Assembly: GCA_021464415.1 (NCBI GenBank)
Contig: CM038469.1
Coordinates: forward strand, 9,774,501-9,838,500
Length of the DNA: 64,000 nucleotides
Source of the DNA: Lonicera japonica
Taxonomy: Eukaryota; Streptophyta; Magnoliopsida; Dipsacales; Caprifoliaceae
Reading direction: 5' to 3'
Positions 1-64,000 of the stretch are shown here, one piece after another. Numbering within the stretch: position 1 is the stretch's first letter; every line of letters starts with the position of its first letter. The notes beneath the pieces were generated by a model, which had not been told where the DNA came from, searched no databases, and saw only the letters and a program-made list of their open reading frames with translations. Made by a program: the position numbers and the translations under genes.

Positions 1-3000
1 TTGATAACTCCTGGAATTCGAATGATAGTCTCCATTTAAATCTGGAAAATTTTTCTAAACTTGCTAGAATTTGGAATCGTGAGGTTTATGGTAATATTTT
101 TCATAAGAAGAAACGGCTCAAAGCTCGACTTGGGGGAATACAGGTTGCGTTGGAGAACCAGTATTCTCACAGCTTGGATTCCCTGGAACGTAAGCTTAGA
201 GCCGATTGGAATGATATTCTTAAACATGAGGAAATGTTTTGGAGACAAAAATCCCGTGTTCAGTGGATTACCCAAGGTGATCGGAACACGAAATTTTTTC
301 ACCTTTCTACTGTCATCAGGAGAAGGAGGAATAAAATTGATAGACTGAAAGTTAACAATGCTTGGACGGATGATCAGGGGGTTCTTGCTGCTCACATTAA
401 TTCTCATTTTAATATGTTATTCGATATTCATTGTGTTGATAATGTGGATTGGAACCATACCCCTGTGGGAGGGAATTTAACGAGTGTTGAGAATTGTAGA
501 CTTGAGTTCCCCATCTCTGATTGGGAAATTAAACAAGCTGCTTTTAATATGAAACCTCTAAAAGCTCCCGGACCGGACGGGATCCAGCCGATTTTCTATC
601 ACAAATATTGGGATAAAATTGGTCCGGTGGTGTGCTCCTTTATTAAAAACTGTTTTTCTAATGAGGAATTTCCTCCTGCCATGAATAAATGCTTTATTAC
701 TCTTATTCCTAAGGTGGATAATCCTGAGACTATTAACCAGTTTCGCCCTATTACCTTGTGTAATGTTTCTTATAAAATTCTTACTAAGGTGTTGGTTAAT
801 AGAATCAGACCGCTCCTTGGGAAAATTATTGGTCCGTTCCAATCTAGTTTCCTTCCGGGTAGACAGACGTCGGATAACATTATCATTACCCAGGAGATCC
901 TTCACTCCTTGGAAAATTATAAAGGCAAGAAAAAAGGGATGGTTTTTAAGATTGATCTTGAAAAGGCTTATGATAAAATTAGCTGGGAGTTCTTGGAGAA
1001 AGCTTTGCTTAATATCAACATGAGCAAAAAGTGGATCAATCTCATCTCTAGCTGTGTTAGTGGGGGGAATACAGCGGTCCTTTGGAATGGTCAACCCCTG
1101 CCTACTCTCCATCAAAAGAGAGGTCTTAGACAAGGAGATCCCCTTTCCCCCTACCTCTTTGTTATTTGTATGGAATACCTGTCGGGCCTAATCATTGAGA
1201 AAGTGCAGAAAGGTGAGTGGGAAGGCATTAAAGCGTCGCCGAATGGTCCTTCTATCTCTCATCTTTTCTTTGCGGATGACCTTATTCTGTTTGCCAGAGC
1301 AGATAGAGGGAATTGCGTGGCGGTTCTTGAAGTTCTTGAGGAGTTTTGTGGGAAATCTGGCCAGACTATCAACTTTGATAAGTCAAAGATTTTCTTCTCT
1401 CCGAATACCCCGAGAAGAGAAGCCTTGGCCCTTAGTTTTCAATGTGGGATGAAAATATCTAACAAATTAGGTATGTACCTGGGCACTCCTCTTATTCATG
1501 GCAGGAAAAGTAAGGGGGCCTACAACTACCTCATTGATAAAGTCAAAAGAAAGTTAAGCGGGTGGAAAGCTAGATGCCTCTCTTTAGCGGGGAGACAAAT
1601 GTTGGTTAAATCGGTGATGAGTACTATTCCTAACTATGTTATGCAAACGTCTCTTCTTCCTAGCTCTACCTGTTGTGCCTTGGATAAAGTTAATAGAAAT
1701 TTTCTTTGGGGGGATACTGAGGCTACTAATAAAACTCACCTTGTTAGATGGGATATAGTCTGTAAGCCCAAAAAAAAAGGTGGTTTGGGGATTCGATCTG
1801 CCCACAATACTAATAAAGCTATTGTTTCTAAACTGGGGTGGAATCTTATGAAAAATAAGGCTTCACTGTGGGTGGAGGTCATTAGAGGAAAGTACGGGGA
1901 TAAGAGAAATCCGAGGGTTTGGAAGAAGAGAAATCCAGCTTCCCACATTTGGCGTGATATATTTAAATGTAAAGATGTCATCATTGATAACACGAAATGG
2001 GTGGTCGGCAATGGGGAGAGCATATCTCTCTGGAATGATAAGTGGTGCGGTGAGTATCGTATAGCTGATATTATATCCCTGAATAATGAAGCTATTAATG
2101 ATGATATTTTATCCATGAAAGTTGCGGACCTGATTGATACGGGCAGTAGGGTTTGGAATTTGAATCGTATTGACCATTTGTTACCTAATTTCTGCAAAAT
2201 TGATATTTGTAACACCCCCTCCCAGTCGGCTTCAATGGTGGGAATGAGTGCAATGACTCCCCTTCGTGGTTAGGGGTAAGTTCAGGTAAGTTTTCTATTA
2301 AAACTTGCTATGAGGTCATAACTATGGAGGACGGTGTGCAGGAAGAAGATTGGCTATGGTTGTGGAAGCTTCGTATCCCACAAAAGCTTATCTTGTTTCT
2401 TTGGACCATCCGACATGGTAAAAATCTCACTAATCATCAGAGATTAATGAGAGGTATGACAAGCATGGGCACATGTAAGTACTGTGGTGCCTATGAAGAT
2501 AATGATCATATTTTTAGATTTTGCAATAGAGTCAATATGGTTTGGAACTCGTATCCTACTACTTTGACATCTGCTACTAATGTTAATATGAATTTCAGAT
2601 GCTGGCTGGATTCAAACGTGAGAAGTTTGATTGGAGATACAAACAACTTTACAGCTAATGTTAATTTTATTTCTGTTTTATGGAGCATTTGGAAAGCTAG
2701 AAATAGATTTGAATTTGATAACGTGTTGTCTAAACATGATGATATATTGAAAGAAAGCTTAAGCTTCTCTAAGGAAATTTTTGTTACTTTCCACCAAAAC
2801 TGTGAAGCTAGCATATCTAGCATCTCTGGCAATACGTTAATTCATTGGAAATTCCCTGTTGCAGGAACTGTGAAAGTTAACACTGATGGTAGCTGTTTAG
2901 GAAACCCGGGGCCAGCGGGTATTGGTGGTGTTGCTCGTAATGACCTAGGTCAATGGCTTGCTGGGTTTGCTGGATTCATTGGAAAAGCAACCATTCTTAA

Positions 3001-3384
3001 AGCTGAGATATGGGCTGTGAGGGAGGCCATGCTTCTTATCAAAGAGAAAAGCTGGATTGGAGCTACTGTGGAAGTTGATTCATCTAATGTCATAGACCTC
3101 ATCAAAGGAGAGAATCATGACGATCACCCGCAAAGAATTTTAATTAGAGACTGCAAAAAGATTATTGAAGAAATGGATCTCCAAGTGAGCCACACGCTTA
3201 GAGAGGGTAACCGATGCGCGGATGCGATGGCTAAGCTGGGTGTCAATCAGATGCAGCGTTTGGAAGTGTTTCATCATGCTCCTTCGGTTGTGAAAAGTTT
3301 GCTGGAAGCTGATAGCATGGGTGTTTGTTATCCCAGGGGTTCTTAGTTTGTTCTTTGTTTCCTTTGTGTACCAAAAAAAAAAAA
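1..3384 (+). mobile_element. L1-type LINE, 3' portion
   Basis: Non-LTR retrotransposon. Coding sequence of the second ORF is already open at base 3 and ends at 3346, followed by a short 3' UTR and an A-run at 3373-3384, as expected of a LINE 3' end. The 5' end, including the endonuclease domain, lies outside the window, so target-site duplications cannot be checked. Domain order RT, zf-RVT-like cysteine/histidine knuckle, type I RNase H is that of plant L1-clade elements. Confidence 0.93.
3..3346 (+). pseudogene. LINE ORF2: reverse transcriptase, zinc knuckle, RNase H (one frameshift)
   Basis: Would copy LINE RNA into DNA at a nicked target. The frame is open from base 3 through the window's left part (plant-L1 sequence linking endonuclease to RT). 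RT motifs in order: APGPDG near 565, RPITLCN near 745, QSSFLPGRQTSDN near 840, FKIDLEKAYD near 945, RGLRQGDPLSPYLF near 1120 and the catalytic FADD near 1270. The frame is lost at about 2200-2245 and closes at 2273. The protein resumes in another frame with a segment around 2235-2330, then a WKLRIPQK stretch, a CKYCG...H...C knuckle near 2475-2525, and RNase H with DGS near 2884, E in AEIWA near 3001, D in EVDS near 3073 and D in CADAMA near 3217. All four acidic RNase H residues are present. A single small indel separates the two halves, so the copy is recently dead. Confidence 0.92.
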
Positions 3385-3387
3385 GAA

Positions 3388-3813
3388 TTTAATTAAAAGA
3401 AAGGCGGTGAAGTCAACAAGTGTAGATTTCACTCTCTCCTACGTACTCCCCCAAATATCTTATTCCGTACTTTTGATCTATACCAATAGCTTTAATAGTA
3501 TAATAAAAATAATAATTATAATCAATTTTAATAATATTAACTAAAAATCTCTCTTATTACATCACGTAAAAGAATTGATTGATGTATGGCATTGGGCATG
3601 AATAAAATGCACATGCTCATTGGTACCAGTGGAGCTCCCATCATCTCTAGATGATTTTAACTAAAAGAAAGGTGGTGAAGCCAACACGTGTATATTTCAC
3701 TATCTCCTACTTCACTAAATATCTTATTCCGTACTTTTGGTCGATACCAATATCTTTAATAGTATAATTAAAATAATATTTATAATTAATTTTAATAATA
3801 TTGATTAAAAATA
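3388..3813. repeat. Imperfect duplication, two ~160 bp copies spaced ~268 bp apart
   Basis: Copy 1 at about 3388-3552 and copy 2 at about 3656-3813 share long stretches beginning AAAAGAAAGG(C/T)GGTGAAG and containing ATCTTATTCCGTACTTTTG and TTTAATAGTATAAT. Copy 1 begins directly after the LINE A-run, so it is the sequence into which the LINE inserted. No coding potential. Confidence 0.75.
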
Positions 3814-5120
3814 TTATTTCAATGGTATAATCAAATTTTAACAATTTTTTAACTAATAACCAAATCTATTCTTTTTATAATCAAAGCTAATAATGTTTTT
3901 TATTAATTAAAATGAGAAACCCATAATTTTAAATGATCTTTCCCTCTCTTTTTTCCGGTAAGTAAAGGTAAGCCGGAATCAGTGAAAGTGTGAAGTACTT
4001 TCTACTTTCGGAATAAGGGCAAGCCGAGGTCGTCTTCGGTTATGAACCGCCCATACGACGTGGTCTTTAATAATCTTCCAACGGTGAGAATCAAAAAGAA
4101 AAACTGGGAATCCATCAATTTAAAGGATACGGGAGGCAAGGCCCTCAACTAAGGGAGTGGTTACATCTAATCTAAGGGTGCAAAATGGGTAGCAATAAGC
4201 AAATTTAAAGTGGAGATTACCTTTAAAAGATAAACAATATATTAGGGTTCAAATTTGTGAAAAGATCAATAATAAATTTATGAAACTAAATATAAAACTT
4301 TAGTTAGATAAAATTTTAAAAACTTTTTAGTCGGCAAAAACCTTTCCTTATTATATGAATACATTACATTAGTTTACCATTTGGTTTAATCTCATTTCAT
4401 GTCTCATATAATGTAAGAAAAACAGGGTCCAATCCTTCTGTCGAAACATTTTTAGGATGCGGTCAACTAATTTCTTTTTTTTTCTTTTTTTTTAAATAAT
4501 GTAGTCCCTCAAGTATTGTATATATCTATGATTTCTCAGTAACAAGTAAGATGTCATTGGTCAAGCAATGCCATTAGTCAGACCTATGCATGCATAGTTC
4601 AATGAATTCAATTATTTAAAAAGTCATTGGTCAAGATCGAGTACGTTTTCACTAAAAATACTTGCGATCAAGACAAAAAGGAAATTACAAAATTTTATTT
4701 TATTAATAAGTTAAAATTATGAGTTATAATATAATTCTTACTATGAAATATAGTACATTAACTTTGTTTTTAAAAACATGAGCCTACTTATTAAACAAAA
4801 GCAAAAAACGTGAAAATGCTTATGTAACTTTATGTACGGCAATAATTGCCTTTATTACTCAGTTGTTTTGAAACCATTACCTATTTTTGTTGGCAAAATA
4901 TACTCCACATGCAATTAATTAGTGGGGTCGCCATGATATGTCAAACGTCAGGCTTAAAAACTTAATTGATAATGATATTCAATACACGTAATGTATAAAC
5001 AATAATAAGTAATGATATTTTTTGTGAGTGTTAGCATGCTTGCGAGGGATACAAAATGATATCCCATATATGCATTTATGGAGTTTAGCCTTCAAAGTAT
5101 CATTTAAACATGCTGCGTTT
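3814..5120. other. AT-rich intergenic DNA, no gene seen
   Basis: Mostly A/T with no ORF of note. A less AT-rich island lies at about 3955-4190 (CCGG, CCGCCC and ACGACG words), which I could not assign to a family. Confidence 0.6.
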
Positions 5121-5121
5121 T

Positions 5122-6108
5122 ACGGAGTAAATTTTTAACGTGAATAATATTGCATGAGATTGTGAGGGCGCAATAAAATAAAATGCCACTTGTCAACTTT
5201 AATCCGATTTAAGTTGACCATAATTAAATAATGTAATAATATATATTAGACAATAAGGAATAAAAAAAACATTTCATTAAGTATGCACGTTCCCAAATTA
5301 TTGAGTAATTTTTCTTTCTTACTTTTAGATAGAGTAATTTTATTTATTTATTTCATTGTATGTTTTTTGTATTTCTACTTAACTAATTAAAACTATGAAA
5401 ATTGAAAACAAAAAATGCAATATATAATCTTCCATGACACAAGTATAATAGTCTTATTGCCAATTCGAACACAATCCTTTTATTCATTTTATTTGGAACA
5501 ATTAACCAATATAATATAAATAATTATGCATAACCTATTTAACTTAAATTTAATCGTGTCCATTACGAGTCAATTTCTGGCTTAAACGTGTTAAATTTAG
5601 TAAGTTGAACACAACCATTTTATTAAATGGGTTGTATTCGACAAAAATAGTGTTGTCAATATTTAACACGACTAACCCGTTTAATAAAAAGATTGTGTTC
5701 AAGATAATGGTGCCAAATTGAAAAAATGGCACATTCACATATTGAAGATTATATATTGCCATGACTATGAACCTGACCTTTAAACATAAATTGAAGATTA
5801 TATATTGTATTTTTTATTTTCAGCTTTCATAGTGCTAATTTCGTAAAAAATAAATTAAGACGGTAAAAGAAATGAAGAAATAAAATTTACGATATTCAAA
5901 ACAGTAAAACTACTCGTCTTCAAACATGTGCAATCTCAAAAAATCAATAGCATAGTTAATGAAATATTTTTCTCTTTCTTATTGTCTATATTATTTTATC
6001 ACTTAACTATCGTAAATTTAAGTTAGATTAGACTTAACAAGTAGCACTTTCTAATTGTACCTTTATGACCTCATACAATATTGTCGATATCAAAAATTTA
6101 CTCATGAC
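5122..6108. mobile_element. Long-TIR non-autonomous DNA element (~315 bp arms)
   Basis: The sequence 5122-5438 is matched, imperfectly but along its whole length, by the reverse complement of 5785-6108. Examples of paired words are GAGTAAATTTTT, CACTTGTCAAC/CTACTTGTTAAG, TTAGACAATAAG/ATAGACAATAAG, ATTTCATTAAGTATGC and AATATATAATCTTC. The 346 bp centre (5439-5784) has no convincing gene. Long arms with a small centre suggest a MULE-like or foldback element. No clear target-site duplication was identified. Confidence 0.6.
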
Positions 6109-6613
6109 AGTGAGTGTATTAGGGCTGGACGGAACTCTTGAGGCTTGGGCACTCTTCTTACAAGCTGATTATCAGAAATAAATTCTACCCACTAATTTGT
6201 AACAACTCATACAATAGGATAAATTAACAGATCGCCATTGAATATGGTACACATTAACATTTTCCTCGTCGACATGATTTAGGTACGACATTGTAATCCA
6301 ATCACGTAAGGTTCAACTTCCGTTCAACTTCCAAATGCATTGAATCCACATATCCTTTTCTTGGATTGTCGGTCTTCCATTGTACTATGTGTTCTGCTAA
6401 ACTCTCAATGAATTTAATAATGATGGTCCCCACAATTTTTTTTTTCTTGTTTTTCTCTTAAGTTAGATAAAATGTAGTTAGCCTAGCTACAATTCGATCT
6501 TGACCAAATCAAAGTCTTACTCCCGCTTTGTTAATTCTTTGAGTTACTCCTTCTTATTTGCCAATTTGTTCAACGGATAATTTAAACAATTTGAATTAGA
6601 AATTAGGTAGAAG
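6109..6613. other. Intergenic DNA, nothing recognised
   Basis: About 500 bp of AT-rich sequence between two inverted-repeat elements. No ORF, RNA gene or repeat recognised. Confidence 0.5.
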
Positions 6614-7202
6614 GTCTTATTACACATTGATTTTTATCAAAAATCCAATGAATAATGTTTTTTTGAATGAAGGGCCTATTTTTAATTGGTAATTAGTGTA
6701 AGAGGCCTATTTTGTTTTATATTTTAAATGAAAGTATTTGAATAAATTTAAATATCATTTAATTAATAAGAACATGTTATATATTACCTAAACTACCCCT
6801 CTTTATTTAATTTGCAGAAAAAATATGGACTGCAAAGTTCATATTGTAGTGAAATATGGACTGCAATATGAACTTTGCACTAGAAATATGGACTGCAAAG
6901 TTCGCATTGCAGTAAAATATGGACTGCAATATGAACTTTGCACCAAAAATATGGACTCCAAAGTTCATATTGCAGTAGTCCAAAGTTCATATTGCAGTAA
7001 AACATGGACTGCAAAGTTCATATTGCAGTCCATATTTTAATGCATATTGGTATTTTTTAGTTTATTTTAAGGGTTAGGATGTCATTTTACAATGAAAAAA
7101 AAAGACACATGTCATATTATCAATAAAATAAAAAAATAGGCCCTTTATTTACAAAAAAAATTATTCCTTGGCTTTAGTGTGAAAACATTTCTCTAATAAG
7201 AC
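6614..7202. mobile_element. MITE with ~70 bp terminal inverted repeats
   Basis: The left end 6614-6683 (starting GTCTTATTA, ending GGGCCTATTTTT) pairs with the reverse complement of 7131-7202 (AAAAAATAGGCCC to TAATAAGAC). Total 589 bp, with no transposase. A target-site duplication is not obvious. The interior is occupied by the palindromic array listed separately. Confidence 0.65.
6825..7038. repeat. Palindromic minisatellite (TGGACTGCAAAGTTCATATTGCAGT units)
   Basis: Roughly seven alternating units of TATGGACTGCAAAGTTCAT and its reverse complement ATGAACTTTGCAGTCCATA, with small variations. Because units occur in both orientations, transcripts could fold into nested hairpins. The 71-codon plus-strand ORF over it (6825-7040) is simply the repeat read as codons and I do not regard it as a gene. 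Confidence 0.85.
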
Positions 7203-10080
7203 ATTTTTTTTAATTGTCCCCCAATTAAAATTTAGTTAGCTTTTTGTTTATGTATTATTTCAAATCATGAAGTCTCGTTGATTATAACACAAAGTATTCA
7301 AATAAACAGGCTCATATGTTGCATGTTCTAATAAACTAAAGTGATATGTTTATTATTTAAATGAAAATGTTCTTTTATGCTTTGAAAAATAAATTTAAGA
7401 GAAATCTGATTACACTGATCAATTAGATCAAATAAATTACTCAAAAATAAAATAAAATATAGCCTTGCAAGTATTAAAAACATAAATAAAAGCAAAAAAA
7501 AGGGCAAAGAATAAATAAATAAATATATATACATATATCCATAACGAAATGAACTTTAAAGTTAAAAAATTACAGTTTTCATAATTCAAAATAAGAAAAG
7601 GAAAACAATGTTATGTATACCTTATGTGGTAGTTGTATTTCACCCATTTATACCCTTTATTGTGGTGGTTATAAAATTCTACAACAAAACAAAAGTTGTA
7701 TTATTTAATCATTGCTTTTATAAAAACATATAAAAGTAAAATCTAAGAAAAGAAAATTTACACTCTTCCATTTATACCTCATTTTGAACTTCTCTTCTAA
7801 AAGATTTTAATTTGACACGGACTTTTATATCTCTTGCTTTACTTTTTCGATCTTTTATTTAAAAAAAAAAAAGAAGAGAAAATAATTTACTATAGTTTTT
7901 GGACTAATAGTTAAGCAAAATAAAGGGTAACTCAAAATTATTTTTTGGTTTTCTATAAAACTAATTAAGATAGAGCTATAAAAATGTGATAGTATATCTA
8001 AATAACCGAACAATTTATAGTAAAAATTTTAGTTATTCCACAAAGTGAAAATAAGTTTATCAAAAATTATTCAAAATATTAGGACTTAATATATTAACAA
8101 ATAATACAATTGTTTACATGCCAGAATAAAATCACCAAACCATATATATGAAAGACATTTTAAAAAATACTCAACATAATCCAAAGACTCGTATTCATAT
8201 ATTTTTAATAATTATCATTATGTACTATGTCAAAAACAATTCAAAAGAAAATATGTTCGTTCTAAGTTCAAATTTTACCAATTACAGGCCGGGCTTGTTA
8301 ACGTAATATTACTAATTTCTTCTTCTTCTTCTTCTTCTTCTTCTTCTTCTTCTTCTCTCATTGAATTTATATGATATGATATTTTATATTTTATTTCACT
8401 AAATAGATGGCTAATCTTAAAATATAATCCTATAATAAAGCGTTAACAGTAATAACGGGTTTATTTCACTAAATCAATTATACATAAATATGTCATTTGT
8501 TAAATATTTCTCGTATGATATGATTTTTGTATAGATAATTTACATTTTTTAGATATATATATATAATCAACTTAGTGTAAAATACATTTTAGTAGGGAGT
8601 TGGAAATATATAAAAATTCTAATTTTATAAATAAAAAATTATTTTAGTGGATACAGTTACACTACTGATTTTGGCATAGTTAGACCCTATTAGATTAATT
8701 GGAACTGAACAAAAACCCATCATTATCATTTATATTACAAATATGCCATGATCAACTTAAGTCATTAGATCAAAACATAAACATTCATATTAAATCTTGG
8801 TCACCAATTAAGAATATAAAGAGTCTTGCTATATCAAGATAGATTTGATTTATTAATATATATATATATATATTAATTTTTTCCAGCACCACGTGTACTG
8901 ATATTTCCCTTTAAGGATGAATGCCAGTACGCCCCTATCCAGAACCTTGAACATAGAAATATGTTGTTTGGTGCTATACTGGTACGTAATCAACCAGGGG
9001 AGGACTAACAAATGGACAAGGAGGGGCTGACCCTCCTGGGATTTTGGGCCCTTTTTGCAGATAAGTTATGTTTAGGGGGTCGAGTGTAATTAAGTATAAT
9101 AGTATAGGTTCAAGCTATGTATATTGAAACTGTTTGAGAAAATATTGTTATAGGGAGAGGATTTGAGGGAGGGGCCAAGCCCGATTAAAATTAATAATAT
9201 AGGGTGAAGCTCTGTAATATTGAAAATGTTCGAAAAAATGAGAGAATTAAAGGGCCCACGTGCAAGTGAATGTATAAGTACAAGGGTATGTTTTGTAATT
9301 ATAGGAAGTTAATTTAAATACGTATCTATTTTAGTCTATTTCAAGGGTTTCCGTCATTTCGTTTTTAGTTTATTTTGAGATTCGTCTTTAATTTATTTTG
9401 AGCATTATTGAGGATGCTATTGGAGTCTAAAGCTATGTTTTCAGCTTAGGGTCTTTTTTCTCAGCTTAGAGTACAAAATTTCCACTAAAACTCAGCAATT
9501 GTTGCTTTCTAGGTTAGATTACTTCCCTAAACTACTTTTATATTTTATTTTGAATATTCAAATTTTGGTTTGTTTTAGACTTATTAGATTTTTAACTACT
9601 AAGATTAAGAAGTTAGGTATTTAAATATAATATTTTGATTTTGACCTTATTTTAGTATATGTGAAAAATTCTAAAAGATGTATTAATCTCGCATCCTCTT
9701 AGTTAAATTTTTGGGTCCGTTCCTACACCTGACCAGTGCGATCCGTTGTGTGTGCCACTTTATATGTTTTTTAACATTGGAATCATAGCTCCAATGATTT
9801 AGAGGTACGCTCAAGGCTTATGTTAGGAAAATTACAAAATTAGTAGTACAAAAAGATTGTTTCATTAGTTTAATATAATAATAATTATAACTAGAAAATA
9901 ATAATTCGAAAAATACAAATTCATGTATTGTTTTGGTTACCACCCAAAACAATTTTACCATAAATACTCTGCCGATGAGGAACTGAATGAATAGATGTTG
10001 ATGGTGTCAAAATCTAGAAATAGATAATTAACCAATCAATAACTGAATATCGGTAAATAAAAAATAAATGCGACGCAGTG
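7203..10080. other. AT-rich intergenic DNA with simple repeats
   Basis: No gene recognised. Holds a (CTT)n tract near 8319-8354, a (TA)n tract near 8859-8873, and a diverged ~125 bp tandem pair around 9085-9235 (words ATAGTATAGGTTCAAGCTATGTA and ATAATATAGGGTGAAGCTCTGTA). The stretch 8990-9300 is less AT-rich (GGGGCTGACCCTCCTGGG) and may be an old transposon fragment that I could not classify. Confidence 0.5.
8319..8354. repeat. (CTT)n microsatellite
   Basis: About twelve uninterrupted TTC/CTT triplets, readable directly. Confidence 0.95.
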
Positions 10081-10085
10081 ATAAA

Positions 10086-11739
10086 TGATAAACGCATAAT
10101 ATTGTCATGTTTAAGCTCTTTCCCGGAGTTGCTTGACGCGTTTGTTGCTTTAATTCTGCCTAATTATCCAATTATCACGAGATTAGTGCCTTGGCGAGTG
10201 TTGTATCTAACATTACCCAAGTTGGTGTATTTTTGTAGTATTCCATGTTTTTGTAGGATTGGAATACAATGGCATTGCATGAAGTGATCAAGAGCAAGCT
10301 TGGAGGCTTGCAAAGTGCTGAGTGAAGAAATTCCAGAACCATGATTGATCATGGGCATAACCATGATTGATCATGGAACCAAAATTTTCTGGCAGAGCAC
10401 TTCCATGATCGATTATGGGCATAACCATGATCGATCATGGCCCTGGCAACTTGGCCATTTCACACCCAAAATGGGCTATTTTAGTGGTTCAAGCTATTTT
10501 AGATATTTAGTTAGATATTTTGCAACCTTTTAATATATATTATTTCTCTTAGATTCTAGGCTAAGATATATCTAGTTTTTACACACTCACAAGTTCTAGA
10601 GAGAGAGGAGAGCTCATTGTTGATTGTTCTTCATTTCTCCATTGTAAGTGCTTAATTTGTAAGAATGATTTCTTCTTCTATAATATTTGTTCTTTCATCT
10701 ATTATGGAGTAGTCTCTTACTAAGGTTACAGAGGTGAATCACAATATAATTTTCGGTGATTAATGGCTCAATCCATGTTTAAAGTTTGATAAATATTTGT
10801 GAATCCTTTTCTTCATCATATTTTCCATTATTTCTAGCTTTCTAGGTATTTTCATATTAAGTTAAGACTTTATATGCCTTGTATATTTAGTTCTTGGTTG
10901 TTAATGAACATACAACATATTTATATGGTTCTAGAAAGCTTGTAGCCTTTTCCCCCCATCCATGGAGCTTTTCCCTCTTCGTAGAAATTATGAATAGTTT
11001 TTAAAACTCCATAGATGGATTATAAATTTGTTTAGCTTATCATTGATTCATTTATTGATATATTGAGTGCTTCTTACACTATATGTGATAATTAGACTCT
11101 TTATTTTTTACCATACGTGATAAATGATGAGATGACAAATTTATCCCATAAACTTCATTCCGTTTCATTGTTAGGATTAACTTTCTAATTTTCATTCTTT
11201 AAATCATGAGATTACTTACACTTGCTTTATGTTAAATCTTTTTATGATGAGTTTGTCATATCTATCTCGGATTAGCTTCATCGATAATGGGTTGCCTTGC
11301 TTCACACCCGTAGCTAAGAGGTAGGAATGATAACCTCGTCTTTGGTGGAATGTCGTTTGTCTCTTTCTTGATATAGCTTCAATCCGGGAATGAGTCGCCT
11401 AGCGTTGCACCCCTTGCTATTGAGAGATGCACCAACATTTCCCATATCTCGAGAAACCTTGTGTTGAAATCTTTGTATGAGCTAGTGATCACCGTCTCTT
11501 AAATCGTAACTAACCTCCACCTACCTTAGTGCTTTCTTATTAATTTTCACGACTGATTTACATTTGCGTTGTTCTACAACCAATCCAACTTACAAAAATC
11601 AGAAAACCATTTAATCCGTAATCCATTCATTTCTTTTTCACTTATCCCTGTGGTTCGACACTCGGACTTCCGAGACTATATTACAACTTGACGTGCCTGC
11701 ACTTGAGCTATTTCAAAGCGCATTATTTCAATTGCGTCC
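10086..11739 (+). mobile_element. Probable solo LTR of a gypsy-type retrotransposon
   Basis: The segment begins TGATAAACGCATAATATTG, has a TATA-like AATATATATTA near 10531, and ends with the phrase CCCTGTGGTTCGACACTCGG (near 11647) that is typical of the 3' part of Athila/Tat-class LTRs. ATAAA at 10081-10085 and again at 11740-11744 would be a 5 bp target-site duplication. With those borders the last bases are CC, not the usual CA, so either the end has mutated or the border is a base off. No PBS, gag or pol adjoins it. Confidence 0.55.
10339..10441. repeat. Four CCATGATCGATCATGG-type palindromes in an LTR
   Basis: Two pairs of 16 bp palindromes (CCATGATTGATCATGG twice, then CCATGATCGATTATGG and CCATGATCGATCATGG), each pair joined by GCATAA. 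They lie about 90-190 bp upstream of the TATA-like sequence near 10531, the position of U3 enhancers. Confidence 0.85.
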
Positions 11740-11786
11740 ATAAACACAAGACATTTTTTTAAGGTAGGTTCCCCTAGTAGCGCTTA

Positions 11787-12681
11787 TGCTAATCCGGTAG
11801 TACATCCTCCTTTCGTGTGTGCTTGCTTTGTATTAGCTCAGAGGCAATCATTTGGATGATAATACAAGCTACCAATCTCTCTCTCTCTAATTTCCTGAAT
11901 TCTATTTATAAGTATAGAATTATGATTACCAATCTCTCTCTCTATAATTTCCTTAATTCTATTTATAAGTATATAATTAGTATTACAAATCTCTCTCTAT
12001 AATTTCCTTAATTCTATTTACAAGTATAGAATTAGGATTACAAATATTTCAAGAAGATGAATAAAATATATAGGAGAGAAAGTATATATTTTGGGTGAGA
12101 AGAATTGTGTGTTTTTGGTGGTTTTGCTTGTTTTTGGTGTGTTTTTTGTTGTGTTGAATGAATGAATGAGGGGATGTATTTATAGGTAAATGTAGAATGG
12201 CAAAAAAGTAAATTTGATAAAAATGAGGGGTAAAAAGGTAATTTAAAGAAAGTGTAAAAAATTATGGAGAGAAATATTTATTTCAAGAAAAGTGAGGAAT
12301 TGGGTTAAATATTTATTTAAAGAAAGTGTAGAAAATTATGGAGAGAAATATTTATTTAAAGGAAAGTGATGAATATTATGAAGTGGAATATTTATTTAAA
12401 GAAAAGTGAGGAATGGAGTGAAATATTTATTTAAAGAAAGTGATGAATATTATGGAGAGAAATATTTATTTAAAGGAAAGTGATGAATATTATGGAGTGG
12501 AATATTTATTTAAAGAAAAGTGAGGAATGGAGTGAAATATTTATTTTAAAAAAGTGTAAAATATTATGGAGAGAAATATTTATTTAAAGAAAGTGTAGAA
12601 TATGAGTAAAATATTTATTTAAAAGAAAGTGTAAAATATTATCTTTGTAGGCCAATGATAAAATTATTTTTTACCCCATCA
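11787..12681 (-). repeat. LTR (3' LTR by minus-strand reading)
   Basis: Matches 15414-16304 along its length. Inside are three ~58 bp units with TAATTCTATTTATAAGTATA-type hairpins (11870-12045) and many ~45 bp units built on GAAATATTTATTTAAAGAAAGTG (12240-12640). Confidence 0.9.
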
Positions 12682-12704
12682 ATTGCCCCCTATCCTTTAT
12701 TTTT
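12682..12704 (-). other. Polypurine tract
   Basis: On the minus strand AAAGGATAGGGGGCAAT directly abuts the LTR start TGATGGGG, the expected place for the plus-strand primer of reverse transcription. Confidence 0.6.
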
Positions 12705-12861
12705 ATGCTGAAAGCTGAATGTGAAGGATAAATGTCTTTGCTGGATAAATGGTCCGGCTCAAAACTAAGGCGCAAAAGCGGGTACTTGTCAAGGAAGATA
12801 ATCATGGGAAGAGCTCGAATAACCGATGTGTAGGGCATTGTTAGCCCTTGACCATAAGTTT

Positions 12862-13105
12862 GTGAAGTTCGGAACATTAATGTGTAAAGCTAGCTAGACT
12901 TTGATCATTAGTCTTAAAGTTTTAGAATATCATTGTGTAAGGCTGGCTAGACATTGATCTCGAGTCTTAGTTCAAGGAAGCTAGATCTCGGATGCTAGTC
13001 GTTGAGTTCGAAACATCAATGTGTAGAACTCGTTAGACATTTGATGCAAGTCGTAGAACTTGGAATATTAATATGTAAAGCTCGCTATACTTTTGGTCAT
13101 AAATA
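12862..13105 (+). repeat. Four ~60-85 bp imperfect repeats upstream of the LBD pseudogene
   Basis: Repeats built on GTTCGGAACATTAATGTGTAAAGCT(A/C)GCTAGAC recur at about 12868, 12925, 13007 and 13058. They end about 300 bp before the ATG of the captured gene. A TCATAAATAG sequence at about 13097 could be a TATA box. Confidence 0.65.
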
Positions 13106-13400
13106 GTTTGACTCTATTCGGGCATTTTTCAACTCTTTATTTCATATATACATATATATATATTTTTTTTTCTTTTTTTTTCTTCTTCTTTTTCGAGATT
13201 CTCCTTGTCGGACGCTCCTCTCCCTCTTCCCTTTTCAGACAACTTTCCCTTCTTTTCCTAACTCGAAATCCTTGCTGTTATCCCTTCTCCCTCTTCATCT
13301 TCCTCGAGACCCAATCCATTTTTTCCATGACCATCCATTTCTTCCAACGCAATTTTTCTCTTTTGTAATACAGTTTTTCTTACAAAAGTAAACCAAAATA

Positions 13401-14251
13401 ATGTCGAGCACTCACCGTTTTATAGGTCCTCCATGTGTGGCTTGCGCTTATAGCCACAAGAGATGTCCTCTATCTTGCGAATATGCTAAAATTTTTTGAA
13501 ATGTGATTGATCGTCAGGATTATCACACAATCTTCATTGTTTTTGGGGTGAGGAACGTTGCATCTTTTTTGCAAGATGTCCCTGAAGATCAACATCTTGA
13601 GACTCTTAGTTCATTTCTTCTTGAAGCCACGGCGAGAATCGAGAATCCCATTAGAGGCTGTACTACTCTCCTTGCTTCTCTTGAACAGAAAGTGGAAGAG
13701 TTACAAGTACGGGTGATGGCATTAGAGGCTCGGTTAGAAGGGGGTCTTCCTGCGTTAACTCGTTATGCTCCTTTGCTCCTCTTGGAGGTTCCTCGAGGTT
13801 CCCTTCGTCGGCAGAAAATAACATGCCTGATGCTATTCCGACTGCTGTGAATCTTCCAGAACCTGTTCCAAGAAGTTTTTTAAGGCTTCTTATGTCGAAA
13901 GAGGGTGTACAAGATATCCTTTCGACTACCACGAATCTTATAAAAAATTAGGCTTTTTCGATTGAAGTGGATTTGCCGTCATTTTCGAATCTGTCCTATT
14001 ACCAGGCTGCCTCAGACGCCTTTCACCGGGTTACCTTGGACGCCTATCACCACGCTATCTTGGACGGTATTTTATCTCAATTTTTGCAAGATGGTTTTAT
14101 TGCAGAGGTTGCTGAACCAACGAGCCCTGACTGGACAGCTTTAGAGGATATAGGACGTGATTTTTCTGATCATTCTTCTTTTGATTTCAGTACAATTTTG
14201 AATTTTAGTGCTGATGATCTTCAGATTCTTCAGCCTTTTTTGAGTGACTAG
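13401..14251 (+). pseudogene. Captured LOB-domain (LBD) transcription factor gene, degraded
   Basis: LBD proteins are plant-specific DNA-binding regulators of organ boundaries. From ATG 13401 the frame gives a CX2CX6CX3C zinc motif (CVACAYSHKRCPLSC), stops at TGA 13497, and in the same frame continues with the GAS-type block (FGVRNVASFLQDVPEDQ), ARIENPIRGC and a leucine-spaced coil (SLEQKVEELQVRVMALEARL) up to about 13780. A frameshift there moves the reading to another frame (PDAIPTAVNLPEP), which meets TAG at 13949 and goes on to 14251 with an acidic C-terminal tail. Total about 283 codons, a normal LBD length. No intron is visible. It lies antisense to the host LTR element. The LOB block order leaves little doubt about the family, but the exact subfamily is not assigned. 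Confidence 0.85.
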
Positions 14252-14427
14252 ATAATGTACATCTCTAGTGAGAGCTTTGTACAAACGTTCCGGAGATGTT
14301 CCACTTGTGATTGTTTAAAGTATGCCTTTTTTTTGTAGACAGCTTTCCAAAAACTTCCGACTTTAAAATCTGTGCTAGAGGCCTCTTGTCCCTTCTCCCC
14401 GACCTATATGGTGATAGGGATTTTTTT

Positions 14428-14640
14428 GAAGTCGTTGGTCTCTTAAAAGAAAAATTTGTTCTTTTTAGCTAAGTCTTCAGTAGAGTCATGCCCCCTTCTG
14501 ACTTAGGCAAATTATGACAATTTTCTCATTTAAGTCCTTGGTTTCTTAAAAGGAAAATTTGTTCTTTTTTGGTAAGTTTTGAGTAGAGTCATGCTCCCTT
14601 CTGACTTAGGCAAATTCTGACAATTTTCTCACTTATTACC
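14428..14640. repeat. Tandem pair, ~113 bp period
   Basis: GGT(C/T)TCTTAAAAG(A/G)AAAATTTG to TTCTGACTTAGGCAAATT(A/C)TGAC is repeated twice with a few changes, immediately 3' of the LBD pseudogene. Confidence 0.75.
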
Positions 14641-14907
14641 AGGAAACGTCAACATTTTGGTTTCTGCACCAGTGGTGCAGCAATAGATGATCATTCTGAG
14701 CCAGATCTCTTTGGGCTGAGGTGGTCTTTCGGTTGTCTGACAGTCTTCAAAATCATATTCAGCTTTGTGGAAGTTTGATATCCGCTGAAAATTTCTTTAA
14801 TTTCTTTCTTGTGGTTTGTCGGATGAACTTGATAAAAATTATATTCAATTGTAATATTTTTTTTTTGAAGCTTGTTGATTTTACCTGATTTTTGAATGAT
14901 TATGCGC

Positions 14908-15330
14908 CTGTAAATATTGAGCTAGTGTAGGCCTGCGGGATTTTCGCATTTTTTGTTGCAGCAACATTGTATCGTCCTTTTGAACCCCGAGATGGCCAAA
15001 TTTGAAAAAATCTTGAACTGAAAAGTTCTAGCTCTTGAAATTTTCTTCAAAATGGACTCAAGAAGAGAATAATTTAGAATTTTGAGCAAGAAGTTATGCA
15101 CCCAATAATATTGAGCTGCCGTAGGCCCGCGAAATTTTTGCCTTTTTCGTTTCAGAAAGTTTGTATCTCCGTTTTGAACCCTGAGATGGCCGAATTTGAA
15201 AACGGCTTGAACTGAAAAGTTGTAGCTCTTGAAATTTTATCTAAAATGGACTCCAGAATCTTATAATTTGGCATCCTGAGTAAGAAGTTGTCCGCTTGAG
15301 AATATTGAGCTACGTTCACCTGCGGAATTT
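14908..15330. repeat. Tandem repeats, ~194 bp period, 2.2 copies
   Basis: AATATTGAGCTA/GC starts near 14913, 15108 and 15301. Shared words include GAGATGGCC(A/G)AATTTGAA, GAACTGAAAAGTT and AGCTCTTGAAATTTT. This is the 5' untranslated zone of the minus-strand LTR element. Confidence 0.8.
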
Positions 15331-15390
15331 GGAATTTTTGTACCGAAAATTCACTTGTAATTTCTAAAGAACGAGAGCTTTAGAGAGCTT

Positions 15391-15413
15391 ATCATTCCCA
15401 CAGACGGCGCTTA
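15391..15413 (-). other. Primer-binding-site region
   Basis: Minus strand, immediately after the LTR end TTAGCA: TAAGCGCCGTCTGTGGGAA. The GGCGCCGTCTGTGGGAA form recurs at this place in plant LTR elements. The exact tRNA is not assigned. Confidence 0.55.
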
Positions 15414-16304
15414 TGCTAATTCGGCAGTACATCCTCCTTTCGTGTGTGCTTGCTTTGTATTAGCTCAAAGGCAATCAATTTGGATGATAATACAAGCTAC
15501 CAATCTCTCTCTCTATAATTTCCTTAATTCTATTTATAAGTATAGAATTAGGATTACCAATCTCTCTATAATTTCCTTAATTCTATTTATAAGTATAGAA
15601 TTAGGATTACAAATCTCTCTCTATAATTTTCCTAATTCTATTTATAAGTATAGAATTAGGATTATAAATATTTTAAGAAGATGAATAAAATATATAGGAG
15701 AGAAAGTGTATATTTTGGGTGAGAAGAATTGTGTATTTTGGTGGTTTGGCATGTTTTTGGTGTGTTTTTTGTTGTGTTGAATGAATGAATGAGGGGACGT
15801 ATTTATAGGTAAATGTAGAATGGCAAAAAAGTAAATTTGATAAAAATGAGGGGCAAAAAGGTAATTTAAAGAAAGTGTAGAAAATTATGGAGAGAAATAT
15901 TTATTTGAAGAAAAGTGAGGAATGGAGTGAAATATTTATTTAAAGAAAGTGTAGAAAATTATGAAGAGAAATATTTATTTAAAGGAAAGTGATGAATATT
16001 ATGGAGTGGAATATTTATTTAAAGAAAAGTGAGGAATGGAGTGAAATATTTATTTAAAGAAAGTGATGAATATTATGGAGAGAAATATTTATTTAAAGGA
16101 AAGTGATGAATATTATGGAGTGGAATATTTATTTAAAGAAAAGTGAGGAATGGAGTGAAATATTTATTTAAAGAAAGTGTAAAATATTATGGAGAGAAAT
16201 ATTTATTTAAAGAAAGTGTAGAATATGAGTAAAATATTTATTTAAAAGAAAGTGTAAAATATTATCTTTGTAGGCCAATGATAAAATTATTTTTTACCCC
16301 ATCA
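15414..16304 (-). repeat. LTR (5' LTR by minus-strand reading)
   Basis: Partner of 11787-12681, with the same internal hairpin units and GAAATATTTATTTAAAGAAAGTG units. Differences are few and mostly small indels in the repeat units, implying a fairly recent insertion. Confidence 0.9.
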
Positions 16305-16493
16305 GATGTCAAACTCAAGTTGACGAATTTCTTGGGTTGAGTCGCGGATTAAGTCGCTATCTTTAAGGCATTTCGCAACTTTACCCTCTTTGTGCAAGCA
16401 GTTCACCATGTCATGCAGCCCCAGGATAAAACAGCCTAGAAATTCAACTTCTGTCTCGACTTTCTTTGCCCTAAAGATAGGCCGATAATACAC
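16302..16493 (-). other. Unrecognised ORF fragment abutting the LTR
   Basis: A 63-codon minus-strand frame squeezed between two LTRs. Its TGA stop is the first three bases of the LTR (TGATGGGG read on the minus strand), so the element may have inserted into coding sequence. The predicted peptide is charged and shows no motif I recognise. It may equally be chance. Confidence 0.25.
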
Positions 16494-16510
16494 ATATAGA
16501 TTCTAACACT

Positions 16511-17081
16511 TGCAAATTTGGGGGTTCTTGTAATGAAACAAGTAGAGAAGAAACATTCTTTCATAGGAAAGTTCATACAAGAAAGATTCCCGCATCATCT
16601 AATTGAATGTAACAAAATTTGTTTCTTCTCTTTCAGAATGAAGAGTTGATATTGAGACTATTAGTCTCATCTTCAAAGCTATTTTTTTTCTAAGAATGAA
16701 CTTAAAATATATTGGATATAGAAAAACTATTTTAGATGAAAATGGTTTCTTTGTATTGAGAGAAAGATATAATAATCTTGTAAAAGAATAATAGCTCATT
16801 TTCTTTTTTCCATCTCCCAACATATATATATATATATATCACCATTAAACCATTTATTAAATATATCACCATTAAACCATTTATTAAAATAAATGAGTCA
16901 TTAGAACAATGGTTATAAAACATTAAAATTGTTTTAATAGGAGATAATAAGAAACAATTTAATATTTTGTAACCGCCACATAATGAAAGCATAAATAAAA
17001 TAATAAATATTTTATTTTCTCAAATCTTTCAATAAAATATACTTGTGAATTTTTTTTTAAAAATACACACAAGTTCTAACA
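16511..17081 (-). repeat. Probable lone LTR of a copia-type element, minus orientation
   Basis: On the minus strand a purine tract (AAATGGGGGGT, 17082-17092) is followed by TGTTAGAACTTGTGTG, the usual copia LTR opening, and about 570 bp later by a CA end near 16511. It contains a short (TA)n tract near 16823. No second LTR was found in the window. Confidence 0.5.
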
Positions 17082-18898
17082 ACCCCCCATTTGTATTTCC
17101 AGAAAATCATTGAGCAAGATGGCATAGTCATGTACATAAGATAAGATGTTTTTCGACTTGAATCTTACCGTAGCGGAAATGATTCAATTTTTACTAGAGT
17201 GACAAAGTGTCTTGAACTCTATTCTTGACAGCACCCGCGTACACAACTATTACTATAGTGGTCTAAAGCCGGTATTATACGGCCATGTGCTTCTTTCCCG
17301 GTCTAATGAATGTTTTAGAAAATTTTGCCCAAAATTTTCATTAAAGCCGCCTCACTTTAACATTCATATAGGTGAGTCCTATCAAGAATACTCTTGTAGC
17401 TAGGTATCCCACTCCACATGGAGATATAGTCCTCATTAAGATTTGAAAAACAACTTAACCTTTTATAACGTTTTAGGATATCATACTCATAGGGATTGAC
17501 TTTGAGTTAGTTTCAATTTGCGTGGTTCACATATCACCCACGTGACTTCGTTTTTCCATTTGAATCTATATCTTGGGATCTCCAATCCATAGGTTGGGTA
17601 TCCATCACGAGTGACTCATTTCTTAATGGGCTTTTGTCACATCCCTTTTTTTTAGTGTAGCACACCATTCCGCACTAGTCCTTTTATTAAAGGATTAGCT
17701 TGCTTCTTTTTAGTCTCAAATAATCCACTCTTACAACCAATAAACGAAAATTATTTAACTGTGTTGCTCTTGTTGTTACAATAACTGTTATATATATTTG
17801 CAATAGCTGCAACTTTATTGCTATGGATTAATGCGACTGGTATCTATCTCTCTCATATAGGGGTACCTATCTAGCAATTGGCTCTTTGACCATGATGCCT
17901 CCTTACTAGCATTAACTAGTAAAAACCAAATTGCTACCATCATCGCTATTTCCTTTTAGAAAAGCAGAAAACATTTTATTAGGTTCGTGTTTGTATAAAT
18001 CATGATCCTTCTGATAGCACATTAGTACTTCGTACTAGGTCTACGGGATAATTTACATTGTACTTCCATTTCTAAATCATATGCAACTCAAACTTTTAAA
18101 ACAACAATCAATTGGTGGAATCAATATTCAAACAATAAAATAATCACCAATTATCTTCACTTATAATGCATATCACAATATGTTGTTCTTCAATAATATA
18201 TAGCATTTTATTCATATGGAGTACTTAAAATGGTTCATAATTAACCAAGGTTAATTTCTTAATAAAAGAAATTTCACCAAATGACCTAGTAATAAACTCA
18301 CTAGTTTTTTTTCTTTGAAAAACTTTCATGCTAAAGCATTTTAGTGAATGGGCTTGGTTTAACACAACAAGTGTTAGAAACAAACATCAATATCATTTAC
18401 CCATAAACTCATAATACTATAAACATGTTCGTAAACTCAACGAAACATGCATTCATCAAGTTAAATGATCCTAATTTTTTAATAGGGTTCAAATATATCC
18501 ATCACATGTTGCTTAAATAGAAACCCCCACTGTTTTTTATCACCCCCATTATCCTTCTATTTCTAAAACTTGTAAAATATGAGCATGCCTTCAAGAAATC
18601 AATATATTGTATGATATGCAATATACGTACTCAATGTAAATATGAATATAACAGAGCTAGTACCATAATTCAACATACGAATAAGTTTAGGAATACAACA
18701 TTCATTTCTTTTCTAGAGAGTACATGGCTTTTTAAAGTCATGCAAGGTCTTAAACGTATTGGCTTAATTCCTTCGACGAAAAACATTTTAATATGTAATC
18801 ATTGGTGCGTCATGGTGCATTATAAAGTTCGCATTCAACCAAAAGAGCTTATGAAGATCTTGTGATTGATTTCTTGTAGTGGTAAGCTTGGTAAAATT
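17082..18898 (-). other. Non-coding interior or 3' UTR-like remnant of the copia element
   Basis: 1.8 kb next to the polypurine tract without retroviral domains. The short frames at 17212-17403 and 18611-18865 (plus strand) show nothing recognisable. Text such as GGTTGGGTATCCATCACGAG suggests LTR-element UTR sequence, but I cannot prove the family. Confidence 0.4.
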
Positions 18899-19824
18899 GT
18901 TAAGATTCATATCTAGGTAGTAAGTAAAAATCCATGGTAGATTGTGTTTTAAAGTTAAGTTTTGCACCTTTTAAAGGGTAGATCGGTACACAAATTGCAA
19001 ATGTGTATCGGTCCGGCACTATTTAATAATTTTCATGGAAAACAGTTTTCTCGAAATGGTGGACTGGTACACATTTCTCTTGGTGGACCGATCCGGTGGT
19101 TAATGGTGGACCGGTACACACTTTGCTAATGTGTACTGGTCTGGCAAGGTTTTTGGGCCTTGATTTTTTTATCGTAAAATCTTATCTGTTGGCTTATGTT
19201 TCCTTATTCAAAAAGAAAAACTGACTCAATTCTTTCTTATAAATTAAACCCCTTGCCCAGAGTTCATTAACGCTCTTTACTTAATCAATTTACACTCTTT
19301 TCAAGAGCTTTTTCCATTGCACCACCACCTAGGGTTTGAATCTACCTTTATGCCAAATTGATTGTTCTTTTTCAAGTAAAAAGATCCCGAACCCGTTACT
19401 AAAGCGCGAGGCTATCTAGGAGATCGGAGCGAGTCTAAGGCGTGTGATATGCTGTGTTCCAAATTGAGAGATTCGATGAGGAAACTACTGCACTAGAGGT
19501 TACTTTTAGAGTTATTCTAGAGCGAGTCAAGATTTGTACGTCTAGTCGGTTAGTGATTAATCAAGTTTTGTACCTCTGTGATCTTAATAATGAATTGTTT
19601 GTTGAGGATTAGTCCTGCACTGCAAGGATACCTCATTATATCTTGTCTTGATTATCTGTGATTGAATGTTTGCTTTTCATGTGCATGCTATACAAGATTT
19701 AACAAGCTTTCTGAATTAAAATATGTTAGACTCATAAGTTTAAATTCTGCCACGTTGAGAAATTGGATTTCCAGAGCATAATATATCTAGGTTAATTCCC
19801 ACCACATGTGTTCATAGTTTTTCA
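18899..19824 (+). repeat. Copia 5' LTR (left border approximate)
   Basis: Probably TGTTAAGATTC at 18899 to TTTTTCA at 19824, ending two bases before the PBS. A TATA-like CTTATAAATTAAACC lies near 19227. Upstream of it are three copies of GGACCGGTACACA-like or GGACCGATCCGG words (19010-19140), direct and inverted. Confidence 0.6.
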
Positions 19825-19826
19825 AT

Positions 19827-19838
19827 TGGTATCAGAGG
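19827..19838 (+). other. Primer-binding site, initiator tRNA-Met type
   Basis: TGGTATCAGAGG, complementary to the 3' end of plant initiator tRNA-Met, the standard copia primer. Confidence 0.9.
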
Positions 19839-19893
19839 GTTTTTCCTTAATTTGCTAGGAAGATATTGACTTAGGTTTTTCTCTGAGTTTAGT

Positions 19894-21753
19894 ATGGGTA
19901 GAGGCGAGTCTTCTACTCATATCTTAGATGGCTATAATTATCCTTACTGGAAAGCTAGAATGCGCAGTTATCTTAAATCCAAAGATGAATGCGTATGGCT
20001 AGCGGTTCAAACTGATTGGTTAGCCCCGACAATCATATCCACTATAGATAATATAGTTAGGACTACACCCAAACCAGATAATCAATGGTCAAAAGACGAA
20101 TTGGAATTCAGAAGGCTTAAACGCAATCAAAAGTCATGTTACTGAGGATGAATTTAAAAAGATAGCCACGTGTGAGACCTCAAAAGAGGCGTGGAAAATC
20201 TTACAGGTGATTTATGAAGGAACTAGCACTGTCAAAAACTTTAAAATCCAACGTTTAACTGCTAAATTTGAAACGACTAGGATGAAAGAGAATGAAACAA
20301 TCACCGAATTCCACAGCATGTTAAAAGACATAGTAAATTCTTTATATAACATAGATGAGATCATCCCTGAACATCGAGTTGTTAAGAAAATACTTAGGTC
20401 TTTACCAGATCGTTTCATTCCTAAAATAACTGCTATTGAAGAGAGCAAAGATTTAAATTCTCTAAAAGAAAATGAACTTTTAGGATCCTTTCAAACCTTT
20501 GAAGCTGATGTGCTCTTAAAATCATCATTCCAAAAGAAGGACAAAAACATTGCCTTCAATGCTCAACAATCCCATAATTTTGATGTTGACAATGATGATG
20601 ATGACCTAGACCTTAATGATGAGGAGATGGCCATTTAGCAAAAAATCTGGGAAAATTCCTTAGGTTGAATAAAAAGTTCAATAATTGTTGTAATAAACCT
20701 AATGGAAATAATAACAAAGGCGGACCATCGAATCAAAGAGGCAATTATGGGTAAAAACCGTAGTTTGGGAATAAAAGCGCTAGAAAAGATGAGTGCTATG
20801 AATGCCATGGGAAAGGTCACTATGCTTCGGAGTGTGCCACAAAACTCAACAAGCTTAGAAAGGCGAACCAAAATAACTGTTCCATGAATGCAACTCTTAG
20901 CGATGATAAGGAAGGTTCGCAATCCCATGAAGAGCAGCAATATACTGCTTTTGTCGCGAGTCTAGGACAATCTTCAATTCCTTCTGATTCTAAGGAAGAA
21001 CAGATCATCGATTCTAACTCATCTCATAGGTCAGATGATACTTTCGATGATGATCATAAAAAAGAACTTGATTTTCAAACGGCCTATGACAAGATGTGTG
21101 AAGAGATGGTTAAGACCAAGAAGAGAAACATCAAATTAAACACTAAGTTAAAAATTTTTGATAAAAAGATGGATCTCTTGAGAAAGTGCCAAGGTTTAAT
21201 CGAACTTTTAAAATCCGAGAAAGAAACACTCTTAGTCAAAGTTTCTAAGGTTGAATCTTCAAGATTGTCGCTACTTGAAGAAAATAAGAAGCTCAAAGTC
21301 GACCTTACTTCCCTGGGTAAAGACAAAGAAAGCCTCGTGTCTAAAATTCAAAATCTTGAAAGAGAGTTAGAAGAGGCTAAGTCTGTTAAGGTTGAATTTA
21401 AGACTAGGTCGGAAAAACTTGATAAAATTTGGCTAGGACCAGTCCACTACTCGAATGATAGAGTATGTATAGGATTTGACAAATATAATCCTTCCAATTC
21501 CCAAGCAAAGCCTATATTTGTGAAACCTGAAGAAACAGAAAAATCTACTCCCAAAGCTCAAAATTCTAGGACTTTTAAATCGCATAATTCAATTCCTCGA
21601 AATTCCAGAGCTAAGAAACCCACTCCTAAGAAAACTCAAAATAAGATGAACTTCCAGCCATATCTTTACACTCATTGTCACAAGAAGGGTCACTTGAAAG
21701 AGTACTGTTATCAACTTAGGAGTCCATCATATGCCTTTAGACAATCAAACTAA
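19894..21753 (+). pseudogene. Copia gag (frameshifted)
   Basis: Begins MGRGESSTHILDGYNYPYWK, the usual copia gag opening. The frame is lost near 20130-20145, resumes at about 20150-20638 in a second frame (gag UBN2-like helices: RMKENETITEFHSMLKDI), then shifts again to the frame with a CX2CX4HX4C zinc knuckle at 20794-20835 (CYECHGKGHYASEC). It continues through a coiled-coil stretch at 21060-21420, rich in Lys/Glu/Leu. A second knuckle near 21670-21710 has lost its first cysteine (YTHCHKKGHLKEYC). Ends at 21753. Would form the virus-like particle. Inactive here. Confidence 0.85.
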
Positions 21754-21984
21754 GGCCCACTGGCTAGTTTTGAGGAGCATCTTTCATACTTGGTCAATAA
21801 ATCTGAGTATCTCATTAAGAATCTAGAAATGGCGTTTTTCCCTAGAAAGAATCTTAACAAAAGAAAGACCAAAAAAATCAATAACACCAAACCCCTTCAC
21901 AAAGTCAATCCAAATCCAAGCAAATTTGGGTAAGGAAAGGCTCCAATAAGTGTTATGTGATTCATATTGCTCTCAAAGCTCAAA

Positions 21985-23808
21985 ATACATCTCTCTGGTA
22001 TTTTGATAGCGGTTGTTCTAGACATATGACTAGAGACTAAGCACTTTTCTCTAACATAACTGAGAACAAGGAAGGTGCAGTGACATTTGGGGATCGGAGT
22101 AAATCGAACGTCCTTGGGAAATGAACTATTTCCATATCCAGTTTCCTAACTTTAAATGACATTATGTTTGTGGAAGGGTTAAAAGCTAATCTCATTAACA
22201 TAAGTCAGTTGTGTGACAATATCTTCGCGTAAACTCACTACAAAAGAATGTGTGATTCTTAATTTTGATGGAAAGTGTGTTTTACGTGGAGAAAGATTCC
22301 TGATAATTGCTACTACATATTACCTCAGTTGACCGCAGTCTGCAACAATGCTACACTTAATCAAGGTGAATTGTGGCATCAACGTCTAGGCCATATGAAT
22401 TCCAAGGATCTAAAAATCTGCCTAAAAAGGGTCTAGTATGTGGCTTACCTTCACTAAGAGCACCTTCATCTGAAGTATGTGGGACGTGTCAAAAAAGGGA
22501 AACAAATTCACAGTCCACATAAGAAGTTTGGATTTCTTGCCACTTCTCGAATTTTAGAATTACTCCATATGGATCTCATGGGTCCTATGCGAACAGAAAG
22601 CCTAGGTGGCAAGAAATACATACTAGTGATGGTTGATGACTTTTCCTTATTTTCTCTTGTTCGATTCTTGCCGAAAAAGTCAAATGCTAGTGATTCCATC
22701 ATCATTGCCATTAGGTTGATTTAAAATTAGAAAAATCTCTCCGTTACCTGCATTCGCAGTGATAATGGTGGAGAATTTGAAAATTCAAATCTTATCGAAT
22801 TTTGTGATTAACAAGGAGTTAAGCATGAATTATCATTTCATTGGCACCTCTAAACCACAAACTGCACCTCGCACTCCATGACAAAATGGCATTGTTAAAA
22901 GAAAGAACATAGCCATTTAAGAAATGGCTCGTTCTATGCTCCTTGGAAAACAAGTTCCTAGGAGATTCTGGGCCGAAGTAGTTAGTACTGCATGTCACAC
23001 TATGAATAAGGTTTATCTCCGTCCAGGTACAAATCAAATTCCTTACGAAATTTGGAATGGAAGAAAACCAAATTTAGCCTATTTTCGTGTCTTTGGTAGT
23101 AAATGTTATATCCTTAAAGATCATGGAAATCTAGGGAAATTCGATTGCAAGAGTGATGACAAAATCTTTCTAGGCTATTCTCCTACTACTAGAGCTTATC
23201 GGGCATTTAATCTAAATACACACAAATTATTGATTTATCAACATTGTTGTAAATGAAAAAGTTGTGTGTAAGTTCAATGAGCCTCAAGGAGAATTCACAA
23301 ATGTGTTCGAGTCCAGTGACGAAAGTGAATCTAAAAGTGAGACCGAAAGCAAACATGAGACTGAAGCTCATGGTGATGATAATGTAGCATCCTCCTTAGA
23401 TGTTAATTCAACCCTGGCTTCTCATTTAGAATCAATTCACTTTGGAGAAACCTCATCACTGGATGATGATGTATCTCTTTCTCGGGTTCAAAACTTGTTG
23501 ATACCTCCAAAATCATTGGACATCTTTCTACCGGTGTCAAAACACGCGCCCAAATCAGGAATGAATTGGCTAATCACTGCTACATTTCTCAAATTGAACC
23601 TAAGACCATCAAAGAAGCTCTTCTTGATGAAAATTGGATCATGGTCATGTAAGAAGAATTACTTCAATTCGAAAAGAATCAAGTGTCGGAGTTAGTTCCT
23701 TATCCTAAAGATACTAATTTTATTGGAACCAAGTGGATTTTCAAGAATAAGTTAGACGAACATGGTTCCATAGCTAGAAATAAGGCGAGGTTAGTAGCAC
23801 AAGGTTAC
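21985..23808 (+). pseudogene. Copia pol: protease, integrase, RT start (multiple stops)
   Basis: Protease-like WYFDSGCSRHMTRD at about 21998-22040 (DSG catalytic triplet), then stops. The gag-pre-integrase motif LWHQRLGHM is near 22370. The integrase core begins HMDLMGPM near 22566 with the first Asp and IRSDNGGEFEN near 22750 with the second; the region around the catalytic Glu is scrambled by indels. The integrase C-terminal part is open at 22924-23256. An acidic linker is open at 23264-23695. RT starts GTKWIFKNKLDEHG near 23727 and is cut after ARLVAQGY at 23808. Confidence 0.88.
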
Positions 23809-26473
23809 TGATTAAGCCAAAATATTGCATTTTTATATGTATTTAGGTGTCTTAATATGCATGAATTTGATTTTAATTATCCTAAATTGTTAAGAATTGA
23901 GCTTTAATCATGACATAGGATAGTATGTTTGTTTCTAGTGCATTATAACCTTTTTACAGGTTAAAAGTGAACAAGAACGAATCTAGAAGCAAATTCCCTC
24001 AAAGTTAGTCATTACCAATCAAATTCGGAGCTGAATTAAGTTCAAGAAGTGAACCAAAAGAAAATTACAAGCTCAAGCATGAAGTAAGTTGATGGAAGAG
24101 ACTAAGAGAAGCCAATAGAGGAGTCCCAAGCAAAGAAGAGTCATTTGAATCAAACCGAGAAATTATTGAATGAAGAAGAGATTCACCGCGTGCAATGCTG
24201 ATGTTCTAGCCAATTATGGTATTTATCCATGCAGGTGAAAACTCTAGAAATAGAAGTTGTAGATATCTGAGTTATCTACGTGTAGGTGAAAACCTTGCAT
24301 TAATCGGAGTTCGGAGTACAAAGTTATGGCAGAAATACGATCAATGCACTAGTGGATTGAGTTTGAGCGCGAAAGAATACCTAAATTTATGATGCACATA
24401 TTTATCGAATGGGGTCCTTAGCCTAGATGGCAAGTGACCAGTTCTCTACTCATGCTTAGTCCAGTGTTCGAATTCCACGGCCAACAAGTTTTAATTATTA
24501 TATTTAAGCTGACCCGAGAAGTTAAGGTGGGAGACTTAATCTCTCGAGCCAACGACTTGATAGACGACAAAGTTAAAATAGCTTTTGGATTATTATTTAT
24601 TTTATTTTATTAATTGGTTTAATTTTTGAATTTTGAAAAAAAAAAAATTAATGTCGATAATATTATAGGTTTTAGGTTAATTTTGAGAAGAACAGTGGAG
24701 AGAATATTTTTCTTTGAGTAAGAGAACAGTCGCCATTCTTGTTCTTCAATAATTCAAAATTTCCTTGCGTAACTAGAGAGAGATATTTTCATTTGGTTTA
24801 TGGTTTGTATTGAAGAGGAAACAACGTATAATTCTATTTCAATTTGAGTTTGAGCGAGTCCCATTGTAGTTCTTCAATAACTGCGTAACTGTAAGTTTTT
24901 CTTTTCATTCAATTTTATTTTTAATTTATTTCAATTAATGCTCATTAATGCTTATATATTGTTAGTTAATTATGTGTTTGAATGTGATTGATGATTGAAA
25001 TCCATGCTTAATTTATAATTTTTATTAGATTTTTTTGTAGATTCCCGCGTAAAACCCTAAAAATATGTGTTTTCTTATTTTAATCATAACTTGCTCGTTT
25101 CATGGCCGATTTTGATGATCCACCTATCAAAACGACCACAATCAAATTTTTTACAAAACCTTACTATTTTGGGGATCTAAATTCTGAAATTTCCTGAGGA
25201 CAGTAGGCGATTTTCGTGACTGCCATTGTGCTATTTTTTCGAAATTTGTTTAAACCATTTTTATTTATTTATTAATCGTTCATTAGTTTTAATTGCTGTG
25301 AAATTTTGCATGTTTATTCAATTAGATTTCAGAAATATGTTTGGTCAATTTTTGATTGAATTTATCATGTTTTGCTTAATTTTTATCAATATGCTATCGT
25401 AATTTAGTAGTTAGGGGTCCGTAGCGAAAGCATGACGGACTAGTGTGAGTATATGATTTAATTGTGATTGTGACTTGAATTTCTCATTGGTTATAGGTCA
25501 ATTAATAAATCTGGAAAATATTGTAACTTTTCATGCGTTAAAAACATGAATTTTTAAGATTATTTCTTGATTATTCGACAAAAGAACCGAAAAACCTCAA
25601 ATTACGAATTTTTGTACTAAAACTCTAACGAGGCTGAATAGAGGACGGTCCTTATCCCTTATTGAGCTGAGTTAGTTATCCAAATAATTTGGGAGCTTTG
25701 AGCGCTGTTTTGGTGTCATTCCGGAATCGATACCAAAATAGTGCCAATTTTAGCTTTTAATGACTTTTTAAGAACGGTTTTGACGTATGTCATGCATACA
25801 CATAATCAAACCTTAGGAATGAGTTAAGCTTTTGATATTTACTAAAATTGATTAAATTTAGGTTGTTTTTGTCATACACTAGCATTACTAAGTGAAAATC
25901 ATTTTTTGTAAAAAAAATAAATTATAAGTTCCCTTATTGAAAACTAAATTTACATGCAGCTTATATGAGTCTTGTCATGGACTTCTCATGATATGCTCGT
26001 GAACTTTAGTATTTAATAATTGGTAAGTTAAGGATATTCATTGTTAATAGGAACTTAGGTCCACAGTCATTTCTTGAATCGGTTGGTCATACTATTTGTA
26101 ATGTCGTAGCTATGGATACCCCTAACGCTCTTTTCCCATTTTATTAGACACTTGTTTTAGTTCTGATTATTTTATCCTTGCTTTATTTATTTATTTTATT
26201 TTTATTTTTATTTATTTATTTAATTATTTATTTATTTTCTTTTAAGTTTTAAATTTAATTTCTTATTCTATTATTTCCTATTCTAAAAATTTTTATTATC
26301 TTTTCTTTATTTTATTTTTCTTTTCTTCTTTTCCCCTTTGAAAGTTTAGCTAGAATAATAAAATTACCATCCTTCCCTGTGATTCAACCTTAGACTTCCA
26401 AGTAAATATATTATAACTTGATCACTTGCACTTAGGTGTATTAATTACGCGTTTCTGAGCGTAGTCAAGCACA
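23809..26473 (+). repeat. Athila-type 5' LTR
   Basis: TG at 23809 to CA at 26473. The final part has the phrase CCCTGTGATTCAACCTTAGAC near 26378, as in other gypsy LTRs of this group. At 2665 bp it is long for this group and seems to contain an older insertion (see the tRNA-like unit). Confidence 0.75.
24412..24610 (+). repeat. Possible tRNA-derived SINE inside the LTR
   Basis: A box A-like TAGCCTAGATGGCAAG (24419) and a box B-like GTTCGAATTCC (24466-24476) lie at the spacing of an RNA polymerase III internal promoter. The downstream ~130 bp has no tRNA structure and ends in a T/A-rich tail. It could be a SINE or a chance resemblance. Confidence 0.35.
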
Positions 26474-26478
26474 GATTT

Positions 26479-26496
26479 TGGCACCGTTGTCGGGGA
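26479..26496 (+). other. Primer-binding site, tRNA-Asp type
   Basis: TGGCACCGTTGTCGGGGA differs at two positions from the complement of the plant tRNA-Asp 3' end used by Athila elements. It starts five bases after the LTR end. Confidence 0.85.
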
Positions 26497-26576
26497 AGGT
26501 TGTCAGTATCTTATTCTACATATCTTTCTTTCTTCTTTTTCTTCTTAGGATTATATATTAGGTCTCAGCCTAGTAT

Positions 26577-27386
26577 ATGAAACCTTGGCTTCGTGATCCA
26601 AATAACCGTATCTCAAGTAATCCTCTGTACGAGTACCGTGTCATACCTGACAAGTACAAGGCAGACGACGAATTTTCTGAAGCATCCGAGTCTTCCAGTT
26701 CCACCAATTCACTTCCACTTTCTTTTTCTTCTAATTCTTCGAACGGTACTATCCCGTGGGCAGCTGAACACCCGATGGCCGATCAGGACGCAGCAGCACA
26801 AGCAGCTAATAATGGAGTCAACCAAGCAGTTCAAAATCCTAATCTTACTTTGCGTGAACTCCTACTTCTTGGCAGAAATGCTACTCCTTCTTGCATTAAT
26901 TTTCCAAATGATGCAAATAATTTCCATTTCCGTAATGGCATGATTGAACTTCTACCTACTTATCATGGGTTTGAAAGTGAACAAGCCTACCTTGGTATTC
27001 GAGAATTTGAGGATGTCTGTGCCACTTTTAGTGACCAGAACTGTTCTAAAGATACAATTAAGTTGAAGCTATTTCCTTTCTCCCTGAAGGATAAAGCTAA
27101 AACTTGGTTTATCTCTATACGCCCGAGATCCATTAACTCGTGGCAAGAACTCCAAGAACAATTTCTCAAGAAATTCTTTCCTTTACATCTTACTTCCAAC
27201 TCGAAGAAAGCGATTCAAAACTTCTCCCAGAAGGATGATGAAACCTACTTCCAGTGTTGGGAGCACTTCAAAGAACTTCTTAATTCTTGTCCTCATCATG
27301 GTTATGAAAAGTGGAGAATCATCAGTTTCTTTTATGATGGTCTAGTTCCCTCCACTCGTCAGTTTGTTGAATCAATGTGCAATGGG
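26577..27386 (+). CDS. Athila gag, N-terminal part (truncated by gap)
   Basis: An open frame of 270 codons from ATG 26577 until the N-run. The retrotransposon gag domain is recognisable: PTYHGFESEQAYLGIREFED near 26957, then LKLFPFSLKDKAKTWF near 27062, WQELQEQFLKKFFP near 27142 and the KWRIISFFYDGL block near 27309. A Ser-rich and then Asn/Gln/Ala-rich N-terminal region precedes it. Gag builds the particle that packages the element RNA. No internal stop before the gap, so this may be a young copy. Confidence 0.85.
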
Positions 27387-27486
27387 NNNNNNNNNNNNNN
27401 NNNNNNNNNNNNNNNNNNNNNNNNNNNNNNNNNNNNNNNNNNNNNNNNNNNNNNNNNNNNNNNNNNNNNNNNNNNNNNNNNNNNNN
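27387..27486. other. Assembly gap (100 N)
   Basis: Exactly 100 N, the usual placeholder for a gap of unknown size. The sequence on the right does not continue the Athila gag, so the missing length is probably many kilobases: the rest of Athila, plus the rest of the copia element. Confidence 0.95.
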
Positions 27487-27975
27487 TTAAAATTTCACAA
27501 ATTAATAAAGTACATAATAGATTAAGATATTAAGATTATAATATTAATAACAATGGGTAAATCCTCTAAATTAACAGTAAACTAAAATATACAAAACAAA
27601 AATTAACCCCTAACTACTTTCCGCGGTTCCAATTTTAATGTTTTCTTCCATCATTCTCAACATAATACCCACGTCCCCCCACCCCCTCTTTCCATCTTTT
27701 CCATATGCACCATATGTAAAATAGTTAAATTAATAAATAGTTATATATATAATTATTTGTTAACTAACAATAGGTATGAGAGTCACTTATTTTTTAAAAA
27801 TGTTAAAATAAATGATCATATCTGACCTCTAAAGCCATCCAAGTATTAAACATCTAACGTCTAAATAAACCACCCATTCAAACATAAAAGGTGCAAACAA
27901 ACGGTACCTAAATCTAGTAGGCGCTTTCTTCCAATTGTATTGAGAGTTGTAGTGTGAAGGCCCTCTTTCTAGACG
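27487..27975. repeat. Direct duplication, copy 1
   Basis: Matches 30509-31177 through words such as TTAGATTATAATATTAATAA, AACAATGGGTAAATCCT, CTTTAAAGCC, AAAGGTGCAAACAAAC and CTTTCTTCCAATTGTATTGA. Starts at the edge of the gap, so its true left end is unknown. No coding potential. Confidence 0.8.
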
Positions 27976-28495
27976 TCAAGAGTTGTGCTCTTATTTGCCA
28001 GAGATAGCTGAAAAGTACTATTAATTTTTCCCTACTTACTTAATGCTTCATAAATATTGTGCATATTATTTTCCTTGTGTACAATGATTGGTATATAATA
28101 TTGTGTGAATAAAACCCTAGCTTAAAATATATATGTAAAGAAGAGCAAGTCTAGCTGATTACCTTGATGAGAAGCAGGTCAAAAAAAGTTGTTGCTTAGT
28201 TATACAATTTATTTTGTTAAGAAATATATGATGATTAAAGTGTATCTGTGTATGTGTATTTAAACAGGGCTGATCTAAAAAAACAAAAATTTGGGACACT
28301 ATTTAACTATTTTTTTAATGTAAATGTCGGCAGCAATATTAATGTAACCATAAATTGGAAAGAAAGGAAGTGGGCTGTGGGCTCACATATATGATAAGCA
28401 ATGAATTATAAAAATATCTCACTTGACACGTACAATCTTTCATTTTCTCATATGCAGAATCTATCCTCTTGCTTTGGCTTTCTATGCAATGCAAG

Positions 28496-30255
28496 GGGCT
28501 GTTTGTTTTTAGCCTAAAGAATTTCAATTGTTTTGTATTTAGCCTAACACGTTCTTGAAATTAGATTTTGGCCCAAAGTTATGGATAATTGTTTTTTAAA
28601 GGGGCATTTTGTTTTTAATCCAGGGAATTCAAATTGTTTTGCTTTTAACCCAATACATTTGAGAAATTAGTAATTGATCCAAATGAGTGGATAATTACCA
28701 AATATACATTTTATAAATTATTTTATTAGGTTTTTTTTTCTTTTATAATTTTCCCATCTTATCCTTTTTTTTAACTTGTCAAATTTAAATTTATTATTCA
28801 TTTATATCTAAAATTATATTTAGTTGTTACTAGAATATATATCTTATAGAGATTTATATGCTTTTAAATTCAAATTTTTAATTTTTTAATCTAAAATTCG
28901 CAAATATAACTACAAGTGATAACTTTGACATAGGATAAATATATAATAGAAAAATTAATAAGTTGACTTGCAATAAATAAAAATATCAAAAATTAAACTT
29001 GAGTATCTACAAGACATATTAAACGTAAATATTATACACAATGTACTAAAAAAATACGGTCATATTAACAAAGAGATCACACAAGCAAAACTAAAAATAT
29101 AGCCATATTAAAAATATCATATATTAAAACTTGGGGTATCTAGAAGACATCTTGATATATAGTAAATATTACATATAGATAAAACTAAAAACGCATAAAT
29201 ATTAAATACAAATAAAACTAATAACGTGGACATATTAAAAGACATTACACAAATAAAACTGAAAACACAATCATATTAAAAAAATTACACAATTAAAAAT
29301 AAAAATGCAGTCATGTTAAAAAAGACATTACACAAGTTAAACTTAAAACATAATCATATTAAAAAAATTACACAAGTAAAAATAAAAAAGCAGTCATATT
29401 AAAAAAGACCTTTTACAATTCAAACTAAAAGCACAGTTATATTTAAAAACATTACACAAGTAAAATTAAACAAAGTCATATTAAATATGTCAAGATCAAG
29501 AATATTAAATATGAAGAAATGTAAAGAGATAGAGAGGTTCAAAAGAGTAGGAAGAAATAATTTACTAACCATATAATGAATGTTATAATAATTATTATTC
29601 GTCGTCAAATAGAACATTACTGATGGTCATTGGATCATATATGGCATGATCGCAACAACACATAAATCCACAATGGAATTTTTGTATATCTCATATTTTG
29701 CCACGAACACTAGATTTTGACGTTTCTGATTGATATCGTAATGATATATTTTCTTAATGCTATGTTTCTCTTCGTAATAGAGGGTATGCACCACCAAAAT
29801 TAGGAGGTCAATCTTCAAATCCTCCATAAATAAATAAATAACAGTCTGTAGAGAGAAATGCAGCCTTTAATTCATCTGCATTGTGTATTATTTAATTAAT
29901 TTTAAAAAAATCTTGGTAGAGATATAAATGCATTTGTTATAAATATCTATTATATATATATTATTAATTGTATTAGAGGTAATGATAAATACTATAAAAG
30001 TGATAAGTATCAATTATTAATTGTATTATATATTGTCTGGTAATAAAGGAGATAACAACCTTATCATTTAATAAGGATAATTTAGTCAGATTAATCTTAA
30101 AAAAAGCAAGAATATTGGGAAAAAAATCTGAATTTTGGCTAAATAAATTCAAATGGGTTAAATCCTAAATATTGGGCCATTCACTAATTTATTAAATGTA
30201 ATGGGTTTGAGTAAATAAACCCTTAAAATCTTTGGGAAAATCCTAATTTGCTATT
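28496..30255. mobile_element. Possible inverted-repeat DNA element (~1.75 kb)
   Basis: Sequence near 28500-28700 (itself a ~115 bp tandem pair with TTTGTTTTTA(G/A)(C/T)CC and GAAATTAG words) resembles the reverse complement of 30125-30250 (CCCATTACATTTAATAAATTAG). The interior carries degenerate ~55 bp repeats, CA(T/C)ATTAAAAA(A)GACATTACACAAG, at 29050-29480. No transposase. A related end occurs at 59575-59700. Borders are approximate. Confidence 0.4.
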
Positions 30256-30508
30256 ATTTAAATTCTAAAAAATTATTCATATTTTTTTAAAATTTTTTTA
30301 ATTTTTTTTTCCAAAGTTGCCTTGTGACTTTTATTAATTAAAACTAATTTTTCCTACAATTTAGGAATTCTATGAGTTGGGAAAGGATGATTTTATTTAA
30401 ATCCGCCATATCTTACAGTTAATCTATACTATTAAGTTAATCTACAAGCGTAGATAGATTAGCAAAAAATATTAATAATTTAATTTTATAAATATTATTT
30501 TGAATAAT

Positions 30509-31177
30509 AATTTAATATTAAAATATCTACTAAATTAATAAGTACGACCACTTAAAAAATTTAGATTATAATATTAATAAACAATGGGTAAATCCTAATT
30601 AATGTTAAAGTAAAATAACAAAAACAAAAATTAGCCCCTTACTACTTCCGATTCAAAATTTAACGGTGTTCTTCCATCTTTTTCACATAATACCCACTAT
30701 CCCTCTTTCCATTCCATATACACCATGTATAAAATTAGTTATATATAAATATAGTTATAGATATAATTAGTTGTTAACTAAGAAGAGGTATGAGAGCCAC
30801 TTATTCTTAAAAATGTAAAATAAATTATCATATCTTACCTTTAAAGCCACCAATTTGACGCGCCATATTAGAGAGTCGGATAAGATTATTTAATCCCATC
30901 CTCGACATGATAAAACAATCCCACTTCTTTCGGTGGGATAAGAAACTTTAGTGGGATAAATAATCCGCCTAGATATCCAATTCTAAAGAACACCAAACAT
31001 GGGATAAGACAAATTTATCCTATCCCATTCGCTTATCCTGCACGTGAAACGCAGTTAAAGTTTGAATAAACCACCCATTCAAACTTAAAAGGTGCAAACA
31101 AACAATACCTAAATCTAGTAGGCACTTTCTTCCAATTGTATTGACAGTTGCAGTGTGAAAGCCTCTTTCTAGTTTTC
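30509..31177. repeat. Direct duplication, copy 2, with a ~190 bp insertion
   Basis: Partner of 27487-27975. Between about 30857 and 31050 it has extra sequence beginning near GTCGGATAAGATTATTTAATCCC and ending near GGGATAAG...CTTATCCTGC, with GGATAAG at both ends in inverted orientation, so probably a small MITE that entered copy 2 only. Confidence 0.75.
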
Positions 31178-31808
31178 TTGCTTATGAATCATATGAACAT
31201 TTTGATATCTTCTCATTTGTGCCTATATTGGAAATGCTATAAATTTCTTCAAATTCTGGTTAAGAAGCTTCGAGCCATGCTATGTCCTTTCTCTTGTATA
31301 TATATATATATAAAATGATAAGAGTTCTGATAGTTGTAAATTAACTCACATCTGCCCAAATCTTCAAAAAAATGTAAACCCCAATAACTCTCTAATATGA
31401 CCTTGAAAATTTAGTTACATAGAAGAATATTCCCATTTAACTTCATTCCTAGTAAAAATGACATGAATGATACAGGATTGGAACTAACTTCTAGCCATTG
31501 GATTTTTAAATATGCAATTTCTCAATTTTGTTTGGAAAATACAAAACTATTTTAATCAAGTGGTCAAATTAAAAAACAATATGAATGTATGTACTAATAA
31601 TTTCACTTAGTTACCTACAGAAAGAAAGTAGAAAACAATAAAAAATGGTAAACAGAAATTGAAAAGCTAATGAAGAACATCTGAAATTGAAAAGCTAATG
31701 AAGAATATACCTTGGGGGAATATCTTTACAAGCTTACTCTCCTCACACAAGCTATAAATTATCATGATCCACAGATATCAAAAATATTGTATCTACACAA
31801 GCTATAAA
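31178..31808. other. AT-rich spacer, no gene seen
   Basis: A 24 bp tandem pair (GAAATTGAAAAGCTAATGAA, 31659-31705) and a (TA)n tract near 31299. It was contiguous with 50077 before the large gypsy element inserted. Confidence 0.6.
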
Positions 31809-32613
31809 GTATGTGTGAGAATCCGGACCCGCGACCCGAGTTAGGAGAAAAGAGAGTCCTCGTTCTCGGTTTTATTTTGAAAAAAACGTGTTTTGTAGAG
31901 TCGCCAGTTTGTTTTACGAGAAAACAAACAAAAGATCGTACGAAGGATAATTCGAAAACGAACTATCTCTCATACGTTTGAAACCAGAGATTCATTTTGA
32001 AAATTGACTTTGCTAGGGTTCGGGAACTACGTTACGAATTGGGAAGGTGTTAGGCACCCAATTCGCCCTTTCGGTCTCTTAATGGATCATGTATTTAATT
32101 TCTATTTTAGATATCTTGAAAGTAGTTTGAATAGTTTTCAGAATAGTCCTTTCCGGATAAATTTAGTTTTAAAACAATATTTTTGAAATCAGACTCGAGC
32201 TTTGCGAGCGCCTACGTATTCATTCGTAGAATAAAATCAGAGTCTCGTAGTTCCTTTCTTTTGGAAACTGTTCTTGTATTTTATTTGTTTTGAAAACGTG
32301 TCAAAACAGGTTTTAGATTTCTTGTAAAACTTAGAAAGGATTTGTTTTGAAAGAAATGAACTTCTTTGCAAGTTATCTAATTTCTGTATTGAAATTGAAA
32401 TTAAATGCAGTACTGAAATTAAGGATTTGGTAGAAAGTTATACCTGCTGCGCTTGAAGAAGATAGGAGGACTTTGCCTTGACTTTCTTCTCTCTCTAGAG
32501 CTTTCTCTCACAGAATTTCTCTAAAAATGATTTTCTAGAGACTTTGACAAAGCTCCTACTACCCAAAAATACTATTCAATGTTGATGATCCCAAAATGGG
32601 ATCCCAAGGGTCC

Positions 32614-32621
32614 TATTTATA
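32614..32621 (-). promoter_or_regulatory. TATA box of the 3' LTR
   Basis: Minus-strand CTATAAATAG, same ten bases as at 35280, 39199 and in the other LTR. Confidence 0.75.
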
Positions 32622-32656
32622 GCAACATTTGCGCCAAAAACGCTCCAAAAGAGGCC

Positions 32657-32902
32657 AACCGCAGGGGTAGCCGCATGGGGTGCGGCTGGTGCGTGCGACA
32701 GGGTGTGCCAGCCGTACGGCTGGCAGGTAGCCGTACGGTTGGGCGTGCGGCTAGGGGGTGCGGTTAGGAGGTGCCAACCGTACGGTTGGCAGGTAGCCGT
32801 ACGGTGGGGCGTGCGGCTAGGGGGTGCGGCTAGGAGGTACCAACCGTACGGTTGGCAGGTAGCCGTACGGTTGGGCGTGCGACAGGGGGGTGCGGCTGGC
32901 TC
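32657..32902. repeat. CCGTACGG palindrome array in the 3' LTR
   Basis: Six CCGTACGG cores, embedded in CCAACCGTACGGTTGG- or CCAGCCGTACGGCTGG-like palindromes, separated by GTGCGGCTAGG-type spacers. Proximal edge about 35 bp upstream (minus-strand sense) of the TATA box. Confidence 0.93.
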
Positions 32903-33082
32903 ATAAAAAAATCCCCGTCCTAGTAAGCGAAGAGGCAACAAGGGTTATCTTAGACTCCCAACGCGTCCAAAATTGGAGTCTTTCCTATCAGTCTTTCTAC
33001 ATGTATGATGATTCATGATTAAATGCAAGATGCTTAAAGAAATTCAGTATTCGCACGAGAGTCGTGGATTGGGGTGTTCACA

Positions 33083-33100
33083 GACCCTCTCGTCCCGGGA
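33083..33100 (-). other. Polypurine tract
   Basis: On the minus strand GGGACGAGAGGGTC directly precedes the 3' LTR start TGTGAACACC. Confidence 0.7.
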
Positions 33101-33559
33101 TTCTTGTCCGCAAGAATACTGGGACGATAAGAAGACAGCAATTCACGACTCTCGGGTGAATCACAAGATACTTAAATTATAGTATACCCTTTCTGGCATG
33201 CGGATTCTTTTGTGCTTCAGGTGATGCAACCCAAAAATTGCCCCTTTCCTTTTGGCCGGGCGACACGACACATCAACCTTTTCTTCCATCTACCCTCGGT
33301 GATAGATTACCCTCAGTGGCACACCACCCTCAGTGTGTAGGACTACACGAGGGGGCTTGGCATTTTACTGAATCCAAATGATCGTGGTGGAAAATGAGTG
33401 TTCTTGAAGTTTTCCCATTTCTTAGGGAGAGGTGAGAGAATATTCTTGGTCTTGTATCCTTTCGTGGGGTGTGGTACTAAGAGAAATTTCCATCTTTGGA
33501 AATGTTAATCAGATTCCCTTCGTGGGGAATGTGTGAGGAATTTTTAGAAAAAAGATTCC

Positions 33560-34275
33560 CATCGTGGGGGATGTGAAGACAAAGTTATTCCCTTCGTGGG
33601 GAATGCGCGGTAAAAGTTATTTCCCTTCATGGGGAAAGGGGATCGGAGAAAATTCCCATCGTGGGGAATGCGAAGAATTCCTATCTTTTCAGGAATTCGA
33701 AAAATTCCCTTCTTGGGGAACAGGCGGAGTCGTTATTTCCCTTCGTGGGGAAAGGGGTTTCGGAAAAATTCCCATCGTGGGGAACGCGAAGAATTCCTAT
33801 CTTTTCAGGAATTCGAAAAAATTCCCTTCGTGGGGAACACGTGGAGTCGTTATTTCCCTTCTTGGGGAAAGGGGGTTGGAAAAATTCCCATCGTGGGGAA
33901 TGCGAAGAATTCCTATCTTTTCAGGAATTCGAAAAATTCCCTTCGTGGGGAACACGTGGAGTCGTTATTTCCCTTCTTGGGGAAAGGGGTTTCGGAAAAA
34001 TTCCCATCGTGGGGAACGCGAAGAATTCCTATCTTTTCAGGAATTCGAAAAATTCCTTCTTGGGGAACACGTGGAGTCGTTATTTCCCTTCTTGGGGAAA
34101 GGGGTTTCGGAAAAATTCCCATCGTGGGGAATGCGAAGAATTCCTATCTTTTCAGGAATTCGAAAAATTCCTTCTTGGGGAACACGTGGAGTCGTTATTT
34201 CCCTTTATGGGGAAAGGGGTTTCGGAAAAATTCCCATCGTGGGGAATGCGAAGAATTCCTATCTTTTTGCCATGA
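33560..34275. repeat. 116 bp tandem repeat in the 3' UTR, ~5.5 units
   Basis: The marker AGGAATTCGA recurs at 33691, 33807, 33923, 34039 and 34154, a period of 115-116 bp. Units contain TTCCC(T/A)TC(G/T)TGGGGAA motifs in direct copies. 116 is not a multiple of three, so the ~200-codon frames open in all three plus frames are a by-product of a stop-free unit rather than genes. Hypervariable 3' UTR minisatellites are a known Tat/Ogre trait. Confidence 0.93.
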
Positions 34276-35061
34276 TTCTATTACTCAGACACTGCCTTGT
34301 TTGATTTTCCGAAAAAAGATATGTTAGAGAGAATTGCTTGCGAGGGGAAGTGCTTTTCGTTCCTTTCCTTTCTACCCTCAGTTTTGACCTTTATTGGGAA
34401 TCGGACTTCTGAATTAATTTTTTTGTAGCAACTTTCGGACCGCTGTGCATGGATTTTTGGGATTTGGCATCTCTCTACCCTCAGTTTTCTTCTCTTTGGT
34501 CATGGGGATGGAAATTCGTCTGGAATTCTCAATAGCCTTCAAGCTACCCTCTGATTTTTTTCACAGGGAAGATGTTGGTCCTGTATCGTTTTCTGTTTTT
34601 CGATACCCTTATTGCTCCCTCTTTTGATTATTCGGCCTTATATTTTTTGGGCTTTCGGATTTTCCTTGCTTTTTCTTTCGCGGATTTTTCCAAAACAGGA
34701 GCCTTACTCACCTAAGATGTAGCCCTCCGCCTTTTGGCACAGCTGTCACTCTTAGTGTGGCTCTCCTTGTCGATTTTCGTCATTTCTGTTTATCTCACTT
34801 TTCCCTCTCTTGGACCAACGGGATTTTCCCTTTTCTACTTTTTCAATTTTTTCTGGTACCCGATTCCTCTTTTACACCTTCCCTGTTTATTAATCAGATT
34901 CGAGCCTTCCGGACAATGGATCCATCCTATTGAATTTTGGTTCCTCCACAGACTTTAGAATGTCAAACTTCGGGCATTGATTAGTCATCTCGTGCGTGTG
35001 TGTGTGTGAGTCTTGGTCCTCTTTTGTCTTGGGAAGAGTTGATTCAGAGTCTGTCCCCACC

Positions 35062-35065
<4 letters not shown>
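34276..35065. other. 3' region of the Tat element, no gene seen
   Basis: About 0.8 kb with a recurring TACCCTC(A/T)G(T/A)TTT word (34372, 34476, 34550), T-rich on this strand. No conserved domain in any frame. Confidence 0.5.

Positions 35066-35095
<30 letters not shown>
35066..35095. repeat. T30 homopolymer
   Basis: Thirty consecutive T on the plus strand just before the palindrome array of the mobile-domain gene. The length may be affected by assembly. Confidence 0.9.
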
Positions 35096-35116
35096 CAAAC
35101 TGATCAAAATTGAGGG

Positions 35117-35275
35117 TAGCCGCATGGGGTAACCGCAGGGTGTGCGGTTGGTGGTAGCCGCACGGGGTAGCCGCACGAGGTAGCCGCACGGTTTGACCCC
35201 CCAGCCGTACGGCTGGCAGCCAACCGCACGGTTGGGGGCTAGCCGTACGGTTGGCTAGCCTGCGGCTGGCCCCTA
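35117..35275. repeat. Palindrome array upstream of the mobile-domain gene
   Basis: Two CCGTACGG cores and several CCGCACGG variants in the same AGCC...GGTTGG/GGCTGG setting as the LTR array. Ends 5 bp before the TATA box. Confidence 0.9.
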
Positions 35276-35280
35276 GGATC

Positions 35281-35288
35281 TATAAATA
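35281..35288 (+). promoter_or_regulatory. TATA box of the antisense mobile-domain gene
   Basis: CTATAAATAG begins at 35280, right after the palindrome array and 105 bp before the ATG at 35386, leaving room for a ~70 bp leader. Confidence 0.75.
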
Positions 35289-35385
35289 GTGGCCCGTTCA
35301 AAGCATTTTCGTCACTTCTTCTTGCGATCTTTCTCTCTAGCATATAAATATCTGATTTTTCAAAAACATTTAGTGAGTGTGAGCG

Positions 35386-38300
35386 ATGGCATTTGCGAGA
35401 CTACTTTCGATCTTCGTGTACAGGATGATGGGAGGCCCACCAGAGGGAGGGGAGGCGCCGGAGCTACTCCCGGGGGACGAGGTGGAGTCGATCACTGCGA
35501 TGATGGATGGGCGCCTGATCTGTGCGCCACATCATGACGACTGGGAGGGTGTGGCCTGGGAGGGGCCACTGGGGGCAGACGGATCGCTACAGCGGGCAAT
35601 GTACCGGGACGTGCCCTTGATCTCGCCGGGAGAGGGGCGAGAGTGGCTGTTGATGGAGCCTGCGGCACACGAGATCCGCCGCCGGACTAGGGTATGCTCT
35701 AATATTTAGCATTTCAAATTATGTGATTTTTTTTGAAAAAGATGCCAATGAAGAGATATGCATGAAATGTGGTAGATTTAATAATTACTTGCCATAATAG
35801 ATATATACTCAACATTATTTATTGTTTGAAAAAAGTTTGTTAGTGAGCCTTGTAAAAATTGGTGATGTAACAGAGGATCGGACGTTGCCGTGGCATCACG
35901 CGTGCTGCGCCTGAGCTTCGAGATCAGCTTCCGCCGCTGGTGAGAGCATACTTGAGTGCGACCCCATTCGGACGATTTATCGAGGTGCTGCCAGGCGGAG
36001 AATTCCAGCGATCAGTGAGCCTTCCGACGGTGTTAGGGGAGAGATGGTGGGATACGACGCACACATTCCATTGGAGTTGGGGGGAGATGACGTTGACACC
36101 TGAGGATGTGTTCGTGCTGACAGGGCTGCCTTTCGGGGGGGAGGCTCTGGTGCCTAACCCCCGCGTACGCATTACTCTAGATGGTATGGGAGCGGCACTA
36201 GGATGGAGGCCTAGCAGGATTGTGGCGGATGGGATACCTCACACGGCGATGGTGCAGCATATCGAGGCCGAGAGTGGGAGGTTTGGCGATGGTCCGATGA
36301 CACGCCAGGAGGTGCGGCAGCTATCCCGATGTTTTCTGCTGCTCGTGCTGCATGACTTCTTTTATGCGCGGGGCGGCGACAACCTACGGTTATGGTGGCT
36401 GTCTTATCTGCGGTTCTTCGACCAGTTGTATACTTTTGCCTGGGGAGGATACGTATTGGCGGTGCTGTACGAGGCGATGGACCTGGTGTGCCGTCACATG
36501 GAGCTGAACCACCGCAGGTTGGTCACGCTTTGGGAGGTAAGTAATAATATAAACCCTCACTGTATTTGAAAATAACTCGTGATTTGTTAAAAGAAAGCCG
36601 GTTCTATAATTTTAACAAGTATGATGATTTGTGACAGATGTGGTTTATTGCGCATACCCACCAGGGTATTGGTCAGATCCATCTGCACCCGACTTTCGCA
36701 GATGAGTTCCCGCTTTTTCGACGATACTACAGCGGGAACATAGTTGGGGTGTATCGATATCTGACCCCGGACGTCAGTGCAGGCGACGTTTCTGGGCTAC
36801 AGCTTGACCAGGTATGAAATTATATTAATGAAATTTTAAATTACTTCTGAAAAAGAACAGTTAAGTTATGGTTGGTGTATGTTCAATGTGGCAGGTTCAG
36901 TGGAGCCCATGGCCGGCATACGTGACGCAGCAGTGGGGGTATGCGGATGCATTGGCTGCGGCGCGTTCGAGGCGTTTATTCGTGCATGAGTATGGCGCGG
37001 CGTTCTACCTGGGGGAGCGCGTGGTGCGGCAGCATACTCCTGGGTTGGGATTCCGGGTTCCGGCATGGCCCCCATTGGCGATGAGGCGGCCGGTCATGCT
37101 GACTGCGGAGGAGAGAGCTCTGTTCCTGGGAGGCGTCCCGATGGAGGGTCTGTTGGTGGAGGGGGAGTACGGGACGTTTGCGCATCGGTATCTGAGGAGG
37201 GAGATGAAGGGGGTGCGAGGCAGGGTGATATATGCGAGGTATGCGGCCCTCGGGGGAGATCCGATGTATATCCGGGGGCAGTTGTACATCTCGCAACGGG
37301 TCCCACAGCAGCCCGCACCGGCGCCGAACCGGAGGGCCAAGGGGATTGCGGATTCAGATAATGAGGATCCGCATGGGGAGAGGGACGTGGAGCCGCCGCA
37401 TGTGGAGGAGGAGGATGACGAGGGTTCGGAGGAGGTTCCGTTGGGAGGGGGCAACGATGGGGCGCCCCCAGTAGGGGAGGAGCTGGCTGCTGCGGTTTCG
37501 CCTGGACGAGGTAGGGCGAGTAGGGGCGGGAGGAGTCCGGTCGGAGGGCGGAGTCCCGTGTCGAGGCCGCCTATCTCACCGGCCATGGGGAGGACACCGC
37601 AGTTGTCGTCGGAGGATATACGGCAGATGCTGGAGTCGGCGCAGACACCCGGGGGTCGTGGGTCGATGTCGGGTTCATCACCCGTGTATGGGGCGGGCGA
37701 CATGGATTGGGTTCATCATGTGTCCTTCTCGCCGTTGCTGCGCACGCCTGTCGGGTCGCCAGGTGCCGGGTCGGTGGGATTGAGGCCGTACTCTCTGTCG
37801 ACCCCATCATCAGGTGCGGCCCGTGGGATAGTCTTCCGGGAGCTAGGAGAGAGGGAGGCGCAGTTAGGGGCGGAAGCAGGCATAGGCCAGACTCCGGTGG
37901 GTGAGGATGGCGACAAAGGGAAGGGGAAGGCGGTGGCGCCCGAGTCGGAGACAGGAGAGGACACCGGGGAGGACATACCCCCGGTAGGTGGCGCTGGCGG
38001 AGCTGGTCCGTCACAGGCTCCGGAGGGTGGGGCGTTGGCGTCGTACTCGATCCCGGAGTACCCTCGGGATATCCCTTACTTGGATTTCGGTCTACCCAAG
38101 CAATACCGGATCCCTGACATACCTGAGGGCGATGAGCGGATGGGGGCCTTAGCACACGACTCGAGCGAGGAGGTAAGGTTTCTTTTTAAACAGTTGAGTA
38201 TACGTGTTGAATTATGAATGCTACTGATTGGTAATTTTGGTTTTGGCAGAGAGGTTCGTTCCTTCTTCGCGAGGTGGCTGAGTTACTGAGGAGCTACTTC

Positions 38301-38588
38301 AACATGTACGGATTGCTGACGTTTGCGGCTCCTTTCCCGGTGGAGTACATGGGGCGGTACAGCAGACGCTTGGCGGGCGATACGAATGCTACCTACCATC
38401 CGTCACGTTCGCGGTCCCGATCGGCGGTTCCTTCTCAGTCGGTTCAGCAGTCGAGGCGCACCTCCCGGCTTGCTCCTTCTCACCAGGGCGCAGGTCGCAC
38501 GGTTTCAGAGAGTCCAGCGGAGGGTGCTGGAGAGACAGAAGCGAAGCGCCCGCGGACGATGGATCCTCCCCCTTCTCCTCAGCGTTGA
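35386..38588 (+). CDS. Plant mobile domain (PMD/MAIN-like) protein, five exons, antisense passenger gene
   Basis: Exons 35386-35691, 35874-36536, 36638-36811, 36895-38172 and 38250-38588 join at canonical GT/AG sites. All four introns (182, 101, 83 and 77 bp) are phase 0, and the joined frame is open for 919 codons. The start ATG sits in a good context (GAGCGATGGC). The exon 2 segment ERWWDTTHTFHWSWGEMTLT and the following LTPEDVFVLTGLPFGG are the signature of the plant mobile domain, and the domain continues through exon 3 and the start of exon 4 (WSPWPAY). The C-terminal ~400 residues are Gly/Pro/Ser/Arg-rich, acidic and probably disordered, ending in an Arg/Ser-rich basic tail. PMD proteins occur as nuclear meristem factors and as transposon passengers. 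Role here unknown. It lies antisense to gag-pol, which is why its introns can survive retrotransposition. Base composition is far more GC-rich than its surroundings. Confidence 0.88.
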
Positions 38589-39075
38589 TGGTTCTGACGG
38601 CTCGGCGTTTTGTTTTGCTTGAGAGAAACATTTTAAATTAAGTAGTTAACTTAGGCGTATTTTATTTTTAGAAAAAACTTATTTTAATTTAGTGGTTAAT
38701 TTAAATATGTTTATTTGTTAAGAAAAATGTTGGTTTATCGATGTGTTCGGTTTTAATTTATGAATAAAATATTTATGTTTATTTTGAAAATATGTTTGTG
38801 TGTGATGTGATGTAAATGTTATTTGTGAGTGCAATTGAAAAATGATTACGTGGTGGCGGAATTATTACTTATTTAATTATACAAGAGTTAACGGCACGCG
38901 TTGAAAGAATGTGATCAAGTGAAGTTGCGAAAAATGGTTAAGTACATATGTTGGCAAGTAATTATCAAATCTATATGCATGCTATGATGGATCGTTCTTC
39001 CTGAACAAGGTCTGGCAATATTTGTATCATGATGTATTGTAAAGAAGATTTGAAAAATGGAAGAGTTTAACCAAA
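38589..39075 (+). other. 3' flank of the mobile-domain gene
   Basis: AT-rich 3' UTR and spacer. A possible polyadenylation signal AATAAA lies at 38763-38768, 175 bp after the stop. No other feature recognised. Confidence 0.5.
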
Positions 39076-39076
39076 G

Positions 39077-39186
39077 GGGGAGAGCCAACCGCACGCCCTA
39101 CCCGCACGGGGTAGCCGTACGGTTGGGAGCCAGCCGCACGGTTGGCCAACCAGCCATACGGTTGGGGCCCAACCGTGCGGTTGGCA
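39077..39186. repeat. Palindrome array upstream of the DUF7745-like gene
   Basis: Words AGCCGTACGGTTGG, AGCCGCACGGTTGG, AGCCATACGGTTGG and AACCGTGCGGTTGG: the same unit as the LTR array, with C/T and G/A changes in the core. Ends about 13 bp before the TATA box. Confidence 0.88.
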
Positions 39187-39199
39187 TGTGCAGTTATAC

Positions 39200-39207
39200 T
39201 ATAAATA
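39200..39207 (+). promoter_or_regulatory. TATA box of the DUF7745-like gene
   Basis: CTATAAATAG beginning at 39199, 80 bp upstream of the ATG at 39280. Confidence 0.75.
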
Positions 39208-39279
39208 GAGCGCAAATTTGTCCTTTTTTCCATCATCAAAGTCACTATTCACCATATAGCTTCTTCTTTCTCTATTACC

Positions 39280-40515
39280 ATGTCTACCTTTCATACCCAT
39301 GCTTCTTTCTCCCTTTTGTCTGATTTCGTGTCTATGGCTGAGGCCGACTGTGGTCTCAACTGGGGCGATCTGAGCCACCTTCATCGCTGGTGTTCTCATG
39401 ACATCAACTTTTCTTTTTTGCTTGGTATTGCTGAGTTCTGGGATCCTGAGGACCACTGTTTCCGCATCGGTTTAGACGAGTTGTGTCCGACGATTGAGGA
39501 GTTCACACTACTGATGCGGCAGGATGTTTCATGGCCACTGGCTTCCTTATGAGATGCTAGGAGTCCTCGTGTTATGCTGGCGGAGTTTCTGGGTCTGCGG
39601 GAGAGTGAGTGCCGGCCTATGATAGTTGACGGTCGACTCCATCTGCGTCACTTGGCAGACTTTTTCCTTCATCATGGCGACGACCCGGCTTATTATTCAG
39701 GTCGGACTTCTGCTTGTATGATTTTTGCTTTTTCTCAGATGCTCTTGGTTACCGATGATGCTATTCTGGTAGACCCTCTGATTATCCGAGTTGTATCTGA
39801 GGCTAGACGCGGCCATTTGGTGACTCCCATCTTACTGGCGGAGACACTGAATGGTTTGGATGCCGTGGTTCAGTCTCGACTTAGTCATTTTCGAGGTAGC
39901 CCATATCTACTGTACATGTGGGTTACTGAGAGGTTTCGGTATCTGGAGACTCGGCTTCCCTGGGATTCTCGGCACTTCTTCCAGCGTCCTGATTACGCCC
40001 AGATTCATCGTCTGTCATCATATGATTGGGCTGTTCGGTTTTCTGAGTCCTCTTCTTCGATTCGTTGGGAGGTTCCATGGTGGCGTATGAGGACCATGAT
40101 CATGAGTATGGGTGGGCAGAACTATCTTCGGTTTCGTGGTTTGAGAGAGACATCATTCTACATCCCCGGACGGCTGACGAGGCAGTTCGGTGTTCCCCTG
40201 AGTATACCCTTCCCGCTGAGAGACTTTTCTTCGATCGCTCTTCCTATTACCCCGAGACTAGAGACGACCCTGCGAGGTCTTTGGTCTACCCGCTTTGTTC
40301 GGCGATTTCATGGAGGAGAGGTTGGCATCACCCAGGTGACCCGTTCTGATATCGTGCTGCATATTTGGCGTCGTGTTCGACAGACCATTGAGCATGAGCC
40401 TATGATGATGAGGTGGTTTCGGTTTGCAGATTCACCGGTGACTGATGAGACAGTGCTTGCTTCGTATCAGACCATGGATCGAGAGAGGATCTTGTATTCT
40501 GCTGATGACGGTTAG
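39280..40515 (+). pseudogene. DUF7745-like protein, antisense passenger gene with one premature stop
   Basis: A single exon frame of 411 codons from ATG 39280 to the stop at 40513-40515, interrupted only by TGA at 39550-39552 with the frame unchanged on both sides. N-terminal ...FWDPEDHCFRIGLDELCPTI followed by EEFTLLM resembles the conserved block (fWdp..hcFrfg..eltPTieE) of the plant DUF7745 family, which is common in gypsy elements. The middle and C-terminal parts are Arg/Leu-rich with no known catalytic motif. A CGA to TGA change at a methylatable CpG would explain the stop. It converges with pol, ending 279 bp from the pol stop. Function unknown. The family call rests on motif memory. 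Confidence 0.72.
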
Positions 40516-40720
40516 GTTAGGTTTGGTAGGCAGCTTCTTTATGAAAGCTGTCTGGGATTAGGTAGGTAAAATATATAGGGAAAATATGTAAGAACTGATG
40601 TAGGTTATCTTGTACGAAAGAACTTTTTGATGTATGGAAAATCTCTTTCTGCCTTTCTTCTTGTGTCCAAATGAATGAATATTATTACAATGAATAGACC
40701 GGGCCTGATATTCAGGTTGC

Positions 40721-40776
40721 CTACGTTTCCCCGTTTTTTTTTTTTTTTTTTTTTTTCGGGGCTCAGGTCTTCGTAG
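40721..40776. other. Hairpin with T23 loop between convergent genes
   Basis: CTACG...CCCCG, a run of 23 T, then CGGGG...CGTAG: nested inverted repeats placed between the 3' ends of the DUF7745-like gene and pol. It could shape the 3' ends of both transcripts. Confidence 0.6.
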
Positions 40777-40793
40777 TTCATGTATACAATTTT

Positions 40794-42006
40794 TTACTGA
40801 TAGTATTTCTTCAATCGGTCGAGGTTGACTGGTAAGTTTAACTCTTGGCCATCAATGTCGGTAAGGAGAACGGCACCCCCGGATAGGATTTTAGTAACAA
40901 TATAAGGGCCTGTCCACTTTGGCGAGAATTTTCCTCTTGGGTCTCGGGCTGGTTCACGAATTTCTTTGAGGACTAAGTCTCCAAGTATGATGCTTCTGTC
41001 TCGGATTTTTTATTAAAGGCTTTGGCAACACGTTTTTGATACCCTTGATGTTGATATGAAGCCCTCAATCGGTTTTCATCAATCATTGCCAACTCTTCAT
41101 ACCGAGCCTTTACCCAATCATTCTCAGTGACTTGATTTTCCAGGATAACCCGTAAAGAAGGTATTTCCGTTTCCACTGGTAAAACCGCTTCCATGCCATA
41201 TGTAAGTGAAAAAGGCGTTGATCCCGTAGAAACTCTCTCAGTAGTTCGATATCCCCAAAGTGCATACGGGAGCTTTTCGGGCCAATCTCTACCGGATTTA
41301 ACCATTTTGCTAATGATATTCTTCAAATTCTTATTAGCAGCTTCTACGGCCCCATTAGTTTGTGGGCGGTATGGTGAGGATTTGTGGCGTTTGATTCCAT
41401 ATTCTTCCATGATTTCGTTGGCTGTGCCTTCAAAATGCGTACCATTATCGGATATTATCTCATGCGGTACCCCGTATCGGCATATGATGTTGTGTCGGAT
41501 GAATCGTGCCACCTTTCGGGCATTCAAATCCTTGTAAGACTCGGCCTCAACCCATTTGGTGAAATAGTCGATAGCTACTAGGATGTATTCATGCCCATTA
41601 CTTCCTTTTGGCGAGATCTTACCGATTATGTCAATACCCCAGATGGAAAACGGCCAAGGAGATGTCATAGGGTATAATTCTTTTGGGCCTTGACGTATAT
41701 TTGACATTGGTGACACCCTTTGACGTATTCAAAACAATCTTTTTGCATTGTTAACCAGTAATACCCTTGACGAACTATCTTTCGTGCCAATGTATGACCG
41801 CTCATATGTGGGCCACACTCTCCACTGTGGATTTGTTCCATCATTGCTCGGGACTTTTCTTCATCGAGGCATTGAAGGTGTATACCGTCATCATTTCTTC
41901 GGTATAGTTTTCCGGCACAAATGATAAACCGGGATGCTAGGCGGCGAAGCGTGACCCGAGTGGTTTTGTCAGCATGTGATGGGTATTCATTATGCTTGAG
42001 TAATTG
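40794..42006 (-). pseudogene. Tat integrase (frameshifted)
   Basis: The H2C2 zinc motif lies at about 41840-41720 (HSGECGPHMSGH ... KGCHQC). After a frameshift the catalytic core is open at 41716-40973, with D in FSIWGIDIIG, D in IISDNGTHFEG and E in TNGAVEAANK. The C-terminal part (DPRGKFSPKWTGPY) is in another frame after a missing base near 41015 and ends at 40794. No chromodomain, as expected for Tat. Would join the cDNA to host DNA. Confidence 0.88.
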
Positions 42007-43050
42007 CTAGATATCGTAGTACCAAACCTTCTGATCGATCTTATTTCCACGTTCAACATCGAGTGATAGGCAAAATACCGGATTTATTCGCCTTTGAATC
42101 TGAATCTGAATTTCTTCTTTCTCCCCCGGAATTTCAATCATCGAGGCCAGAGTAGCTAAGGCATCAGCAAAATTGTTCTGTGTTCTCGGGATGTAGAAGA
42201 ATTCAATGCACTCAAATTTCTCAGAAGTTTCTTCGAGTTGGGTTAAGAAGGGCACAAGTTTTTCCTCTTTGATCTTCCATTTTTTCAAGATCTGATGAAT
42301 AATGAGAGCGGAATCCCCAAACACTTGAATTTTACGAACCCCTTTCTGCAAAGCAATTTCTAACCCAACAATACAAGCTTCGTATTCCGCGATATTGTTG
42401 GTACAGGGAAATTCTAATCGAAAAGACATAGGTGCATGTATCTGATCTGGCGAAATTAACAGGATCCCAATTCCGTTCCCATTCCGATTACAAGCCCCAT
42501 CAAAATACATTTTCCATTCATCGTCTTTGGTAATCTCCATGATACTTTCATCGGGAAATTCGAAGTCCTGTAGCTCGGCATCAATGATTGGATTGCCTGC
42601 TAAGTGATCTGCTATGACTTGCCCTTTGACGGCTTTTTGAGTGACATAAGAAATGTCGAACTCTGAAAGCAGGAACATCCATTTAGCCATTCGATTAGTC
42701 AACATCGGCTTTTCGAACAAGTACCGTAAGGGATCTAGACGAGAGATCAAGATCACGGAAAATACCAACATATAATGTCGCAACTTCTGGGTAGCCCAAA
42801 CTAACGCAGCGCATGATTTCTCTAAAGCTGTATAATTTTGTTCTCCCGGAGAAAGCTTTTTGCTGAGGTAATATATTGCCTGCTCAGTTCTTGTTTTCAA
42901 CAAATGCTGTGCCAACATTGCTCCAACTGAGGAGTCATTGACCGACATGTATAGTATCAATGGAATGCCTACTTGGGGAGGTGCTAAGACTGGCGGATTA
43001 GACAAATATTGCTTGATCTTATCGAACGCTTCCTGGCATTGCTCATTCCA
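42007..43050 (-). pseudogene. Tat pol: RT connection and two RNase H-like domains
   Basis: Same frame as the RT after the TAG. An RT-associated RNase H (YLSKKLSPGEQNYTALEKSC, near 42880) is followed by a second, archaeal-type RNase H (MYFDGACNRNGNGIG near 42500, AEYEA near 42380, VFGDSALII near 42320, ADALA near 42150) with all acidic residues present. A duplicated or replaced RNase H is characteristic of the Tat lineage. Ends at TAG 42007-42009, where CAG is the expected codon. Confidence 0.85.
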
Positions 43051-45999
43051 CTACCCATCTGAACTCTTTTGGAGTAGCTTAAAAATTGGTTCACATGTTC
43101 GAGTCAATTGTGAAATAAATCTGCTGATTAACTGTAACCTCCCGAGGAAACCCCGAATTTCCCTTTCAGTTTTAGGAACTGGCATTTCTTGAATAGCCTT
43201 AACCTTTGCCGGATCAACCTCGATTCCCTTTCTGCTGACTATATACCCCAGCATCTTGCCTTTGGTGACCCCGAATACACATTTCTGAGGATTCAAACGC
43301 ATCTGGAATTGCATAAGCCGTTCAAAGAAGATACGAAGAGTTTCCACATGACTTGTCCGGTCTAATGATTTGATGATCATGTCGTCGACATACACTTCTA
43401 CTTCCTTATGAATCAGATCATGAAATAGAGTAGTTGCGGCTCTCTGATATGTGGCCCCGGCATTTTTCAATCCAAATGGCATGACGGTGTAACAATAAGT
43501 ACCCCATGGTGTGATAAAGGCTGTCTTTTCCTGATGATCAGGATGCATTTTGATCTGATTATACCCGGCAAATCCATCGACGAATGATTTTAAAGCATGA
43601 TTTGCAGTGTTGTCGACAATGAGATCAATGTTTGGCAGTGGAAAATCATCTTTTGGACATGCAGCATTTAAATTGCGATAATCAACACAAACCCGTACTT
43701 TGCCATTGGCTTTTGGTACCGGCACTATGTTGGCCAACCAAGTAGGGTATTCAACAACCCGTATGAATCCGACATCCAATTGCTTTGTGACTTCTTCTTT
43801 AACTTTGAGCGACCATTCAGGTACTAGTTTTCTTAACTTTTGCTTGACAGGTTTGCATTCGGGTTTAGTGTGTATTTCATGCATCACAATAGTGGCATCT
43901 AAACCCGGCATATCAGCATATGACCAAGCGAAAACATTAACAAACTCTTTCAACAAATTTTCTAAGTCTGTTTTTTCATCATGGCTTAATTCGGCCCCAA
44001 TTTTTATTTCTTTTATATCATCGGTTGTTCCCAGATTTATTGTGACCGTGTCTCCTTCAATGGGTTGTATTCGCTGCTCATTATTCAAATTTTCATTCAT
44101 AATTTCAACATCACAAGAATCAAAGTAAGGGAAAAGATTGGTAATTTTATTGATAGAAACATCACTTTGTACAGATAGCATACATTCTAAATTTCGTACA
44201 TTTCTATCAATATTTCTCTCTCTCTGCTTCTTTTTTCCTTCGATAGGGCGTATAAGATGCACAGGATCCCCAAGGTAATCTTCCTCAATTGCCATGACCT
44301 CAAACATATTACCCAGCATATCTTCCTCTTCTAGTGACTCGACGGGTGGCCGGGTAATCTTTAACCGAGATGAGAAGGTGTGAGTAAATCCTTCACTGAT
44401 ATATAAGTTTTCTTCAAAGAAAATTTCTAATCCCGGTTGTCTTTTCCCTTCTTCATTTACCCATGGTTCCTGAAACCCGCAGTAAGGAAAGTCTTCACCC
44501 TCTTTTATAAACCATCCGTTTAATGAACTATCGGCAAATACGGCACTTTTCATTCGGCTAACATCTCCCACATATCCCAACCCAGCAAGAGGACTCGGTT
44601 GTTGGAATGGTTCGATCATTTGGGCAATGCCGGCTTGATATTTTCCCAAACCAATCCCCGGTAAAAATTCCATTTTCCTCATCATCTTTATCACTTGCGT
44701 ATTCATGGTCGACATATCATCAGGGGGCAGATAATTCACAATCTGCGTGGTAAGAGTTTGCACCTTTGGCTCATACGAAAATCCCCCGAGTTGGACATCT
44801 TGGCTTCCGATTCCCAATACTAGCGAGTTTTTTGGGACTATTGCCCTTTCAGGATCTCCCTTGATGATGATGATATCCCCGTTGAAGGGTATTTTCATTT
44901 TTTGATGAAGGGAAGAAGGCAGTGCGCCAACCTCATGCAACCAAACTCGTCCTAATAACAAATTAAAGCTCGAAGGGATATCTATGACTTGAAACTCAGT
45001 GGTGAATGAAGCCGGTCCTATTTGCATACTCAGCATGACGGAACCTAATACTTCCCGCTTGGTATTGTCGTATGCTCGCACTGTGACTGGTGATTCTTCC
45101 ATGGCAGTTAAATCAATACCCAAACGAACAGCAGTTTTCAACGGGCATACGTTAATTGTAGAACCGTTATCCACAAGCACGTACGGTATAGACATTCCAT
45201 AAGCAACAACGGTGATATGTAGAGCTTGGTTATGATCCCGACCCAGTGGTGATAAATCTTCATCAGAAAACCCAAGAACTTGTTTTTGTACCCCCATTGA
45301 AGCGATTATCGCTGTTAACTCATTTGGGGTGGCTTCAAGAGGAACAACCGATTCATCTAACATTCTCATTAGTGCCATACGATGTGGCTTGGATGCTACC
45401 AGAAGTCCCCAAATTGAAATTTGGGCTTGTGTTTTCTTTAACTGTTCAACAACACGCCCTTCTTCCGGGTTTTTTGCATGTTCGTTGGGAAGAGCGACAT
45501 CAATAGGTTGCTTGGTATTTGGCGGTTGGTACACTCTCCCAGAACGGGTCAATTGTTGGACCCATGTCGCGACTGGATCACTTGCCCCTTTAGGTGTTTC
45601 AACTGGAGTTGAAGGTGGCCCCTCATTGACTTGCGAAACTGTATTCCAGTCAAAGGCGATCATGTTTATCTGTGAGCAATTCTTTCTTGAATGGGTGTTC
45701 TTTTTTATTGTTTTTCCTTGGTTATACCCGAGCCCTTGTCGCCTCGGGTTGCCTTTAAACTGTGGAAAGTGGGCGATCCCTTGATTCTGTTTACCGAGCC
45801 CAAAACCTGGTATGAACTGCATTTGTTTCATCCAGCCCATAACTTTTGGGCTAACTATCTCTTGTGACTGCATGGTGCATGTTTCATCAACGGATAACCC
45901 CAACAATGTTTCATCCTTGATTTCTTGAACGGATTTCTGGGACCTTGGTGGAGTATATTGAATGACTGTGACGAAGGCTTTAGACAGCTGAATTTCCAA
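43051..45999 (-). CDS. Tat pol: G-patch-like motifs, aspartic protease, reverse transcriptase
   Basis: A continuous frame of 982 codons. Two glycine-rich G-patch-like segments: one near residues 55-93 (IPGFGLGKQNQGIA) and one near 445-480 (LPGIGLGKYQAGIA), each with a trailing GLGY. Protease site VDNGSTINV near residue 277 (DNGS in place of DSG/DTG). RT near residues 700-930, with KVRVCVDYRNLNAACPKDDF, MPFGLKNAGATYQR and the catalytic YVDDMI. Matures proteins and copies the RNA. Ends at TAG 43051-43053, beyond which the same frame continues as the connection domain and RNase H. Confidence 0.9.
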   Translation of the reverse strand: MEIQLSKAFVTVIQYTPPRSQKSVQEIKDETLLGLSVDETCTMQSQEIVSPKVMGWMKQMQFIPGFGLGKQNQGIAHFPQFKGNPRRQGLGYNQGKTIKKNTHSRKNCSQINMIAFDWNTVSQVNEGPPSTPVETPKGASDPVATWVQQLTRSGRVYQPPNTKQPIDVALPNEHAKNPEEGRVVEQLKKTQAQISIWGLLVASKPHRMALMRMLDESVVPLEATPNELTAIIASMGVQKQVLGFSDEDLSPLGRDHNQALHITVVAYGMSIPYVLVDNGSTINVCPLKTAVRLGIDLTAMEESPVTVRAYDNTKREVLGSVMLSMQIGPASFTTEFQVIDIPSSFNLLLGRVWLHEVGALPSSLHQKMKIPFNGDIIIIKGDPERAIVPKNSLVLGIGSQDVQLGGFSYEPKVQTLTTQIVNYLPPDDMSTMNTQVIKMMRKMEFLPGIGLGKYQAGIAQMIEPFQQPSPLAGLGYVGDVSRMKSAVFADSSLNGWFIKEGEDFPYCGFQEPWVNEEGKRQPGLEIFFEENLYISEGFTHTFSSRLKITRPPVESLEEEDMLGNMFEVMAIEEDYLGDPVHLIRPIEGKKKQRERNIDRNVRNLECMLSVQSDVSINKITNLFPYFDSCDVEIMNENLNNEQRIQPIEGDTVTINLGTTDDIKEIKIGAELSHDEKTDLENLLKEFVNVFAWSYADMPGLDATIVMHEIHTKPECKPVKQKLRKLVPEWSLKVKEEVTKQLDVGFIRVVEYPTWLANIVPVPKANGKVRVCVDYRNLNAACPKDDFPLPNIDLIVDNTANHALKSFVDGFAGYNQIKMHPDHQEKTAFITPWGTYCYTVMPFGLKNAGATYQRAATTLFHDLIHKEVEVYVDDMIIKSLDRTSHVETLRIFFERLMQFQMRLNPQKCVFGVTKGKMLGYIVSRKGIEVDPAKVKAIQEMPVPKTEREIRGFLGRLQLISRFISQLTRTCEPIFKLLQKSSDG

Positions 46000-47751
46000 A
46001 CTTCAACATTTTCCGCATTCCCGGCGGGTTTAATCAAGAGTACAGGATCTGGTAAATCTGAATCCTCCTCGATAGCATTGATCCGATGATTAGGAAGGGG
46101 ATTCCTTGCAACATTCGGGGCTGACGGGTCAGGAATCCTTTTGCTATCAATTAAGTTCTGGATAGCATGCCGCAGGGCCATACAACTATCGGTAGTGTGT
46201 CCGAAACCTTGGTGATATTCGCAATGTTCATTCATGTTCCAATGAGGTGGTATCTGTTGTGGTAATGGTCTCGGATTCATGGGATACATAATCCCGGCTT
46301 CTTTCAGTTGTTCGAAAACCTTTCCCAACGGTCCCGGTAATTGCGAAAAATGTCTATCTCGTGAGCGATTCTGATCAAATGTCCTGAGATTATTGTTGCT
46401 GTTGTTACGATATCCCAAATCCCCAATGTTTTTTTACAGAGTTTTGACCAAAGGGGTTGCCGGAATACCCCCGACCGTAGGACCCAGAAGACGTAACTTG
46501 ATTGATGGCAGACGTGGAAGTCTTCTTGTACTGTGAAGCGGATTTTTTGATTTCAGCCTGCTTGGCTAATTCCTCCTCAATTTCGTTGCCTACGTGGAGT
46601 AGGGCTTTGAACCTGCCAAAGAACTGGTGTCCCATTTGGGTCCGAATATCTGGTTTCAAATTCTTCACAATCATTCCGAGTTGTTCCTCTTCATCTAGGC
46701 GCTCCACCATTTGGGCGGCCAGTTCCCTCCATCTTGTTACAAACTCACTAATACTCTCATTCTCCTTCTGCTTAGCCATCTCTAGATGTTTCCTTGTAAC
46801 TTTAAGTTCCTCATTAGTTTTGTACTGTGACACAAACTCTTGGACAATGGCGGACCATGATCTAACACAATGCTTTTCAAGGTTCAAAAACCAACTCTGG
46901 GCCGGTCCTGCCAAAGTGAGGTGAAAGGAATTGGCTAATTCAGCCTCACCGAGATCATAAATTCTCATTGAACGGACATAAGATTTCAGATGGAGTTCTG
47001 GTGGTGTAGTGCCTGTAAATTTTGGGATGGAGGGCATCTTAAAACCCACGGGATAACGAGCCTCAGGGTATAAGTTGTAGCTTTGCATCTGGGTCAAATC
47101 GTTCGAACTCTCAGCTACTTTTTGGGTAAGTTCTTTCAACTGCTCCTTAAGCTCAGACAAGTCTCTATCCCCCCGGTGAGTTTCTATTGGCGTGGGGCCC
47201 TCCCCTTGGATACTCATGGGCCTTCTCATTGGGTCATAATACGGATCGTGGTATGGTTCATGGATCGGTTGCATCTGTGGAGGGGCTTGATTGGTCAGGT
47301 CCTGTTGTAACCAATTGCCGACCGGATCAGGCATGGGTTTGGGTTGGTTCAACTGTTCATATGGCGGTGGTACTTCGGTATGAACTGAGAGTGGCGGTGG
47401 TGGTGGTAGAATAACCGGAGTTTCTCTTGGTGATTCTGTCATGCGCCCTTTAGCCAACTCGTCCAACTTGGCACGAGTATTTTTATTGTCACTTAATAAC
47501 ATGGTCATGCTTTGGTTCAAGTTCATCAACATTCGATACATATCTTCGGGATTCGGTAACGGAGCATTCATGTTTCCGCTTGAACTGGCTAGGTTTGGAT
47601 CAACATTCAAAGATGGAGTATGATGTAGCGGCTGACCCCCAACAGTATTATTCTGCGGCATTCCCGGGTTTGGGTAAAAAGGACCGGGCGGCGGATCCGC
47701 TGCATTGTTCAATTGGTTGTTCACATTCCGGTTCGGGGTATTCTGATCCAT
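45855..47751 (-). pseudogene. Tat gag: capsid and zinc knuckle
   Basis: Pro/Asn-rich N-terminus (47751-47050), then the retrotransposon gag domain at about 47040-46550 (GEAELANSFHLTLAGPAQSW, then SISEFVTRWRELAAQM). After the +1 shift near 46432 the second frame (to 45855) holds the knuckle CEYHQGFGHTTDSC at about 46230-46185, a CX2H variant usual in this lineage. Gag packages the RNA. The frameshift would uncouple the knuckle from the capsid. Confidence 0.88.
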
Positions 47752-48766
47752 GTTTTCAGAGGAATCTGGTCTGACTAGTCTCCCGGTGCTATCTCTTCCA
47801 GCCCACACAGAGGCCAAGATGAATATCTGCTGTTGCGGAAAAAAGGACAAATTCGATCGCGCGCATTCCCCCGGAAAATAACAACAATATATCATTTAGA
47901 AATTGCCGGACCTTATCCAGAAATACATCGATCGGGACGAAAATAAACACACAAAAGTTTTTCTTTAGGTGAGATTGAAAACAGACCAACGGTGACAATT
48001 TGAGAGTCCCGTATAGTGGTAGGGTAGGAATAGAATTCCATGGGTTCCCTGACCGTCTATAGTTTTGGGAAATCATTTTGAAAAGAGTTTTTCGAAAAAT
48101 CATTTAAAAATATGGGAAGATCTCTCCTCATGAGTTGCTTTGTTCATGGAATCAGGGCTTCCGCTCACTAGATTCTCACGACTGTTGGTCATTAAAAAAC
48201 CATGCAGAAAATCTTTGTGTCCTAAGCTGACTCCCCTATATGCAAACGTGGCTGAATAAGGTAAGGTTTAAGGCTCCCTCCTATTTGGCAGGCCTTACGA
48301 TATACCTCAAGAGCACAGGTACGTGTAAGGACCTTTTGATATACATCCCGGGTACGTGAGTGTTCTCGTCACTCGATATATCTCGGTAAGTACTTGGCCA
48401 AGGAGAGTGGTCCCAGGCGCTTTCGGCTAGTGCAGACCCGCAAGTCCGCGGCCTAGTCACGACTCTGGTCCCGAGGTTAATAGGGTAAATTCACACTCGC
48501 AAAAATGCATGATAAGATGTGAGTGCGTGCAAAATAACAATATGGCAGTTCATTATTGATCAATGCTTTAGGGTTTGTTATGATAATTTACACAATTTTA
48601 ATTATGAAAAAGATTTTCCTCACATAATTAGCAAATAAAGGTATCAGGGTATCCACCTAGATTGCTTCTATGTTATCCTAGGACTAAGGCTTGCAAGACC
48701 TATATCTAATAAATAATAGTAATTAAATACATGATCCATTATATCAGAGCTTAGTTCTCTACTCAC
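47752..48766 (-). other. 5' leader of the Tat element
   Basis: About 1 kb between PBS and gag. The minus frame 47789-48103 is open but shows no domain. Probably packaging and leader sequence. Confidence 0.5.
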
Positions 48767-48784
48767 TCCCCAGCAGAGTCGCCA
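48767..48784 (-). other. Primer-binding site of the Tat element
   Basis: Minus-strand TGGCGACTCTGCTGGGGA, one base after the LTR end. This form is described for Ogre/Tat elements, where the primer is reported to be a tRNA-Arg. The tRNA was not checked here. Confidence 0.85.
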
Positions 48785-49602
48785 CTGTGAGAATCCGGAC
48801 CCGCGACCCGAGTTAGGAGAAAAGAGAGTCCTCGTTCTCGGTTTTATTTTGAAAAAAACGTGTTTTGTAGAGTCGCCAGTTTGTTTTACGAGAAAACAAA
48901 CAAAAGATCGTACGAAGGATAATTCGAAAACGAACTATCTCTCATACGTTTGAAACCAGAGATTCATTTTGAAAATTGACTTTGCTAGGGTTCGGGAACT
49001 ACGTTACGAATTGGGAAGGTGTTAGGCACCCAATTCGCCCTTTCGGTCTCTTAATGGATCATGTATTTAATTCCTATTTTAGATATCTTGCAAGTAGTTT
49101 GAATAGTTTTCAGAATAGTCCTTTCCGGATAAATTTAGTTTTAAAACAATATTTTTGAAATCAGACTCGAGCTTTGCGAGCGCCTACGTATTCATTCGTA
49201 GAATGAAATCAGAGTCTCGTAGTTCCTTTCTTTTGGAAACTGTTTTTGTATTTTATTTGTTTTGAAAACGTGTCAAAACAGGTTTTAGATTTCTTGTAAA
49301 ACTTAGAAAGGATTTGTTTTGAAAGAAATGAACTTCTTTGCAAGTTATCTAATTTCTGTATTGAAATTGAAATTAAATGTAGTACTGAAATTAAGGATTT
49401 GGTAGAAAGTTATACCTGCTGCGCTTGAAGAAGATAGGAGGACTTTGCCTTGATTTTCTTCTCTCTCTAGAGCTTTCTCTCTCTAAAGCTTTCTCTCACA
49501 GAATTTCTCTAAAAATGATTTTCTAGAGACTTTGACAAAGCTCCTACTTACCCAAAAATACTATTCAATGTTGATGATCCCAAAATGGGATCCCAAGGGT
49601 CC

Positions 49603-49610
49603 TATTTATA
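49603..49610 (-). promoter_or_regulatory. TATA box of the 5' LTR
   Basis: Minus-strand CTATAAATAG. The palindrome array 49646-49891 lies just upstream, so this is the element's own promoter. Confidence 0.8.
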
Positions 49611-49645
49611 GCAACATTTGCGCCAAAAACGCTCCAAAAGAGGCC

Positions 49646-49891
49646 AACCGCAGGGGTAGCCGCATGGGGTGCGGCTGGTGCGTGCGACAGGGTGTGCCAG
49701 CCGTACGGCTGGCAGGTAGCCGTACGGTTGGGCGTGCGGCTAGGTGGTGCGGTTAGGAGGTGCCAACCGTACGGTTGGCAGGTAGCCGTACGGTGGGGCG
49801 TGCGGCTAGGGGGTGCGGCTAGGAGGTACCAACCGTACGGTTGGCAGGTAGCCGTACGGTTGGGCGTGCGACAGGGGGGTGCGGCTGGCTC
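49646..49891. repeat. CCGTACGG palindrome array in the 5' LTR
   Basis: Same six-core array as in the other LTR, with one G/T difference in a spacer. Confidence 0.93.
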
Positions 49892-50114
49892 ATAAAAAAA
49901 TCCCCGTCCTAGTAAGCGAAGAGGCAACAAGGGTTATCTTAGACTCCCAACGCGTCCAAAATTGGAGTCTTTCCTATCATTCTTTCTACATGTATGATGA
50001 TTCATGATTAAATGCAGGATGCTTAAAGAAATTCAGTATTCGCACGAGAGTCGTGGATTGGGGTGTTCACAGTATGCTTTAACTACATACACTACACCAG
50101 CTGGAGTCTTGGGC

Positions 50115-50975
50115 GACATACCCTATTGGGTATGTCTCCTAAAACACATCTTAGGAGACATACATTTCGTATGTCTCCTAAGTGAGTCATTTAGGAGACA
50201 TACATTTCGTGTGTCGCTTAAGTACGTCCTTAGGTGACATATATACTACGTATGTCTCCTATGTACATACCTTAGGCCACATACAATTACGAATGTCTCC
50301 TCATAGTTTCACTTAAGAGACATACATTTCGTGTGTCGCCTAAGAACGTACTTAGGCGACATATATAATACGTATGTCTCCTATGTAAGGCCACATACAA
50401 TTACGAATGTCTCCTCATAGTTTCACTTAGGAGACATACATTTCGTGTGTCGCCTAAGAACGTACTTAGGCGACATATATACTACGTATGTCTCCCATGT
50501 ACATACCTTAGGCCACATACAATTATGAATGTCTCCTCATAGTTTCACTTAGGAGACATACATTTAGTATGTTGCCTAATTACTTACTTAGGCGACATAT
50601 ATACTCCCTACGTCTCCTAAGTACTTATTTTATGAGACATACACAATTAGTATGTCGCCTAAAAGTGTTTAAAAAAATATGAATTTTTCGGGAAAAAAAA
50701 GGAGGCAAAAAATAAAAACTCTTAAGCGACATATATATTCCGTATGTCTCCGAAGTACATATCTTAAGAGACATACAAAATTAGTATGTCGCCTAATAGT
50801 TTTTCAAAAAATTTGAATTTTCCACGAAAAAAAAAGAGGCAAAAAATTTTGTCCGCGAAAAAAAGGAGGCAAAAAATTAAGACTCTTAGGCGACATCAAT
50901 ATTTATATATGTCGCCTAAGAGGTAATCTTAGGAGACATACATAATAAGTGTGTCGCCTAAGTGATAACTATAAA
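50115..50975. repeat. Left subterminal palindromic repeats of the CACTA element
   Basis: Dozens of CTTAG(G/A)(A/C)GACATA(C/T) units and their reverse complements, alternating in orientation every 20-45 bp. Two flavours, GGAGACAT and GGCGACAT, are interspersed. Such repeats bind the TnpA-type protein in En/Spm elements. Confidence 0.93.
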
Positions 50976-51257
50976 TTGGGGGAAAATCCCCATTTTATTC
51001 AATCCCTAAATTTTTTCTAACTCTCTATCTCGTTCTTCTCTCTCTTGCTATGTACTTTTTCTTTTTCTTTTTTTTTTAAAAATTTCATAAAAATAAGCAA
51101 AAGATGGAGAACATCTCACCAAGGCACTCATCGTTTTTTTTCCAAATTTTCCTAAGAATTAGTATTGTTTTCAATTATTTTCCAACTTTTTAAGTTTTTA
51201 TCAAAACAGACCCAAAAGGAACATCATCGTCACCATTTTTAATGATTTATTAATTAC

Positions 51258-52189
51258 CTTCATCATCTCCCAAGAGGAATTGCTGCTCAGAGAAGAATCA
51301 AGAACTGCCTTGTAGGCAGGAGTGGACATGGCAGTTGCAGCTAATACTCCAATAAGTTCACCAGCAGCAAATAAAGTATGGGTCATAATTCTAGTCTTTA
51401 CACCATACTCGAATTGAATGACTGAATGGCTCCACACATTCCTAACTGTGGCATCATAACAAACAACATTTCGAAGAATAGCCATCAAGTTCTTAAACAA
51501 GGTTCCTGGTTCAGTCAATCCTCTAGAGGAACGGACCATCACTTCTCTACTACTAATTGAGTGGACTATCTCTTGGTACAGGTCCAACCCATGAAATAGA
51601 CAGCTCCTCACAAAACTGAATTCCTCACTGTGGTAGGTATTGCTAAAATGATACTTCCTGTGAAAAAGAGAAGTCATTTCTCCAACCAATGTGCTTGAAT
51701 AGAGTTTCCCCTTATCTAACATTTGAACACCCAAGAACCCTATTTGCTGAAACACCTTATTAATGGTCGAGTCGCTCTTAGAATCGATTATATCACTCAT
51801 TGAAGATGACTTCAGAATGAAATTTGTATCGGGCATTTTAACAAGTTTTAGGTGATTCTCCAGCCGCAACTCCTCCAACTCATTGTAGGAGGACCTTGTA
51901 TGATGCAGCGGGGGGAAATATCTTGAATATTCTCTTGGAGTTCCTTGGGGATAAAAAAATCTTCCAAACCAACACTAAAACCTTAAGAATATAAATTCTC
52001 CATAAGCATCGGTTGTACAGAATTGATGAAGCTCAGAACCTCATTGGGCCCCTTCCCAAAGAAAATAGAAATAACTATGTCACTGATAATCGACGGGATT
52101 ACATCTCGACTAAAATTGATTTTCAGCACTTGACTATTGGATATCGAGTGTCGCTCACCGTAATAGTCAAGGCCCAATGGTAGATAAGT
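51258..52189 (-). pseudogene. Captured exon of an RNA polymerase IV/V largest subunit gene (NRPD1/NRPE1-like)
   Basis: The minus-strand reading gives LGLDYYGERHSIS, FFGKGPNEVLSF, GFSVGLEDFFIPKE, ELRLENHLKLVKMP, REVMVRSSRGLTEPGTLFKN, VIQFEYGVKT, GVLAATAMSTPAYKAVLDSS and SSWEMMK in order. That is the conserved C-terminal core of the Pol IV/Pol V largest subunit, where VRSSRGLTEPGTLFKN and AATAMS.PAYKAVLDSS are diagnostic compared with RPB1. These polymerases produce and use the RNAs that direct DNA methylation. A TAA at 51983-51985 (GAA expected) and a frameshift near 51905 break it. The fragment is bounded by a TTACAG acceptor at 52190 and a GTAATT donor at 51257, so it is one exon plus flanking intron taken from genomic DNA. 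Whether it is from NRPD1 or NRPE1 I cannot settle by eye. Confidence 0.85.
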
Positions 52190-52199
52190 CTGTAATAGT

Positions 52200-52904
52200 T
52201 GTAAATATCTATATTATAAGGGAAGGAAATGTCACGTCATCCAATTATCTAATAAATGACTTAGATTCGTTCTAAAAAATACAAATAAAATGTTAGCCTT
52301 TGGATGTGAATTTTTTTCCTAAGAACCTCACATCACCACACTAATGGGCAAGATTTATTTACAAACAACACAAAAAATTTAAACCCTTAGATGTACTTTT
52401 AGGATATCAAATTAAAAAATTCAACATTTTTTTCTCTCTCTTATATTCTACCAATCTACTCTCTCCCCCACTTTTGTTTCTTATTAATTTTTTAAAACAA
52501 TTAAAAAACATTAACTTTAAATACAAAAACTAAAAATTATTAAAATATTCATATTTAAAATTTATTAATCCATACTTATAAAATAAAATCCATACCTATT
52601 GTAACCCACTTTTCTCTCTTTAAACATATTTTTTTTCATATACTTACATTCAAATACAATTCTTCCTTTAGTTTAAAAATATAAAAAAGATATTGGTTTT
52701 TATTTAATCTTTTACAAACTTAATTCAAATCTAGGGTGACTACTAATGGTGCCATCTATTTATAATAAAAATTTTATAAATTTATAACGTCATTGTAACA
52801 ATAATGAGATATTAATTTTTGTATGTATTGGTGAATAATTATTAACCCATCCCGACCTTAATGAATTTGATTTAGACTAATGTTTATGTTGTTTTGTTTT
52901 GTAG
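52200..52904. other. AT-rich spacer inside the CACTA element
   Basis: Low-complexity A/T-rich sequence. May include intron of the captured polymerase gene on its left side and intron of the Ptta gene on its right, where a TTTTGTAG acceptor ends it. Confidence 0.5.
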
Positions 52905-54755
52905 GAGAGTTATATCATTGATCCCAATGATGATAACCTCTTTGAGTGGATCGAAACGAAGACTGCCGGGCGATTTCGACAATGGAAGCATGACTGCAAG
53001 CAAGAGTGGGATAAAGACAAGGGCGGTCCCGTTCCGATCGAGTTCGCCCACCGCCCTGAACAGTGGGAGTCCCTCTGCGCCCACTTCAACTCTTACTCCA
53101 ATAAGGTATTTTCTTATGTTTTATTGAATTGAATTAAACTTACAATTATTAGGATATGATTTTAACTTATATGTGTACCAAGTATTACCCGTGTAGGGGA
53201 CATCCTAAAATTGATTTGATGTTTAATGACTTGACATCCTAAAAATATATCTAAGGGTTGAAATTGTTTTTATTAATCATAAACAAATCTGAACCATTGA
53301 TTAAGTTGAATAATATGATAAAAAAAAAGTTGACAAAATATGTCTTATAATATAGATGTATATGTATCTTACAGGAAAAGGGGGCGAAAATGTCTGAGGC
53401 CCGGAAGTCTGAGAAGAAGAAGGACCACACCGCTGGGAAGGTTTCGTTCGCTCACTTGGCGAAGAAGCAAAGGACTGATGGCGAAGTGGCCCCTCACTTA
53501 GAAGCCTATATGGACGCCTATTCAGCCACCGATCCCAAGGGAACGGTAAAAACTTTTAAACTTTACTTTTTTGCTATTATTTAGTTATGCTTACTTTATC
53601 TATATATGTACACTTTACTTTCGTATGTATCGATTTAGAAGAAAAAAGATAATGTACCAGTGCTAGCTTGTATATCTCAATTTGTATACATACTTGTACA
53701 CTTGGTCGGTCGGTACGTGGTTATAATCGACCAATATAAATTACACCAAAACAGTAAAAACACATAGCAAAATAGTAGTGCTAACTTGGAATTGAGAATG
53801 GGTTTTTTACTTATTTATTTATTTAAACGAGCCTATTACTTTCTAGCATAATTGTAGTGCTAACTAGGAATTGAGAATGGAAGAATTAGGAGGTTTGATT
53901 TCTCTTTCTTTCTCGTCCGATTGTGGGTTGTACTCGAGTTGGGCTTGCAAATTAATTAGACGGGTAAAGCTTTCTAATTCTTCTAGTTATGTTTGCAATT
54001 TCTTAATATTTAAACCCTTAGTTTGATGAACTTGTAATATTTTTGTTAGATCTGAACTAAATCAAAATAAAAATGTGTAGATCTAATATAGATCTAGCCC
54101 ATTAGATGCATTGAAGCTTAGTTTGGTTTGTTTACTTTGTTTTAGTTCATTTGTGAATTATAAATGTTTTCTTATATTGCAATAAACTGTGAAGAGATGT
54201 TAACTGTCATTTTCATGAGGTTTATTTATGAATTTTGTTTGATGTCGAGTTCAATTATTTCGATTTAGATTATAATTTCAATTTTAGCACTGGTTTTTTA
54301 ACTTGTACATTTTACTTATATATTATTGTTATTTGCAGGCGAGAGTGAGAGCCGCTACCGATAAGGCCGTGGCGAAGATAATGGCCGATCGGCCCGCCAC
54401 CGAGGAAGGATCCGAGTGTTCGATCCAGCTCCCTCTTGACGAACAGATTCGTATCATAGAGAGTGAGATCAGTTCTTCGAGAGGAATTAGGATCCGAGGC
54501 TTTGGGAGCTCTGTCGTCAATGAGCCGAAGAAGACAGGTCCCATGGAGCCGGTGCAGATAAACCTCCAGATGGTGGCACGGATCGCGCAGCAAGATGCAA
54601 GGATCGCGGAGCTTGAGGCGCGACAGAAAGTAGAGCTTGAGGCGATGGAAGCGCGACATAAAGCAAACGATGAGGCGCGACAGAAAGCAAGCAATGAGGC
54701 GATGGAAGCGCGAGTACGGGATCTAGTATCGTCGATGAAAGCAAGAGAGGTTTAG
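52905..54755 (+). CDS. Ptta/En/Spm transposase-associated protein, last three exons
   Basis: Exons 52905-53105, 53375-53545 and 54339-54755 join at GT/AG sites, all phase 0, giving 194 open codons ending in TAG. The first has FEWIETKTAGRFRQWKHDCK and WESLCAHFNSYSNK, the second a Lys-rich SEARKSEKKKDHTAGK stretch, and the last DEQIRIIESEISSS then IRGFGSSV followed by a heptad-like Ala/Glu/Arg coiled coil. This order matches the plant transposase (Ptta/En/Spm, Transposase_24) family that accompanies CACTA elements. 5' exons with the start codon are not found. It probably encodes a DNA-binding accessory protein rather than the nuclease. Confidence 0.75.
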
Positions 54756-55114
54756 TGATAGACTTGTTTATATATAGATTATTTTGCATCTTTATATATA
54801 GACTTCGTTCTTTTCTCTCTATTACTAGACTTATGGTATTTTTATTCTATACTTGAATTTTGGCTTGTAATTACTCTTTGTAGATTTCAATTTTGGCTTG
54901 TAAATATTAGACTTTGTACATTTTAATTTTGGCCTCATTTTGTGTGATTTAATTGTGTGTGAATGAATTGGTATCAAATTTATATTACAGGTTGATTTGT
55001 AGAAATTTTGTTGTGTGTGTGAATGAATTGGTATCAAATTTATAATGCAGGTTGATTTGTAGAAAAGTGTAGGTGTGGCTATACAATAATACAGCCTGCT
55101 ATGAAGCAGGTCTG

Positions 55115-55722
55115 GAACATCTTAGGAGACATACAAATTAAAGTATGTCTCCTAAGTGGTGGTCAATACTTTTAATCAAACAGACTTATGCGACATACAT
55201 ACATTTGTATGTCTCTTAAGATCACCACTTAAGCGACATACATACATTTATATATCTCCTAAGATCACCACTTAAGCAACATACAAATATCATATGTTGC
55301 TTAAGTTGTAGACTTAAGAGACATAAGCAATATAATATGTCTCCTAAATGTACAACTTAGGAGACATACTCTATTTCTTATGTCTCTTAAGTCTAACACT
55401 TAAGCGACATACAAATAAAGTATGTCGCTTAAGAGGTTGACTTAGGAAACAAAGTAAATAAAGTATGTCTCCTAAGTCTTACACTTAAGAGACATACTCT
55501 ATTGCTTATGTCTCTTAAGTCAATCACTTAGGAGACATACTATATTGCTTATGTCGCCTAAGTGAACCACTTAAGCGACATACTTTATTTATATGTCGCT
55601 TAAGATCTTAGGCCACACCACTTACCCGACACTACTTAAGCGACATACCCTATGTCGCCTAAGGCTTAGGCGACATACATCAGCTCTTAGGAGACATAAT
55701 TTGTATGTCTCCTAAGTGTCTA
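55115..55722. repeat. Right subterminal palindromic repeats of the CACTA element
   Basis: Same GACATA(C/A)/(G/T)TATGTC units as the left array, but AAGCGACAT and AAGAGACAT variants dominate, giving a slightly different end. Confidence 0.93.
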
Positions 55723-55737
55723 TTTCAGGTAGTGATA

Positions 55738-56060
55738 CTGATATTAGGGTTTGTATTTTTTTTTCCGAATAAAATACGTGCTAATATTTTCAAATCAATC
55801 CACACAGTGATTTGTAAACCCTAATCCTAAAACTATTTGAATTTTTTTGAAAGGTAAATATGAAATAAATTAAAAAGGAATTATATTTGGATTAGGAATC
55901 TTAACTAAAATGGAATCTAAATTTATACGTGCAATTATAATTTAATTTTATTGGTGGATGTACTTGTCAATTTTGAAAAGGGTAATATTGTGAAACGTTG
56001 TTCAAAATTTTCATGATTTAATGTTGGATTAACTGCAAGATATGGTGGATAGAAAACAAA
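55738..56060. other. AT-rich spacer, nothing recognised
   Basis: No ORF or repeat of note. Confidence 0.5.
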
Positions 56061-56949
56061 AGGGTGTTCTTAAATGCACTCACAAAATTCGTCTTCTCAC
56101 CCCAGCAGAAGTCAAAACTACGTCAATTTAAACATAAAATATAACGTAAAATCCTTTCTTCTCGCCGCTAAATAGACTTCTTTGTGCGCGAGTTTTTTTT
56201 TTTTGGGGTAATCTTAAATGCACCCACAAAATTATTCTTTTCACCCCACCTAAAGTTTTAAATTTAATAGAAAATACGTAACGTTTTAAGCCACACATGC
56301 CCTAATCTATCTTCATATTCATCCTTTTCAACTCCTAATCTTTCACCTCAGGTCAATTATCTATTGTTTTTTCATTGAGATATTGATCAAATATTTATTG
56401 GTAAAGCAAAGGAACACATTAATTAATAAATGCATGTATATGTATATATGCAACTCACATACATGTTCAATTTTATGAAATTCTAGAGAGAGGGGCCACA
56501 CAAATTCTATACATATATATATAAGTATATATATGAATTATACATATATATATACACACTAGGGTATACCTGTGCCATCCAGCACGATAAATTAAATAAG
56601 AACTAATAATAAGATAAAAAGGAGTCACGTGTGATGATTCTAAATCGACAAACTTAGATTCGATATATCTTCATACTAGAACAACTAAAAGTATACTGGA
56701 TTGGACCGACTTCTTTTTAATTTTTAAAGAATCTTTTAATCATATTTTTTGATCTTATTTTGATTTCAGCAAAATAATTTTTTAACAAATTAAACTCAAG
56801 ATCATATGTGAAAATAATTCAATCATGTCTCTTGGTATGATTTGAAAATAGTTCAAAAATTTGACTGATTTATTGTGAACACTCCTAAAAACGACATACT
56901 AAGATGATCAATAATGTACGAACACATAAAGTACGTCCTTAAATGTTAT

Positions 56950-57650
56950 TCAATAATTTTTTTTTTTTTACATAATTCTATAGTCATGATGAATCTCGTT
57001 TAATTGATCTTGATTAGTATATTTTAAATATTAAATTTTGAATTTTTTATTTTAAGTTATGACATTTTTAATGTATAAAAAATGATTGATATGTGAGAGT
57101 TTATTGCGTGTATATTATTGGTGTTAAATGTTACTCAATAAATTTTCTTATTTTTTTTTCACATAATTCTGAAGTCATGACGGATCTCATTTAATTGATC
57201 TTGATTAGTAGATTTAAATATTATTTTTTTATGAAATTTCTTGACTAGTAGTTATTAAATATATTTTTTTATTTTAAAATGAATCTTGTTTAATTGATCT
57301 TGATTATTATATTTAAATATTAATTTTTTATTAAATTTCTTAATTAGTAGAGTTTAAATATTAAATTTTGAATTTTTTATTTTAAGTTATGACATTTTTA
57401 ATGTAAAAATATTTATTGGTGTGTGAGAGTTTACTTTGTGTATATTATTGGTGTTAAATGTTACTTAATATTTTTTATTTTTTTACATAATTTTATAGTC
57501 ATGATGGATCTTGTTTAATTGATCTTGATTAGTAGATTTTAAATATTAAATTTTTATTAAATTTTGAATTTTTTATTTTAAGTTATGGCATTTTTAATAT
57601 AGAAAAAATTATTGGTGTGTGAGAATTTATTATGTGTATAGTATTGGTGT
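56950..57650. repeat. Degenerate tandem repeats in the inverted-repeat element
   Basis: Three or more copies of a 170-330 bp unit containing ACATAATTCTATAGTCATGA, TTTAATTGATCTTGATTAGT and ATTATTGGTGTTAAATGTTA. Confidence 0.7.
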
Positions 57651-57835
57651 GAGTGTTTTAACTTTGATGAGACGTCTTGATGTGTATATAAAACTCCTCC
57701 AAGGGTGTAGAGTTAATGCACACCATAACATGTTATATTTTTAACCATTAGATTTTTATACTTTTTGAAAATAAATTTGGTCAAACATGATGTTTTATAA
57801 TATAGATATATAATATGTATGCCATAATCAATTGA

Positions 57836-58010
57836 TTGTATATATACATATATATACACATCTTTACATATAGAAATCATGCCACAGGTTCTCCGTCTAT
57901 ATATATACACATCTTTACATATATATATATATATATGCAATTGACATATATTTTTTTTAAAATTGCAAATCCTATCGACATATATGTGTGTGTGTGTGTG
58001 TGTGCGCGCG
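57836..58010. repeat. (TA)n and (TG)n microsatellites with a local duplication
   Basis: ATATATACACATCTTTACATAT occurs twice (57848, 57900), followed by (AT)n and a (TG)n(CG)n tract at about 57985-58010. The ORFs here are repeat artefacts. Confidence 0.8.
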
Positions 58011-58331
58011 AGCTTTAAACTGAATCCATACATACAATCAATTGATCTGAATTTAATAAATAAATAATCTGATCGAGTTGAATTTAATAAATAAATAATA
58101 TGTATCCTTAACTTTAATTACATCACACAATGTATAATATATATATATAAATATATTATTCAATATTTTTATTTTTAGCAACAAAACTTTATCATCCCTG
58201 CATTATTTCCGTAAACTAACCCCACCACTGGGGTGAATTGCAAGTTTTTTTACAAAACTGGTGGGGTAGAGAAGAAAGTATATTCACACTGGGGTGAAAA
58301 GATGGATTTTATGGGTGTATTTAAGAATTCT

Positions 58332-59065
58332 CAAACAAAATCACCCCCTTTGGGAAACACATATAAGATACATATGTTTGAAAAATTCAAATTCAAATAA
58401 TTTTGAATTTTGAATTTAAAATTAAAATTAAAATTGAAGCCTAACAGATTAGAGACAACATCGTTAAACATACTGCACTGTTATTGTAGACATATTAAAT
58501 CCAAAAGAATTATACACAAAGTGTTATATTATATCGTGTGACATACATATTAAATGTTCGATATCTTTTAAATAGTAAGAAGTTAAAGTAATCTAACTTG
58601 TAATGCTACTATTTTGTAAGCGTGCACCTTGTAATATCTTCGGTTAGGAACAAAAAGGTGATACGCAACACCAAAAACACTCTACTTTTGTTACTTTCCG
58701 GATTTGGAAAAGATACAAATTTGTTATCAAGAATCAATGCTCAGCCTTTTGTTGTGACGTTTACTGTGAGATCTCTTCACTGTTTGATTTATTATTCATA
58801 GTTCCTTTAGAAGTAAAAAAATATGAAATTGAAAAGGTGAATGGAAACTCTAGTGGTAGTAAATTAGTGGGTGCTAGCTATATGCTTGAATTGTATATGT
58901 AATTCATATTTTGAATAAAAGTTGTCATTTGCTTATTTAAATCGTGAATTGAATTAAAGATGAATCTGATTTTCCCTTTCTGGAGCATGCATTTGCACAC
59001 CAATTTTGAGGGATGGCTGACTCATTGTTATCTCTTCCTCTTTATTTTTATTTTTTAAGAATTGA
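58332..59065. other. AT-rich spacer, no gene seen
   Basis: No domain or repeat family recognised. Confidence 0.5.
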
Positions 59066-59069
59066 TAAA

Positions 59070-59520
59070 TATCCTTGATTAAATATTGAACAAATTGGAC
59101 TCGATACCCCTCCATTACTCTTTCTACTCAATTTCGTCTAATATTGTGGTTTAGTTTGAAACCTAAATGGATGAATGTTTTCACAAGACTTGGCAAGATG
59201 ATCTATATAATGAGTGGATCAGATACACAAAATTTCATCAAAAAATTCAAACCAAAGGTCGGTATAATAAAATTTTAATATATACGTTCATTTTTGACCA
59301 ATAAAATTTTAAAATATCTTCTCACTTACTTTTAGTTTAAATTTTTTGATAAAATTTTGTAGAAATGGTCTACTCGTGATAGAGATCATTTTCTCCATGT
59401 TTCGTGAAAAAAATTAGCCATTTAGGCGCCAAACTAGACTCCATTGGACGAAATTGAATAGAAAAGTAATGGAGGGGAGGCAAATCCGAACAAATTATAC
59501 TAGTTACCAAAGATAATTAG
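59070..59520. mobile_element. Foldback/MITE with ~205 bp arms and a tiny loop
   Basis: 59075-59285 pairs with the reverse complement of 59300-59515. Paired words include CCCCTCCATTACT, TCAATTTCGTC, CTAAATGG, GATGATCT, ACAAAATTT(C/T)ATCAAAAAATT and TAAAATTTTA. The whole unit can fold into one long imperfect hairpin. Confidence 0.75.
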
Positions 59521-59535
59521 GTCATTTAGGCATAT

Positions 59536-59700
59536 TATTATCAAAATTAGAAATAAATGTATTTTCTGCACCTAATCTGAAAACATAAACAAAAACAAAA
59601 AAATGGGCTAAAAACAAAATTTTGGAGTGTTCACTAATTTATCAAATGTTGTGGGTCTGACTAAAGAAGCCCTTAAAATATTTGATCAATACTAATTTGA
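59536..59700. repeat. Solitary end related to the 28.5-30.3 kb element
   Basis: GTTCACTAATTTATCAAATGT, then GGGTCTGA and CCCTTAAAAT, resembles 30180-30245. No partner end nearby. Confidence 0.45.
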
Positions 59701-60849
59701 TAAAAAAAAAAAAAAAAATTGTCATGCACAATTTTTTTACTCTCTCATACACACTTACAATAATTTTCTCACATGTGCACAAACATTTATTGAATTCTTT
59801 CAAATTTTGAAATTATAAAAGAATTCTATAACAACTATTTTTTATTTTAATAGAATTTCATATGAACTCTATAAATCGATTATTCCAATTATATAATTTT
59901 TTCCATTTTATATAATTCCAATTATAATTGAATTATAGTCATGCGTACAATAACGTTGATGTATAGAACTGGTAAAAATTAAATTTCATAAACAAATTGA
60001 AAATGCAGTCAAACTTTAGGGAGTAGAAGTGTAGATAATTTCTATAAGGAAAGTCAAAAGTTAATAGTAACATGTATCAAATTTTTAAATAATTTATGAT
60101 ATGATCTATAATTTAATAACATAACGTAACTTTTATTTTATTTTATTTTATAGTTTCACAACTATCGCAATAAAAAATGAAAATGACTAAACTACATCCA
60201 CCATTACATCCCCTCTTTAATTAGTCAACATAAAATGTCGCTTGAAAAAAGAAAAAAATAAGAAGAAAACAAAAAGTCATCGAAAAAGGTTGCCGTTCCG
60301 TGAAAAAAGGCGTGATAACTACCCTTTTGGTAGTTTTTAATTCTTATGCAAACCATGAGCCAAAAAATTAGCGTGGAATAATAATCTTATATTATAATAA
60401 TATTATGGAAGAAGTCTACTTCTCTCTTTTAATTAATATTGTCTAATTAATTATACCTTCATTTTTTTCACTTTTTCATATCAACTTTCTCTCATCAATA
60501 TCATAATATGTAGACACATTCATCAATTCATGCATCTTTACATAATCCTTCAGATTATTACTCGATTCATTTGGCACAATAATTCATTCTTGCACCTATA
60601 AATCCATAAATGTGCGGCAAAAGATTTGTTACTTCATTTCAATGTCAAGATTCAATTCAAAGAAAGATTGTTTCTTATCATTTATATATTAATTACTAAA
60701 TAAATATTAGTTCATTAAGCCTTAAACATTTTTTTTTGTTTTTAAAGCTTTCCTCAAACTTTGTTCTTAAAACTCTCCTCCAATTTTGCATTAATCGTGT
60801 ATGTAAGTGCAACCCCTATCATGAACTCTTATTTTTTTAATCATTAGAT
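59701..60849. other. AT-rich spacer, no gene seen
   Basis: An A17 tract near 59703 and otherwise unremarkable sequence. Confidence 0.5.
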
Positions 60850-61173
60850 GTACAAGAGTAAGTGTGAATTACAATAATCATGTACTTCAGATCTTAAATA
60901 ATTGTGTCACTTTTTCTTTGTGATTTCTTAAATTAATAGTACCGTTAATTTTTTTTATATAAAATCAAATTTTAAATTTTACAATAGAAATAACTTATAT
61001 TTACTATTGATTATGTTGATTTAGATCTCTTAAAAAATATTAAAGTCAAAGTGAGACAATCTATCAATTCAAGACGCATAAGGTCTCTCATATTTTGTAG
61101 GCACTTACAAAATAGTTGATGTGCAAATTGACATATTACTAGAATTTTTGTAAAACAAGATTATAGAAGAAGC

Positions 61174-63164
61174 TGTTAGAAAATGGGTATTAAAAAACAC
61201 ATTTTTCACCATTTTGAGGGTAAATTTGTAATAAGATTTTGCACTTGGTTGTCAAAGTTCCTTAATATATTCGTGTTCTTCTACGTGAGTACATCGAAAT
61301 CATGTATTTATATGCTCAAAATGGTTAAGGGGTGAATGAGAAATTGTCACCCAAAGTAAACAAATTGAAATGGAGAAATGCAAATGAAAGTGGGCAATCC
61401 CACATAGGAAAAATGAAAAAGGTTTGATGGGTTTATAATTAAGCTCAAGTGAATGCCTTGTTAAATGATTCAAAATGAAAGGCTCTCTCTCGCGCACACA
61501 GGGTCGCAGTGGGGTGCGAATCACGGCCGAAATAAGCCTGAAACCATCGCAAATCCGTTAACTAAAGGGTTAAATCGAGAGCTAGTTGAGAAATCATCGA
61601 CGGGAATGGGGCTAAAGCCCATGAATTAATAAGTCTTTATAGTGGTTACCCAACCTACGTGACTGGAGATCTCAGGATGTAGTTATAAAAGGGACAACTA
61701 AATTATAAAGACGATATTGGATCACTGTGGGGATTTTTCCCAAATCCATTCCTATGATCAAACCGTGATGCCTGTATGGATGAAGGTTAAGCTAAGCTTT
61801 TAATGATTCTTATGCGTCGAGCGGGGTAAGGCGGGTTACCCTTAATTAAGAGATCGCATATGTATGAGGGAAGAAGGGCCGCTTCTAAGGGAATTGTTTA
61901 GGGCACAATTCTTGTAAATTCTTATAGAACCAGGCGTATGTTCATGGCCATTAACGAACATAATAGTGACAACTGAAAAGTTTAAGGAATATTCTTGTGT
62001 GAGTTATGTCATTGTTAACATAAATGACAAAACAGTTCAAGGACATCGCTTCTACTGTTTAGTTAGTAAAGTAAACATAGTATCACAAGGGAGGGTTCAA
62101 AGGGTAAACCATACCTATCCTATTCAGATTTTGACCGTCGAGTCTTACCACCATCTCTTCCGAGCAGTTGGTCTCCAATTATCATTCATGTGGGAAATTG
62201 TTAGAAAATGGGTATTAAAAAACACATTTTTCACCATTTTGAGGGTAAATTTGTAATAAGACTTTGCACTCGGTTGTCAAAGTTCGTAATATATTCGTAT
62301 TCTACTACGTGAGTACATTAAAATCGCGTATTTATATGCTCAAAATGGTTAAGGGGTGAATGAGAAATTGTCACCCATAGTGAGCAAATTGAAATGGACA
62401 AATGCAAATGAAAGTGGGTAATCCCACATAGAAAAAATGAAAAAAGTTTGATGGGTTTATAACTAAGCTCAAGTGAATGCCTTTTTGAATGATTCAAAAT
62501 AAAAGGCTCTCTCTCGCGCACACAGGCGCGCAGGGGGTGCAGATCACAGGCCGAAATAAGCCTGAAACCATTGCGGCTCATGTGTGTCCGCACCTGCGGA
62601 CACCAATGCCTAACCGAAAAGCGAGCCTTGCGGGGGCTAAGTTTTGCACCTGAAAAATTAATTTTTTCCAATTTAAATTTTGAACTCATTGCATTTATCT
62701 CAATTAAATAGCCACTTAATGGTCAGTTTTGAGAAAACTGATTTCGATTAATAGCCACCTAAATTATCAGTTTTTGAGAAATTGATTTGGATTAATGACT
62801 ATGTTAATGGTCATTATTCTCCAATTTGAATTAAAACGAGACCTTAGCTCTTTTCACACTACACACTAACACAATCTTGAAATTCTCTCTAAACCTGTTT
62901 TTCTCTCCTCTCTAGACAGTAGGTTCTAATATTCGGTGGTAAGTTCACGCATTTTTCAGTTCGATCAGTGTACTTACGTGCTAAAGTACTACTGAACCAT
63001 CGTTTTATCCTGGAAAACATGCGTTGTTTACCAGTTTCTAAGCACAACCGAGAGGCGGCGTAACTGTTTTAAAGAGACCGTGGTTATCATAGGACTCGGT
63101 GTTGGTTGATATCAACTTGTACAAAATCATTTTATATGTTTAAAATTGCATAAAATTTCTAATA
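61174..63164 (+). mobile_element. Deletion-derivative copia element
   Basis: Flanked by GAAGC (61169-61173, 63165-63169). A full 966 bp LTR at 62199-63164 (TGTTAGAA...TTCTAATA, final CA mutated to TA) and a truncated LTR at 61174-61551 enclose about 650 bp of interior. The truncated LTR joins directly to interior sequence, so its 3' ~590 bp, the PBS, gag and pol were lost in one deletion. A purine tract GTGGGAAAT precedes the right LTR. Confidence 0.85.
61552..62198 (+). other. 3' internal remnant of the copia element
   Basis: Contains ATCATCGACGGGAATGGGG, CTAAAGCCCATGAATTAATA and GTGGTTACCCAACCTACG, sequence that I associate with the conserved region between pol and 3' LTR in some plant copia families. 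The 96-codon frame 61966-62256 runs into the LTR and has no domain. Confidence 0.5.
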
Positions 63165-63606
63165 GAAGCTATATGTTAAAACGATCACGCATCTCGTGGG
63201 TATTAAGTTAGTACATATTATTATAAAACGTGTGAATAACAATAATGATGTACTTCACATCTTAAATAATCGTATCAATTTTTCTTTGTGATTTCTTAAA
63301 TTAATAGTACCGTTATTTTTTTAATTTTTTTTTATATAAAATCAAATTTTAAATTTTACAATAGAAATAAGTTATATTTACTATTGATTATGTTGATTTA
63401 GATCTCTTAAAAAATATTAAAGTCAAAGTGAGAGAATCTATCAATTCGAGACGCATAAGGTCTCCAATATTTTGTAGGCACTTACAAAATAGTTGATGTG
63501 CAAATTGAAATATTACAAGAATTTTTGTAAAACAAGATTATTGAAGAAGCTATATGTTAAAACGATCAAGCATCTCGTGGGTATTAAGTTAGTACATATA
63601 ATTATA

Positions 63607-64000
63607 AAACGCCCATGTATCGTGTGGAATATACGCTAGTATATAGTATTTCTAACCCATAAAAGTGACATCTCTTTAATGCAAACCATTACATCAGATT
63701 TTTAGGAACATTTTTTTTGTAGCTAAATATCTTTAAATTAATTGGAGACGGAAAAGTATTTAATAACTTCGTCTATATACAATCTGTGTGAGAAACAGAC
63801 TTGCCATTAAGTTGTTAAAAAAATGATGTTACTTAGTGCTTACAAAAATATTAAAGGATATCTGTTTAAAATCATTGGTTTAAAGAGTAATATTTTAATC
63901 AAGAATAAAATATTTATTATTTTATTATTTTAATTAATTAAGTTCAATTCCAATACTACCCTTCTTAAAAATATGTACAAGGAAATAAATATACAATTTC
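63607..64000. other. AT-rich spacer, no gene seen
   Basis: Nothing recognised before the window ends. Confidence 0.5.

Follow-up and report, generated by a model that had tools for sequence, protein, structure and literature searches.

The 64,000-nucleotide stretch of Lonicera japonica DNA analysed here (the window) holds a CACTA element that carries a decayed piece of NRPE1, and this piece is repeated across the genome far beyond chance. In our judgement the piece is probably cargo captured from the host gene, amplified by the CACTA family and carried along mostly as a passenger. A neutral passenger is a likelier reading than the anti-silencing trait that had been put forward for it. The relevant features of the window are:

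50087..50089 (no strand): left target-site duplication ATA, read directly
50090..55734 (+): CACTA element, 5645 bp, starting CACTACACCAG... and ending ...CAGGTAGTG, both termini read directly
50130..50962 (no strand): 5' subterminal repeats of the CTTAGGAGACATAC/GTATGTCTCCTAAG type
50970..50976 (+): TATA-like box TATAAAT immediately interior to the 5' repeats, read directly; putative start region of the element transcript
51078..51257 (-): captured NRPE1 intron, the 5' part of the intron after residue 864, in one block with the exon in the alignment to the donor L018
51258..52204 (-): broken piece of the captured NRPE1 exon, covering residues 544-864; from homology and donor alignment
51763..51825 (+): putative antisense mini-exon, ATG and 20 more open codons followed by GT; matches the first exon of P0165
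52208..52222 (+): motif TCTATATTATAAGGG, resembling a Helitron 5' terminus and lying 3 bp from the edge of the NRPE1 piece
52905..53105 (+): TNPA-like exon with the ESYIIDPNDD block, from splice consensus
53375..53545 (+): next exon of the TNPA-like gene, from splice consensus
54339..54755 (+): last exon of the TNPA-like gene, from splice consensus
55119..55716 (no strand): 3' subterminal repeats, of the same kind as the 5' ones
55735..55737 (no strand): right target-site duplication ATA, read directly

The captured NRPE1 piece and its donor

Compared with solved structures, positions 51201-51974 (minus strand) match NRPE1 of Pol V with an E-value of 7e-71, against 2.8e-9 for NRPD1 of Pol IV and 1.4e-5 for RPB1 of Pol II, while NRPE1 of Pol V is the sole match for 51983-52213 (minus strand). 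On these values we reject Pol IV and Pol II as the source; the original prediction had named NRPD1 and NRPE1 together, and only NRPE1 survives. Judged by its sequence, the whole of 51078-52204 (minus strand) derives from the gene for the Pol V largest subunit and has since decayed. It is broken by an in-frame TAA (51983-51985), deletions of 12 bp and 3 bp and one 1-bp frameshift.

The same genome contains the donor, L018, in which the NRPE1 exons lie in order and residues 278-866 are encoded by a single exon; over these residues the donor is 98.8% identical to NRPE1 of Lonicera macranthoides. It has no CACTA 5' repeats upstream, and among the best 40 of 74 candidates it alone matches the first 798 nt of the exon over their full length, the other 39 rows being short pieces. 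The captured block corresponds to oriented donor bases 4233-5374, which take in residues 544-864 of the exon and about 180 bp of intron, and L010, L015 and L025 share the start at base 4233, a common capture point. Since exon and intron are present as one block, it was DNA that was captured; a spliced-RNA origin is rejected, as intron DNA is included. Host coding DNA thus lies between CACTA ends with an intact gene elsewhere, as in Pack-CACTA elements, and the proposed CACTA capture of a piece of a silencing-polymerase gene is borne out.

The borders first suggested for the fragment, splice sites at 51258 and 52189, proved half right. The junction at 51257/51258 is a genuine exon/intron border with the intron still attached. 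The supposed 5' splice acceptor at 52189, however, is coding sequence, because donor residues 278-866 form one uninterrupted exon, and homology continues to 52204. Within the captured intron, 84 bp (51109-51192) resemble a second place in the NRPE1 locus (oriented donor L018 8094-8175, 82%).

The CACTA family and its copies

The element in the window has ends at 50090 and 55734 with ATA on both sides, the duplication named in the original prediction, and repeated subterminal motifs at both ends. Matching ends and 3-bp duplications were also located for L009 (ATA), which is 5705 bp long, has the same ends and is related to the window locus by segmental duplication, and for the complete 8571 bp element at L010+L029, which has its own duplication, TTC, and holds the fragment followed by TNPA-like exons. 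Only in these three cases were both ends located; in the other loci no matching end lies inside the fetched stretch. TATAAAT occurs at the equivalent place in L009, L015, L016 and L017, while L010-type copies have TATATATTAAGG instead, and the stretch with the box is missing from L012, L013 and L025-type copies. The box may be the promoter of the element transcript.

To gauge how often the piece is repeated, we searched the 886 Mb genome. At least 41 match rows were found at 40 places (the best 40 of 281 first-look candidates were scored), and a 28-base pattern, allowing at most 3 mismatches, occurs at 58 places, against none for the reversed control. Together the searches give 64 places besides the donor, window included, and 88 once a longer subtype starting near residue 516 is added. 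Of the 64 places, 15 are on small contigs and may be second haplotypes. Places also overcount insertions, because some loci copy one insertion with its surroundings: L012 and L013 have a 1-kb flank in common, as do L025, L026 and L028.

Twenty loci were fetched, hand-picked rather than random (rows 2-12 of the match list and nine others). In 18 of them the fragment is preceded, in the same orientation, by at least 100 bp of the CACTA 5' repeats, which in 16 loci reach the terminal bases; the two without them are the donor and L019, the latter with a fragment truncated on this side. The 15 loci with an exact terminus have 11 different flanking triplets and make up 12 separate insertion sites, judged by shared flanks. 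A genome-wide check for the fragment in other CACTA members had been suggested alongside the original prediction, and it finds the fragment in many, the opposite of the absence that had been named as counting against the prediction. Separately, about ten further places hold a 92-bp NRPE1 piece (residues 461-491). Two of these loci, L032 and L033, have a TNPA-like exon about 1 kb away from the piece, and in L033, the sole locus checked for orientation, the piece is antisense.

The borders of the TNPA-like exons are predicted from splice consensus. The predicted spliced product matches PF03004 with an E-value of 6.8e-6 (26.7 bits), and a second match has 1.7e-5 (25.4 bits), both below the cut-off of 28.7 bits; single exons gave no useful match to Pfam, and PF02992 (TNPD transposase) was not found among the frames scanned with Pfam. 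N-terminal exons (MPPIRTS...) were not found in the window and are present in L010+L029, where no frame of 90 codons or more lies between the fragment and the first TNPA-like exon. The TNPA-like gene is downstream of the fragment, on the strand opposite to NRPE1 sense, in 15 of the 20 fetched loci, and no other arrangement occurs among them; in the remaining five (the donor, L015, L023, L024 and L027) the gene was not seen.

Age, subtypes and decay of the cargo

The family also occurs in a second species. All six relatives of the TNPA-like protein (E-values up to 1e-3) come from L. macranthoides, as does the best match of the fragment, P0001 (91%), and, apart from the intact P0043, ten proteins of that species contain pieces of NRPE1. 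The changes D793N, G800A and P832L, at sites that are 97-100% conserved, and a missing valine are common to P0001, P0023 and the window fragment; the three form one clade (98/94), and six copies tested as one group received 88/76. The gene model P0165 begins with 21 antisense-NRPE1 residues and continues with the last TNPA-like exon. At its start, 17 of 20 codons are compatible with the window fragment and 16 with L. macranthoides NRPE1, against at most 12 in 20,000 shuffles, and L025 and L026 match its first 21 residues exactly. As P0165 joins antisense NRPE1 to the TNPA-like gene in L. macranthoides, the family is older than one genome. The P0001 gene model (LguiB_009544) combines the NRPE1 fragment with sequence annotated as PF05368 (NmrA-type).

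These observations fit our preferred explanation, that of amplified passenger cargo. A contiguous NRPE1 stretch, the end of the long exon and the start of the next intron, entered the 5' part of a CACTA element as DNA and lies there antisense to the TNPA-like gene; the event would date to an ancestor of the living Lonicera species. Transposition would then have multiplied the cargo-bearing element, of which the window holds one copy. The cargo would yield no NRPE1 protein and would be mostly a passenger.

We divided the copies into group A (window, L009-L017, L019 and L020), group B (L022-L024 and L027) and group C (L025, L026 and L028). Groups A and C end at the same border on the intron side, and the majority of each carries P832L and S856N; both sites are invariant in orthologs, and the window carries P832L without S856N. 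In group B both borders lie further in, and L021 starts further 5'. Group B adjoins the donor (91/88) in a trimmed tree that leaves out L019 and L021. A second, separate capture for group B is possible, given its other borders and its place beside the donor, although P733H, common to A and B, counts against it. One large antisense capture, eroded differently, would explain all subtypes, and several captures are also possible. Taken jointly with the rest of the preferred explanation, we think it likely that the family split into subtypes through erosion of a capture made in that Lonicera ancestor.

The NRPE1 copies carry stops or frameshifts; four of them (L009, L010, L011 and L020) have stops only, with no frameshifting indel relative to the donor. 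The window fragment is identical to L. macranthoides NRPE1 at 273 of 315 residues, and by ortholog frequency 34 of the 42 differences are derived in the fragment, at sites of average variability (mean entropy 1.02 vs 0.95 for random sites). Scored on sites that differ from the ortholog consensus, the fragment reaches 1.47 and P0001 1.32, compared with 1.74 for L. macranthoides NRPE1 and 1.53-2.03 for 117 orthologs. Of 94 highly conserved sites, 11 are changed in the fragment and 3 in L. macranthoides NRPE1, while the 117 orthologs have a median of 0 and a maximum of 5. The fragment has neither the intact frame nor the constraint of a functional NRPE1 copy.

A dN/dS comparison across copies, also proposed with the original prediction, gives a mixed picture: group A fits decay, while lower ratios elsewhere count against it. 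Within group A the ratio is 0.53-1.20 (10 of the 12 rows, L019 and L020 left out; dS exceeds 0 in 43 of the 45 pairs). It is 0.50-0.75 within B (6 pairs) and 0.30-0.36 within C (3 pairs), and from the donor it is 0.28-0.38 to A, 0.45-0.79 to B and 0.26-0.30 to C. Part of the low donor-copy ratio reflects silent changes on the donor branch, where 10 of the 12 sites that separate the donor from all three groups are silent. The ratios suggest that protein constraint on the copies is weak or absent, although early constraint on the cargo is possible.

The captured intron offers a further comparison. In nine group A rows, identity to the donor is 91.6-93.0% for the exon vs 90.5-92.9% for the intron, with the exon higher in seven of nine, and in group C the exon is further from the donor than the intron in all three rows. 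L012, L013 and L019 are left out of this comparison because of missing ends; identity figures for L019, L021, L022-L024 and L027 are lowered by unrelated ends in the alignment.

Possible roles of the cargo

Because the cargo sits between the 5' end and the TNPA-like exons, a TNPA-like transcript started near the element's 5' end would be antisense to NRPE1 across the cargo, and it could feed small RNAs matching NRPE1. Antisense RNA is possible in this way since the cargo is antisense to the TNPA-like gene at all 15 loci where the gene was seen. Each of 20 copies (the window and 19 loci) shares 49 to 255 perfect 21-mer windows with the donor exon, the longest exact match being 94 nt, and together their perfect 21-mers cover 838 of the exon's 963 nt, so small RNAs could, on sequence grounds, reach NRPE1.

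The original prediction was that antisense or hairpin transcripts could produce small RNAs against the polymerase gene, a possible anti-silencing trait. As a working trait, such RNA from many copies would lower NRPE1 (Pol V) output, so that RNA-directed DNA methylation weakens and the family persists more easily. The constant antisense layout, seen also in P0165, the many places and the 21-mer coverage all speak for this, and there is a precedent: rice miR820 is CACTA cargo resembling an exon and intron of OsDRM2, which it lowers, and its carriers are reported to have multiplied in some species (PMC3459959). As with miR820, the Lonicera cargo comes from a silencing-pathway gene, here NRPE1. 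The miR820 route was not seen, however, because none of the 20 fetched loci holds an inverted duplicate; among the 64 places there is also no opposite-strand pair within 50 kb. Nor did a fold scan of the window element (50991-52910 in 180-nt windows, the eight most stable z-scored) give a convincing hairpin: one fold has a z-score of -2.54 and the rest are above -0.6. That fold (52011-52190, plus strand) is branched, and we do not take it for a miRNA precursor. Across the 20 loci, with folds from the window element only, we thus found no fold-back precursor of the miR820 type, and the hairpin part of the proposal is not supported.

Two further observations count against such a trait. The exon part of the cargo is hardly better preserved than the captured intron, and donor-side amino-acid changes at residues 674 and 675 (two polarised changes, compared for signs that cargo and target co-evolve) are not followed by the majority of group A, B or C. 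We regard a working anti-silencing trait as unlikely, though it is the strongest of the alternatives. By analogy with miR820 and OsDRM2, a route through long antisense RNA from many copies, with no hairpin, might dampen Pol V, and the family might have retained and amplified the piece for that reason, but this too we hold to be improbable. With a silencing-polymerase piece at dozens of places, antisense to the element's own gene, cargo-based counter-silencing becomes directly testable, and such tests can already draw on the donor, 19 further copies and the exact 21-mers that they share. If the cargo is inert, it is a clean case of silencing-gene cargo spreading as baggage and would temper miR820-like readings.

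The cargo could conversely serve the host or harm the element, its NRPE1 homology giving rise to siRNAs that silence the family, or creating epigenetic conflict at NRPE1. The same potential for NRPE1-matching RNAs would underlie this, but the family multiplied after the capture, and we give the idea little credence.

We are about as sceptical of a protein-level role, in which a TNPA-like gene that has lost its N-terminal exons takes a new first coding exon from the antisense strand of the cargo, producing a chimeric protein. P0165 is such a gene model, the N-terminal exons were not found in the window, and the ATG, 21 open codons and GT of the mini-exon are kept in 18 of 20 copies; for Tgm-Express1 of soybean, chimeric splicing of cargo exons has been reported (PMC1947982). 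However, the donor gene already has the ATG and open frame, though not the GT, and the open frame in the copies is accordingly rejected as a sign of selection on the mini-exon. Moreover, L010+L029 retains its own N-terminal exons, and only one of six TNPA-like gene models has the chimeric start.

It is very improbable that a Helitron or MULE sitting within the CACTA brought the fragment, and a nested Helitron is rejected as the main carrier: a Helitron-like motif does lie 3 bp from the fragment edge, at 52208, but L012, L013 and L025-type copies have the fragment without the motif at its edge, the inverted repeats that flank it are weak and rich in AT, and what consistently adjoins it is the array of CACTA 5' repeats.

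Pieces of host genes in CACTA elements are already known. Our literature search, which covered few subscription journals, found no published report of NRPE1 as CACTA cargo. The rice miR820 elements are closest, sharing cargo from an RNA-directed DNA methylation gene, an exon plus intron, several copies and a proposed counter-silencing role (PMC3459959), whereas the Lonicera cargo is NRPE1, about 1.1 kb long, in a single antisense copy without a fold-back. Pack-CACTA and other Pack-TYPE elements of Arabidopsis, rice and maize likewise transpose host coding DNA between CACTA ends (PMC8903248), but the Lonicera family retains a TNPA-like gene and has silencing-gene cargo at dozens of places. Tgm-Express1 is also a CACTA with host gene pieces that retain splice sites (PMC1947982); the element described there has five unrelated gene pieces, unlike the one gene and dispersed family in Lonicera. 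In Chenopodium CACTAs, too, captured pieces are placed towards the 5' end, ahead of the coding part, although the cargo genes are others, among them Neprosin and AP2 (PMC8978399). The VANDAL/VANC transposons of Arabidopsis are also reported to counter silencing (PMC10398659), but by a protein that they encode; we noticed no such protein in the Lonicera element.

Several minor observations concern other plants and the rest of the window. A self-repeating NRPE1 gene model is present in Heracleum sosnowskyi (P0042), and short NRPE1 models occur in Cichorium intybus (P0005 and P0020). The 13-mer ATCTATATTATAA occurs three times in the window, at 52207 (+), 53357 (-) and 57807 (-), and two of its copies face each other around a TNPA-like exon; we take the TCTATATTATAAGGG/ATCTATATTATAA motif to resemble a Helitron 5' end. 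Self-comparison of the window gave tandem repeat arrays at 12241-12642, 15864-16265 and 33587-34267, and there is an assembly gap of 100 N at 27387-27486. Finally, an LTR element (31814-50072) with gag and reverse transcriptase frames and LTRs that are 98% alike is inserted 17 bp to the left of the CACTA element, with a GTATG duplication, and the duplicate locus L009 has the corresponding empty site.
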